NCBI GenBank assembly: GCA_009746045.1
Contig: RPFO01000079.1
Coordinates: 4,176,271-4,240,270 of the forward strand
Reading direction: 5' to 3'
Length of the DNA stretch: 64,000 bases
Origin: Mesostigma viride
Lineage: Eukaryota > Streptophyta > Mesostigmatophyceae > Mesostigmatales > Mesostigmataceae
Part shown: positions 1 through 64,000 of the stretch, one piece after another
Numbering within the stretch: position 1 is the first letter of the stretch
How the letters are laid out: every line of letters begins with the position of its first letter
Translations under genes and position numbers: made by a program
The notes under the pieces: model-generated
Told to the model about the DNA's origin: nothing
Database searches by the model: none
What the model saw: only the letters and a program-made list of their open reading frames with translations

Positions 1-82
1 CACCTCTGTAAAGAGGGTCAGGGGGGAAGAGAGGGAGGAGGAGGATAGGGAGAGGGAAGACAGGAGCAAGAGACCTGTCACT

Positions 83-238
83 ATGGCAGAAGTCAAGTCC
101 CTGCTGGGACAAATGTTTAAGGGCAAGGGCAAGGGCAAGGGCAAGGGCAAGGGCAGGGGCTGGGGCAAGGGCAAGGGTAAGGGGCAGTCTCCCTCCAAGG
201 GGGGCAGCTCCAGCAACAACAACAACAACAGCAACAGC

Positions 239-300
<62 letters not shown>

Positions 301-1576
301 GAAGCAGGACAAGGAGGACAAGTCTTCTCAGCGGTGCACCCGCTGTGGCATGAAGTACCACCTGCGGCCCACCTGCCGCAAGAACGTGGACGAGCTGGGG
401 CATTTGGACGTCCTGTGCCACAAGTGCCACGGGCCGCCCCACGGTGACCCCAAGGACTGCAAGCGGCCTCCTTACGGCAAGAAGTGTGAGTCTCCCTCTC
501 ATGCTGGCTTGAGTGTGCCTGCTTCACCTCTTTCATCTGCATGCCCCACTGTCAGAGCAGTGAGCAGTTCTGGAAAGGTGCTACAGCTGGTTTCAGAAGA
601 TTATGTCTCTAAACCAACCTTCACATCTATGGTTCCCAAGGTGTGCAGAGTGTCCCCAGCAGAGGATGCTCAGATCAGTTTTCAGGAGCTTGCTTTGCAG
701 TTGCATTTCCTTTATGGGCATGAAGTGAGTGCAGAGGTGGTGGCAGCAGCAATAGGGGGGGCAGCACTCAGACGTGCATGCCAGGTGGTCAGATCCCACT
801 GCCAGCATTGTCAGTTCAATGCACCCAAACCCCCTAAGTGGCATGTAGCTACCCCACCTAAGAGCAAGGGCAGGGTGGTAGGAGATGTCTTTCATATCAA
901 AGGACAATCTTACTTGGCACTTAAAGATGCATGGTCAAGGTACACAACCATTGAACCATTACCTGGAATGGACAAGACACAGTTGCTCAGGGCTCTCTTG
1001 ATTGCTCAGGCCAGGTACTACCCTGTGGAGGCATTGTTACTGGATCAGCAGTTCACGTGTCTTGCCAATGAACCAGGGTGTGAGGCTATTGATCTGGCTG
1101 GGCTAGAAGATCATGAGAGGCAAGGCATTATTGAAAGGGCCATCAGGTCCATTAAAACCCTTGTAGCCAAAGAAGATGGCAATCTGCTGGCTGACAGTGG
1201 GTCATATGCTGACAGAGCTCTGTGGTCCACCAGGTTGTGCCAAGTCCTCAACAGGAGGCCACTCATGAAAACCCCACAAGGGGTGGTCATTACACCAGAT
1301 GGATTGCATGCAGGCATTTATCCACCTGAGGTACTAGCCCTATACAACGCACAGCGAGCACAGACAGCTAGCAGGTTAGCTGTCAAGGATGCAAAGCATC
1401 CACGTCCCACCTTCAGAGAAGGGGATCAGGTCCTATTCTACAAGGAGTCGGGACTAGGCAAGGTGGGTACCTGGCATGGGCCAGCCACCATCCTAAAGTT
1501 TAACACCACTGGCAGGACAGTGTTAGTTAAACACAATGACACGGGAAAATTCACAGGTGTTCACCTCACAGGATGA
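83..1576 (+). pseudogene. Gag zinc knuckle plus integrase segment of element A
   Basis: The frame is open back to base 2, so the ATG at 83 need not be the true start. Residues 13-34 are Gly-Lys repeats and 45-72 are nearly all Asn, from a CAA run. A CCHC knuckle lies at C85, C88, H93 and C98, followed by a second Cys/His cluster (C112, C115, H120, C126, C135). Integrase follows: an HHCC zinc site at H208, H213, C240 and C243, then catalytic candidates D268, D321 and E351. Only 29 residues separate D321 and E351, against 35 in typical retroviral and copia integrases. The segment ends at a frameshift near 1548; the next frame continues the integrase C-terminal domain seen in element C. The role would be nucleocapsid function and cDNA insertion. 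Confidence 0.82.
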
Positions 1577-2691
1577 AATTGTATTTTCCAACTGTGTCAG
1601 ACGTGGCAGAGGAGGAAGAGCTGTTGGCCGACAGCCCTGTACAGTTGCCTGGCATCCCAGCGTTGCCCAGTGAGTGGTTGTTTGGAACACCCACTGGTGA
1701 GTGTGAGAGCCACACCCACTGTGACACCCAGGTCACCCTTGATGATTGCAGGCAGTCACTGCAGGCTTGGCCCCCTGCAGCAGAGGGTCACATTGGCAAA
1801 ACAGGTGATCAGCAACCTATCACCTCTTCAAGTGTGAACATAGCTCAGCCACTAGCTGCACCTTCCAAACGCAGCCTAGCAGACGCTGTTCGCATTTTAC
1901 AAGCAGCTCATAGAGCCAAAGCTCAAACTGCTGCAGGATCAGCTAAGGTGGGGAAGGTTGGGCAGAATGACAATAGCCCATTTATGGTTGCAGTGGACAC
2001 ACAAGCCCAGGTCAGCATTATCAGTGCCCTGGCTGTGCCCCATTTGCCTTTGGAACCTTCACCCTGGCACCATGTGGCTGATTTCTCAGGGCAGTCATCC
2101 CTCAAGGTATTAGGTCAGGTCATGTTGACTATACTCGGTATCCCCACTCCTTTTCAGGTCTTGGAAGGTTATAAAGGGAATGCTTTGTTGGGGGATCCTT
2201 TTCTCTGTTACCCTGGTGTCCTCATATCCAGTGATAGACTATCCATCCAGGACATGGGTGGTGTTGATCTGAATCATTTCAAAATTTCTCTTGAAAAACT
2301 TCTTAACACCAACATTGCTTCTGTAAAATTTGCTACACCCAAGTATGCCCCAGGGCAAGAACCCTGTGTGGCAGACCTGGTTCACAACCAAAAACTTCAT
2401 CCCAACTCATTTGGATTGGGCAAGCATGATGTGGCTAAAATGTCTCCTCTTTCTTATGAACAGATAGAGCAAGACTGTCGCACACACATAGGATTCCTAA
2501 AATGGGTGGAGGCCTTTAACAAGGCCAGGGAAGAATGGGTAGTGCCAGATCCTCTTAGTCCTTCTCATACTCCACCTGTCACACCTATTGACAAAAAGCC
2601 TGCAGGGTGCAAGCACTTGCGCCTGAAGTTTGTGTGTAAACATAAGCCAGCAGCAGATGGGTCAGTCATTTTCATGCTAGACCTTGTGTGA
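1573..2691 (+). pseudogene. Integrase tail, retropepsin-like domain and start of reverse transcriptase, element A
   Basis: This segment is one frame away from the preceding one and overlaps it by four bases at an ATGA, but the overlap is an accident: sequence before its ATG in the same frame already matches the integrase tail of element C. Residues about 141-230 form an aspartic protease-like domain, with D142-T-Q-A where active retropepsins have D-T/S-G, and an LLGDPF motif near residue 207 corresponding to the ILGxDF signature. The last part aligns with the N-terminal reverse transcriptase region of C and is cut by a frameshift near 2670. The protease-like domain sits after integrase, the reverse of the usual copia order. 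Confidence 0.78.
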
Positions 2692-3731
2692 CAGAGTTCA
2701 AGGGCACCACTGATCTGACAGAGGCAGAGTTGTACACGCCAGGCATTCAGCAAACATCCCTAAAAATCTTGCTGTCTGTCTTTGTGGGTCATCTCAATGA
2801 TGGGGATGACTATGTATGTAAGGCTACAGACATTAAAAGGGCTTTCCTGAAAGGCTCACCTGAGATAGCACAACAAGTGTGGCATGGTCAGGTGTATGTA
2901 GTCTCCACTCCCAGAGTTTGGGCAAAACACATCCCTCAGCAGTACCTGAAAGCTAACATAGGTGTTGAAGGGCTGCAATCAGCTCCTCGCATTTTCAGGA
3001 TGTCAGCTCAGGCTGTGTTTGAAAAGCTAGGGGCTAGATATGATGACATAGACCCTTGCTTCTTTGTGGTCCCACACCCTCATGGCATTCTCACCTTTGT
3101 GTGGCATGGGGATGATCAGCTGATTGCTGGGCCAAGGCGTGCTGTGGATGATTTTATTCAACAAGTGTCACAGCATTTTGAGATTGGCAAGCAAGTAGAG
3201 CTGGGCACCACTGCCATAAAATTTTGTGGCACAATGTTACAACTCCAGCAGCATCAAAACCAGTGGGTGTGTGCACTCTACTCTCCCAATGATTACATGC
3301 ACAGCTGCTTGGAGGTTTTGCAAACAAAAATCAAACCTGGAGCCTGTCCTACCATTAGAGGCAAGCTGGGGTGGTTGTGCTCAACGTGTGCACCTCACCT
3401 GGCTGTGGTTAGCAGAGTTGATGATGATGTCTTGATGCAAGTAGGTCACAAAGCCATCACCAAAACTCTCCAGGAAGGCCCTCCCCTTATCTTGCACTCC
3501 TTGGATCTCCACAAAACCATTCACATCCAAGCTATGATGGATAGTTCCATGGAGTCCAGGCAGATTACCAAGTGCAGGCAAGGGAGTCAGGCTTGTATTT
3601 TGTGCAGAATGATGATGCACCCTTGTCTCTCATTTCATGGTACAGCCGGTTGCATAGACGCAAGGCTGTCAGCAGCAATGCTGCTGAGTGCAGGGCAGTG
3701 GTGTCAGCAGTGCTTCATGCCAGGTACTTGA
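2688..3731 (+). pseudogene. Reverse transcriptase segment of element A
   Basis: RVT_2-type (copia) reverse transcriptase. The first catalytic Asp is D48 in KATDIKRAF; the second active-site motif is FVWHGDDQL (H140, G141, D142, D143), where most retroelements have Y/F-x-D-D. Near the C-terminus MMDSSMESR matches the first catalytic Asp of RNase H in element C. The frame is then lost near 3572 and the last 50 or so residues are meaningless. The first codon is GTG, so this is a fragment of a larger polyprotein and not an independent gene. Confidence 0.8.
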
Positions 3732-3991
3732 ATCATGTGCTGGTTTGGTTGCAGATGCAAGCAGGCAGCAATGCTGGGGTGGTGGCACACTTGCTCACTG
3801 ACAGTCAGTCAGTCCTCAGTTTCCTTGCTAACCCCTATGCTGTCCACACTGATCTTGACTGGGTGGTCCTGAAACAGGAGTCCACCTACTGGGAGTCCAC
3901 CCGTCACGTGGAGGACAAACACAACGCTGCTGATGCACTCACTAAAGTGCCTCAGCAGGCAGCTGACAATACCAGCTGTTGTACCACTTGA
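3572..3991 (+). pseudogene. RNase H segment of element A
   Basis: C-terminal RNase H of the polyprotein, in a third frame relative to the segments before it. Visible motifs are SWYSRLHRRK, AAECRAVV (catalytic Glu), LLTDSQSV (catalytic Asp) and NAADALTK, which matches the conserved ADALTK ending of copia RNase H. The last dozen residues diverge from C because of another frameshift near 3973. RNase H would remove genomic RNA from the RNA/DNA hybrid during reverse transcription. Confidence 0.8.
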
Positions 3992-5104
3992 TGAACCCCT
4001 ATGGCAAGCAGGCAACCCTGCCCCATAGGGGGGACGCCTAGCAGGGTCCTGTTCACCAGGGCCGCCTAGGTCACCCAGTACCCCTTGGGCAGGTCCAAGG
4101 GGTAGGTTGTGGCTTCCAGCAAGGGGGGTTGGTTGGAGTCTGTTTTTCATACATCTGCGTGCCCTATGCCCAATAAAATCTGTTTTGATTTTTTCAACAC
4201 CATGGAATTTCGTTATGCACACCTTCATAGGTGGGCATGGGATGTATCTCACACCTTTATCACTAGGGCGTATGCCTTGGTGGATTGGCCTTGAGCTCAG
4301 TGGCTCAGGTGCCCCCATTCAAGTGGAGGGTCAAAGCTCCCTTGACAGGTGGTTACCCAGGACCCCAGTTCACTGTGGATATCCTGGGCCACCTGGCCTT
4401 ACTGTTCAGTGGCAGTAAAGGCATGGGTGCTGTCATGTTGTCTAGTACAACGTGCTCAGCACAGGTGCAGGATGAAATATTCCTGTCACCTGTCACCAGG
4501 ACTTCAGTCACCCATGTGCAGGGCAGGGGTGGCTGGTCTCACACGTTGTGCAGGTGCAATGTGGCCAGGTCCAGGATGTCATAGTCCTGTCACCTGTCAC
4601 TCGGACTTCAGCCCCCTCTGTGCAGGGCAGGGGTGGCTGGTCCTCACATGTTGTGCAGGTACAACATGGACAGTGCAGGGTGCAATAAACCTGTCCACTG
4701 TCACTCCTCAGGTTGCAGGTAACCTGAGCTCAGTTGACCCAGCCTGGCTGGGTATTTTTCTCTGAGTGGGCGATGATGATGGAACAACATGGAACCTCTT
4801 AAACGGTTACCTTGGCATTTTTTACAATGGCTTCTTGGCTGGTGATGCACTCCCTGGATAGGCAGACAGGCATAGCTATCTCCCTTGTGAGCTCGCGAGG
4901 AGGAGGAACTCCCCGGGCATGTTGAGCTAAACGTGATGCCATCACAAGTATTGCACGAGTTCTGGGGCCCATCTTTTTCAGTCCAGATGTTGCAGTATGG
5001 GTGTCAGTTGCTCAGCACCTCAGTCAGCTTGGAGTCAGTCTCCTAGCTGGGCAGGGTCAGGCTTGAAGTCGCTAGCCTTCAACCTGAAAGGAAAACATAA
5101 TGGG
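3992..5104 (+). other. 3' untranslated region of element A
   Basis: No supported gene. It carries AATAAA at 4172-4177 and 4684-4689, candidate polyadenylation signals, and a 104-bp direct repeat at 4465-4672. It ends in an A-rich stretch followed by TGGG immediately before the LTR start AGTTAG. B, C and D likewise have TGG directly before their 3' LTRs, so this is the likely polypurine-tract region. Confidence 0.6.
4465..4672 (+). repeat. Two diverged copies of a 104-bp tandem repeat
   Basis: Copy 1 begins at about 4465 and copy 2 at about 4569. Both contain CCTGTCACCTGTCAC and GTGCAGGGCAGGGGTGGCTGG and end in TTGTGCAG. They differ by several substitutions, so the duplication is not recent. 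It lies in the non-coding tail of element A. Confidence 0.75.
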
Positions 5105-5728
5105 AGTTAGATGAGATGCTTAGGCTGACACACGGATTTCCGGCCTGCGCGCCGCGTATTGCCTACCGCGGCTGAGCGGGACACCTCAGTACAGTACGGC
5201 AGGGTGTACGGTACTGAGGTGTCATGTGGACCGATGTGCGGTTAGTGCCAGACTGTGCCTAGACTCTAGCTCGACCCGCCAGACCCGGGTTATCCGGTTC
5301 TGACGGGCCGAGTGTAGTCGATGCTAGTGACGTGGTCGCATGGCATTGCAGTGTACAGTTGTCCACTGGTCGTGTGCTGCAGGTAGCACCGCCATAGGCA
5401 TATAGGCGTAGCACTGGGGAGTGCCACAGCACCCGAGTGTGCCCAGACGTTCCATTCTGAGCCCTCAGCTTCCATTGCTCTCTCATTGTATTATTGTAAT
5501 ACAATCATCATTCGCTCTCAGCTTTCGCAGTTGTTCGTCGTCCCTAGTCTCCATCCAACTCTTGACTGGCCCAGGTCCTTATGACTGGTATGATGTTTCG
5601 GCCCCTGTTGTGTGGCCTAGTTAGCTTAGAAACTGCAGATTCTTAGGTTAGCTAATGGCTTGGACGTGTGCCTAACACGTATTTGTAATAAACATGTTTC
5701 TCTGGCAGCCCCTCACTCCAATGGAACT
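5105..5728 (+). repeat. Putative 3' LTR of element A
   Basis: It starts with AGTTAG straight after TGGG, as the LTRs of B and C do after TGG, and a possible end is AACT at 5725-5728, just before the minisatellite begins. That gives 624 bp, close to the 644 and 696 bp of B and D. AATAAA occurs at 5687-5692. The partner LTR is outside the window, so the 3' end and any target duplication (AAAGC would follow) are unconfirmed. Confidence 0.45.
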
Positions 5729-5739
5729 AAAGCAGCAAT

Positions 5740-8700
5740 TGGATATACACCATGCACGCAAGGGGCGAGTGCACGCACACTTACACACACCGCGCACGCA
5801 AGGGACGCCTGCACACACATGTACACACACCATGCACGCAAGGGGCGGCTGCACACACACGTACACACACCATGCACGCAAGGGCCGGCTGCACACACAC
5901 GTACATACACCACGCACGCAAGGGACGCCTGCACACACACGTACATCCACCGCGCACGCAAGGGGCAACTGCACACACACGTACACACACCGCGCACGCA
6001 AGGGGCGGCTGCACACACATGTACATCCACCGCGCACGCAAGGAGCGACTGCACACACACGTACATCCACCGCGCATGCAAGGGCCGGCTGCACACACAC
6101 GTACATCCAACGCGCATGCAAGGGGCGGCTGCACACACACGTACACACACCATGCACGCAAGGGCCGGCTGCACTCACATGTACATACCATGCACGCAAG
6201 GGGCCGGCTGAACTCACATGTACATACACCATGCACACAAGGGGCGGCTGCACACACACGTACATCCACCGCGCACGCAAGGAGCGACTGCACTCACATG
6301 TACACACACCATGCACGCAAGGGGCGGCTGCACACACACGTACACACACCATGCACGCAAGGGCCGGCTGCACACACACGTACATACACCACGCACGCAA
6401 GGGACGCCTGCACACACACGTACATCCACCGCGCACGCAAGGGGCAAGTGCACACACACGTACACACACCATGCACGCAAGGGGCGAGTGCACACACACG
6501 TACATCCACCGCGCACGCAAGGGGCGGCTGCACACACACATACACACCATGCACGCAAGGGCCGGCATGCACACACACGTACATCCACCGCGCACGCAAG
6601 GGGCAACTGCACACACACGTACACACACCGCGCACGCAAGGGGCGAGTGCACACACACGTACATCCACCGCGCACGCAAGGAGCGACTGCACACACACGT
6701 ACATCCACCGCGCATGCAAGGGCCGGCTGCACACACACGTACATCCACCGCGCATGCAAGGGGCGGCTGCACACACACGTACACACACCATGCACGCAAG
6801 GGCCGGCTGCACTCACATGTACATACACCATGCACGCAAGGGGCCGGCTGAACTCACATGTACATACACCATGCACACAAGGGGCGGCTGCACACACACG
6901 TACATCCACCGCGCACGCAAGGGGCAACTGCACACACACGTACACACACCGCGCACGCAAGGGACGGCTGCACACAAACGTACATACACCGCGCACGCAA
7001 GGGGCGGCTGCACACACATGTACATACACCATGCACGCAAGGGGCGAGTGCACTCACATGTACATACACCATGCACGCAAGGGGCAACTGCACACACACG
7101 TACATCCACCGCGCATGCAAGGGGCGGCTGCACACACACGTACACACACCATGCACGGAAGGGACGGCTGCACACAAACGTACATACACCGCGCACGCAA
7201 GGGGCAACTGCACACACACGTACACACACCATGCACGCTTGGGGCGACGGCACTCACATGTACATCCACCGCGCACGCAAGGGGCGGCTGCACACACACG
7301 TACATCCACCATGCACGCAAGGAGCGGCTGCACTCACATGTACATACACCGCGCATGCAAGGGGCGGTTGCACACACACGTACACACACCATGCACGCAA
7401 GGGGCGGCTGCACACACACGTACATACACCGCGCACGCAAGGGGCGGCTGCACACACACGTACATCCACCGCGCACGCAAGGGGCAACTGCACACACACG
7501 TACACACACCATGCACGGAAGGGGCGGCTGCACACACATGTACATACACCATGCACGCAAGGGGCGGCTGCACACACGTGTACATACACCATGCACGCAA
7601 GGGGCAAGTGCACGCACACTTACACACACACCGCGCACGCAAGGGGCAACTGCACACACACGTACATCCACCGCGCACGCAAGGGGCGGCTGCACACACA
7701 CGTACACACACCATGCACGCTTGGGGCGACGGCACTCACATGTACATACACCGCGCACGCAAGGGGCGGCTGCACACACACGTACACACACCATGCACGC
7801 AAGGGCCGGCTGCACTCACATGTACATACACCGCGCATGCAAGGGGCGAGTGCACGCACACTTACACACACACCGCGCACGCAAGGGACGCCTGCACACA
7901 CACGTACATCCACCATGCACGCAAGGGCCGGCTGCACACACACGTACATCCACCGAGCACGCAAGGGGCAACTGCACACACACGTACATCCACCGCGCAC
8001 GCAAGGGGCAAGTGCACACACACGTACATCCACCGCGCACGCAAGGGGCGAGTGCACACACACGTACATCCACCGCGCACGCAAGGGGCGGCTGCACACA
8101 CACATACACACCATGCACGCAAGGGCCGGCATGCACACACACGTACATCCACCGCGCACGCAAGGGGCAACTGCACACACACGTACACACACCGCGCACG
8201 CAAGGGGCGAGTGCACACACACGTACATCCACCGCGCACGCAAGGAGCGACTGCACACACACGTACATCCACCGCGCATGCAAGGGCCGGCTGCACACAC
8301 ACGTACATCCACCGCGCATGCAAGGGGCGGCTGCACACACACGTACACACACCATGCACGCAAGGGCCGGCTGCACTCACATGTACATACACCATGCACG
8401 CAAGGGGCCGGCTGAACTCACATGTACATACACCATGCACACAAGGGGCGGCTGCACACACACGTACATCCACCGCGCACGCAAGGGGCGGCTGCACACA
8501 CACGTACACACACCGCGCACGCAAGGGACGGCTGCACACAAACGTACATACACCGCGCACGCAAGGGGCGGCTGCACACACATGTACATACACCATGCAC
8601 GCAAGGGGCGAGTGCACTCACATGTACATACACCATGCACGCAAGGGGCAACTGCACACACACGTACATCCACCGCGCATGCAAGGGGCGGCTGCACACA

Positions 8701-10163
8701 CACGTACACACACCATGCACAGAAGGGACGGCTGCACACAAACGTACATACACCGCGCACGCAAGGGGCAACTGCACACACACGTACACACACCATGCAC
8801 GCTTGGGGCGACGGCACTCACATGTACATCCACCGCGCACGCAAGGGGCGGCTGCACACACACGTACATCCACCATGCACGCAAGGAGCGGCTGCACTCA
8901 CATGTACATACACCGCGCATGCAAGGGGCGGTTGCACACACACGTACACACACCATGCACGCAAGGGGCGGCTGCACACACACGTACATACACCGCGCAC
9001 GCAAGGGGCGGCTGCACACACACGTACATCCACCGCGCACGCAAGGGGCAACTGCACACACACGTACACACACCATGCACGGAAGGGGCGGCTGCACACA
9101 CATGTACATACACCATGCACGCAAGGGGCGGCTGCACACACGTGTACATACACCATGCACGCAAGGGGCAAGTGCACGCACACTTACACACACACCGCGC
9201 ACGCAAGGGGCAACTGCACACACACGTACACACACCATGCACGGAAGGGGCGGCTGCACACACATGTACATACACCATGCACGCAAGGGGCGGCTGCACA
9301 CACGTGTACATACACCATGCACGCAAGGGGCAAGTGCACGCACACTTACACACACACCGCGCACGCAAGGGGCAACTGCACACACACGTACATCCACCGC
9401 GCACGCAAGGGGCGGCTGCACACACACGTACACACACCATGCACGCTTGGGGCGACGGCACTCACATGTACATACACCGCGCACGCAAGGGGCGGCTGCA
9501 CACACACGTACACACACCATGCACGCAAGGGCCGGCTGCACTCACATGTACATACACCGCGCATGCAAGGGGCGAGTGCACGCACACTTACACACACACC
9601 GCGCACGCAAGGGACGCCTGCACACACACGTACATCCACCATGCACGCAAGGGCCGGCTGCACACACACGTACATCCACCGAGCACGCAAGGGGCAACTG
9701 CACACACACGTACACACACCATGCACGCTTGGGGCGACGGCACTCACATGTACATACACCGCGCACGCAAGGGGCGGCTGCACACACACGTACACACACC
9801 ATGCACGCAAGGGCCGGCTGCACTCACATGTACATACACCGCGCATGCAAGGGGCGGTTGCACACACACGTACACACACCATGCACGCAAGGGGCGGCTG
9901 CACACACACGTACATACACCGCGCACGCAAGGGGCGGCTGCACACACACGTACATCCACCGCGCACGCAAGGGGCAACTGCACACACACGTACACACACC
10001 ATGCACGGAAGGGGCGGCTGCACACACATGTACATACACCATGCACGCAAGGGGCGAGTGCACGCACACTTACACACACACCGCGCACGCAAGGGACGCC
10101 TGCACACACACGTACATCCACCATGCACGCAAGGGCCGGCTGCACACACATGCACGTACACAC
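5740..10163. repeat. 40-bp minisatellite, block 1 (about 110 units)
   Basis: The unit is 40 bp, typically GTACATCCACCGCGCACGCA followed by AGGGGCGGCTGCACACACAC. Units vary at a few positions: CATCC/CACAC/CATAC, GCGCACG/ATGCACG, and GGCGGCT/GGCAACT/GGCGAGT/GAGCGACT. Because 40 is not a multiple of 3 and the unit has almost no stop codon in any frame, all six frames stay open for hundreds to over a thousand codons and three units give a 40-residue peptide period. There is no sign of a real gene. Longer higher-order repeats exist: sequence near 6854-7619 recurs at 8418-9183, an offset of 1564 bp. Confidence 0.95.
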
Positions 10164-10239
10164 AGTTACGTTAAATAGTGACGGAACCTTTTGCCGCCTG
10201 AGGCAAATCGGTCCGTAACACTATTTTGCCCGGAATAAC
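10164..10239. mobile_element. Left part of 206-bp palindromic element a, split by B1
   Basis: It starts AGTTACGTTAAATAG and is the inverse of 18466-18542. The element resumes at 18408; removing B1 and one copy of its target duplication (ATAAC, 10235-10239 and 18408-18412) gives a 206-bp palindrome equal in length to the intact copy at 18675-18880. It sits inside the minisatellite. Probably a MITE or foldback-type DNA element; no transposase is visible. Confidence 0.8.
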
Positions 10240-10883
10240 ATTTAGATGAACGCGGATCAGTGAGTTTCTGGTCTTCCCAAGATGTGATGAATGGAGCCAT
10301 GGTTTCAACCAGCGGCTTTTAACCTTTACCACAGTTGCCTCACTACCCTGTGGTCACTAGCCTGAGGCGGCAGTACCCACGGACGGTGTTGGGAAAAGAC
10401 GCTTGGCCACTGCTGTGTCCGAGCCTTTCTAGGTCTCACCATTGCTGCCAGGCCTTGCACGCCTTGGCAGGTCCGCCACTGTCAATTTCCTTGGTTGCAT
10501 CAATCCAGGACGTCTGTCCTTCCATGAATGACAGTAACGCTCTGGATTTATCCGTCATGACAAGTACCCGTCCATCCCAGGCCTGCAGGACTGCCAGTCC
10601 TGAAGTCCTGTGACATTCTTGGTACCATCAACCAATATTGACCACAGTACCTCCTAGTGACAGTCGGTCCTGTGACACGTAACGTGTGATGGTTCACCCA
10701 ACACTGCCACGTGCCCTGTCCCTCACGTGTCCTTAGTCCTGGTACTGCTGTAGCGTCCGGCGGCATTACTTCGGGACTTGATAACTCTCAAGTTCCTTGT
10801 CCAAATGAGGCGTTTAGCACGGCGTTGGAAAGGCCACTTCAAGTATGATATGCTTAGCATATTGCATCACCAATATGCTAACT
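10240..10883 (-). repeat. 3' LTR of B1 (in element sense)
   Basis: It is 644 bp and nearly identical to 17764-18407; one visible difference is GGCGTTTAGC here against GGCGTCTAGC there. In sense orientation it runs AGTTAG...CTAAAT, an imperfect inverted repeat and not TG...CA. The sense 5' end holds a hairpin of AGCATATTG and CAATATGCT around GTGATG. Confidence 0.95.
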
Positions 10884-11846
10884 CCAACCCTTTCTTGTTT
10901 TGGAGCTGCAAGCTTCACACCATGACCAACCCATTCCTTGCTGCCTTGTGAAATGGACACCTGGTTACCCTGGACTTATAATAAGCCTCATGAGCACCCC
11001 TTTTGCCACCTTAATGGTATCCTTCTTAGGGATCTATGGTTCAACCCTGCCATCTGATCATTAACTTGACCTGCAGGTCATCCCCAACCCTTTCTTTTGC
11101 AACTGTACCTTGGCTTGGGCTTAAAGGAGGATATTGAATATTCCTTAGGCAACATATCCTGGATATCTGAATGAGAGGCCCTGACTACAGGAAACGTATT
11201 ACAGTGAGTTCCTGGTCTTCCCAGTTATCACTGGCGCCCGTTTCATGGCGCCCGCCCCGAGCGTTCCAGGCATCATCCATCCAAATGTTCACCAATGGAA
11301 ACCACTTCAACACCACTGTGCCACTGCTTGATGGGGAGCCCATGTCATCACTGGGTGTTAAAGCCCAGGAGTCATACATACCAGGCTGTGGCTCAACTAG
11401 GGAATCGAACCCTACCCCAGAACCCCAGGTTAAACTTAACCTGGTCACATGACAGACAACAAGAGAGATTGGCATACAACATGATTATGGTTTATTATAG
11501 AATATCCACCAAAACCAATGTTGAGTGTTCCCAGTGGACCAGCCTGCACCAGCAAGGCCCAACTGTCAGGTTACAACACCATAATATCCAAGGTTGTCAC
11601 TTATTCACAGCTAAAGAAAACTAAACAAGAGAGATATATACAAACAACCTGGAAGAACTCTCAACATGGCCTGCCCTGTCATGGCCTAACTGCCCGAGGC
11701 CAAAGGCATCCCACTGTGCTAATCCTTTACAGGAAGAGCTTGCTCCTGTTGAGCCTTCTACCTGCTTGGTGACAGGTAGGCTACCTGTTGCCCTCCCCCC
11801 TGGGGACAACAGCACTGGTCAGCCACCAACTGGCAAAGGCTGGACT
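10884..11846 (-). other. 3' untranslated region of B1 with tRNA T-arm-like motif
   Basis: No gene is supported between the pol stop and the 3' LTR. On the - strand it contains GGTTCGATTCC (11401-11411), a match to the pol III B box and tRNA T arm, inside a perfect 5-bp stem TAGGG/CCCTA with a 7-nt loop. A strong hairpin (CCAGGTTAA/TTAACCTGG) lies just upstream in the sense direction. The rest shows nothing recognisable. Confidence 0.6.
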
Positions 11847-14420
11847 TCAAGTCCCACCAGAAAAGGGGTCCATGAGCCCTTTGAGCACAGGGTATTGTAG
11901 CTCAGCCTTGCTCTCCAGCTTGGTGAGGGCGTCTGCTGGGTTGTCAACACCAGGCACATGTTCAAGATGAGCAAGGTAAGACATCTCCTTCAGCAACAAA
12001 TAATCCAGATCCCTGCTCCTGGCGAGCTGTCTGTGCACAAACTGCACCATGCCCATGCTGTCTGTCTTGACCAGTGTGTGCAGCTGCAAGCTACAGGAAG
12101 CTACCTGACAGAGCTGGTAGAATAACTCCCTGAGGTAAAGAGCAGTGTGTAGCCCCTCACATATTGCCCTGCACTCAGCAATGTCACTGCTGGGCGTCAC
12201 CCTGTTCTGTAACCTACTGTACCAGCTGACCAGAGAAGTGTGCTCCTGTTGTAGTGTAATGAGTGCTGCTGCCCTACCCCTGACATCCGTCACCTTCCTG
12301 CTGTCCATGGAACTGTCCACAAAAAGCACCATGTTGAGTGGTTTGTACAAGTCCACAGCTGCCAGTATGAGTGGAGGTGAGCTCCTGACAGACTCAACCA
12401 CCTGCTCTGCCCCTACCTCAACCAGCTGAGCATCTGTGAGCCTACTCAGCACCAACAAATCTGGGGCACAAATGCTAGCTAGCCAAGCCAACATTCCCCT
12501 GATTGTGGCACACCTGGCCTGGGTAATGGGCTGCTGGAGGGCATCAATGATCTGCTGAGGATAGTTGTTGCCACCCTCCATCTTGATAAACCAAGTACCT
12601 GCCCTCTTGATCAGCGTGGCCTGCATTCCACAAAACACCATGGGCTCATCCTGCTTCATGTGCTGGACCTTTCCTAACTCAAACCTCTTCTGGATCTTGG
12701 ACAGTACTGAATCCACCCACTCAGGAGGCCCTAAAAGGTGCAGGTCATCTCCATGCAGAGATGCAAACACAGGCAACCCTTCATGAGTACTCTGGAACAA
12801 GCAAGGATCAACTGGAGACACAGTAAAGCCACAGTGAGTTTTCAGAAACTTTTCCAGGCTCTTTCTCCAGATGATAGGGCTGGACCTGAGACCCTCCAAA
12901 CCCTTGAGTATTCTGAGATATTTTGACTTGATCTCTGCTCTCCACACCTTGGGCACTGTTACAAAGAAGGGAGGGATATCACGCCACGTCTCCTTGGCCT
13001 GCTCCACATCACCTTTAAGAAAAGCCCTCTTGAAATCAATCAGCACAGAGCTGTACGCAATGCCCTTGACCAGGAAAGACAGATATATACACAGAACAAT
13101 CCTCCAGGTATCATGCAGCATCCCAGGCGTATACAACTCCTCATCTGTCAGCTCCCCCGTGCCATGGTACTCAGTCACAACTGGCCTCACATGTGGCACC
13201 TGCACACCGTCTATCTCCTTCAGCTTGAGCACAAACAAGAGCCTTAGCAACTGATGCTCCCTGGGCAACTCATCCACAGGCTCAGCACAGTTAGACACTA
13301 TCCAGTCATGCCCACTGGAGACAAACCCTAGAATCCATGCCTTAGCCATCTTGGGGCTTTGCATCAACTCTACCAACTGGTGCCAGGAAATAGGACTGTG
13401 ACCAGCAATCTGGTACTTGTGCACCCCCAAGTCCCGTGGATCTAGGGTGGTTGGGATGATCAACAAGTCCTCAGCAATGGGCTCCTTGCCTTCAGGCCCC
13501 ACACTCTGCTGCCCCTTCACAGCCTTGACTGCCACAGCTAGACCCTTGGAGTAGTGATATCTCTGGAGGGGCAAACTGCCATGACCTTCTAGTGCAAGCT
13601 CATCTGCTGACAGAGTCACTCCTGGCATGCACAAGAAATTCTGGCCCAAAATGGCAGGCCCCTGGTACCCTTCCACCACACAGAACGCAGTGGGGACACC
13701 CAGGATAGGCACAGTCACTTCCCCTAGGATCTTCATTGTTACAGTGCCCGTAAAGTCACTCACTGCCCTGCAGCCAGCCTTATTCACCTTCAGGCCCTGA
13801 GCATCCTCCACCCTGATGATAGACACCTCTGAGTTAGTATCCACTTCTAGGGTAGCAGCCCAGCAAGAACCCCATTCAGTCAACTTAGATACCTTGGGAT
13901 CCTTGTGCTTGTTGAACATGAGCGACCGGACAATGTCTGCCATGAGTGGCCTCTTGGACCCTGGTGCAGGCCCAGCCCCCGTTGGCTCCACCACAGGTGA
14001 TGCAGTTGCCTCCTGCACCTCATCATCATCAGAGGGATAGCCACCTCCCACGTCAGTGACAGGCACATCAACTACCTGGTCCTTAACCTGGCCCTCCAGC
14101 CAACACTGGGGTCCAGGCCCGTCTGCAGGCCAGATTGCATGTGGCTTGCGTTCCTTGACGTTGGCCCAGCTCAACCTGTAAACATGCCTGGGATTACTCT
14201 CCAAGGCCACAAGGCAGGAACGATTGGCATCTTCCACACAGGTCACCACCCCGTTCTGCCACTTGCCCCTCTTGCCCTGCATTGATGGCTCCTTCCACAT
14301 TCTGACCTTCAGCCCCACCTGAGGCCTCAGCACATTCCAGCCCCTATCCTTGCGTCTCAACTGAGCAAACACCCTGTCTGCTTTCCTCAAGCATGCCTGG
14401 ACCACTTCCTGGGCTAGCAT
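11847..14420 (-). pseudogene. Pol of B1: integrase tail, retropepsin-like domain, RT and RNase H
   Basis: An 857-residue open segment equivalent to residues 322 onward of the B polyprotein. In order: integrase C-terminal region, protease-like domain with D194-T-N-S and ILGQNFL, reverse transcriptase with LIDFKRAFLK and SLHGDDLHLL, then RNase H with FVDSSMDSR, AECRAI, KTDSMG and NPADALTK. It ends in a stop after FSGGT. It is out of frame with the upstream integrase segment because one G is missing near 14418 (TTTGGATG here, TTTGGGATG in B2). The RT-RNase H part is intact here, whereas B2 is broken in RT. Confidence 0.88.
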
Positions 14421-15385
14421 CCAAACTGCAGTGCTACAGGATTGACAGCCACCCCGTCATAATAGTAGTTTATTCTGAGGTTCAACTGTTCTTCCACCTG
14501 CCTGGTCCACACTGCCCTCTCCAAAGCAGATGCTACCAGTGGCACCTTAGGTTCTGCCAGCACTACGGTCTTGACCTCCCTGATGGATCTCTCCACAGCA
14601 CCTTGCTGTCCATGGCTCTCCCTGGGCGTGACCAGCAGCTTGCATGGCAGTTGCTCCTGCTGTGACAGTAGGCACTCAAACTGAATATCAGCCTGTACTG
14701 TCTTGTACACCCCAAAGCCTGGTAAGAGAGTCTGCAAGCCCAGCAGCAGGGTATTCCCCTTCATATCTGGCAGAATCTGGAGCAGCCTGTACCTGCTAAA
14801 TCTGTCCACTGCCACCAAAATGTATAAGCCCCTGATATGCTGGACGTCTACCTGGATGTCCCCCTTCTCCCTGGCAGGCTCCCTAGCATGGGACCTTGGC
14901 TTCTTGGCAGCATTCTCCTTACAGGCACATTGCTCAGCTGCAGCCCTGCATGCTTCCCTCAGTGGCTCATCTCCAATCTTCCAACCAAACATCTCAGCCA
15001 TGGCTGTGTGACCAAAGATATTGTGCAGCCTGCGTCCAGCATCCGTGTAGCTCAGTTGCCTAGCCAGATTACGCACCTGGGAAGACGCCTGGACGGGCCC
15101 TGCGTGTGAGGACGCAACATCCACCTTCTGCATCTTGGATCCAGAGGACCCAGCAGACCCTCCCAGCAGAGCATCTAGGCTCCCAGAGCCAACCCTGTCT
15201 GGGGACCCTCCACCTGTTGACAGTTGAGGGGATTGTTGTGCTGCAGCATGCATGCAATCTTGTGGAATGAGAACATCAGTACACCCCTGGTGCTGATCAG
15301 AGGTGGCACCCTGCCCAGATTTATTTACATGTGAAGCTGTGTCCCCACAGGGTGTCTCACTATGTACACGGGACTGCTTCACTAG
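14414..15385 (-). pseudogene. Pol of B1: N-terminal part with integrase core
   Basis: It begins just after the in-frame TGA that ends Gag (15386-15388). It holds the HHCC-like zinc site (RRLHNIFGH, then CACK) and the integrase catalytic candidates in GDIQVDVQ, ADIQFEC and GAVERSI. There are 31 residues between the second Asp and the Glu. Translation stops after QFGC because of the single-base deletion near 14418; the next frame continues the protein. Confidence 0.85.
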
Positions 15386-16706
15386 TCACTTCTGATCAGA
15401 CTGCCCCTTCTTCTTGTTTGGGCAATCCCTCTTCCAGTGACCTTCCTTGCCACAAGCAAAACACTTGCTCTTGCCAGACCCTCCCCCTGGGGCCTTGCTG
15501 TCCTGCTTGTTCTGGTTGCCTGAGGCCTGATTGTTATTCTGCCCCTGGCCACCACCCTTACCCTGCTGATGGCTGTTACGGTTGCCAGACTGGTTCCCCT
15601 GATTCTGGTTCCCCTGCTGACCCCTCCACCACCCTGGTTCTGCTCCTTCTGGGCCTGCTTCCTTCTCCTGCTGCCATACCGTGTCCCAGATGGGGTACGG
15701 TTCTTGCCCTGGCTAGCCTGAGACGCTGACCCTCCCTGAGAACTGATACCCTTGCAGGTAGGGACCCGGGTCCTGAAGTTTAGTATCACACGCTTCAGAG
15801 CCCCCCAGGTGCCATCAGTGAGATCACAGAGCTGCCTAGCAGTAGCCCTACCTTCCTCTGACAAGCCCATCTTATCAAGAAGTGGTCTGCTGCTGCCCTG
15901 ACTGTCACACTGAAGCCCTGCTTCTTGCCTGCCTCCACGATCAACTCAAACCTGGCCAGCTCAGCAGCCACCTCACCCTTGATCTCAAACTCATCAAATT
16001 CTCTCTTCTTTTCCATGGTGAGATTGTGAACCCTGTCAGAAAACTCCTCCTTGATGTCATCCAGGAACTGCAGCCAAGTGTGCCCCTCTTCAGAGCATGC
16101 CTAGCCATGTCATTGACCCTTTCAGACGACCCTTGTTTGCGGTGGAAGAGTGAAACACCCTGACAATATCCACACCTGCTGCGACAGAGCCCACAACTAG
16201 CTTCATGTCATCAAGCCATTTATCCAGGTTGTCTTGCTTCAGGGAGGGTTGAGCGCTTTCTGCCCATTCATGACTGTCACAGCATCAGAAAATGGACGGG
16301 TGCCAGGCAACACACTCCCCACACGCACTGGTGGTGCCTGGGGAGGGTCAATCCTAGCCTCCAAACGCTCGGGCAACATACCAGACACCCTATCGTGAAC
16401 AGCAGCTTGCTTTGCAGCACGCACACCTGGGGTGACGATGGCGTCCTCCTCACCAGGCGTTGTGAGCACCACTGCATCCGTAGGTCGCCTGGCACGCTTG
16501 ACTTTCTCCGCCTCAGCTTGCCCATCACGCCACCGCTTGTGTGTTCTCCCGGCTCTGGGGTCCATCTCTGGGATAGGTTGCCCAGCTGGCGCCTCCACGC
16601 CCCTCTCCTCCATCGCCTCCCCTTCCTCTCTGGCGATGTCCTCCTCTGCCGTTCGCTCCCGTTGCTCCTCGAATGTCGCCGCACCCCGGCTTGCCCTCCT
16701 AGGCAT
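15386..16706 (-). pseudogene. Gag of B1, frameshifted
   Basis: It starts at an ATG at 16706 (MPRRASRGAATF) just after a TATATAATG-like sequence. Reading needs frame changes near positions equivalent to 47258, 47640 and 47890 of B2, plus a B1-only one near 16091. The capsid-like middle contains the segment starting MEKKREFDEFEIKGEV; the tail is Gln/Asn/Gly-rich and ends in a CCHC knuckle (KCFACGKEGHWKRDCP, about 15420-15463). The frame then reaches TGA followed by CTAG and would continue into pol. Function: particle assembly and RNA packaging. Confidence 0.75.
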
Positions 16707-16774
16707 TATATACAATGGCTGCGACCAACTTTGCAACAAGAAAACAGCAAACTCTCCACCTATCCTCCACCCCC

Positions 16775-17739
16775 TCAAGCCTCGTTTTCAGACGAAGCTT
16801 CTCCTGCAACCGGTGCAGGTGCTGGCTCGTGGAACGGTCCCTCCACCGGATTCAATGGCTGCCCCTGGTCGTCGTGAGTAGGCACAGGCCTAATAACCAC
16901 CGGAAGCCTCAAACCATACGCGTAATCACGTATCCAGCGAGAACGCCCCCACCTCAACAAATGGGCCTCACCTAAACCAACGTTGTCGTCAATGTGGTAG
17001 CGATTAAGCTCGTCCCGCTGCGCCTGCTCACGGCCCTCCTGAGAGCCGTCGCCCTCGTGACGCCTCTGGGCCGGCTGTACTACCGCCCCTGCTGGCTGAT
17101 CTACGAAGTCGTAGAAGGCGTCGTCGGCTGAGACCTCTCGACCGCCAACCACGTCGACAGTCAAACTTAGCTGGTTTAACTCTCGGCGAGAATGTGGAGT
17201 ATCCCGACTAGTGTAGATGGAGAAGGGATTAAGAGTAATGAAGACACGATCAGCAGCGCCTCTGGTCAACTCTAAGACAGAGTGCGCCAGATTCTGGCAC
17301 TCTGCCACCAACGCCTGCGTACTGCCACGAACGATGGCCTCCCGCCTGTCCCGGGCGACCTGCACCACGTTTGGCACGCCGGTGTAGTCGTCCCCAAGGC
17401 GGAGATTGGCGACAAGGTCGTTTATCTCTCGGGCACCCCCGAGGCTTATGGCAATTATCTGCAAAAGCAGAGTGACCACCTGCTCAAACGCGAATGCGTT
17501 TGTGTGGCCAGCCCGCCAAGACGCTGGCAGCCTTCTGATGATTTCCGCGAGGTCCTCGCGAAATCTCAGCAGCTGCTCGGCTGCTCCTCGGACGTACTCG
17601 CCCGGTGCCGACACCGCACGAATATTTCGGCGCACTTCCCCGAGTCCTCGTGCCCTCCTGCGGGTACTGGACTGGACGCCGCTACCGTTGCTGCACGCGC
17701 AAAGGTGTTTGTCCTAGCTTCAGAGTCCGAATTCGACAT
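16775..17739 (-). pseudogene. ORF1 of B1, upstream of gag, unknown function, one frameshift
   Basis: Equivalent to the 321-residue ORF1 of B2, starting at an ATG at 17739. A one-base loss near 17638 breaks the frame after about 33 residues; the remaining 286 codons stay open. It has no recognised domain. The predicted protein is mostly helical in character, with many Arg, Ala and Leu, and has no signal peptide or zinc motif. It lies between the 5' LTR and gag, a position normally empty in copia elements. Confidence 0.65.
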
Positions 17740-17763
17740 ATCCGTCGACCAGACTGTAATACG

Positions 17764-18407
17764 ATTTAGATGAACGCGGATCAGTGAGTTTCTGGTCTTC
17801 CCAAGATGTGATGAATGGAGCCATGGTTTCAACCAGCGGCTTTTAACCTTTACCACAGTTGCCTCACTACCCTGTGGTCACTAGCCTGAGGCGGCAGTAC
17901 CCACGGACGGTGTTGGGAAAAGACGCTTGGCCACTGCTGTGTCCGAGCCTTTCTAGGTCTCACCATTGCTGCCAGGCCTTGCACGCCTTGGCAGGTCCGC
18001 CACTGTCAATTTCCTTGGTTGCATCAATCCAGGACGTCTGTCCTTCCATGAATGACAGTAACGCTCTGGATTTATCCGTCATGACAAGTACCCGTCCATC
18101 CCAGGCCTGCAGGACTGCCAGTCCTGAAGTCCTGTGACATTCTTGGTACCATCAACCAATATTGACCACAGTACCTCCTAGTGACAGTCGGTCCTGTGAC
18201 ACGTAACGTGTGATGGTTCACCCAACACTGCCACGTGCCCTGTCCCTCACGTGTCCTTAGTCCTGGTACTGCTGTAGCGTCCGGCGGCATTACTTCGGGA
18301 CTTGATAACTCTCAAGTTCCTTGTCCAAATGAGGCGTCTAGCACGGCGTTGGAAAGGCCACTTCAAGTATGATATGCTTAGCATATTGCATCACCAATAT
18401 GCTAACT
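17764..18407 (-). repeat. 5' LTR of B1 (in element sense)
   Basis: 644 bp, the partner of 10240-10883. The bases just after it in the sense direction read CGTATTACAGTC, so there is no TGG-type primer-binding site. It is flanked on the outside by the ATAAC duplication. Confidence 0.95.
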
Positions 18408-18542
18408 ATAACCACTTCCGAGCACCCAAGTTAATTCGGCCGAATTAACTTGGGTGCTCGGAAGTGGTTATTCCGGGCAAAATAGTGTTACGGACCGATT
18501 TGCCTCAGGCGGCAAAAGGTTCCGTCACTATTTAACGTAACT
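18408..18542. mobile_element. Right part of palindromic element a
   Basis: It begins with the second ATAAC and continues through the palindrome centre (TTAATTCGG/CCGAATTAA) to CGTAACT at 18542. With 10164-10239 it forms a 206-bp near-perfect inverted repeat with 103-bp arms. Confidence 0.85.
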
Positions 18543-18674
18543 AAAACCTGTGCACCTTGGAGGTCAGGGGTTCGAATCCTCACTGAGGCAGCTCCGGCGC
18601 ATTTAGTGGTGCGTGCTCAGCGGCCTAGGCGGATGTCTCGGGCTCTTCGTCCCCCCTCCACGAGGCCAGGTTTT
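18543..18674 (+). other. 132-bp spacer with tRNA T-arm-like motif
   Basis: It lies between the two palindromes and begins AAAACCTG and ends CAGGTTTT, a short inverted repeat. GGTTCGAATCC at 18569-18579 fits the B-box/T-arm consensus and is followed by CTGAGGCA, which looks like a tRNA acceptor end; GCCTCAG occurs about 80 bp upstream within the palindrome. No convincing D or anticodon arm can be drawn, so I do not call a tRNA gene. Confidence 0.45.
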
Positions 18675-18880
18675 AGTTACGTTAAATAGTGACGGAACCT
18701 TTTGCCGCCTGAGGCAAATCGGTCCGTAACACTATTTTGCCCGGAATAACCACTTCCGAGCACCCAAGTTAATTCGGCCGAATTAACTTGGGTGCTCGGA
18801 AGTGGTTATTCCGGGCAAAATAGTGTTACGGACCGATTTGCCTCAGGCGGCAAAAGGTTCCGTCACTATTTAACGTAACT
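18675..18880. mobile_element. 206-bp palindromic element b (intact)
   Basis: Near-perfect palindrome from AGTTACG to CGTAACT, each arm 103 bp, with the centre at TTCGG/CCGAA. Single strands could fold into one long hairpin. It abuts minisatellite sequence on the right and the 132-bp spacer on the left. No coding capacity; a MITE or foldback element is the simplest reading. Flanking CA-rich repeats hide any target duplication. Confidence 0.85.
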
Positions 18881-20649
18881 CACACACCATGCACGCAAGG
18901 GGCGGCTGCACACACATGTACATCCACCGCGCACGCAAGGAGCGACTGCACACACACGTACATCCACCGCGCATGCAAGGGCCGGCTGCACACACACGTA
19001 CATCCACCGCGCATGCAAGGGGCGGCTGCACACACACGTACACACACCGCGCACGCAAGGAGCGACTGCACGCACACTTACACACACACCGCGCATGCAA
19101 GGGGCGGCTGCACACACACGTACACCCACCATGCACGCAAGGGCCGGCATGCACACACACGTACATACACTGCGCACGCACGGGGCGGCTGCACACACAT
19201 GTACATCCACCGCGCACGCAAGGGACGGCATGCACACACACGTACACACACCATGCGCGCAAGGAGCGGCTGCACTCACGTGTACATCCACCGCGCACGC
19301 AAGGGACGGCTGCACACAAACGTACATCCACCGCGCACGCAAGGGCCGGGCAACTGCACACACACGTACACACACCATGCACGCAAGGGACGGCTGCACA
19401 CAAACGTACATCCACCGCGCACGCAAGGGGCGGCTGCACAGACACGTACACACACCATGCACGCAAGGGCCGGCATGCACACACACGTACATCCACTGCG
19501 CACGCAAGGGGCAACTGCACACACACGTACACACACCATGCACGGAAGGGACGGCTGCACACAAACGTACATCCACCGCGCACGCAAGGGCCGGCTGCAC
19601 TCACATGTACATACACCATGCACGCAAGGGGCCGGCTGCACTCACATGTACATACACCATGCACGCAAGGGGCGGCTGCACACACGTGTACATACACCAT
19701 GCACGCAAGGGGCGAGTGCACGCACACTTACACACACACCGCGCACGCAAGGGACGCCTGCACACACATGTACACACACCATGCACGCAAGGGGCGGCTG
19801 CACACACACGTACACACACCATGCACGCAAGGGCCGGCTGCACACACACGTACATACACCACGCACGCAAGGGACGCCTTTACACACACGTACATCCACC
19901 GCGCACGCAAGGGGCAACTGCACACACACGTACACACACCGCGCACGCAAGGGGCGGCTGCACACACATGTACATCCACCGCGCACGCAAGGAGCGACTG
20001 CACACACACGTACATCCACCGCGCATGCAAGGGCCGGCTGCACACACACGTACATCCAACGCGCATGCAAGGGGCGGCTGCACACACACGTACACACACC
20101 ATGCACGCAAGGGCCGGCTGCACTCACATGTACATACACCATGCACGCAAGGGGCCGGCTGAACTCACATGTACATACACCATGCACACAAGGGGCGGCT
20201 GCACACACACGTACATCCACCGCGCACGCAAGGAGCGACTGCACTCACATGTACACACACCATGCACGCAAGGGGCGGCTGCACACACACGTACACACAC
20301 CATGCACGCAAGGGCCGGCTGCACACACACGTACATACACCACGCACGCAAGGGACGCCTGCACACACACGTACATCCACTGCGCACGCAAGGGGCAAGT
20401 GCACACACACGTACACACACCATGCACGCAAGGGGCGAGTGCACACACACGTACATCCACCGCGCACGCAAGGGGCGGCTGCACACACACATACACACCA
20501 TGCACGCAAGGGCCGGCATGCACACACACGTACACACACCGCGCACGCAAGGGGCAACTGCACACACACGTACACACACCGCGCACGCAAGGGGCGAGTG
20601 CACACACACGTACATCCACCGCGCACGCAAGGAGCGACTGCACACACAC
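18881..20649. repeat. 40-bp minisatellite, block 2 (about 44 units)
   Basis: Same 40-bp unit as block 1. The part from about 19728 to 20640 matches block 1 from about 5780 to 6690 at a constant offset of about 13951 bp, so it is a recent copy, not independent amplification. Long open frames on both strands are a by-product of the stop-free unit. Confidence 0.95.
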
Positions 20650-21245
20650 ATACTAGTTACTGATTGGAGGCCATGGAGTTAGGAAACCAACCAGATACAC
20701 TAGTTTGTTACAAATACGTGCCTGCCCATAAAAGGCGGCAAGCTCATAAAACACAGTTTTCAGCTGAGAAATTCGTTCACAAGCTCCAGCCCGCTGGCAT
20801 GGCAGCAAAGTCCTACTGCAGTGGGTGGGTGGGTGGGAAGCTGCAAGGAGGACGCCTCCCCTCCCCTCCACCGCCCTTAGTACAAACCAAGCTCCACAAC
20901 CGGAGTACGGATGAGGGCCTTAAAGTTAAGGCCGGTAAGTATATGTTAAGTCGCCTACGGAGAGGGGTGTATGCCACAAAATTATTCTGGCACCAATACA
21001 CCCCTTCCGTCCTTTCTTACATGACACCGCCGGTACCCCTAATTAGGTGCCGCACACCTAACATTAGATAGGCACCACCGGCCCTAGCTCCTATTCCCTA
21101 TTCCCATTCCGTCATTTTTACTAGGTCGTTTTTCAGGTCGGGGGGTAAAATCCCCACATTAGATAGGAAACTATCTAACCGGCTGGCTGCCCTTCCCCTT
21201 GAGCCCCTTTGTCGTTCAAATATAATACGAGCATAAGCTCACCAA
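20650..21245. mobile_element. Unclassified element H, short copy H1
   Basis: A 596-bp unit starting ATACTAGTTACT and ending AAGCTCACCAA. Its first 164 bp and last about 409 bp match the two ends of H2; 23 bp of GGGT-type sequence stand where H2 has its unique middle, so H1 looks like an internal-deletion derivative. No coding sequence. Small hairpins (for example GGGGTAAAATCCCC, and TAGATAG with CTATCTA) occur near its 3' end. No terminal inverted repeats or target duplication found. Confidence 0.6.
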
Positions 21246-21764
21246 ATACTAGTTACTCATTGGAGGCCATGGAGTTAGGAAACCAACCAGATACACTAGT
21301 TTGTTACAAATACGTGCCTGCCCATAAAAGGCGGCAAGCTCATAAAACACAGTTTTCAGCTGAGAAATTCGTTCACAAGCTCCAGCCCGCTGGCATGGCA
21401 GCAAAGTCCCGCTTTCCCCCCCTGGCCCGCGGCCGCTCCATGTGCTCGCCTCTGTCCGGTAATTCCCCCTCCTTAGGTCGGTACCTATGGCCGCTACGAT
21501 CCCTCCATCGGCGGCCGAGAGGGGGCCAGTTTTCGTTCCCCCGCGTAAACGCGGCGGTCCCCGCAGTGCCACACTTTGGATTTACGCCCCGCGCGGATAT
21601 CTGGTTTGGTAAATGTGACATGACTCGCCCGACGATGTAACTTAGCAAAATTCTGGCGCCCGGTGAGGCGCCAGTTCCCGCCCTCTCGTCTGCAGCACGA
21701 GGCTCCTCCTCCTCCATGCGTCGGGTACATGCGTCCTATGTATGACCCCCCCATGGAACGCATG

Positions 21765-22295
21765 TGTCAGGATATGCCCCAATATGCCTGACAGTCTTTT
21801 AATTGAGTGTGCTAGTTTCGGGTATACCGGAACTTATATGACTACTTTCTTCTACATTTTACTAAATATATTAGTTAGCTAAATATCTTAGTTAGCTGAC
21901 ATCCGTACCCTAGTGGTACTGTAACCAGTGGTACTGTAACCAGTGGTACTGTAGCCGTCTGACAAAATTTGCCTGGCTCCGCGCTACGCGCCGACCCTAT
22001 GTTCACTAAGTGCTGCCCTGGAGGCGCAATGTCCTTGTACTTGCATACTAGTGATCTGACGCATCATTTTAGTGTTGATGTAAGCCACCCACTTGTGTGT
22101 GGCGGCTGGATGCACTTTAACTTATACCGTAGATTATTTCCAGATCGACGGATACTGCGACAGTGTGTTTTTCCACTTAATGTTGCCCCTGCAATTGTCA
22201 TGGCTACCCGTTTGTACGCCGACTCAAAGTCAATATATAAAATCAGTAAAGCATTATTCGATCTTTAAGCCTGCCACCTGTCTTACATTCTGACA
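21765..22295 (+). repeat. 5' LTR of F1
   Basis: 531 bp, matching 24067-24597. Begins TGTCAGGATATG and ends TTCTGACA. A triplet of GTGGTACTGTA-type repeats lies at about 21910-21955. A TATATAAAA box (22234-22242) near its 3' end probably drives transcription. Confidence 0.95.
22234..22242 (+). promoter_or_regulatory. TATA box in F1 5' LTR
   Basis: TATATAAAA about 55 bp before the LTR end, well placed for an LTR promoter. The same motif recurs at 24536-24544 in the 3' LTR. Confidence 0.5.
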
Positions 22296-22307
22296 TGGTA
22301 TCGAGCG
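22296..22307 (+). promoter_or_regulatory. Primer-binding site of F1
   Basis: TGGTATCGAGCG directly after the LTR. It resembles the TGGTATCAGAGC site used by many copia elements with initiator-Met tRNA, one base shorter. It contrasts with B, C and D, which have no TGG here. Confidence 0.7.
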
Positions 22308-22609
22308 GGGTGGCCTACTAAATTGCTGAAACTGGTCCGATTTATCGGGCAAATTGACTCCCTGAATCCGACGTCGGCACTTTATGCCAGTCGTGCATAT
22401 CCTAGACGGGCTTCCCTGTATCGAAATTCAAGAACTCCAGTATTTAGACGATCGTCTCTACCTCGTATTTGCTGTTCTCAACCATCGTCGCATATTAGTC
22501 TTAATCTTTACCATTACGGATTGAGCGTCTCCGGCTTTCTCGGCTGTCTCCAGATTTTCACCTTGCCGAGACTCGGTTGTGACCAGATTTTAACCTTGCC
22601 GAGACAATC

Positions 22610-23665
22610 ATGTCCGCAGCCGCGACAGCAGCAGCTACGAAAGCGACGAAAGATCTCAACATTCTACAGGCCTGCAAAAATATTACACAGTTCGACGGCC
22701 TCGACCCAGTAAAGTGGGATAACACGAAGATTCCTTTTCTGGCCGTAGTGACAGCATTCGGGATGCTGTCTGTCCTGCTTGGCACCGAGGTCAATGAGGA
22801 ACGCGACCTGATTCTTTTTGCGGCCCTTTGTCAGTGCCTCGTTGGACCGGCACTCAAAGTGGCAAACAGTGTTACTCAGAAAACTGGCAGCGTGGCATAT
22901 CATCGCATCTGTGAAGAATATGAGCATCTCAAACTGCAGATGAGCAACCGGCGAGCACTACGCCGCAAGCTAAATCGAATGAAGCTGGAACCCGGCGTCA
23001 CAATGCGGCAATATATAACCGACGGGGAATTAACTTATAACGACCTGATTGCCACCGGCGCCAAAATGGCACCGGAGGATCTAGCCGAGAATCTGCTCGC
23101 CGGCGTGACCGAGGAGTTGCTTCCGTCCCTTGCCCAATTGAACCTTGGGGACGGTATCACCCTACAGGAAACTAAGGCGGCACTTCTTAAGGCCTGGGAC
23201 CTTGTGCACGGTAACAAAGATTCCGCGGAGGCCACCGGGGTGTATCATACCTCCCACTCTGGACGCGGTGGCCGTGGCACCGGGCGTGGCAGGGGGCGTG
23301 GCGGTCACAATGGCGGGACCCAGCGGCCCAGCTGCACCCACTGCGGTCGCACCTCTCATCAGGAGCCCACCTGCTGGTGGAAGTATCCTCACCTACGGAA
23401 CACTCGCGGCAACACCGGCGGGCCCGCCGCCCACCACACCACCGACACCCCGGCGCCCTCCCACGAGGCCCCCGACCTCCCCCCGGTTTCTGCTTCTAAA
23501 CGCCTTATCCAGCTCCCCCCGGGACAGGGAACAAGGGGTAGCAGCCAGCTGGGCCCAGCTAGCACCAGACGTGGGCCCTGGAGCTTTTCAACCTGCACTG
23601 CAGCAGGCGACAGCAGCCAGCCCCCCCAACCCGTCCTCTGGCCCTCCTGCATTGCTAGCGGCTAG
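22610..23665 (+). CDS. gag: Gag protein of F1
   Basis: A 351-residue ORF starting at an ATG about 310 bp after the LTR. Residues 20-200 look like a copia-type Gag capsid region (DGLDPVKWDNTK near the start, then helices including MRQYITDGELTYNDLI). Residues 216-236 are Gly/Arg-rich. A CCHC knuckle lies at C242, C245, H250 and C255. The C-terminal 80 residues are Pro/Ser-rich; their frame differs from F2 by one-base changes in C runs, so the true C-terminus is uncertain. Predicted role: coat of virus-like particles, RNA binding through the knuckle. No pol follows; about 400 bp of non-coding sequence leads to the G-rich tract before the 3' LTR. Confidence 0.85.
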   Translation: MSAAATAAATKATKDLNILQACKNITQFDGLDPVKWDNTKIPFLAVVTAFGMLSVLLGTEVNEERDLILFAALCQCLVGPALKVANSVTQKTGSVAYHRICEEYEHLKLQMSNRRALRRKLNRMKLEPGVTMRQYITDGELTYNDLIATGAKMAPEDLAENLLAGVTEELLPSLAQLNLGDGITLQETKAALLKAWDLVHGNKDSAEATGVYHTSHSGRGGRGTGRGRGRGGHNGGTQRPSCTHCGRTSHQEPTCWWKYPHLRNTRGNTGGPAAHHTTDTPAPSHEAPDLPPVSASKRLIQLPPGQGTRGSSQLGPASTRRGPWSFSTCTAAGDSSQPPQPVLWPSCIASG

Positions 23666-24066
23666 TCGCCCACCCTGCCAGACGTGACAGGTGCAGGTCT
23701 TCATGCCAGCAGCCAGCAGTGACCAGTACTGCAGTACCAGCATCAACCAGTCAACCTGTGTTTTTTTCTCCTGTGGCGCACTCCCAGGGACACCTGGGGG
23801 CCACCGGATGTCTTTCCAGGGTCCCAGCATTTTTCCCAGCAACAGCAGCCACAACCAAGGTTTTCTAGGGTCACCGGCATTCTCCAAGCGACCGCCACTG
23901 TGGCGCACTCCCAGGGACACCTGGGGGCTACAGTCATCAAGTCTCCTCTCAGCTCCAACCAGATAGCCGTGTAAGGGGGTGCCATGGGAGTGTACCCGGC
24001 TATACCCTCACTAGCTATAGGTTTCTCTGAGCAAGGGGGGAACAGGCACATTGTATGCAAGGGGGG

Positions 24067-24597
24067 TGTCAGGATATGCCCCAATATGCCTGACAGTCTT
24101 TTAATTGAGTGTGCTAGTTTCGGGTATACCGGAACTTATATGACTACTTTCTTCTACATTTTACTAAATATATTAGTTAGCTAAATATCTTAGTTAGCTG
24201 ACATCCGTACCCTAGTGGTACTGTAACCAGTGGTACTGTAACCAGTGGTACTGTAGCCGTCTGACAAAATTTGCCTGGCTCCGCGCTACGCGCCGACCCT
24301 ATGTTCACTAAGTGCTGCCCTGGAGGCGCAATGTCCTTGTACTTGCATACTAGTGATCTGACGCATCATTTTAGTGTTGATGTAAGCCACCCACTTGTGT
24401 GTGGCGGCTGGATGCACTTTAACTTATACCGTAGATTATTTCCAGATCGACGGATACTGCGACAGTGTGTTTTTCCACTTAATGTTGCCCCTGCAATTGT
24501 CATGGCTACCCGTTTGTACGCCGACTCAAAGTCAATATATAAAATCAGTAAAGCATTATTCGATCTTTAAGCCTGCCACCTGTCTTACATTCTGACA
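24067..24597 (+). repeat. 3' LTR of F1
   Basis: 531 bp, apparently identical to the 5' LTR, preceded by GCAAGGGGGG as polypurine tract. Confidence 0.95.
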
Positions 24598-25437
24598 GCA
24601 TGGGCACTTCCCCCAACAACTCGGCGCACCGCCATCACCCGCACCTCCCCATCTGGTCCACCGCTGTGGTTACAGGCGGAGGTAAACAGCCAGGTGAGCC
24701 CGAATTTCGGGCTCTGCAGCTCGGCCCACGCAGTCACTGCCTTACAGAAATTTCCTACGCCGTCTCAAGACTTTTACCACCCTAACGCAATATTGCCCAT
24801 ATCCGAGCCCTGGGGCCGAGCCAGAAAATGCATCCCGTGGCAGGGGATGCCTTTCGTTCTTAGTGGCATCGGCCCAAATAATGCGTTGGAAGTCGTTATC
24901 TGCACCTCGAAGACAGTGGGGCAGGGTAGGAATTTTATTTCATGCAAAGCCCACCCGCCAGGGGTGGGCTGGTAGCTGTCGTCTAATTATCGGCTGGGCC
25001 GCCATGGCCAGCCGCCACCGTGATTACCGATGGATGCGAAGCTGCAAGGAGGACGCCTCCCCTCCCCTCCACCGCCCTTAGTACAAACCAAGCTCCACAA
25101 CCGGAGTACGGATGAGGGCCTTAAAGTTAAGTATATGTTAAGTCGCCTACGGAGAGGGGTGTATGCCACAAAATTATTCTGGCACCAATACACCCCTTCC
25201 GTCCTTTCTTACATGACACCGCCGGTACCCCTAATTAGGTGCCGCACACCTAACATTAGATAGGCACCACCGGCCCTAGCTCCTATTCCCTATTCCCATT
25301 CCGTCATTTTTACTAGGTCGTTTTTCAGGTCGGGGGGTAAAATCCCCACATTAGATAGGAAACTATCTAACCGGCTGGCTGCCCTTCCCCTTGAGCCCCT
25401 TTGTCGTTCAAATATAATACGAGCATAAGCTCACCAA

Positions 25438-27979
25438 TGCGCACGCACGGGGCGGCTGCACACACATGTACATCCACCGCGCACGCAAGGGACGGCATGC
25501 ACACACACGTACACACACCATGCGCGCAAGGAGCGGCTGCACTCACGTGTACATCCACCGCGCACGCAAGGGACGGCTGCACACAAACGTACATCCACCG
25601 CGCACGCAAGGGCCGGGCAACTGCACACACACGTACACACACCATGCACGCAAGGGACGGCTGCACACAAACGTACATCCACCGCGCACGCAAGGGGCGG
25701 CTGCACTCACATGTACATACACCATGCACGCAAGGGCCGGCTGCACACACACGTACATCCACCGCGCACGCAAGGAGCGACTGCACACACACGTACATCC
25801 ACCGCGCACGCAAGGGGCGAGTGCACACACACGTACACACACCATGCACGCAAGGGGCGAGTGCACACACATGTACATCCACCGCTCACGCAAGGGGCGG
25901 CTGCACACACATGTACATACACCATGCACGCAAGGGGCGAGTGCACTCACATGTACATACACCATGCACGCAAGGGGCAACTGCACACACACGTACATCC
26001 ACCGCGCATGCAAGGGGCGGCTGCACACACACGTACACACACCATGCACGGAAGGGACGGCTGCACACAAACGTACATACACCGCGCACGCAAGGGGCAA
26101 CTGCACACACACGTACACACACCATGCACGCTTGGGGCGACGGCACTCACATGTACATCCACCGCGCACGCAAGGGGCGGCTGCACACACACGTACATCC
26201 ACCATGCACGCAAGGAGCGGCTGCACTCACATGTACATACACCGCGCATGCAAGGGGCGGTTGCACACACACGTACACACACCATGCACGCAAGGGGCGG
26301 CTGCACACACACGTACATACACCGCGCACGCAAGGGGCGGCTGCACACACACGTACATCCACCGCGCACGCAAGGGGCAACTGCACACACACGTACACAC
26401 ACCATGCACGGAAGGGGCGGCTGCACACACATGTACATACACCATGCACGCAAGGGGCGGCTGCACACACGTGTACATACACCATGCACGCAAGGGGCAA
26501 GTGCACGCACACTTACACACACACCGCGCACGCAAGGGGCAACTGCACACACACGTACATCCACCGCGCACGCAAGGGGCGGCTGCACACACACGTACAC
26601 ACACCATGCACGCTTGGGGCGACGGCACTCACATGTACATACACCGCGCACGCAAGGGGCGGCTGCACACACACGTACACACACCATGCACGCAAGGGCC
26701 GGCTGCACTCACATGTACATACACCGCGCATGCAAGGGGCGAGTGCACGCACACTTACACACACACCGCGCACGCAAGGGACGCCTGCACACACACGTAC
26801 ATCCACCATGCACGCAAGGGCCGGCTGCACACACACGTACATCCACCGAGCACGCAAGGGGCAACTGCACACACACGTACATCCACCGCGCACGCAAGGG
26901 GCAAGTGCACACACACGTACATCCACCGCGCACGCAAGGGGCGAGTGCACACACACGTACATCCACCGCGCACGCAAGGGGCGGCTGCACACACACATAC
27001 ACACCATGCACGCAAGGGCCGGCATGCACACACACGTACATCCACCGCGCACGCAAGGGGCAACTGCACACACACGTACACACACCGCGCACGCAAGGGG
27101 CGAGTGCACACACACGTACATCCACCGCGCACGCAAGGAGCGACTGCACACACACGTACATCCACCGCGCATGCAAGGGCCGGCTGCACACACACGTACA
27201 TCCACCGCGCATGCAAGGGGCGGCTGCACACACACGTACACACACCATGCACGCAAGGGCCGGCTGCACTCACATGTACATACACCATGCACGCAAGGGG
27301 CCGGCTGAACTCACATGTACATACACCATGCACACAAGGGGCGGCTGCACACACACGTACATCCACCGCGCACGCAAGGGGCGGCTGCACACACACGTAC
27401 ACACACCGCGCACGCAAGGGACGGCTGCACACAAACGTACATACACCGCGCACGCAAGGGGCGGCTGCACACACATGTACATACACCATGCACGCAAGGG
27501 GCGAGTGCACTCACATGTACATACACCATGCACGCAAGGGGCAACTGCACACACACGTACATCCACCGCGCATGCAAGGGGCGGCTGCACACACACGTAC
27601 ACACACCATGCACAGAAGGGACGGCTGCACACAAACGTACATACACCGCGCACGCAAGGGGCAACTGCACACACACGTACACACACCATGCACGCTTGGG
27701 GCGACGGCACTCACATGTACATCCACCGCGCACGCAAGGGGCGGCTGCACACACACGTACATCCACCATGCACGCAAGGAGCGGCTGCACTCACATGTAC
27801 ATACACCGCGCATGCAAGGGGCGGTTGCACACACACGTACACACACCATGCACGCAAGGGGCGGCTGCACACACACGTACATACACCGCGCACGCAAGGG
27901 GCGGCTGCACACACACGTACATCCACCGCGCACGCAAGGGGCAACTGCACACACACGTACACACACCATGCACGGAAGG
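25438..27979. repeat. 40-bp minisatellite, block 3 (about 63 units)
   Basis: Same unit as blocks 1 and 2. The first 270 bp or so copy block 2 from 19171; from about 25.9 kb on it matches block 1 at a constant offset of 18893 bp (26147-26512 corresponds to 7254-7619, 27270-27710 to 8377-8817). It is cut off by the LTR of E at 27980. Confidence 0.95.
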
Positions 27980-28484
27980 TGTCAAGAATCCTGTCTTGAA
28001 TATGCCCATTATGCTGACCGTGCAGAAATCTATAATACGGGCAATTGTATTCGAGCCCTAATTAACAAATAGATATGCTCGGATAGTAGTACCTAAGTGG
28101 GATTTGTCCTACGTGAATGGACACTATGACTATGTGCCAAGTTGTACAATGGCACTAGGACCATTGGTCACTATCTTCACCAGATTATAGTATTGTGTCA
28201 TGTGCATGTCATACCATGCCGTACCGAGTGCGCATGCACCATGTTCCAACATACCAGCTGTCGTTATCGACCCATTGTCGGCCCATGCCCATACCAGGGC
28301 CGCCGCCACCACTCACCTACCATAATTACCAATGTTCACGCTACCTTGAGGTAGCCATGGAAAGCCACACCATATGGACGTAATAAATAATTTTCCTGGC
28401 TCCTGACGCTTAAGTTGGCAATGATTCACCACCTACAAATTATTAATTTAAGTCCCCATAATAATAACCCCATGCCCTTTAACA
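27980..28484 (+). repeat. 5' LTR of E
   Basis: About 505 bp from TGTCAAGAATCC to CCCTTTAACA. Its first 335 bp match the LTR 2 pieces at 44959-45109, 53281-53369 and 56208-56313; LTR 2 has 8 extra bases near 56222. The 3' end is set by the following TGG. It holds an unoccupied copy of the B2 target site (ATGAC, 28126-28130). Confidence 0.85.
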
Positions 28485-29193
28485 TGGCATCGGAGGTCCG
28501 GGGCAAGATCTTTCAACGGAATTAACCAACCTCTAAGCGGCAGCTCACATTTTATTGAGCGCCTTGATCATAGTTTATATTTTCATATACGGAGCAGCTT
28601 GGTCGAATTCTTGTACTTGATACGACCATGATTATGGCGCAGATGCTACCGTGAAATTCAAGGCTTTCAATCGACTTACTTCAATGTGTGGTAACACCAA
28701 ATATTCGGGGTGACACCTACCGTCGCTAAAATCCGTCAAGAATTTCCCAAGCTCCGGTGCGCAGGCCAGATCTACGCTTTTATACTTATATATGCCCGAA
28801 ACTGATCAAACGCCAACATTTCGGTGATGGGGACGTCGGCACTGAAGCCTGGCACTCAAAAGGTGCCGGCTCTGGTTCCAGGCAGCGCCAGTGATTTTTT
28901 ACCTGGCAGCACATTTTTTGGCCGAGTGCAGTGCGTTCAATCGGCGCGGGGTCACTGACGGGCTCCCACTGAGCCGCGCGAGCTGTGAGCATCGACGAGA
29001 AATCGGCGGAGCTGTTTACCTCAAGAATTTTTCATGAGAACCGGTCTTTCTTTTGTACCGGCACCATTTCGCGTGGCATCAACATTCTTTTGGGCGCATT
29101 CTTTTAAACCGGAATTCTTTTTAAACGGTCATCACTTCAAGAGCCCAGAGCCTGCCATGCTCCAAGTTTCCAAGAAAAAGGGGAACATTCCCT
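28485..29193 (+). other. Left body of E, non-coding
   Basis: It begins TGGCATCGGAGGTCCGG, a TGG-type candidate primer-binding site for a tRNA other than initiator Met. No ORF longer than about 70 codons and no recognisable gene. It ends at TCCCT (29189-29193), the target duplicated by the C dimer. Confidence 0.6.
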
Positions 29194-29665
29194 AGTTAGT
29201 CTCCATGCTTTGCTGTAGACTAAGTCTCAAAGGCATTGTGAATACAACGTATGAATAAGCCTTGTAAACCCACGTTGGTATGTGAATATAAATACCACGT
29301 GGGCTATGCAGATAGGGATGCTAGTCGAGTCGCATACGTTTCCCTAGATAGGTACTTTGGGTACTGAGGTACGTGACAGATGTCAGTACCCAGTATACGT
29401 AGTGTCCTGTCATTGGACGGTACTAGAGTATCCTAGATAGGGACCGTACTGCAGCGTGCATTGATTTGTGATCGCACGATGCAGTGACTAGGCAGCTACC
29501 TGTCATCGTGCGGCCTCGGGCCAACGGTCTGCACCCAACGGTCACTGGCGGCGCAGCCGGTGAGAGGAACGTTGATAAAGGGTAAACCTATTTTCTAATG
29601 AACCAAGCAATTCATTGCTCACAGCTTCAGTGTTCTCAAGCAATATATCCCACCGCATTCTAACT
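29194..29665 (+). repeat. LTR 1 of C dimer
   Basis: 472 bp, AGTTAG...CTAACT, a perfect 6-bp inverted repeat and not TG...CA. TTAGTCT and AGACTAA near the 5' end can form a hairpin. Only 18 bases separate its end from the gag ATG. Confidence 0.95.
29287..29294 (+). promoter_or_regulatory. TATA box in C LTR 1
   Basis: TATAAATA, followed closely by CCACGTGG, an E-box-like palindrome. The same arrangement occurs in LTR 2 and LTR 3. Confidence 0.55.
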
Positions 29666-29683
29666 TGAATTTTATTTGCTACC

Positions 29684-32311
29684 ATGGCTATCACGAACAA
29701 GAATGTCGCTAAGAAGCTTACCTACAACGAGGATGATGATGGGCAGGATCGGCGGATGCCCAGAGACAACAACAAGAAGCCGGCTGGCGATGCGGCCATT
29801 TCCAAGAAAAAGAAAAAGAACAAAAAGACTCACAATGGTTGCCAGGACGAGGGGACGGCGGCTGCAAAGCCGACCGACCTACCCCCCTCCCCTGCGAGGC
29901 CGGAGGCCGAGACGGCTCCCCCCGGGGAGACCGGCTTACCCTCGACTCCGGCGGCCGCCCCAGCCGCAACCACGGCTGGCGCGGCCATGGCTGCGGAGAC
30001 CTCGGTGGTAAACCCCACTGAGGCTCCACAGTCCGGCCCCACGTTGCCATCTCTTCGGGAGCGTATGCCCCGTCAGACGGCCTCGGTGGCACCGGACGGG
30101 ACGATTACCTTTCGTCCCGCCACATCAAACCTTAATGTCCCTTTCGCCCAGGGACATAACCACATTGAGCTAACGTTTGGGCGACCCTCTGCGTCCCTTC
30201 TTCGCAAGAAGAAGGACATGGAGAGTATTAAACTCGCACGGGTGGTGCGAAAACCTGTGGAACCCATCGCCGGACAACCAATGTCCGACGATGAGGTATC
30301 CGACACTGCCAGTCTCCCCGATGGGGAGACTGAGATCAATCTTACCCCAGCGCTCCTGGCGGTCGAGCAGGCCGCGCTGGTGGCAAATGAAGAACGCCGA
30401 GCGCGGCAGCGGGACCGAGAGGTCCGCCGAGAGGCGGCTTTTCGGCTCGCCGCTAAGCGGCAAGAATATGAAGAGGAAGCCGCCCGTCGCCTGGCTACCC
30501 ACCAGGCGATGGCGGACGCGTACCGCGAGGCCACCCAGCGGTTACGTGACCTCTTAAAAAATGCTGACTATCCCATGGACTATGCGGACAGTCAAGACCT
30601 GGCCGAGCTTGCTCGGTCAGCACACTTTAAAACCATGTCCTCCATCACCCAAGCCAGGGTCACGGAGGCCATCTTGGCCAAACATGGGGTGGTAGCTGAA
30701 GAAGCCCCCCCGCTGGAAACCACCAGCAAGAAACCCTCTCCCCCCCAACCCCTGCAGTACAAGGAGGGACTGCTGGCCCTGGGCGCGAGGAAGGGCAAAG
30801 AGGCGGACTGTCCAGTCCGGCCTGCTATGATCATGGGAGAACCACTCCCTGACATACCCGAGGATGAGGCTGCCTTTCAGGCAGCCCTCCGGGAGCATGA
30901 GGTACGCAAGGAGATGAAGCGTCTCATGCGGGAGGAGGCCAGGAGGAGAGCAGAGGCAGACACCCCTGCCCGCCCCTCCACCGATGGGGCTGGACCCAGT
31001 GGGGTTACCCGGACACCCCCGGGCTCCCCCAGGGCCACCATGACCCCCCCTCCCCCTCCCCCACCACCCCAGGTTCGCCCTGTGGGTTGGGGCCCCCTCC
31101 CAAACCAGGGGGGGTGGCCAGGACCCCAGGAGGCCCTGGGGGGAGGTGCAGAGGTGCCACAGGCACCCAACAGGCCTGCTGAGGCCCCCCCAAGGAGCGG
31201 GGATGTCCTGGAACAGCTCGCCATTCTCCAGGCCCAGCTGGCCTCGTTGCAAGATCAGCAGTTAACAGCTAACCAGCTGCAAACTGTCGAGGGCCTGCGC
31301 GCCCTGATGTCGCGGTATGAGCGGGGGACCATCAACCTGGACCCCACCCGCCTGCAACAAGCAACCGACAGCTTCTTGAGGGCCAACCCCCCTCTCACAG
31401 GTGTGTTTAACCCTCATAAAAAGGAATCCAAAATCAATATTGCTGGCTTGCCTGAGGGTCACACTGTTGAACAAGCTAAGCAATTTGTTTTTGCTTTGGA
31501 GTATGGGATGGAAGGTCTTAACCTTAGACATCAGTTTAAGGCTCTCAGGGCCTCCTCCACATTCCATCAATCATCTCCTGCAATCAGAGCATTGATTCAA
31601 ACCTATCAGGAACGTACCCTGACACCTGAAGCAGCCATTGAACAGTGGCCTACCTTTATCACTGATCTGAAACAGCTAGTGCTTACCAATAACCACATGG
31701 AAGCAGTAGAACGTTTCAACTGGCTTGCTGCATATAAGGTGAACAAGAATAACCTCTCTGGGGATGCAAAAACATACAGGGTAATGATTGAGAAAGACCT
31801 TGAGCTTCTCAAGCTCCAACCAAGGTATCTCATCCACACCTGGCTAACAAAAGCTAATTTGCAACCTTCTGTCCTGGCTACCCTGCTTACAGGCCTCAAG
31901 TCCCTCTGGGACAACTTCAGAGCTGCCATGCTCTATATCGAGGAGGCAGTGGACCCCCTGGGTACTGGCAACAACCAGGCCCAGGACCCCAAGGTCCAGG
32001 GTGTCCAAGGCCACAAACGCAAGGGGCAGGCCAGCCAGGGGGGGCACCCAAGACCCACAAGTCCTCCCACCAAGGGGGCAGTGGCTCTCAGGGGCGTGGC
32101 AACACGTGGCACCGTGTGCCCCTGCATGGCAACCCCAACAACAACAACAACAACAACAACAACAGGTCCCAGCAGGGCAACAATAACAACAGGTCCCAAC
32201 AGGGCCAAAACAACAACAACAACAGGTCCCAGCAGGGCCAGAACCGGTCCCAGCAGGGAAACAACAACAACAACAACAACAACCAGCCTGGCAACCCTGG
32301 GGGGTCCATAA
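29684..32311 (+). CDS. gag: Gag polyprotein of C, copy 1 (intact)
   Basis: An 875-residue ORF from an ATG in the context ACCATGG. Residues 33-50 are Lys-rich. Residues about 225-292 are charged and heptad-like, a probable coiled coil. A long Pro-rich stretch follows, with a run of eight prolines. Residues about 590-770 are helical and resemble a retroelement capsid. The tail turns into poly-Thr because a CAA repeat is read as ACA. In the -1 frame the same repeat codes for poly-Asn and leads into the zinc knuckle and Pol, so this frame itself has no knuckle. The two frames overlap from 31804 to 32311, which suggests -1 frameshifting for Gag-Pol. Copy 2 is frameshifted three times in the same gene. 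Confidence 0.85.
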   Translation: MAITNKNVAKKLTYNEDDDGQDRRMPRDNNKKPAGDAAISKKKKKNKKTHNGCQDEGTAAAKPTDLPPSPARPEAETAPPGETGLPSTPAAAPAATTAGAAMAAETSVVNPTEAPQSGPTLPSLRERMPRQTASVAPDGTITFRPATSNLNVPFAQGHNHIELTFGRPSASLLRKKKDMESIKLARVVRKPVEPIAGQPMSDDEVSDTASLPDGETEINLTPALLAVEQAALVANEERRARQRDREVRREAAFRLAAKRQEYEEEAARRLATHQAMADAYREATQRLRDLLKNADYPMDYADSQDLAELARSAHFKTMSSITQARVTEAILAKHGVVAEEAPPLETTSKKPSPPQPLQYKEGLLALGARKGKEADCPVRPAMIMGEPLPDIPEDEAAFQAALREHEVRKEMKRLMREEARRRAEADTPARPSTDGAGPSGVTRTPPGSPRATMTPPPPPPPPQVRPVGWGPLPNQGGWPGPQEALGGGAEVPQAPNRPAEAPPRSGDVLEQLAILQAQLASLQDQQLTANQLQTVEGLRALMSRYERGTINLDPTRLQQATDSFLRANPPLTGVFNPHKKESKINIAGLPEGHTVEQAKQFVFALEYGMEGLNLRHQFKALRASSTFHQSSPAIRALIQTYQERTLTPEAAIEQWPTFITDLKQLVLTNNHMEAVERFNWLAAYKVNKNNLSGDAKTYRVMIEKDLELLKLQPRYLIHTWLTKANLQPSVLATLLTGLKSLWDNFRAAMLYIEEAVDPLGTGNNQAQDPKVQGVQGHKRKGQASQGGHPRPTSPPTKGAVALRGVATRGTVCPCMATPTTTTTTTTTGPSRATITTGPNRAKTTTTTGPSRARTGPSRETTTTTTTTSLATLGGP
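32038..32044 (+). promoter_or_regulatory. Candidate -1 frameshift site between gag and pol of C1
   Basis: Seven G in a row positioned as G-GGG-GGG relative to the gag frame, inside the gag/pol overlap. After a -1 shift the pol frame is open to 33747. Other slip sites in the CAA tract cannot be excluded. Confidence 0.35.
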
Positions 32312-33747
32312 GGTGCCTGAGGTGCTTCCAACGAGGGCACGCACGGCACAACTGCCCCAACAACGACTCCCTGGCCAACGGGGTGGATCTCTGCCCGGGC
32401 TGCTGGCACGCACGTCATCCCCTGGGGCCTCCAGGCAGCCGTTGCAACAGGCCTCGCTACCCAAATCAATGTGAGTTCACTCACCTTATGTACTCTGAGG
32501 ATGATGATCTCATTACCATTGGGGATGGCAACCAGGGCATAATTGATTTTGAGGCAGCAACCTTACTGTCCTCCCAACACCCTGTTCTGGAACCTTACAT
32601 AAAAGCACTAACCCCTACTGTTGACAACTCCATAGATATCAAGGAGCTTGCTCATCAGCTGCACCTAGCCATGGGTCATGAAACAGTGGCTGAGGAACTG
32701 GCCAGACGGCTGGGGGGTAGTAGCATGGGAAAACAACTCAGGAATGCAGTAAAACTGGCTAGACAACACTGTCAAGAATGTCAGTTCAATAGCCCCAAAC
32801 CTCAAAAATGGCATACTGCAACTCCTTCCACCAATAGGGGCATGATAGTGGGGGATGTGATGCACATCAACAAAGATGTCCAACCCTACCTGATCCTAAA
32901 AGACTCATGGTCCAGGTTCACAGTAATGGAACCCCTACCTGGCATGTCTGCAGGGCAGCTACGTGTTGCACTCATGATTGCTTTACCCAGATTCTACCCA
33001 GTTGACAGAATTTTGCTTGATCAACAATTTTCTTGTCTGACTGACCTGGAAGGGTGTGAAGCAATAGAGATTGCTGGGCTGGAAGATCATGAGGGTCAGG
33101 GGGTCATTGAAAGAACCATCAGATCTGTCAAAACCCTACTAGCCAAAAATCCTTCCAAGGATGCTACTTCAGGGGTCTATTGTGACAGGGCACTCTGGTG
33201 TCATGAAATGTGCACAACCCTAAACATGAGACCTGTCTTGCATGCCACGTGGGGTGAAGTAATCCCAGCAGGCCTGCAGGCAGGTGTATATCCCCCAGAG
33301 GTGATAGCACTGTACAACACTGCACGTGCACAAACCTCAGCAAAACTGGCAGAAAAAGATAAAACCCATTCCAGGCCAGTATTCCAAAAAGGTGATCAAG
33401 TTCTCTATTACAAGGAAAACAGCTTTGGTAAGGTTGGAACTTGGCTAGGTCCAGTTACCATCCGTGGATTTACCAAAAACAGCAAGACCGTGGAGGTCAA
33501 GCACAATATCAATGGGAAGCGTCACAGGGTGAGCTGTCATAGAATTAAGAAGTATTATTCTCCCATGGCAGACGTGCCTGGGGAAGAGTCTTTAAGCATG
33601 GACTCACTACTTCTATCTGGCAACTCCAGCATGCCCAGCAGTAGCTCTGAGCCACCAATTACTGCTGTTGACAGCACCACAGCACCCTCTGTGAACCTTC
33701 CACCCTCAGTGAAGCCAGGCCCACTTCACAACCTGGGGATTGCTTAA
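32041..33747 (+). pseudogene. Pol of C1, part 1: zinc knuckle and integrase
   Basis: Frame -1 to gag, with no ATG at its beginning. It carries the poly-Asn linker, the CCHC knuckle CLRCFQRGHARHNC, a second Cys/His motif, and integrase with HHCC and the D, D, E residues described for copy 2. A one-base deletion near 33698 (GTGAACCTTCC here, GTGAACACTTCC in copy 2) ends the frame at 33747. Everything up to that point matches copy 2. Confidence 0.85.
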
Positions 33748-33767
33748 CCAGGCACGAGGTAGCTGGG

Positions 33768-35995
33768 TTGGAAGCATTAGCTCAGCCCCAAGGCACCAAA
33801 TTGTCTGCCAACCCTCCCGCTCTGAGGTCAAGATTGGCAGTCGCCTTGCAAGCATTACACAGGTCACATAAGCAACAAGCTGCTGTGGCCGCAGGGTTGG
33901 CAAAAGTCTCAGCTGTGTGCACTAGTCAGGACCCCTGGACCCTGGCAATAGACACTCAGGCACAGGTCAGTGTGATCAGTGCACAAGCCATCCCTGGTCT
34001 TGAGATTGCACCTTCATTTTGGGCACGGGTGCAGGATTTCTCAGGCCAAAGCTCACTGGATGTAGTGGGACAAGTGATGCTCCCTATACTTGGTATTCAG
34101 ACACCCTTCCAGGTGGTGGAGGGGTACTCTGGTAACACCTTGTTGGGGGAACCTTTTGTATCCTATCCTGGGGTGCTTATCTCAGCTAATGAGCTCAGTG
34201 TCACAGGGGTGGGTGCAGTTCCTCTGGACCACTTTAAAATCCCTCTCTCCAGTATTGTCCCTGGTATGGATGCTGTCATCAAGGCAGTCAACACTCAGTA
34301 TGCACCAGGGGAGATCCCTGATCTGGACAAGTTAGTGCACAGCCAGTTCCTCCATCCCTCAGCCTTTGGGCTGGGTAAGTGGGACATAGCCATGCACTCA
34401 CCCCACCAAATCTCCCACGTCATACAAGAATGCAAAACACAAAAAGGGTTTACCAAGTGGCTGATGGCCATTGTCCACCAAGCCAGGCAGGAATGGGTCC
34501 TGCCCAACCCCAAAAACCCTCAATACAAACCGCCTGTCACCCCTTCATGGGACGTGCCAGAGGGAGCCAAAAAGCTCAGATTAAAATTTGTTCTCAAACA
34601 AAAACCACAAAAAGTGGGCTCCCCAATCTTCCATGCCAGACCATGTGTCACAGAATTAAAGGGGACCTCCACACTGCCAAAAGGGGAAACATACACACCT
34701 GGGCTGCAACAAACCTCACTCAGGATCATGCTCTCCCTCTTCCTCCACAACCTCAATGCAGGCCAAGACTATGTCTGCAAAGCCACTGATATTAAAAGGG
34801 CCTTCCTCAGGGGGGACCCAGAAAAGGCTGAATCTGTGTGGAAAGGGAAGGTGTACGTGGTAGACACCCCAGCTGTGTGGAAACCTTATATTGATGAGCC
34901 CCACCTTATCATCAACATTGGGGTGGAAGGGCTTGTCAGTGCCCCAAAAATTTTCAGAGACTCAGCAGAGGAAGTATTCAAAAAGCTCAAGGCCACGTAT
35001 GATGACCTGGACCCATGCTTTTTTGTTGTACCCACCCCCTCTGGACTGCTGTTCTTTGTGTGGCATGGAGATGACCAACTCATTTGTGGGCCTAGAGCTG
35101 AGGTGGAAACCTTTATTCAGCAGGTCCAGGAATCATATGAGATTGGCAAACAGGTGGAATTGAGCACAACCCCCATCCAGTTCTGTGGCATCATGTTGCA
35201 GCTGCATAGGCAGCCAGATCAGTGGGTCTGCTCTCTCTCCCCTCCTGCAGAATATATCCAAGATTGTCTAGATCTGCTGCAGGACAACTACCTCCCCTTA
35301 CATATGTGTGCCACTGTTCAGGGCAAACTGGGGTGGTGGTCAGCCATCTGTGGGGCTCCCTTAGCTGTCATCAGCAGGGTCACCCATGATGTTCTAGTCA
35401 AGATCAAATGCAGTCACATCAGGAAGTTGGTCAATGACTGTCCCCCCCTCATCCTCCATGGCCTGAATCTGATGGAAGACATCCACATCCAATGTGTCAT
35501 GGACAGCTCCATGGAGAGCAGAACAATCAATCAGATGGGGGCACGGGAATCAGGGCTGTTTTTTCTCACCAACAGGTCAGATTACATGTCCCTCACTTCC
35601 TGGTACAGCAGGCTACACCGCAGAAAACCTGGCAGCAGCAACTCAGCTGAATGTCGTGCTGTGGTGTCTGCTGCATTGCATGCTCGTTCCCTGCAGCACA
35701 TGCTCACCTGGCTACAAACCCAGGCAGGCAGCACATGCAATGTCATCTCACATCTCTATACTGACAGCCAATCTGTGATCAGTTTTCTAACCAAGAAATC
35801 TGTCTCTGCTGCTGTCCACACTGACTGGATTGGGTGATCCTCAAACAGGAGGCCACCTACTTTTCCAGCTGGACTCATGTGGATGATGAGGACAACCCAG
35901 CAGACGCTCTCACGAAGCTGCGGGATGCTGCTGGCCAACAGTACCAGCTCCTCTTTCAGAACATGAACCCCTATGATATCAGAGTCAGTGTTTGA
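33768..35995 (+). pseudogene. Pol of C1, part 2: retropepsin-like domain, RT and RNase H
   Basis: It continues the polyprotein in another frame to 35837, where a second one-base deletion near 35825 (ACTGACTGG against ACTGACCTGG in copy 2) breaks RNase H; the true stop TGA is at 35993-35995. Contains IDTQAQVSVI, LLGEPF, ATDIKRAF, WHGDDQL and MDSSMESR. Identical in plan to copy 2, so inactive only through two single-base losses. Confidence 0.85.
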
Positions 35996-36369
35996 ATAAA
36001 TGACTGGCCATAGCACAGTACACAACCACCACACCCCCTTACCACAGCGATAGCTGCTGGGCGCCATAAAATTCAACACATTCGTTGTGGGGTGTGAGTG
36101 CTGGCTAGGTCAGATTTGTATCCATTTGCAGCTTGAGGACACAAGCTTTGTATCCATTTACTTAATGTGTGCTTCAGTACCTGGCCAAACCAGCCAGCTG
36201 TGTACACCTTATTTAATGTGCAATATAACACCTGGCCAGAACAGCCAGCTGTAACCAACCTGGCTCAACCAGCCATGTCTCTTTTGTACCCCTAATCAAC
36301 TTAAAAACAATAACAATAATGTTGGGGGTGCAGACCTGCATTAAGAAATAAATAATAAAACAATACTGG
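35996..36369 (+). other. 3' untranslated region of C1
   Basis: A/T-rich tail with two imperfect repeats of CCTGGCCAAACCAGCCAGCTG type, ending in TACTGG before LTR 2. No gene. Confidence 0.6.
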
Positions 36370-36841
36370 AGTTAGTCTCCATGCTTTGCTGTAGACTAAG
36401 TCTCAAAGGCATTGTGAATACAACGTATGAATAAGCCTTGTAAACCCACGTTGGTATGTGAATATAAATACCACGTGGGCTATGCAGATAGGGATGCTAG
36501 TCGAGTCGCATACGTTTCCCTAGATAGGTACTTTGGGTACTGAGGTACGTGACAGATGTCAGTACCCAGTATACGTAGTGTCCTGTCATTGGACGGTACT
36601 AGAGTATCCTAGATAGGGACCGTACTGCAGCGTGCATTGATTTGTGATCGCACGATGCAGTGACTAGGCAGCTACCTGTCATCGTGCGGCCTCGGGCCAA
36701 CGGTCTGCACCCAACGGTCACTGGCGGCGCAGCCGGTGAGAGGAACGTTGATAAAGGGTAAACCTATTTTCTAATGAACCAAGCAATTCATTGCTCACAG
36801 CTTCAGTGTTCTCAAGCAATATATCCCACCGCATTCTAACT
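36370..36841 (+). repeat. LTR 2 (shared middle LTR) of C dimer
   Basis: 472 bp, matching LTR 1, with TATAAATA at 36463-36470. It serves as the 3' LTR of body 1 and the 5' LTR of body 2; no target duplication flanks it. Confidence 0.95.
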
Positions 36842-36859
36842 TGAATTTTATTTGCTACC

Positions 36860-39481
36860 ATGGCTATCACGAACAAGAATGTCGCTAAGAAGCTTACCTA
36901 CAACGAGGATGATGATGGGCAGGATCGGCGGATGCCCAGAGACAACAACAAGAAGCCGGCTGGCGATGCGGCCATTTCCAAGAAAAAGAAAAAGAACAAA
37001 AAGACTCACAATGGTTGCCAGGACGAGGGGACGGCGGCTGCAAAGCCGACCGACCTACCCCCCTCCCCTGCGAGGCCGGAGGCCGAGACGGCTCCCCCCG
37101 GGGAGACCGGCTTACCCTCGACTCCGGCGGCCGCCCCAGCCGCAACCACGGCTGGCGCGGCCATGGCTGCGGAGACCTCGGTGGTAAACCCCACTGAGGC
37201 TCCACAGTCCGGCCCCACGTTGCCATCTCTTCGGGAGCGTATGCCCCGTCAGACGGCCTCGGTGGCACCGGACGGGACGATTACCTTTCGTCCCGCCACA
37301 TCAAACCTTAATGTCCCTTTCGCCCAGGGACATAACCACATTGAGCTAACGTTTGGGCGACCCTCTGCGTCCCTTCTTCGCAAGAAGAAGGACATGGAGA
37401 GTATTAAACTCGCACGGGTGGTGCGAAAACCTGTGGAACCCATCGCCGGACAACCAATGTCCGACGATGAGGTATCCGACACTGCCAGTCTCCCCGATGG
37501 GGAGACTGAGATCAATCTTACCCCAGCGCTCCTGGCGGTCGAGCAGGCCGCGCTGGTGGCAAATGAAGAACGCCGAGCGCGGCAGCGGGACCGAGAGGTC
37601 CGCCGAGAGGCGGCTTTTCGGCTCGCCGCTAAGCGGCAAGAATATGAAGAGGAAGCCGCCCGTCGCCTGGCTACCCACCAGGCGATGGCGGACGCGTACC
37701 GCGAGGCCACCCAGCGGTTACGTGACCTCTTAAAAAATGCTGACTATCCCATGGACTATGCGGACAGTCAAGACCTGGCCGAGCTTGCTCGGTCAGCACA
37801 CTTTAAAACCATGTCCTCCATCACCCAAGCCAGGGTCACGGAGGCCATCTTGGCCAAACATGGGGTGGTAGCTGAAGAAGCCCCCCCGCTGGAAACCACC
37901 AGCAAGAAACCCTCTCCCCCCAACCCCTGCAGTACAAGGAGGGACTGCTGGCCCTGGGTGCGAGGAAGGGCAAAGAGGCGGACTGTCCAGTCCGGCCTGC
38001 TATGATCATGGGAGACCACTCCCTGACATACCCGAGGATGAGGCTGCCTTTCAGGCAGCCCTCCGGGAGCATGAGGTACGCAAGGAGATGAAGCGTCTCA
38101 TGCGGGAGGAGGCCAGGAGGAGAGCAGAGGCAGACACCCCTGCCCGCCCCTCCACCGATGGGGCTGGACCCAGTGGGGTTACCCGGACACCCCCGGGCTC
38201 CCCCAGGGCCACCATGACCCCCCCTCCCCCTCCCCCACCACCCCAGGTTCGCCCTGTGGGTTGGGGCCCCCTCCCAAACCAGGGGGGTGGCCAGGACCCC
38301 AGGAGGCCCTGGGGGGAGGTGCAGAGGTGCCACAGGCACCCAACAGGCCTGCTGAGGCCCCCCCAAGGAGCGGGGATGTCCTGGAACAGCTCGCCATTCT
38401 CCAGGCCCAGCTGGCCTCGTTGCAAGATCAGCAGTTAACAGCTAACCAGCTGCAAACTGTCGAGGGCCTGCGCGCCCTGATGTCGCGGTATGAGCGGGGG
38501 ACCATCAACCTGGACCCCACCCGCCTGCAACAAGCAACCGACAGCTTCTTGAGGGCCAACCCCCCTCTCACAGGTGTGTTTAACCCTCATAAAAAGGAAT
38601 CCAAAATCAATATTGCTGGCTTGCCTGAGGGTCACACTGTTGAACAAGCTAAGCAATTTGTTTTTGCTTTGGAGTATGGGATGGAAGGTCTTAACCTTAG
38701 ACATCAGTTTAAGGCTCTCAGGGCCTCCTCCACATTCCATCAATCATCTCCTGCAATCAGAGCATTGATTCAAACCTATCAGGAACGTACCCTGACACCT
38801 GAAGCAGCCATTGAACAGTGGCCTACCTTTATCACTGATCTGAAACAGCTAGTGCTTACCAATAACCACATGGAAGCAGTAGAACGTTTCAACTGGCTTG
38901 CTGCATATAAGGTGAACAAGAATAACCTCTCTGGGGATGCAAAAACATACAGGGTAATGATTGAGAAAGACCTTGAGCTTCTCAAGCTCCAACCAAGGTA
39001 TCTCATCCACACCTGGCTAACAAAAGCTAATTTGCAACCTTCTGTCCTGGCTACCCTGCTTACAGGCCTCAAGTCCCTCTGGGACAACTTCAGAGCTGCC
39101 ATGCTCTATATCGAGGAGGCAGTGGACCCCCTGGGTACTGGCAACAACCAGGCCCAGGACCCCAAGGTCCAGGGTGTCCAAGGCCACAAACGCAAGGGGC
39201 AGGCCAGCCAGGGGGGGCACCCAAGACCCACAAGTCCTCCCACCAAGGGGGCAGTGGCTCTCAGGGGCGTGGCAACACGTGGCACCGTGTGCCCCTGCAT
39301 GGCAACCCCAACAACAACAACAACAACAACAACAACAGGTCCCAGCAGGGCAACAATAACAACAGGTCCCAACAGGGCCAAAACAACAACAACAACAGGT
39401 CCCAGCAGGGCCAGAACCGGTCCCAGCAGGGAAACAACAACAACAACAACAACCAGCCTGGCAACCCTGGGGGGTCCATAA
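36860..39481 (+). pseudogene. Gag of C, copy 2 (three frameshifts)
   Basis: Same gene as 29684-32311 but open only to 38005, then again from about 38261. Differences from copy 1 are single-base losses in short runs: C7 to C6 near 37915, AACC to ACC near 38013, and G7 to G6 near 38284. The capsid-like part remains open but is cut off from the N-terminus. Homopolymer miscalls are a possible alternative to real mutations. Confidence 0.85.
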
Positions 39482-42400
39482 GGTGCCTGAGGTGCTTCCA
39501 ACGAGGGCACGCACGGCACAACTGCCCCAACAACGACTCCCTGGCCAACGGGGTGGATCTCTGCCCGGGCTGCTGGCACGCACGTCATCCCCTGGGGCCT
39601 CCAGGCAGCCGTTGCAACAGGCCTCGCTACCCAAATCAATGTGAGTTCACTCACCTTATGTACTCTGAGGATGATGATCTCATTACCATTGGGGATGGCA
39701 ACCAGGGCATAATTGATTTTGAGGCAGCAACCTTACTGTCCTCCCAACACCCTGTTCTGGAACCTTACATAAAAGCACTAACCCCTACTGTTGACAACTC
39801 CATAGATATCAAGGAGCTTGCTCATCAGCTGCACCTAGCCATGGGTCATGAAACAGTGGCTGAGGAACTGGCCAGACGGCTGGGGGGTAGTAGCATGGGA
39901 AAACAACTCAGGAATGCAGTAAAACTGGCTAGACAACACTGTCAAGAATGTCAGTTCAATAGCCCCAAACCTCAAAAATGGCATACTGCAACTCCTTCCA
40001 CCAATAGGGGCATGATAGTGGGGGATGTGATGCACATCAACAAAGATGTCCAACCCTACCTGATCCTAAAAGACTCATGGTCCAGGTTCACAGTAATGGA
40101 ACCCCTACCTGGCATGTCTGCAGGGCAGCTACGTGTTGCACTCATGATTGCTTTACCCAGATTCTACCCAGTTGACAGAATTTTGCTTGATCAACAATTT
40201 TCTTGTCTGACTGACCTGGAAGGGTGTGAAGCAATAGAGATTGCTGGGCTGGAAGATCATGAGGGTCAGGGGGTCATTGAAAGAACCATCAGATCTGTCA
40301 AAACCCTACTAGCCAAAAATCCTTCCAAGGATGCTACTTCAGGGGTCTATTGTGACAGGGCACTCTGGTGTCATGAAATGTGCACAACCCTAAACATGAG
40401 ACCTGTCTTGCATGCCACGTGGGGTGAAGTAATCCCAGCAGGCCTGCAGGCAGGTGTATATCCCCCAGAGGTGATAGCACTGTACAACACTGCACGTGCA
40501 CAAACCTCAGCAAAACTGGCAGAAAAAGATAAAACCCATTCCAGGCCAGTATTCCAAAAAGGTGATCAAGTTCTCTATTACAAGGAAAACAGCTTTGGTA
40601 AGGTTGGAACTTGGCTAGGTCCAGTTACCATCCGTGGATTTACCAAAAACAGCAAGACCGTGGAGGTCAAGCACAATATCAATGGGAAGCGTCACAGGGT
40701 GAGCTGTCATAGAATTAAGAAGTATTATTCTCCCATGGCAGACGTGCCTGGGGAAGAGTCTTTAAGCATGGACTCACTACTTCTATCTGGCAACTCCAGC
40801 ATGCCCAGCAGTAGCTCTGAGCCACCAATTACTGCTGTTGACAGCACCACAGCACCCTCTGTGAACACTTCCACCCTCAGTGAAGCCAGGCCCACTTCAC
40901 AACCTGGGGATTGCTTAACCAGGCACGAGGTAGCTGGGTTGGAAGCATTAGCTCAGCCCCAAGGCACCAAATTGTCTGCCAACCCTCCCGCTCTGAGGTC
41001 AAGATTGGCAGTCGCCTTGCAAGCATTACACAGGTCACATAAGCAACAAGCTGCTGTGGCCGCAGGGTTGGCAAAAGTCTCAGCTGTGTGCACTAGTCAG
41101 GACCCCTGGACCCTGGCAATAGACACTCAGGCACAGGTCAGTGTGATCAGTGCACAAGCCATCCCTGGTCTTGAGATTGCACCTTCATTTTGGGCACGGG
41201 TGCAGGATTTCTCAGGCCAAAGCTCACTGGATGTAGTGGGACAAGTGATGCTCCCTATACTTGGTATTCAGACACCCTTCCAGGTGGTGGAGGGGTACTC
41301 TGGTAACACCTTGTTGGGGGAACCTTTTGTATCCTATCCTGGGGTGCTTATCTCAGCTAATGAGCTCAGTGTCACAGGGGTGGGTGCAGTTCCTCTGGAC
41401 CACTTTAAAATCCCTCTCTCCAGTATTGTCCCTGGTATGGATGCTGTCATCAAGGCAGTCAACACTCAGTATGCACCAGGGGAGATCCCTGATCTGGACA
41501 AGTTAGTGCACAGCCAGTTCCTCCATCCCTCAGCCTTTGGGCTGGGTAAGTGGGACATAGCCATGCACTCACCCCACCAAATCTCCCACGTCATACAAGA
41601 ATGCAAAACACAAAAAGGGTTTACCAAGTGGCTGATGGCCATTGTCCACCAAGCCAGGCAGGAATGGGTCCTGCCCAACCCCAAAAACCCTCAATACAAA
41701 CCGCCTGTCACCCCTTCATGGGACGTGCCAGAGGGAGCCAAAAAGCTCAGATTAAAATTTGTTCTCAAACAAAAACCACAAAAAGTGGGCTCCCCAATCT
41801 TCCATGCCAGACCATGTGTCACAGAATTAAAGGGGACCTCCACACTGCCAAAAGGGGAAACATACACACCTGGGCTGCAACAAACCTCACTCAGGATCAT
41901 GCTCTCCCTCTTCCTCCACAACCTCAATGCAGGCCAAGACTATGTCTGCAAAGCCACTGATATTAAAAGGGCCTTCCTCAGGGGGGACCCAGAAAAGGCT
42001 GAATCTGTGTGGAAAGGGAAGGTGTACGTGGTAGACACCCCAGCTGTGTGGAAACCTTATATTGATGAGCCCCACCTTATCATCAACATTGGGGTGGAAG
42101 GGCTTGTCAGTGCCCCAAAAATTTTCAGAGACTCAGCAGAGGAAGTATTCAAAAAGCTCAAGGCCACGTATGATGACCTGGACCCATGCTTTTTTGTTGT
42201 ACCCACCCCCTCTGGACTGCTGTTCTTTGTGTGGCATGGAGATGACCAACTCATTTGTGGGCCTAGAGCTGAGGTGGAAACCTTTATTCAGCAGGTCCAG
42301 GAATCATATGAGATTGGCAAACAGGTGGAATTGAGCACAACCCCCATCCAGTTCTGTGGCATCATGTTGCAGCTGCATAGGCAGCCAGATCAGTGGGTCT

Positions 42401-43167
42401 GCTCTCTCTCCCCTCCTGCAGAATATATCCAAGATTGTCTAGATCTGCTGCAGGACAACTACCTCCCCTTACATATGTGTGCCACTGTTCAGGGCAAACT
42501 GGGGTGGTGGTCAGCCATCTGTGGGGCTCCCTTAGCTGTCATCAGCAGGGTCACCCATGATGTTCTAGTCAAGATCAAATGCAGTCACATCAGGAAGTTG
42601 GTCAATGACTGTCCCCCCCTCATCCTCCATGGCCTGAATCTGATGGAAGACATCCACATCCAATGTGTCATGGACAGCTCCATGGAGAGCAGAACAATCA
42701 ATCAAATGGGGGCACGGGAATCAGGGCTGTTTTTTCTCACCAACAGGTCAGATTACATGTCCCTCACTTCCTGGTACAGCAGGCTACACCGCAGAAAACC
42801 TGGCAGCAGCAACTCAGCTGAATGTCGTGCTGTGGTGTCTGCTGCATTGCATGCTCGTTCCCTGCAGCACATGCTCACCTGGCTACAAACCCAGGCAGGC
42901 AGCACATGCAATGTTATCTCACATCTCTACACTGACAGCTTTTCTGTGATCAGTTTTCTAACCAAGAAATCTGTTTCTGCTGCTGTCCACACTGACCTGG
43001 ATTGGGTGATCCTCAAACAGGAGGCAACCTACTTTTCCAGCTGGACTCATGTGGATGATGAGGACAACCCAGCAGACGCTCTAACGAAGCTGCGGGATGC
43101 TGCTGGCCAACAGTACCAGCTCCTCTTTCAGAACATGAACCCCTATGATATCAGAGTCAGTGTTTGA
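39289..43167 (+). CDS. pol: Pol polyprotein of C, copy 2 (intact): zinc knuckle, INT, PR-like, RT, RNase H
   Basis: Open for 1292 codons from a GTG; the frame opens further upstream (about 38977), and with no ATG it is probably reached by -1 frameshifting from gag. Domains: poly-Asn linker 8-55; CCHC knuckle 66-79; second Cys/His motif 92-118; integrase with H182, H187, C218, C221 and catalytic candidates D246, D301, E331; SH3-like integrase tail about 425-480; retropepsin-like domain about 605-690 with D612-T-Q-A and LLGEPF; reverse transcriptase about 830-1040 with D891 and H983-G-D-D; RNase H about 1122-1270 with D1129, E1178, D1216 and NPADALTK. The Asp-Glu spacing in integrase is 29 residues. 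The protease-like domain lies after integrase. This is the best-preserved pol of the A/C pair and could in principle complement body 1. Confidence 0.9.
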   Translation: MPLHGNPNNNNNNNNNRSQQGNNNNRSQQGQNNNNNRSQQGQNRSQQGNNNNNNNQPGNPGGSIRCLRCFQRGHARHNCPNNDSLANGVDLCPGCWHARHPLGPPGSRCNRPRYPNQCEFTHLMYSEDDDLITIGDGNQGIIDFEAATLLSSQHPVLEPYIKALTPTVDNSIDIKELAHQLHLAMGHETVAEELARRLGGSSMGKQLRNAVKLARQHCQECQFNSPKPQKWHTATPSTNRGMIVGDVMHINKDVQPYLILKDSWSRFTVMEPLPGMSAGQLRVALMIALPRFYPVDRILLDQQFSCLTDLEGCEAIEIAGLEDHEGQGVIERTIRSVKTLLAKNPSKDATSGVYCDRALWCHEMCTTLNMRPVLHATWGEVIPAGLQAGVYPPEVIALYNTARAQTSAKLAEKDKTHSRPVFQKGDQVLYYKENSFGKVGTWLGPVTIRGFTKNSKTVEVKHNINGKRHRVSCHRIKKYYSPMADVPGEESLSMDSLLLSGNSSMPSSSSEPPITAVDSTTAPSVNTSTLSEARPTSQPGDCLTRHEVAGLEALAQPQGTKLSANPPALRSRLAVALQALHRSHKQQAAVAAGLAKVSAVCTSQDPWTLAIDTQAQVSVISAQAIPGLEIAPSFWARVQDFSGQSSLDVVGQVMLPILGIQTPFQVVEGYSGNTLLGEPFVSYPGVLISANELSVTGVGAVPLDHFKIPLSSIVPGMDAVIKAVNTQYAPGEIPDLDKLVHSQFLHPSAFGLGKWDIAMHSPHQISHVIQECKTQKGFTKWLMAIVHQARQEWVLPNPKNPQYKPPVTPSWDVPEGAKKLRLKFVLKQKPQKVGSPIFHARPCVTELKGTSTLPKGETYTPGLQQTSLRIMLSLFLHNLNAGQDYVCKATDIKRAFLRGDPEKAESVWKGKVYVVDTPAVWKPYIDEPHLIINIGVEGLVSAPKIFRDSAEEVFKKLKATYDDLDPCFFVVPTPSGLLFFVWHGDDQLICGPRAEVETFIQQVQESYEIGKQVELSTTPIQFCGIMLQLHRQPDQWVCSLSPPAEYIQDCLDLLQDNYLPLHMCATVQGKLGWWSAICGAPLAVISRVTHDVLVKIKCSHIRKLVNDCPPLILHGLNLMEDIHIQCVMDSSMESRTINQMGARESGLFFLTNRSDYMSLTSWYSRLHRRKPGSSNSAECRAVVSAALHARSLQHMLTWLQTQAGSTCNVISHLYTDSFSVISFLTKKSVSAAVHTDLDWVILKQEATYFSSWTHVDDEDNPADALTKLRDAAGQQYQLLFQNMNPYDIRVSV

Positions 43168-43541
43168 ATAAATGACTGGCCATAGCACAGTACACAACCA
43201 CCACACCCCCTTACCACAGCGATAGCTGCTGGGCGCCATAAAATTCAACACATTCGTTGTGGGGTGTGAGTGCTGGCTAGGTCAGATTTGTATCCATTTG
43301 CAGCTTGAGGACACAAGCTTTGTATCCATTTACTTAATGTGTGCTTCAGTACCTGGCCAAACCAGCCAGCTGTGTACACCTTATTTAATGTGCAATATAA
43401 CACCTGGCCAGAACAGCCAGCTGTAACCAACCTGGCTCAACCAGCCATGTCTCTTTTGTACCCCTAATCAACTTAAAAACAATAACAATAATGTTGGGGG
43501 TGCAGACCTGCATTAAGAAATAAATAATAAAACAATACTGG
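43168..43541 (+). other. 3' untranslated region of C2
   Basis: Same as the tail of C1; ends AATACTGG before LTR 3. No gene. Confidence 0.6.
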
Positions 43542-44014
43542 AGTTAGTCTCCATGCTTTGCTGTAGACTAAGTCTCAAAGGCATTGTGAATACAACGTAT
43601 GAATAAGCCTTGTAAACCCACGTTGGTATGTGAATATAAATACCACGTGGGCTATGCAGATAGGGATGCTAGTCGAGTCGCATACGTTTCCCTAGATAGG
43701 TACTTTGGGTACTGAGGTACGTGACAGATGTCAGTACCCAGTATACGTAGTGTCCTGTCATTGGACGGTACTAGAGTATCCTAGATAGGGACCGTACTGC
43801 AGCGTGCATTGATTTGTGATCGCACGATGCAGTGACTAGGCAGCTACCTGTCATCGTGCGGCCTCGGGCCAACGGTCTGCACCCAACGGTCACTGGCGGC
43901 GCAGCCGGTGAGAGGAACGTTGATAAAGGGTAAACCTATTTTCTAATAAACCAAGCAATTCATTGCTCACAGCTTACAGTGTTCTCAAGCAATATATCCC
44001 ACCGCATTCTAACT
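43542..44014 (+). repeat. LTR 3 of C dimer
   Basis: 473 bp, with TATAAATA at 43635-43642. It differs from LTR 1 and 2 by at least one inserted base (CTTACAGTG for CTTCAGTG) and CTAATAAACC for CTAATGAACC, the latter creating an AATAAA. Followed by the second TCCCT. Confidence 0.95.
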
Positions 44015-44019
44015 TCCCT

Positions 44020-44958
44020 GGGTCCTGCTCTCAAGGCCAGCCTGCTGACACAGCTGCACACCACACTAAGGAGGGTGCTCACTAACCCCCACGTTGTTTT
44101 CAGCACTAGTTGCAGTTTTATAATTCAGACACATTTAACTAGTTGCAGGCACCACTAGCAGCAGTAACAGCTAGTTGCATTATCACGTGCCAGCACTAGA
44201 CACCCACTAGCAACCAGTTGCCCCATAATGTAAGCAGCAGTAACAGCACAGTCCCATCAGCACCATCACACTGGCATCAACAAGCACAGCAGGCAACACC
44301 AGCAGGAACAGAGTACACTGCATAGTCCATGCAGGCAGCTACCCACACTTGCCTAGCCAGCAAGGAGAAGTAGTAGCACCCAGCAGCACATGCATGACTC
44401 TCCACCACAGGCGTAGAGTAGATAGTAGCTGCAGTCAGCTGCACGCACTTGTCTAGCTAGCAAGTAGCAGTCCAGCAACCAGCTCTACATCCTCACGTCA
44501 CAGTTCACCTTGTAGTAGTTGCAGTAAGTTGCACCAAACCCTGTTGGCAAACAAGTCAAAGTAGCACTACCAGCACCACACAAGACACTGTACCCACACA
44601 CAGCATAGATCGTGTGTGCACACACAACAGCTGACGTCACCGGTTTACCAGCAGCTACCAGTACCCAACGTTTCCAGCTGCAACCCTGGCATCAACCAGT
44701 ACCGGCTACAGTCTGCATCCAGACTCAACACTGAGCAACCAGTCCTTACAGTTTAAGAGCCTGTTTCCAGTTTGGCTCCACCCTCGTGTGGCGCACTCCA
44801 TGTGACAATATGGGGCTACACAACCTTGCCCTCATTTTTCTTGCTGTTTTATATCAAGACCAGGGTGTCGTGTAAGGAGGGAATCCACTTAGGTACCCGA
44901 CTACCCTCGCCCAGGATCTAGCATTTGTATTTATAGACAGCATCATGTGCAAGGAGGG
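44020..44958 (+). other. Right body of E, non-coding
   Basis: Rich in CAGCAG, CTAGTTGCAG and ACCAGTAC motifs. No ORF can be supported. Its last 200 bp share a pattern with the 3' end of F: TGGCGCACTCC, GGGGCTACA, GTGTAAGG, GTACCCG.CTA and a G-rich run (GCAAGGAGGG) right before the LTR. Confidence 0.6.
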
Positions 44959-45109
44959 TGTCAAGAATCCTGTCTTGAATATGCCCATTATGCTGACCGT
45001 GCAGAAATCTATAATACGGGCAATTGTATTCGAGCCCTAATTAACAAATAGATATGCTCGGATAGTAGTACCTAAGTGGGATTTGTCCTACGTGAATGGA
45101 CACTATGAC
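44959..45109 (+). repeat. 3' LTR of E, first piece
   Basis: TGTCAAGAATCC onward, matching 27980-28130. It ends with ATGAC (45105-45109), the target duplicated by B2. Confidence 0.92.
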
Positions 45110-45753
45110 AGTTAGCATATTGGTGATGCAATATGCTAAGCATATCATACCTGAAGTGGCCTTTCCAACGCCGTGCTAAACGCCTCATTTGGACAAGGAA
45201 CTTGAGAGTTATCAAGTCCCGAAGTAATGCCGCCGGACGCTACAGCAGTACCAGGACTAAGGACACGTGAGGGACAGGGCACGTGGCAGTGTTGGGTGAA
45301 CCATCACACGTTACGTGTCACAGGACCGACTGTCACTAGGAGGTACTGTGGTCAATATTGGTTGATGGTACCAAGAATGTCACAGGACTTCAGGACTGGC
45401 AGTCCTGCAGGCCTGGGATGGACGGGTACTTGTCATGACGGATAAATCCAGAGCGTTACTGTCATTCATGGAAGGACAGACGTCCTGGATTGATGCAACC
45501 AAGGAAATTGACAGTGGCGGACCTGCCAAGGCGTGCAAGGCCTGGCAGCAATGGTGAGACCTAGAAAGGCTCGGACACAGCAGTGGCCAAGCGTCTTTTC
45601 CCAACACCGTCCGTGGGTACTGCCGCCTCAGGCTAGTGACCACAGGGTAGTGAGGCAACTGTGGTAAAGGTTAAAAGCCGCTGGTTGAAACCATGGCTCC
45701 ATTCATCACATCTTGGGAAGACCAGAAACTCACTGATCCGCGTTCATCTAAAT
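45110..45753 (+). repeat. 5' LTR of B2
   Basis: 644 bp, AGTTAG...CTAAAT, with the terminal hairpin AGCATATTG/CAATATGCT. CGTATTACAGTC follows; no TGG primer-binding site. Confidence 0.95.
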
Positions 45754-45777
45754 CGTATTACAGTCTGGTCGACGGAT

Positions 45778-46743
45778 ATGTCGAATTCGGACTCTGAAGC
45801 TAGGACAAACACCTTTGCGCGTGCAGCAACGGTAGCGGCGTCCAGTCCAGTACCCGCAGGAGGGCACGAGGACTCGGAGGAAGTGCGCCGAAATATTCGT
45901 GCGGTGTCGGCACCGGGCGAGTACGTCCGAGGAGCAGCCGAGCAGCTGCTGAGATTTCGCGAGGACCTCGCGGAAATCATCAGAAGGCTGCCAGCGTCTT
46001 GGCGGGCTGGCCACACAAACGCATTCGCGTTTGAGCAGGTGGTCACTCTGCTTTTGCAGATAATTGCCATAAGCCTCGGGGGTGCCCGAGAGATAAACGA
46101 CCTTGTCGCCAATCTCCGCCTTGGGGACGACTACACCGGCGTGCCAAACGTGGTGCAGGTCGCCCGGGACAGGCGGGAGGCCATCGTTCGTGGCAGTACG
46201 CAGGCGTTGGTGGCAGAGTGCCAGAATCTGGCGCACTCTGTCTTAGAGTTGACCAGAGGCGCTGCTGATCGTGTCTTCATTACTCTTAATCCCTTCTCCA
46301 TCTACACTAGTCGGGATACTCCACATTCTCGCCGAGAGTTAAACCAGCTAAGTTTGACTGTCGACGTGGTTGGCGGTCGAGAGGTCTCAGCCGACGACGC
46401 CTTCTACGACTTCGTAGATCAGCCAGCAGGGGCGGTAGTACAGCCGGCCCAGAGGCGTCACGAGGGCGACGGCTCTCAGGAGGGCCGTGAGCAGGCGCAG
46501 CGGGACGAGCTTAATCGCTACCACATTGACGACAACGTTGGTTTAGGTGAGGCTCATTTGCTGAGGTGGGGGCGTTCTCGCTGGATACGTGATTACGCGT
46601 ATGGTTTGAGGCTTCCGGTGGTTATTAGGCCTGTGCCTACTCACGACGACCAGGGGCAGCCATTGAATCCGGTGGAGGGACCGTTCCACGAGCCAGCACC
46701 TGCACCGGTTGCAGGAGAAGCTTCGTCTGAAAACGAGGCTTGA
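45778..46743 (+). CDS. ORF1 of B2, unknown function, upstream of gag
   Basis: 321 residues from the first ATG after the LTR (MSNSDSEARTN); the frame is also open into the LTR but without a better ATG. I recognise no domain. Residues about 30-170 look helical (RGAAEQLLRFREDLAEIIRR, then EQVVTLLLQIIAISLGG, a hydrophobic stretch too short and polar-flanked to call a membrane segment). The C-terminus is acidic. Element D has a protein of similar size in the same position, with little obvious identity. It could be an extra structural or RNA-binding protein, or an N-terminal part of Gag that became separate, since Gag of C is a single long protein. Intact here, broken in B1. Confidence 0.65.
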   Translation: MSNSDSEARTNTFARAATVAASSPVPAGGHEDSEEVRRNIRAVSAPGEYVRGAAEQLLRFREDLAEIIRRLPASWRAGHTNAFAFEQVVTLLLQIIAISLGGAREINDLVANLRLGDDYTGVPNVVQVARDRREAIVRGSTQALVAECQNLAHSVLELTRGAADRVFITLNPFSIYTSRDTPHSRRELNQLSLTVDVVGGREVSADDAFYDFVDQPAGAVVQPAQRRHEGDGSQEGREQAQRDELNRYHIDDNVGLGEAHLLRWGRSRWIRDYAYGLRLPVVIRPVPTHDDQGQPLNPVEGPFHEPAPAPVAGEASSENEA

Positions 46744-46811
46744 GGGGGTGGAGGATAGGTGGAGAGTTTGCTGTTTTCTTGTTGCAAAGTTGGTCGCAGC
46801 CATTGTATATA

Positions 46812-48134
46812 ATGCCTAGGAGGGCAAGCCGGGGTGCGGCGACATTCGAGGAGCAACGGGAGCGAACGGCAGAGGAGGACATCGCCAGAGAGGAAGGGGA
46901 GGCGATGGAGGAGAGGGGCGTGGAGGCGCCAGCTGGGCAACCTATCCCAGAGATGGACCCCAGAGCCGGGAGAACACACAAGCGGTGGCGTGATGGGCAA
47001 GCTGAGGCGGAGAAAGTCAAGCGTGCCAGGCGACCTACGGAGGCAGTGGTGCTCACAACGCCTGGTGAGGAGGACGCCATCGTCACCCCAGGTGTGCGTG
47101 CTGCAAAGCAAGCTGCTGTTCACGATAGGGTGTCTGGTATGTTGCCCGAGCGTTTGGAGGCTAGGATTGACCCTCCCCAGGCACCACCAGTGCGTGTGGG
47201 GAGTGTGTTGCCTGGCACCCGTCCATTTTCTGATGCTGTGACAGTCATGAATGGGCAGAAAGCGCTCAACCCTCCCTGAAGCAAGACAACCTGGATAAAT
47301 GGCTTGATGACATGAAGCTAGTCGTGGGCTCTGTCGCAGCAGGTGTGGATATTGTCAGGGTGTTTCACTCTTCCACCGCAAACAAGGGGTCGTCTGAAAG
47401 GGTCAATGACATGGCTAGGCATGCTCTGAAAGAGGGGCACACTTGGCTACAGTTCCTAGATGACATCAAGGAGGAGTTTTCTGACAGGGTTCACAATCTC
47501 ACCATGGAAAAGAAGAGAGAATTTGATGAGTTTGAGATCAAGGGTGAGGTGGCTGCTGAGCTGGCCAGGTTTGAGTTGATCGTGGAGGCAGGCAAGAAGC
47601 AGGGCTTCAGTGTGACAGTCAGGGCAGCAGCAGACCACTTCTTGATAAGATGGGCTTGTCAGAGGAAGGTAGGGCTACTGCTAGGCAGCTCTGTGATCTC
47701 ACTGATGGCACCTGGGGGGCTCTGAAGCGTGTGATACTAAACTTCAGGACCCGGGTCCCTACCTGCAAGGGTATCAGTTCTCAGGGAGGGTCAGCGTCTC
47801 AGGCTAGCCAGGGCAAGAACCGTACCCCATCTGGGACACGGTATGGCAGCAGGAGAAGGAAGCAGGCCCAGAAGGAGCAGAACCAGGGTGGTGGAGGGGT
47901 CAGCAGGGGAACCAGAATCAGGGGAACCAGTCTGGCAACCGTAACAGCCATCAGCAGGGTAAGGGTGGTGGCCAGGGGCAGAATAACAATCAGGCCTCAG
48001 GCAACCAGAACAAGCAGGACAGCAAGGCCCCAGGGGGAGGGTCTGGCAAGAGCAAGTGTTTTGCTTGTGGCAAGGAAGGTCACTGGAAGAGGGATTGCCC
48101 AAACAAGAAGAAGGGGCAGTCTGATCAGAAGTGA
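46812..48134 (+). pseudogene. gag: Gag of B2, with three frameshifts shared with B1
   Basis: Starts at an ATG directly after TATATA (MPRRASRGAATF). The frame changes by -1 near 47258, 47640 and 47890; the open segments 46812-47279, 47312-47725, 47650-48138 and the last frame together give a Gag-like order: acidic N-terminus, helical capsid-like middle, Gln/Asn/Gly-rich linker, CCHC knuckle at 48057-48101 (KCFACGKEGHWKRDCP). The last frame ends in TGA at 48132-48134, in frame with Pol. The same shifts in both copies mean that they were present in their common source, and that B was moved with help from another element or that the shifts are tolerated. Confidence 0.75.
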
Positions 48135-48138
48135 CTAG
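48132..48138 (+). promoter_or_regulatory. Gag stop in readthrough context TGACTAG
   Basis: The codon after the knuckle region is TGA followed by CTAG, and the pol frame continues without a break on the other side. UGA followed by CUA(G) is an established leaky-stop context. The same sequence is present in B1 at 15382-15388 on the - strand. Confidence 0.6.
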
Positions 48139-50333
48139 TGAAGCAGTCCCGTGTACATAGTGAGACACCCTGTGGGGACACAGCTTCACATGTAAATAAA
48201 TCTGGGCAGGGTGCCACCTCTGATCAGCACCAGGGGTGTACTGATGTTCTCATTCCACAAGATTGCATGCATGCTGCAGCACAACAATCCCCTCAACTGT
48301 CAACAGGTGGAGGGTCCCCAGACAGGGTTGGCTCTGGGAGCCTAGATGCTCTGCTGGGAGGGTCTGCTGGGTCCTCTGGATCCAAGATGCAGAAGGTGGA
48401 TGTTGCGTCCTCACACGCAGGGCCCGTCCAGGCGTCTTCCCAGGTGCGTAATCTGGCTAGGCAACTGAGCTACACGGATGCTGGACGCAGGCTGCACAAT
48501 ATCTTTGGTCACACAGCCATGGCTGAGATGTTTGGTTGGAAGATTGGAGATGAGCCACTGAGGGAAGCATGCAGGGCTGCAGCTGAGCAATGTGCTTGTA
48601 AGGAGAATGCTGCCAAGAAGCCAAGGTCCCATGCTAGGGAGCCTGCCAGGGAGAAGGGGGACATCCAGGTAGACGTCCAGCATATCAGGGGCTTATACAT
48701 TTTGGTGGCAGTGGACAGATTTAGCAGGTACAGGCTGCTCCAGATTCTGCCAGATATGAAGGGGAATACCCTGCTGCTGGGCTTGCAGACTCTCTTACCA
48801 GGCTTTGGGGTGTACAAGACAGTACAGGCTGATATTCAGTTTGAGTGCCTACTGTCACAGCAGGAGCAACTGCCATGCAAGCTGCTGGTCACGCCCAGGG
48901 AGAGCCATGGACAGCAAGGTGCTGTGGAGAGATCCATCAGGGAGGTCAAGACCGTAGTGCTGGCAGAACCTAAGGTGCCACTGGTAGCATCTGCTTTGGA
49001 GAGGGCAGTGTGGACCAGGCAGGTGGAAGAACAGTTGAACCTCAGAATAAACTACTATTATGACGGGGTGGCTGTCAATCCTGTAGCACTGCAGTTTGGG
49101 ATGCTAGCCCAGGAAGTGGTCCAGGCATGCTTGAGGAAAGCAGACAGGGTGTTTGCTCAGTTGAGACGCAAGGATAGGGGCTGGAATGTGCTGAGGCCTC
49201 AGGTGGGGCTGAAGGTCAGAATGTGGAAGGAGCCATCAATGCAGGGCAAGAGGGGCAAGTGGCAGAACGGGGTGGTGACCTGTGTGGAAGATGCCAATCG
49301 TTCCTGCCTTGTGGCCTTGGAGAGTAATCCCAGGCATGTTTACAGGTTGAGCTGGGCCAACGTCAAGGAACGCAAGCCACATGCAATCTGGCCTGCAGAC
49401 GGGCCTGGACCCCAGTGTTGGCTGGAGGGCCAGGTTAAGGACCAGGTAGTTGATGTGCCTGTCACTGACGTGGGAGGTGGCTATCCCTCTGATGATGATG
49501 AGGTGCAGGAGGCAACTGCATCACCTGTGGTGGAGCCAACGGGGGCTGGGCCTGCACCAGGGTCCAAGAGGCCACTCATGGCAGACATTGTCCGGTCGCT
49601 CATGTTCAACAAGCACAAGGATCCCAAGGTATCTAAGTTGACTGAATGGGGTTCTTGCTGGGCTGCTACCCTAGAAGTGGATACTAACTCAGAGGTGTCT
49701 ATCATCAGGGTGGAGGATGCTCAGGGCCTGAAGGTGAATAAGGCTGGCTGCAGGGCAGTGAGTGACTTTACGGGCACTGTAACAATGAAGATCCTAGGGG
49801 AAGTGACTGTGCCTATCCTGGGTGTCCCCACTGCGTTCTGTGTGGTGGAAGGGTACCAGGGGCCTGCCATTTTGGGCCAGAATTTCTTGTGCATGCCAGG
49901 AGTGACTCTGTCAGCAGATGAGCTTGCACTAGAAGGTCATGGCAGTTTGCCCCTCCAGAGATATCACTACTCCAAGGGTCTAGCTGTGGCAGTCAAGGCT
50001 GTGAAGGGGCAGCAGAGTGTGGGGCCTGAAGGCAAGGAGCCCATTGCTGAGGACTTGTTGATCATCCCAACCACCCTAGATCCACGGGACTTGGGGGTGC
50101 ACAAGTACCAGATTGCTGGTCACAGTCCTATTTCCTGGCACCAGTTGGTAGAGTTGATGCAAAGCCCCAAGATGGCTAAGGCATGGATTCTAGGGTTTGT
50201 CTCCAGTGGGCATGACTGGATAGTGTCTAACTGTGCTGAGCCTGTGGATGAGTTGCCCAGGGAGCATCAGTTGCTAAGGCTCTTGTTTGTGCTCAAGCTG
50301 AAGGAGATAGACGGGTGCAGGTGCCACATGTGA
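48135..50333 (+). pseudogene. pol: Pol of B2, part 1: integrase, retropepsin-like domain, start of RT
   Basis: Opens right after the TGA. Numbering from 48138: zinc site H120, H125, C152, C154 (C-X-C where most integrases have C-X2-C); catalytic candidates D179, D232 and E264, with 31 residues between the last two; integrase tail about 320-410; protease-like domain about 505-600 with D515-T-N-S and ILGQNFL. Translation ends after KEIDGCRCHM because two bases differ in length from B1 near 50313 (GACGGGTGCAGG here, GACGGTGTGCAGG in B1). Confidence 0.87.
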
Positions 50334-51673
50334 GGCCAGTTGTGACTGAGTACCATGGCACGGGGGAGCTGACAGATGAGGAGTTGTATACGCCTGGGAT
50401 GCTGCATGATACCTGGAGGATTGTTCTGTGTATATATCTGTCTTTCCTGGTCAAGGGCATTGCGTACAGCTCTGTGCTGATTGATTTCAAGAGGGCTTTT
50501 CTCAAGGGTGATGTGGAGCAGGCCAAGGAGACGTGGCGTGATATCCCTCCCTTCTTTGTAACAGTGCCCAAGGTGTGGAGAGCAGAGATCAAGTCAAAAT
50601 ATCTCAGAATACTCAAGGGTTTGGAGGGTCTCAGGTCCAGCCCTATCATCTGGAGAAAGAGCCTGGAAAAGTTTCTGAAAACTCACTGTGGCTTTACTGT
50701 GTCTCCAGTTGATCCTTGCTTGTTCCAGAGTACTCATGAAGGGTTGCCTGTGTTTGCATCTCTGCATGGAGATGACCTGCACCTTTTAGGGCCTCCTGAG
50801 TGGGTGGATTCAGTACTGTCCAAGATCCAGAAGAGGTTTGAGTTAGGAAAGGTCCAGCACATGAAGCAGGATGAGCCCATGGTGTTTTGTGGAATGCAGG
50901 CCACGCTGATCAAGAGGGCAGGTACTTGGTTTATCAAGATGGAGGGTGGCAACAACTATCCTCAGCAGATCATTGATGCCCTCCAGCAGCCCATTACCCA
51001 GGCCAGGTGTGCCACAATCAGGGGAATGTTGGCTTGGCTAGCTAGCATTTGTGCCCCAGATTTGTTGGTGCTGAGTAGGCTCACAGATGCTCAGCTGGTT
51101 GAGGTAGGGGCAGAGCAGGTGGTTGAGTCTGTCAGGAGCTCACCTCCACTCATACTGGCAGCTGTGGACTTGTACAAACCACTCAACATGGTGCTTTTTG
51201 TGGACAGTTCCATGGACAGCAGGAAGGTGACGGATGTCAGGGGTAGGGCAGCAGCACTCATTACACTACAACAGGAGCACACTTCTCTGGTCAGCTGGTA
51301 CAGTAGGTTACAGAACAGGGTGACGCCCAGCAGTGACATTGCTGAGTGCAGGGCAATATGTGAGGGGCTACACACTGCTCTTTACCTCAGGGAGTTATTC
51401 TACCAGCTCTGTCAGGTAGCTTCCTGTAGCTTGCAGCTGCACACACTGGTCAAGACAGACAGCATGGGCATGGTGCAGTTTGTGCACAGACAGCTCGCCA
51501 GGAGCAGGGATCTGGATTATTTGTTGCTGAAGGAGATGTCTTACCTTGCTCATCTTGAACATGTGCCTGGTGTTGACAACCCAGCAGACGCCCTCACCAA
51601 GCTGGAGAGCAAGGCTGAGCTACAATACCCTGTGCTCAAAGGGCTCATGGACCCCTTTTCTGGTGGGACTTGA
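50315..51673 (+). pseudogene. pol: Pol of B2, part 2: reverse transcriptase and RNase H
   Basis: Continuation in the next frame, 452 codons. Contains LIDFKRAFLKGD, SLHGDDLHLLGP (active site HGDD), FCGMQAT, FVDSSMDSR, IAECRAI, KTDSMGMVQF and NPADALTK, then a TGA after FSGGT. Together with part 1 it is the same protein as in B1, where this half is in frame with the retropepsin-like domain. Confidence 0.87.
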
Positions 51674-52636
51674 AGTCCAGCCTTTGCCAGTTGGTGGCTG
51701 ACCAGTGCTGTTGTCCCCAGGGGGGAGGGCAACAGGTAGCCTACCTGTCACCAAGCAGGTAGAAGGCTCAACAGGAGCAAGCTCTTCCTGTAAAGGATTA
51801 GCACAGTGGGATGCCTTTGGCCTCGGGCAGTTAGGCCATGACAGGGCAGGCCATGTTGAGAGTTCTTCCAGGTTGTTTGTATATATCTCTCTTGTTTAGT
51901 TTTCTTTAGCTGTGAATAAGTGACAACCTTGGATATTATGGTGTTGTAACCTGACAGTTGGGCCTTGCTGGTGCAGGCTGGTCCACTGGGAACACTCAAC
52001 ATTGGTTTTGGTGGATATTCTATAATAAACCATAATCATGTTGTATGCCAATCTCTCTTGTTGTCTGTCATGTGACCAGGTTAAGTTTAACCTGGGGTTC
52101 TGGGGTAGGGTTCGATTCCCTAGTTGAGCCACAGCCTGGTATGTATGACTCCTGGGCTTTAACACCCAGTGATGACATGGGCTCCCCATCAAGCAGTGGC
52201 ACAGTGGTGTTGAAGTGGTTTCCATTGGTGAACATTTGGATGGATGATGCCTGGAACGCTCGGGGCGGGCGCCATGAAACGGGCGCCAGTGATAACTGGG
52301 AAGACCAGGAACTCACTGTAATACGTTTCCTGTAGTCAGGGCCTCTCATTCAGATATCCAGGATATGTTGCCTAAGGAATATTCAATATCCTCCTTTAAG
52401 CCCAAGCCAAGGTACAGTTGCAAAAGAAAGGGTTGGGGATGACCTGCAGGTCAAGTTAATGATCAGATGGCAGGGTTGAACCATAGATCCCTAAGAAGGA
52501 TACCATTAAGGTGGCAAAAGGGGTGCTCATGAGGCTTATTATAAGTCCAGGGTAACCAGGTGTCCATTTCACAAGGCAGCAAGGAATGGGTTGGTCATGG
52601 TGTGAAGCTTGCAGCTCCAAAACAAGAAAGGGTTGG
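51674..52636 (+). other. 3' untranslated region of B2 with T-arm-like motif
   Basis: No gene. AATAAA at 52024-52029. A hairpin (CCAGGTTAA/TTAACCTGG) is followed by GGTTCGATTCC at 52109-52119 in a perfect 5-bp stem with the 7-nt loop TTCGATT. Ends in a purine-rich tract (AACAAGAAAGGGTTGG) before the LTR. Confidence 0.6.
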
Positions 52637-53280
52637 AGTTAGCATATTGGTGATGCAATATGCTAAGCATATCATACTTGAAGTGGCCTTTCCAACGCCG
52701 TGCTAAACGCCTCATTTGGACAAGGAACTTGAGAGTTATCAAGTCCCGAAGTAATGCCGCCGGACGCTACAGCAGTACCAGGACTAAGGACACGTGAGGG
52801 ACAGGGCACGTGGCAGTGTTGGGTGAACCATCACACGTTACGTGTCACAGGACCGACTGTCACTAGGAGGTACTGTGGTCAATATTGGTTGATGGTACCA
52901 AGAATGTCACAGGACTTCAGGACTGGCAGTCCTGCAGGCCTGGGATGGACGGGTACTTGTCATGACGGATAAATCCAGAGCGTTACTGTCATTCATGGAA
53001 GGACAGACGTCCTGGATTGATGCAACCAAGGAAATTGACAGTGGCGGACCTGCCAAGGCGTGCAAGGCCTGGCAGCAATGGTGAGACCTAGAAAGGCTCG
53101 GACACAGCAGTGGCCAAGCGTCTTTTCCCAACACCGTCCGTGGGTACTGCCGCCTCAGGCTAGTGACCACAGGGTAGTGAGGCAACTGTGGCAAAGGTTA
53201 AAAGCCGCTGGTTGAAACCATGGCTCCATTCATCACATCTTGGGAAGACCAGAAACTCACTGATCCGCGTTCATCTAAAT
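52637..53280 (+). repeat. 3' LTR of B2
   Basis: 644 bp; differs from the 5' LTR at about two sites (ATACTTGAAG for ATACCTGAAG, GTGGCAAAGG for GTGGTAAAGG). Confidence 0.95.
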
Positions 53281-53369
53281 ATGACTATGTGCCAAGTTGT
53301 ACAATGGCACTAGGACCATTGGTCACTATCTTCACCAGATTATAGTATTGTGTCATGTGCATGTCATAC
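53281..53369 (+). repeat. 3' LTR of E, middle piece
   Basis: Matches 28126-28214. Begins with the B2 duplication ATGAC and ends with CATAC (53365-53369), the target duplicated by F2. Confidence 0.92.
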
Positions 53370-53900
53370 TGTCAAAATGTAAGACAGGTGGCAGGCTTAA
53401 AGATCGAATAATGCTTTACTGATTTTATATATTGACTTTGAGTCGGCGTACAAACGGGTAGCCATGACAATTGCAGGGGCAACATTAAGTGGAAAAACAC
53501 ACTGTCGCAGTATCCGTCGATCTGGAAATAATCTACGGTATAAGTTAAAGTGCATCCAGCCGCCACACACAAGTGGGTGGCTTACATCAACACTAAAATG
53601 ATGCGTCAGATCACTAGTATGCAAGTACAAGGACATTGCGCCTCCAGGGCAGCACTTAGTGAACATAGGGTCGGCGCGTAGCGCGGAGCCAGGCAAATTT
53701 TGTCAGACGGCTACAGTACCACTGGTTACAGTACCACTGGTTACAGTACCACTAGGGTACGGATGTCAGCTAACTAAGATATTTAGCTAACTAATATATT
53801 TAGTAAAATGTAGAAGAAAGTAGTCATATAAGTTCCGGTATACCCGAAACTAGCACACTCAATTAAAAGACTGTCAGGCATATTGGGGCATATCCTGACA
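53370..53900 (-). repeat. 3' LTR of F2 (in element sense)
   Basis: 531 bp, TGTCA...TGACA; pairs with 55672-56202. Confidence 0.95.
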
Positions 53901-54466
53901 CCCCCTTGCATACAATGTGCCTGTTCCCCCCTTGCTCAGAGAAACCTATAGCTAGTGAGGGTATAGCCGGGTACACTCCCATGGCACCCCCCTTACACGG
54001 CTATCTGGTTGGAGCTGAGAGGAGACTTGATGACTGTAGCCCCCAGGTGTCCCTGGGAGTGCGCCACAGTGGCGGTCGCTTGGAGAATGCCGGTGACCCT
54101 AGAGAACCTTGGTTGTGGCTGCTGTTGCTGGGAAAAATGCTGGGACCCTGGAAAGACATCCGGTGGCCCCCAGGTGTCCCTGGGAGTGCGCCACAGGAGA
54201 AAAGAACACAGGTTGACTGGTTGATGCTGGTACTGCAGTACTGGTCACTGCTGGCTGCTGGCATGAAGACCTGCACCTGTCACGTCTGGCAGGGTGGGCG
54301 ACTAGCCGCTAGCAATGCAGGAGGGCCAGAGGACGGGTTGGGGGGGCTGGCTGCTGTCGCCTGCTGCAGTGCAGGTTGAAAAGCTCCAGGGCCCACGTCT
54401 GGTGCTAGCTGGGCCCAGCTGGCTGCTACCCCTTGTTCCCTGTCCCGGGGGAGCTGGATAAGGCGT

Positions 54467-55357
54467 TTAGAAGCAGAAACCGGGGGGGAGGTCGGGGGCC
54501 TCGTGGGAGGGCGCCGGGGTGTCGGTGGTGTGGTGGGCGGCGGGCCCGCCGGTGTTGCCGCGAGTGTTCCGTAGGTGAGGATACTTCCACCAGCAGGTGG
54601 GCTCCTGATGAGAGGTGCGACCGCAGTGGGTGCAGCTGGGCCGCTGGATCCCGCCATTGTGACCGCCACGCCCCCTGCCACGGCCGGTGCCACGGCCACC
54701 GCGTCCAGAGTGGGAGGTATGATACACCCCGGTGGCCTCCGCGGAATCTTTGTTACCGTGCACAAGGTCCCAGGCCTTAAGAAGGGCCGCCTTAGTTTCC
54801 TGTAGGGTGATACCGTCCCCAAGGTTCAATTGTGCAAGGGACGGTAGCAACTCCTCGGTCACGCCGGCGAGCAGATTCTCGGCCAGATCCTCGGGTGCCA
54901 TTTTGGCGCCGGTGGCAATCAGGTCGTTATAAGTTAATTCCCCGTCGGTTATATATTGCCGCATTGTGACGCCGGGTTCCAGCTTCATTCGATTTAGCTT
55001 GCGGCGTAGTGCTCGCCGGTTGCTCATCTGCAGTTTGAGATGCTCATATTCTTCACAGATGCGATGATATGCCACGCTGCCAGTTTTCTGAGTAACACTG
55101 TTTGCCACTTTGAGTGCCGGTCCAACGAGGCACTGACAAAGGGCCGCAAAAAGAATCAGGTCGCGTTCCTCATTGACCTCGGTGCCAAGCAGGACAGACA
55201 GCATCCCGAATGCTGTCACTACGGCCAGAAAAGGAATCTTCGTGTTATCCCACTTTACTGGGTCGAGGCCGTCGAACTGTGTAATATTTTTGCAGGCCTG
55301 TAGAATGTTGAGATCTTTCGTCGCTTTCGTAGCTGCTGCTGTCGCGGCTGCGGACAT
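54467..55357 (-). CDS. gag: Gag protein of F2
   Basis: 296 residues, same as F1 up to about residue 290 apart from rare substitutions (for example GGIQRP for GGTQRP before the knuckle). Capsid-like region, Gly/Arg-rich linker and CCHC knuckle are all present. It ends earlier than F1 because one C is added in a C run, so the C-terminal Pro-rich tail is read in another frame. No pol. Confidence 0.85.
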   Translation of the reverse strand: MSAAATAAATKATKDLNILQACKNITQFDGLDPVKWDNTKIPFLAVVTAFGMLSVLLGTEVNEERDLILFAALCQCLVGPALKVANSVTQKTGSVAYHRICEEYEHLKLQMSNRRALRRKLNRMKLEPGVTMRQYITDGELTYNDLIATGAKMAPEDLAENLLAGVTEELLPSLAQLNLGDGITLQETKAALLKAWDLVHGNKDSAEATGVYHTSHSGRGGRGTGRGRGRGGHNGGIQRPSCTHCGRTSHQEPTCWWKYPHLRNTRGNTGGPAAHHTTDTPAPSHEAPDLPPGFCF

Positions 55358-55660
55358 GATTGTCTCGGCAAGGTTAAAATCTGGTCACAACCGAGTCTCG
55401 GCAAGGTGAAAATCTGGAGACAGCCGAGAAAGCCGGAGACGCTCAATCCGTAATGGTAAAGATTAAGACTAATATGCGACGATGGTTGAGAACAGCAAAT
55501 ACGAGGTAGAGACGATCGTCTAAATACTGGAGTTCTTGAATTTCGATACAGGGAAGCCCGTCTAGGATATGCACGACTGGCATAAAGTGCCGACGTCGGA
55601 TTCAGGGAGTCAATTTGCCCGATAAATCGGACCAGTTTCAGCAATTTAGTAGGCCACCCC

Positions 55661-55671
55661 GCTCGATACCA
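55661..55671 (-). promoter_or_regulatory. Primer-binding site of F2
   Basis: TGGTATCGAGC on the - strand, directly after the 5' LTR, as in F1. Confidence 0.65.
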
Positions 55672-56202
55672 TGTCAAAATGTAAGACAGGTGGCAGGCTT
55701 AAAGATCGAATAATGCTTTACTGATTTTATATATTGACTTTGAGTCGGCGTACAAACGGGTAGCCATGACAATTGCAGGGGCAACATTAAGTGGAAAAAC
55801 ACACTGTCGCAGTATCCGTCGATCTGGAAATAATCTACGGTATAAGTTAAAGTGCATCCAGCCGCCACACACAAGTGGGTGGCTTACATCAACACTAAAA
55901 TGATGCGTCAGATCACTAGTATGCAAGTACAAGGACATTGCGCCTCCAGGGCAGCACTTAGTGAACATAGGGTCGGCGCGTAGCGCGGAGCCAGGCAAAT
56001 TTTGTCAGACGGCTACAGTACCACTGGTTACAGTACCACTGGTTACAGTACCACTAGGGTACGGATGTCAGCTAACTAAGATATTTAGCTAACTAATATA
56101 TTTAGTAAAATGTAGAAGAAAGTAGTCATATAAGTTCCGGTATACCCGAAACTAGCACACTCAATTAAAAGACTGTCAGGCATATTGGGGCATATCCTGA
56201 CA
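55672..56202 (-). repeat. 5' LTR of F2 (in element sense)
   Basis: 531 bp; partner of 53370-53900, with the TATATAAAA-type promoter motif near its inner end. Confidence 0.95.
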
Positions 56203-56207
56203 CATAC

Positions 56208-56313
56208 CATGCCGTACCGAGTCATGCATGCGCATGCACCATGTTCCAACATACCAGCTGTCGTTATCGACCCATTGTCGGCCCATGCCCATACCAGGGC
56301 CGCCGCCACCACT
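56208..56313 (+). repeat. 3' LTR of E, third piece
   Basis: Matches 28215-28314 with 8 extra bases near 56222. It ends at CACCACT where D begins; CCACT (56309-56313) is the predicted D target duplication. Confidence 0.88.
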
Positions 56314-57009
56314 AGTTAAGCTTTCTTAGCACATGCAATGTGAAGGATATGGTTGCAATGCAGCAATGTGTGATATGGTTGGAAACGGAGCTTTGTTAAA
56401 TCGGATAATGTTTACAGCGCTCACACACGTGAAGCTTGTACACGCGCTTGCCAAGTCAAGGCACAACACGTGAGGCGGGCTCGCAAGAGATGCCCATTTG
56501 GCACTGGCCTATTGTTTATATACTTGTGCACTGTGCTTGCTAGTCCTGAGCAGCCTAGCAGGCCTGCTCAGTAATAACACCCCCGGTACAGTATTCACTA
56601 CCTGTACAGCGCCCGACTCCTATACAGTAGGTCTGCCATACAGGCACAGTGACCACAGAGCACAGTCCACAGTGACTATTGCATCTGCACCTAGAAGTCC
56701 AGGACTAAGTCTGCGGTACCCACAGACCACAGGTTAAGGTTCCTATTTCCTGCGTACGACGTATTAATCCAATACCGTCGTAGGTACAGCACCTAATTCC
56801 TGTCAGCCCAGGAATTACTGTCGACCCCATATGTCGTCGGCAAATATTCACGTCCGACTTAGAAGAACAGCCGGCTCGCGCTCGCGCGCGACCGGGAAGT
56901 CGGAACGCCATAACTTTCTTGATACTCGTCGGAATGAACTCGTTCCGGTGCCGCTGGAATCGCAGAGATATGCCGAATCAGGATCACGCCAATGCGCTTG
57001 GCGTTAACT
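56314..57009 (-). repeat. 3' LTR of D (in element sense)
   Basis: 696 bp, running AGTTAACGCC...GCTTAACT in sense, inverted-repeat ends and not TG...CA. ACGCCAA and TTGGCGT around five bases form a hairpin at the sense 5' end. TATATAC-like sequence near 56517 may be promoter. The first 353 bp match 63648-64000 with very few changes. Confidence 0.9.
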
Positions 57010-57757
57010 CCAATCCTTTCTTTTCTTGAGCTGTAGCAGCTCACACAAGTCTACATACAAACACACACAATGGGTACTGGATATCCTCCCCAGACTACAA
57101 GTCACAACCCGCTGGGCATGACAGTCAGCTTGGATTCCTTATTATATGTACATAGCACCCATACTGGCTCAGGAGCACAAACAAATTACAATGAGTCCCT
57201 ATCCCTTCACGGGAGGCTCGTTGTGTTACCCATGTACAAGAGGTTGGCCAACTGTGGCAGCCCATAGGTGTTCAGTTAAGAACTTGAGAAGTATGTACAA
57301 CCTTCAGGACCTTAGGCGAAACCCCACAGATCACCCACAACAGCTCATCAGAAAACATTGCTGACCCCCAGACGGGAGTCGGCGCCGGTCTGCTGCCCCT
57401 TATCGAACCAGACACAACATCTACGCGAAGCACATGCAAAACACAAGCTCCTCTACTCGTTCCAACCGTGGAAAATCAGGGGACCTGTCGCCACCTCACC
57501 AGCATGGTGGATGGGTCAGCCAGTCCGTGAAACTCCGCCTTAAGACGGCACCAGGGAATCGAACCCCGCCCACAAACCACAGATCTGGGGAAACCTCAGA
57601 CTGAGATGAAAACCCCAGATAGACATCTCTCCATCAGAGACAATGTCAGACATTCCCACACCAGAGACATGTCTCACCCCTCAAGGTGTGCTCAGGATTA
57701 TGTACAATCAAGCTCCCAGCCTGATATCCAGAGACTTAAGCACCCAGCTCTCAGCTT
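57010..57757 (-). other. 3' untranslated region of D with T-arm-like motif
   Basis: No gene. On the - strand GGTTCGATTCC (57555-57565) lies in a stem CGGGG/CCCTG with a 7-nt loop, preceded by a hairpin TCTGGGG/CCCCAGA, the same arrangement as in B. The sense 3' end is purine-rich (AAGAAAAGAAAGGATTGG) before the LTR. Confidence 0.6.
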
Positions 57758-60700
57758 TTAGACAGATAGACCGACTTGACAGTCAGCATTCATGAGCTTC
57801 CTCAGTACATTGTACTGGGCTGGGGCCTTGTGTGGCAGCTTTGTCAATGCATCAGCAGGGTTCTCCTCGCCAGGGATATGCTTCAAGTCAACCAAACTGG
57901 CCAACTCCTTCAGCAACAAATAATCCAGGTCCCGGCTCCTGGCCAGCTGCTTGTGAACAAACTGGACCATACCCATGCTGTCTGTTAGCAACAACGTCTC
58001 CATCTGCAAGGTCCAAGGGGTAACTGAAGCCAGCTCCAGCATTAACTCCTTTATGTACAGGCTGGACTGGATCCCCTCGCATATGGCCCTGCATTCTGCC
58101 ACATCTGAACTGATACAGACCCTCTTCTGCAGTCTGCTGTACCAGCTGAACAAACTTGCCCTGCTCTGATAAAAAGCAAACAGAGCAGCAGATCTCCCCC
58201 TGACCTTGGTAACCTGGCGAGCATCCATGGAACTGTCAACAAAGATCTCCAAGGTGATAGGCTGGGTAAAGTCAATCCCAGACAAAATCAGATCAGGGGT
58301 ACTCTCCACCAACCGGGCTATGACTCGAGGCTTCTCATCCTCAAGCACCTCATCAGGCATTCTGCTATGGACCATCAAAGACGGACCACAGATGCTGGCA
58401 AACCAGGCCCACATGCCTCTCAACTCAGGTCCTGCAGCCTGGGTGATCTTCTCTGGCAAGGCCTTCACAATGGTCTGTTTATAATCTCCTCCAGCCTGAA
58501 GCCTGATACTCCACTCCCCGTCCCTCCTGAACAGGGTAGCCTGCATTCCACAGAACACTACAGGCTTGTTGGGCTCCTGCCACAGCTCCTTGCCCAGTGA
58601 AAACTTGCCACTGATGACAGGAATAAACTTCTTCAGCCAGGTCGTGGGGGCTAGCAAATGCAGATCATCTCCATGCAAACTAGCATACACTGGCAGACCC
58701 TCCCATTGGGCCAGCAGCAAACAGGGATCAACTGAAGACACTCTCAAGCCACACTCACTGATCAGAGCTTCCTGCAGCGTGAGTCTCCAGATGATTGGGC
58801 TCGACCTGAGTCCTTCCAGGCCCTTCAGAATAACCAGGAATTGTTGATGCAGCTCCAGCTTCCAGATGGCAGGCACCTCAACACAGTAAGGCTCATCCTG
58901 CTTCCACACCCTCCTGGCCACTTCTGGATCAGATTTTAAAAATGCCCTCTTGAAGTCCAGCAGCACTGATGACATAGCTGCTCCCCTGTTCAGCAACCCC
59001 ACGTAGAGACATAGCAAAATTCTCCATGTGTCGTGTAGCATCCCTGGCGTGTATAGCTCCTCTCCTGGCAGACTCCCCGTGCCGTGATACTCATTCAGGA
59101 CAGGCCTGACATGGGGCACTGATACCTCATCCACAACCTTCCTCTTCAGCACAAATCTCAAAGCAAGCTTCCTTGATGCTGGGGGACGTCTGTCTGTTGG
59201 TGCAGCACACTCAAACTGCAACCACTCCTCCAATGCCTTGGAGAAGGCGAGCTTCCAAGCCTCAAACAAAGTAGGCGAGCTCATCTCTTGGACCAGCTGG
59301 TCATATGTCAAAGGAGAGTGTGCAGCAAGGCTCCTGTGAGTTATGCCAATACTGCTGGGGTGCAACACAGCTGGAATAACCAAACTGGCCGCTGGGGGCA
59401 CCTCCCCTTCATCCCATTTTACACCCTTGACCGGCTTGGCCCTGCACCTGACTGGAAATGTTGTCCTGAAATTTTCTAGGGGAATCATCCCCCAGCCATC
59501 TCTTCTCAGAGCTGTAGCTCTGATAGAAATCCCAGGATTGCCCAGAAAATTCTGACCCAAAATCACAGGGCCATCATAGTCCTCTAGGACAAGGAAGGTC
59601 ACATCCACACCCATGACAGGGGCAGTAACCTCTCCCAACACCCTTAGATGCGTCCTACCACTGAAATCAGACACCCAGGGGCAACTTGGTTCTCCGACCA
59701 GCAGTTCTCCTGTATGCTGAGGTCCCATGACAGAAACCTGTGCATTGGTATCTATCTCCATGGCAGCTACCTCAGGTTCATCCAACTGGACAAGCTTGGA
59801 CACCTTAGGCTCCTTCTTGGCTCTTTGCAAAGCCTGTACAATATCTGATAGACGCACACCCCTAGGCCTGGTGTCGGGCCGTTCCGGAGGTGCAGCCTGT
59901 CCGCCTGCTTGCCCAACCACCGTATGTGAAGGTACCCCAGGGGCCGGGCCAGGGTCACCCTGAGGGCTCGATACAGCTGTAGCACCCTGATCAGGAAGCT
60001 CCACGTCACCCCCGCCTTGTACACCAGCGGGCACCTGGAAGAGGTCTCCTTGATTACCTCCCCGGGGACGGATCTTTGACCAGGACAGACGGTGCACTGC
60101 TTGGGAGCCATCAATGGCCACCCAGCACTTATGGCCAGCGGCTTCTACTCGGGTCACCACCCCATCATGCCAGCTGCCACGTTTCCCTGGAAAGCTTGGT
60201 TCCTTCCACACAACAACCTGTTGTCCAACGTTAGGTTCTAGGACACTCCAGCCCTTGTCTTTCTGCCTCAGCTTGAGGAACTTGGCCTCTAGCTTCTCCT
60301 TCCATGCCTGCTCAGCATCAGCTGGCAGCATCCTGGTATGCAGCATAAGAGGATTGATGGCAATGTCACCAAAGAACATGGGAGTCCTCAGGTTCAGCCT
60401 GTCCTCCACAGAACGTAGCCATGCAGATGTCACAATGGCAGATGACGTCCTTGGAATCCTCTCCACCAGCAGCACAGTCTTGATCTCTTGGATGGCTCTC
60501 TCCACCACCCCTTGCTGGCCGTGGCTCTCCCTGGGTGTAATCAGCAACTCTGGAAACTCTGGCAGGTTCTCACAGCACTCAAACTGAATGTCACACTGCA
60601 ACAACTCCAACCCAGGGTACCTGCTCCTTGTCAACTTCAGAGCAGCAATCAATGTAGGCTTCTCCATGTCAGGCAGGATCTCTAGGGTCTTGTACTTGGT

Positions 60701-61348
60701 ATATCTGTCCACTGCCACCAGCAGCTTCAAACCCCTGATTCTCTGAATATCTACCTGCACATGGCCTGGCTGCAAAATAGGAGTCCTGGCATGAGACTGC
60801 TTGGGCTTTCTAGCAACTAGCCTGCACTTGCAAGCTTGAGCAACCTGTTGGCAGATGGAGTACAACTCACTTCCTCCCAGCCGTCTAGCAACTTGCAAAG
60901 ACTGAGCTGCATGGCCAAACATGGTATGCAACCTTGAGGCAATGTCATACAAGAGAGAAAACCTTTTATTGTCATTATTAGCACTCAAGGTATGTACAGA
61001 TCCCTTATGTACAGGAGGCACCAGGGTCGTGCCTGTCAGACTGTCTCCAGCCCTATCCTCATCCTGACCATCCTGTGCCAGTCCTGCACGGTCAGAATGC
61101 TTCTGAGATCCACCTGGGTCCACATCACCAGGTCCTACCTCAGGCTCAGCACCGCCATGGCGGGCACGTTGGCGAGTAACCACTGCAGCTACAGCTGGCA
61201 TACTCTCTGTGGTAACCAAGCTTGCCCCATCGTGTCCAATAGGCTCTTTCACTAGAGCATGGGGCTGCCCCTCACTGCTGTCACTAGCAGCTTCATTACA
61301 CACCCCTGGGGGCACCCTCCAGGGTTCAGGGATGTGTGCAGGCTCATA
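57758..61348 (-). CDS. pol: Pol polyprotein of D (intact): INT, PR-like, RT, RNase H
   Basis: Continuous with gag except for one UGA; the 1185-codon listing starts at a GTG at 61315. Numbering from there: zinc site H130, H135, C162, C164; integrase catalytic candidates D189, D242 and E272, only 29 residues between the last two; integrase tail about 330-415; retropepsin-like domain about 515-600 with D522-T-N-A and ILGQNFL; reverse transcriptase about 730-940 with LLDFKRAF (D787) and H881-G-D-D; RNase H about 1022-1160 with FVDSSMDAR, VAECRAI, LTDSMGM and NPADALTK. Ends in TAA after VGLSV. As in A, B and C the protease-like domain follows integrase. The intact frame suggests recent activity. 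Confidence 0.92.
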   Translation of the reverse strand, partial: YEPAHIPEPWRVPPGVCNEAASDSSEGQPHALVKEPIGHDGASLVTTESMPAVAAVVTRQRARHGGAEPEVGPGDVDPGGSQKHSDRAGLAQDGQDEDRAGDSLTGTTLVPPVHKGSVHTLSANNDNKRFSLLYDIASRLHTMFGHAAQSLQVARRLGGSELYSICQQVAQACKCRLVARKPKQSHARTPILQPGHVQVDIQRIRGLKLLVAVDRYTKYKTLEILPDMEKPTLIAALKLTRSRYPGLELLQCDIQFECCENLPEFPELLITPRESHGQQGVVERAIQEIKTVLLVERIPRTSSAIVTSAWLRSVEDRLNLRTPMFFGDIAINPLMLHTRMLPADAEQAWKEKLEAKFLKLRQKDKGWSVLEPNVGQQVVVWKEPSFPGKRGSWHDGVVTRVEAAGHKCWVAIDGSQAVHRLSWSKIRPRGGNQGDLFQVPAGVQGGGDVELPDQGATAVSSPQGDPGPAPGVPSHTVVGQAGGQAAPPERPDTRPRGVRLSDIVQALQRAKKEPKVSKLVQLDEPEVAAMEIDTNAQVSVMGPQHTGELLVGEPSCPWVSDFSGRTHLRVLGEVTAPVMGVDVTFLVLEDYDGPVILGQNFLGNPGISIRATALRRDGWGMIPLENFRTTFPVRCRAKPVKGVKWDEGEVPPAASLVIPAVLHPSSIGITHRSLAAHSPLTYDQLVQEMSSPTLFEAWKLAFSKALEEWLQFECAAPTDRRPPASRKLALRFVLKRKVVDEVSVPHVRPVLNEYHGTGSLPGEELYTPGMLHDTWRILLCLYVGLLNRGAAMSSVLLDFKRAFLKSDPEVARRVWKQDEPYCVEVPAIWKLELHQQFLVILKGLEGLRSSPIIWRLTLQEALISECGLRVSSVDPCLLLAQWEGLPVYASLHGDDLHLLAPTTWLKKFIPVISGKFSLGKELWQEPNKPVVFCGMQATLFRRDGEWSIRLQAGGDYKQTIVKALPEKITQAAGPELRGMWAWFASICGPSLMVHSRMPDEVLEDEKPRVIARLVESTPDLILSGIDFTQPITLEIFVDSSMDARQVTKVRGRSAALFAFYQSRASLFSWYSRLQKRVCISSDVAECRAICEGIQSSLYIKELMLELASVTPWTLQMETLLLTDSMGMVQFVHKQLARSRDLDYLLLKELASLVDLKHIPGEENPADALTKLPHKAPAQYNVLRKLMNADCQVGLSV

Positions 61349-62534
61349 TCAATGATCAGCAGCCTTGCCCTTGCCCTTGTCCTGGGATGGACCAGCCTTG
61401 TCCTTGCTGCCACCCTGAGCTGGCTTGCTCTGACCTTCCTGCCTCAGGTACGAGGGACACTCATTCCTGAAGTGACCCTTCCCCTGGCAGAAATAACATT
61501 CCACCTGACTGATGTCCCGTGAGGTCCCACTGCTGGGCCCAGCCTTGGGAGGACCACCCACCCTCTTGAAGTCAAACTGGGACTGTGGATGTCCCGACTT
61601 CGGCGGGGTCCCCCGTCCAGCCCTTCTGTCACGCCCCCTCCTGGACCTTCCTCGACCCCTTGAAGAGGTCTCAGGCCCTCTCGAGGACGCTGGGCCCCCG
61701 TGGCCCGATCCCCTCATGGACTTAACCGTGGGTTCAGTGGCCTCCTCATCATTCTGACGAGGGCGCTTACCCCCACGTACTTGCCGCTGAAACACTCATA
61801 CAACTGATCCGTCATGGCTGCCCAGCCATGGACCTGTCGCATGTGGATGGTCACATTATCCATGGTGACCGGATCCAGTTGCAGCGACTTGAGAAAGTCG
61901 CCCATGGCCATCCGATCTGCGACGAAGAAGCCCTTGGCCATGGCGTCCTCCCTCAGCTTGACGAAGTCTTCAAAGGCGTGGACCACTAGTTGCCCCTTGA
62001 TGGGCTTGTAGTCCAGGTATTCTTGCTTCAGGTGGGACCCATCTATGGTCCTCTTGTCACTCAGGAACGACCTGAGTCGCGTCATAAACGCCGTCCAGGT
62101 GTCCCCCGCCGCGTGTCGCTCCCGAACAAACTTGAACAGCCGCCTCGCCGACTGCCGTATGTAGGCACTAGACGCCAGGATGCGAAGCTTGTCACCGTTG
62201 TATATCTCCGTGTACAAGTTCATGTCCTCTAACATCCTCTCAGCATCCCGGGGCTGCCAATTGTCCTTGATGGACTGAAACTGGCCTAGCACCGCGTACC
62301 CCTCAGCAACAGTTGGTCGCTTAGGCGCCGCTTGATCTGCGGCTGGCGCGTGCTGCCCGCCCTGCGATCCTTGGCTCTGATTATCTGGCACCTCAGCCTG
62401 GTCTCCCAGCGCCTGGCCGTCCCCGCGTCCATCGCGTCCACCGCGTCCATCGCGTCCATCTCGTCCATCCAGCCCAGCGCCGCGCCGCCGAAGCCCATAA
62501 AGCCCGCTTGTTGGTTGATAGCTCCATCCTCCAT
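61349..62534 (-). pseudogene. gag: Gag of D, frameshifted, ending in in-frame UGA
   Basis: The first ATG is at 62534 (MEDGAINQQAGF), followed by a Met-Asp-Ala repeat. A frame change near 62405 leads into the capsid-like part (segments YAVLGQFQSIKDNW and TAFMTRLRSFLSDK), and a second near 61790 into an Arg/Gly-rich tail with the CCHC knuckle CYFCQGKGHFRNEC. The tail is rich in Lys, Gly and Ser and ends KAADH before TGA (61349-61351). The pol frame continues directly after it. The stop context is CAT-TGA-TAT, weaker than in B. Confidence 0.75.
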
Positions 62535-62874
62535 GATGGCCTCTGTTCAGATCTGCTACAGCCAGCCAAGTGGCCAAGCAGCAATTAAAGCAATATAAGC
62601 TACTGAACAAGAAAGGAAAGTGCCAAGTGTTACCACTCAGGCAAGACCACCACGGCTGGCCCCAGGCGCGTCCTGGTTCTCCTTGTCGCTGTCGTCGTCG
62701 CTGTCGCTCACCACAATCAGCTCTGGTACCCTGCTACCTGCTGCGCCGTCGTCGACCCGCTGTCGGCCCGCGATGACTGAATCGTCACCGTTGGTAAAGT
62801 AGACAGGTGACAACCCGTCGTTGGCCCTCGCGGATTGTACGTTGGCACCTCGTGGTCGCCAAGTGTCTCGTCGC

Positions 62875-63553
62875 CTAGCCCAGCGACACCCCCTGCCCTA
62901 CCTCAAGGTCACTATCGTACCCAAGAGGTGCAAACTCCTCCCAACGCGTCACACGAACGCGAAGGGGCGGGGCAGCTCCTGAAAAGGAACTCTTACTCGC
63001 TCTGGAAACCTGCCGACTCTTGTCGCGCGTGTCCTCCGGCGATGGCTTCCGCTGTCGCCCCGACCTCTGCAAGCCGCCTGTGATGCTCCGCTCCGCGTCG
63101 TTCACGCCTAACTGGTCCCGCTGCAACACCCTCGTCGCCGATGCCGCCTGCGAAAGCACGTGGTACTCCCGCGCCCGCTACTGTCGGCACAAACTCGTGT
63201 CGCCCTGCGCCAGCTGCCTCCGCAACCTCGCCTCGCCTTGCTGCCAACTCCGTCCGCACTCGCTCTGCTACTGCAGTAATCACCGTCTGGATGCCGACCA
63301 ACCCGTGAAGCTCCTGCTCAAGGTCGTCGATGCTCCGGTGCTCCGGAATGACGATGGTTTGTACGTGTCGCAGAATTCGCTCCCAATCTTCGACCTGGTC
63401 GTCGACGAATTGCACGAAGCTGCGATTTACAGGCGGACGATCTGCAAGCAACAAAGATAGATCCCGAACGACACGGCGTAATTCAGGAGAAATCGAACCC
63501 CCAGCAGACTGCCGAAACCGGAAATCCTGCTGCCGTTGTTCCTCCTGCACCAT
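62875..63553 (-). pseudogene. ORF1 of D, unknown function, one frameshift
   Basis: Starts at an ATG at 63553 (MVQEEQRQQDF). The first 90 or so residues look helical and charged (ELRRVVRDLSLLLADR, then DDLEQELHGLVGIQTV). Near 63130 the reading has to change frame; the second segment (to 62875) ends in an acidic tail. It occupies the same position as ORF1 of B, between 5' LTR and gag. No known domain recognised. The 340 bp between ORF1 and gag hold nothing further that I can support. Confidence 0.55.
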
Positions 63554-63647
63554 TCACCACCGGACGAGCTCCTCTCGTCGTCAAACGCTGCACACCGCAA
63601 CCGGCAACGACCCTCCTGGCCGTTCCGCTGAGACTGGTTGTAATTTG

Positions 63648-64000
63648 AGTTAAGCTTTCTTAGCACATGCAATGTGAAGGATATGGTTGCAATGCAGCAA
63701 TGTGTGATATGGTTGGAAACGGAGCTTTGTTAAATCGGATAATGTTTACAGCGCTCACACACGTGAAGCTTGTACACGCGCTTGCCAAGTCAAGGCACAA
63801 CACGTGAGGCGGGCTCGCAAGAGATGCCCATTTGGCACTGGCCTATTGTTTATATACTTGTGCACTGTGCTTGCTAGTCCTGAGCAGCCTAGGAGGCCTG
63901 CTCAGTAATAACACCCCGGTACAGTATTCACTACCTGTACAGCGCCCACTCCTATACAGTAGGTCTGCCATACAGGCACAGTGACCACAGAGCACAGTCC
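63648..64000 (-). repeat. 5' LTR of D (in element sense), partial
   Basis: 353 bp matching 56314-56666 apart from a few indels (AACACCCCGG for AACACCCCCGG, GCGCCCACT for GCGCCCGACT). The body side reads CAAATTACAACC in sense, so no TGG-type primer-binding site is present. The LTR runs off the window. Confidence 0.9.

Follow-up and report, generated by a model that had tools for sequence, protein, structure and literature searches.

Copia-like LTR retrotransposons of Mesostigma viride with the integrase ahead of a retropepsin-like domain

The order of the Pol domains is one of the marks that separate the superfamilies of LTR elements. The accessible text of a 2009 survey (PMC2774666) distinguishes five positions of the integrase (INT): downstream of the protease (PR) as in all known copia elements and Gmr-1, downstream of RNase H (RH), truncated and reversed (REM1), lost, or upstream of gag (petunia vein clearing virus, PVCV). 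Copia INT is placed between protease and reverse transcriptase (RT) elsewhere as well (PMC3248453), the structure of plant copia elements is described as highly similar (PMC6317226), and Pol of new LTR lineages is given as protease/retropepsin, RT, RH and IN (PMC12440569, PMC11673190). A 64-kb stretch of DNA from the streptophyte alga Mesostigma viride (the window) raises the question whether INT can also precede the protease, as an earlier note on this sequence had placed a retropepsin-like domain between INT and RT in four families. We consider it probable that these are LTR retrotransposons related to Ty1/copia, in which Gag, with a zinc knuckle at its end, precedes a Pol of the order INT-PR-RT-RH, with the route of Gag-Pol processing proposed below.

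Six elements with a common domain order in the window

Four related families of LTR elements, A, B, C and D, are represented in the window by six copies (Table 1). Alignment of the copies revealed the order Gag(CCHC)–INT–retropepsin-like–RT–RH in all of them. A fifth family, F, located elsewhere in the genome, exhibits the same INT–retropepsin-like–RT–RH order in one frame. Pol is unbroken in C2 and D and interrupted by frame changes in A, B, B' and C1, which were therefore handled as separate pieces. The two intact polyproteins announced in the earlier note are open at the coordinates it gave, with the correction that D lies on the minus strand. The C2 ORF at 39289-43167 (+) comprises 1292 codons with INT, the retropepsin-like domain, RT and RH in sequence; GTG at 39289 is the start set by the ORF tool only, the frame being open already further upstream. 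Besides LTR elements, self-comparison of the window displayed arrays of a 40-bp minisatellite. The window contains no spliced-leader motifs of the kind expected for a dinoflagellate, and a dinoflagellate source was discarded in view of the match to M. viride.

Table 1. Positions of elements and features in the window, and of one family F element elsewhere in the genome
Feature	Positions	Strand	Evidence and remarks
Family A element, left-truncated, pol in three frames	1-~3950	+	self-comparison
Family A retropepsin-like signature	1987..2202	+	motif scan; PF13975 E 0.16 on 1846-2688
Family B element, LTRs ~650 bp	10240..18407	-	self-comparison; target duplication ATAAC
B retropepsin-like signature, DTNS ... 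ILGQNF	13635..13850	-	motif scan; PF13975 E 0.13
Element E, short, gag-only, two copies	21764-24597 and 53370-56203		self-comparison
C1-C2 tandem pair	29194..44014	+	middle LTR common to both; self-blast; target duplication TCCCT
C-pair LTRs	outer from 29194 and from 43542; middle from 36370	+	self-blast
C1 Gag ORF, 875 aa	29684..32311	+	pol overlaps in -1 frame; without Pfam match
C1 retropepsin-like signature	33942..34157	+	motif scan
C2 pol frame, unbroken	39031..43167	+	ORF analysis
C2 CCHC zinc knuckle	39472..39531	+	PF13917 E 0.011, under curated cut-off
C2 integrase (HH-CC finger, D, D, E, C-terminal part; approximate limits)	39808..40728	+	invariant columns, PDB profile
C2 retropepsin-like domain, residues 605-690, IDTQA ... 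LLGEPF	41101..41358	+	signature, Pfam, predicted fold
C2 reverse transcriptase, copia type, active-site box WHGDD	41722..42321	+	PF07727 RVT_2 E 1.2e-4
C2 RNase H-like region (DSSM, AECRA, TDS, NPADALTKL; approximate limits)	42661..43113	+	motif only, alignment
B' element, 99.8% identical to B	45110..53280	+	self-comparison; target duplication ATGAC
B' in-frame TGA, context TGA CTA, separating Gag zinc knuckle from pol	48132..48134	+	
B' retropepsin-like signature, same frame as integrase	49671..49886	+	motif scan
Family D element	56314..64000	-	3' LTR from 56314; 5' LTR extends beyond window
D pol frame, unbroken	57758..61348	-	immediately behind in-frame TGA at 61351
D retropepsin-like signature, DTNA ... 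ILGQNF	59546..59761	-	motif scan; PF13975 E 0.14
Family F (L041, G000:C1668) LTRs	1217-1559 and 7031-7374		
Family F (L041, G000:C1668) pol	2979-6650		one frame; INT, DTQAS...LLGEPF, RT, RH; Gag with zinc knuckle

The retropepsin-like domain between integrase and reverse transcriptase

The motif by which the domain had originally been recognised, DT[QN][AS] followed by ILG/LLGxxF, is present in the window. A looser signature, hhD[TS]x[AS]xx[STC]xh-(45..75)-hLGxx[FLWIM], composed after the region had been seen, was found six times in the six-frame translation, once in each of A, B, B', C1, C2 and D and always at the equivalent position; residue-shuffled open stretches (2000 rounds) gave a chance expectation of 0.0005 matches per window. 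The Pfam profile gag-asp_proteas matched weakly in each of the five families (E 0.10–0.23), some pieces giving no match. It also matched a 106-residue consensus of the domain (E 0.26) and did not match a consensus of 179 residues. Among PDB sequences the consensus retrieved an unrelated isomerase only (E ~0.9) and the PR profile retrieved nothing; NCBIfam contained no match to the domain.

AlphaFold2 folded the 121-residue core of C2, together with the four other families, with a pLDDT of 69, rising to 79–90 over residues 21–80, and a longer C2 piece (181 residues with loose tails, half-length row) remained unfolded (pLDDT 40). With the core model as query, all 50 PDB matches listed by Foldseek (E-values >0.001) and all 50 listed by VIA-align were retropepsins. 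In a library of viral structures the top matches were mostly Pol or protease entries of retroviruses or caulimovirids (best E 0.0014). A few unrelated entries appeared lower among the matches listed from this library. These moderate scores support by prediction that the domain has a retropepsin fold, as suggested previously for residues 605-690 of C2.

The predicted fold, the hhDT.A start and the ILG end are common to the domain and to retropepsins such as HIV-1 PR and DDI1, which carry G in the triad where the Mesostigma domain has Q or N. The triad is DTQ in A, C and F and DTN in B and D; D[ST]G occurs in none of the five families. The protease-like reading of the earlier note thus agrees with the predicted fold but had overlooked this substitution, and because of it we can only infer that the domain is proteolytic.

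The glycine of the triad is a hallmark of active retropepsins. Its replacement in five of five families might therefore indicate a retropepsin that has lost catalysis and persists beside RT as a module for dimerisation or folding, the precursor remaining uncut or being cut by a host protease. We regard such an inactive domain as a serious possibility, albeit not the favoured one. D and T are invariant and only Q or N follows them; moreover, an active element without any protease would be unusual. Substitution rates were compared as well. Between A and C, dN was 0.37 in INT, 0.36 in the retropepsin-like domain and 0.97 in the linker preceding it. The values between B and D were 0.57 for the C-part of INT, 0.56 for the domain, 0.59 for the linker (43 alignable codons), 0.43 for RT and 0.29 for RH, with dS near or past saturation in these comparisons. 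At the sequence level the domain thus evolves like INT in both pairs, while a clearly freer linker was seen in the A-C comparison and not between B and D; the B-D rates thus speak against the argument from a free linker and tell slightly for an inactive domain. Invariance of D and T and an INT-like constraint argue against simple decay of the domain. A rebuilt active-site loop that still works with Q or N would appear somewhat more likely than an inactive domain.

Alternatively, the elements could be ordinary copia elements whose protease went unrecognised in Gag, the domain behind INT being unrelated. Pfam profiles rarely detect the proteases of fungal LTR elements, the reported rate being very low (PMC3248453, accessible text), and no relevant Pfam match was obtained for the Gag ORFs of C, D and F or for the upstream ORF of B', with none at all for Gag of C and F. 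Furthermore, F contains LDTGA at the start of pol, about 80 residues ahead of INT, but this string lacks a retropepsin body. Between zinc knuckle and INT, families A to D showed no protease signature; in C2 this stretch of about 95 aa is devoid of a retropepsin pattern. A narrow six-frame motif scan met D[ST]G[AS]-like strings at three places, every one in a stop-ridden frame. Plain D[ST]G was then sought between the 5' LTR and INT of A (partial), B, B', C1, C2, D and F. It occurred once each in C1 and C2 (an identical string), B, D and F and was absent from A and B'; in B, C and D the strings sit in alternative frames measuring 61-93 aa, and no string in any copy is followed by [ILVM]LG at retropepsin distance. 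Between RH and the 3' LTR of C2, B' and D no D[ST]G was found. A protease concealed in Gag is therefore improbable, given also the match of the post-INT region to the retropepsin fold in the predicted model, and these scans showed no sign of a true protease in Gag.

Genomic copies and the route to Pol

The M. viride genome (G000; 439.9 Mb, 2243 contigs) was searched for further copies. LTR elements are the largest repeat class (27.9%) of the published 441.8 Mb assembly (PMC6947507), and the word copia is absent from the main text, as far as accessible, of another M. viride genome paper (PMC7027972). The PR-RT-RH alignment matched one protein among the candidates scored, P0003 of M. viride in EukProt (E 2e-174), which was recovered in the genome with 100% identity at 70 of 70 scored places. 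In F, 65 of the 70 places scored have a PR-RT-RH frame of 797 aa, which is thus separated from INT; at one place the frame extends to 1224 aa. For family C, the best 61 of 8414 candidate places were scored, all with 100% identity, and the frame reached at least 1378 aa in 28 of them and measured 774 aa in 14. Since only the best candidates were scored, the copy numbers of C and F are lower bounds. Both families have many near-identical genomic copies, which suggests a recent spread. Neither the whole C2 polyprotein nor the INT-PR alignment found a protein at E 0.001 among the matches listed (~8000 candidates), and no relatives were found in phage records, viral contigs (relative and pattern scans) or prokaryote genome contigs.

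When 30 C loci were retrieved, 18 matched C2 in one frame from residue 60-67 to residue 1292, hence throughout residues 67-1292; three were partial without a break, seven had a common break at residues 528-540 and two broke near residue 199. That the order is an assembly artefact, or a single rearranged copy that spread, is very hard to believe: the small indels between B and B' and the broken frames of C1 and A indicate that the assembly or the copies carry indels, but the order recurs in five families, whose alignable regions are 28-57% identical to C2, and in the 18 uninterrupted C loci, so that an artefact of one copy, already doubted in the earlier note, is refuted. As read from these sequences, the INT-PR-RT-RH order is real and common to the five families.

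Two arrangements connect Gag with pol. Families B and D have a single in-frame TGA between the Gag zinc knuckle and pol; the context in B, TGA CTA, is a known readthrough context. In families C and F, Gag and pol overlap, with pol in the -1 frame relative to Gag. A single RNA may thus yield Gag-Pol, through a -1 shift in C and F and through TGA readthrough in B and D. Inside the particle the retropepsin-like domain would pair, and the paired domain would cleave the precursor on either side of itself, releasing INT in front and RT-RH (or PR-RT-RH) behind. INT would then insert the cDNA and generate the 5-bp duplications.

A -1 frame change also separates INT from PR in A, C1 and one F locus (L032), and A and B' change frame by -1 between PR and RT too. 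In-phase heptamers at the INT/PR shift are GGGAAAA in A and CCCCCCT and GGGCCCC in F, with none in C1. A programmed -1 shift at this point was considered but not adopted; one-base deletions, real or from the assembly, account for the change as well.

Relationship to Ty1/copia and other elements

The Mesostigma elements resemble Ty1/copia in that INT stands before RT-RH, RT is of the RVT_2 type, Gag carries a zinc knuckle and 5-bp target duplications, a Ty1/copia feature, flank B, B' and the C pair (Table 1). The HH-CC finger and the D, D, E residues of INT are invariant across A-D, and family F has D at the position of the catalytic E. With an INT profile of A-D, 57 of the 60 PDB matches listed were integrases, all weak (best E 0.0071). 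The Pfam profile rve matched A and B (E 0.004 each, below its cut-off) and not C2. RVT_2 matched the RT of B (E 3.5e-7) and C2 with bit scores below the curated cut-off, and not the RT of D or F; no RVT_1 match was found in these families. RH was assigned by motif alone, its NPADALTK-like end being copia-like. As every Pfam match to the pol domains scored under the curated cut-off, homology-based annotation is likely to miss these elements.

In contrast to Ty1/copia, the retropepsin-like domain of the Mesostigma elements lies behind INT and not between Gag and INT, and its triad is DT[QN]. The RT box, YVDD in copia elements, is HGDD in all five families. The LTRs end in AGTTAG...CTAACT in C and AGTTAG...CTAAAT in B and B', so that TG...CA ends are absent from these three; the one end seen in D is TTAACT. 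The TGG start of a tRNA primer site was not seen directly after the LTR of C or B'. As the elements lack two copia features, PR before INT and TG...CA ends, and the D[ST]G triad of retropepsins, they are classed neither as standard copia nor as standard retropepsin carriers. They are copia-like LTR retrotransposons new in their domain order, and the families possibly form a new lineage.

Ty3/gypsy elements and retroviruses likewise have PR directly ahead of RT-RH, but their INT is located behind RH, and the Mesostigma elements lack an RVT_1 match; permuting the Ty3/gypsy order circularly gives INT-PR-RT-RH. In petunia vein clearing virus (Caulimoviridae), a pararetrovirus without LTRs, INT precedes gag, whereas Mesostigma INT lies between gag and PR. 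Gmr1, a Ty3/gypsy element with copia-like order, is a further LTR element with a moved INT, which is however downstream of PR (PMC2774666). The INT-PR-RT-RH order is absent from the five INT positions in the accessible text of that survey, and no description of it was found in the open-access literature searched; to this extent the order is undescribed, as the earlier note had supposed.

The order might even mark a superfamily-level lineage that branches at the base of Ty1/copia or below it and stands between two known orders, being a circular permutation of that of Ty3 (PR-RT-RH-INT) and one PR/INT swap away from that of copia, with a working DT[QN] aspartic protease, AG...CT-type LTR ends and the HGDD box; this wider proposal is rather unlikely. 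An exception in five families of an early-branching streptophyte nevertheless means that Pol order is not fixed, and INT-PR-RT-RH offers a path from one to the other of the Ty3 and Ty1 orders that can be tested. Should a protease with Q or N at the position of the triad glycine prove active, the range of aspartic protease active sites would be broader.

Element E differs from these families in its TGTCA/TGACA-type ends and a TGGTATC primer site. Its Gag is of the copia type (PF14223, E 1.2e-6, above cut-off). By these sequence features, the M. viride genome probably houses ordinary copia machinery as well.

Coding junctions and catalytic residues of the pol elements

An HGDD box marks the reverse transcriptase of every pol copy in all five families (A–D of the window and F, found elsewhere in the M. 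viride genome). The F integrase (loci L031 and L041) carries D instead of E as third catalytic residue, despite the existence of at least 70 near-identical F copies (places scored). In B, its second copy B' and D, the Gag zinc knuckle is directly separated from pol by one single in-frame TGA; its context in B is TGA CTA. The linker between integrase and retropepsin-like domain shifts frame by -1 in A, F and C1 of the C tandem pair. This change, common to 7 of 30 fetched C loci and 9 of 10 fetched F loci, may reflect chance deletions or something regulated.

Frames adjoining the F element at L041 (7689-9481) look like giant-virus genes, as judged by eye alone. The first ~770 bases of the L041 sequence are N.

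Element E and minisatellite arrays

The short gag-only element E combines a copia-type Gag with LTR ends of the TG...CA type and the primer site TGGTATC. It is likely non-autonomous and the passenger of a different copia element. All three minisatellite arrays of the window consist of one and the same 40-bp unit and display a strong A/C strand bias; the long ORFs on both strands are chance products of the repeat.

Positions of junctions, gag-only elements and arrays
Feature	Position	Strand	Copies
TGA, Gag zinc knuckle/pol, B'	48132	+	
TGA, Gag zinc knuckle/pol, B	15388	-	
TGA, Gag zinc knuckle/pol, D	61351	-	
-1 frame change, linker, A	1573-1576		
-1 frame change, linker, C1	33696-33747		
-1 frame change, linker, F	locus L032		
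Gag-only LTR element E, copy 1	21764-24597		
Gag-only LTR element E, copy 2	53370-56203		
40-bp array	5745-10161		110
40-bp array	18884-20653		44
40-bp array	25439-27979		63
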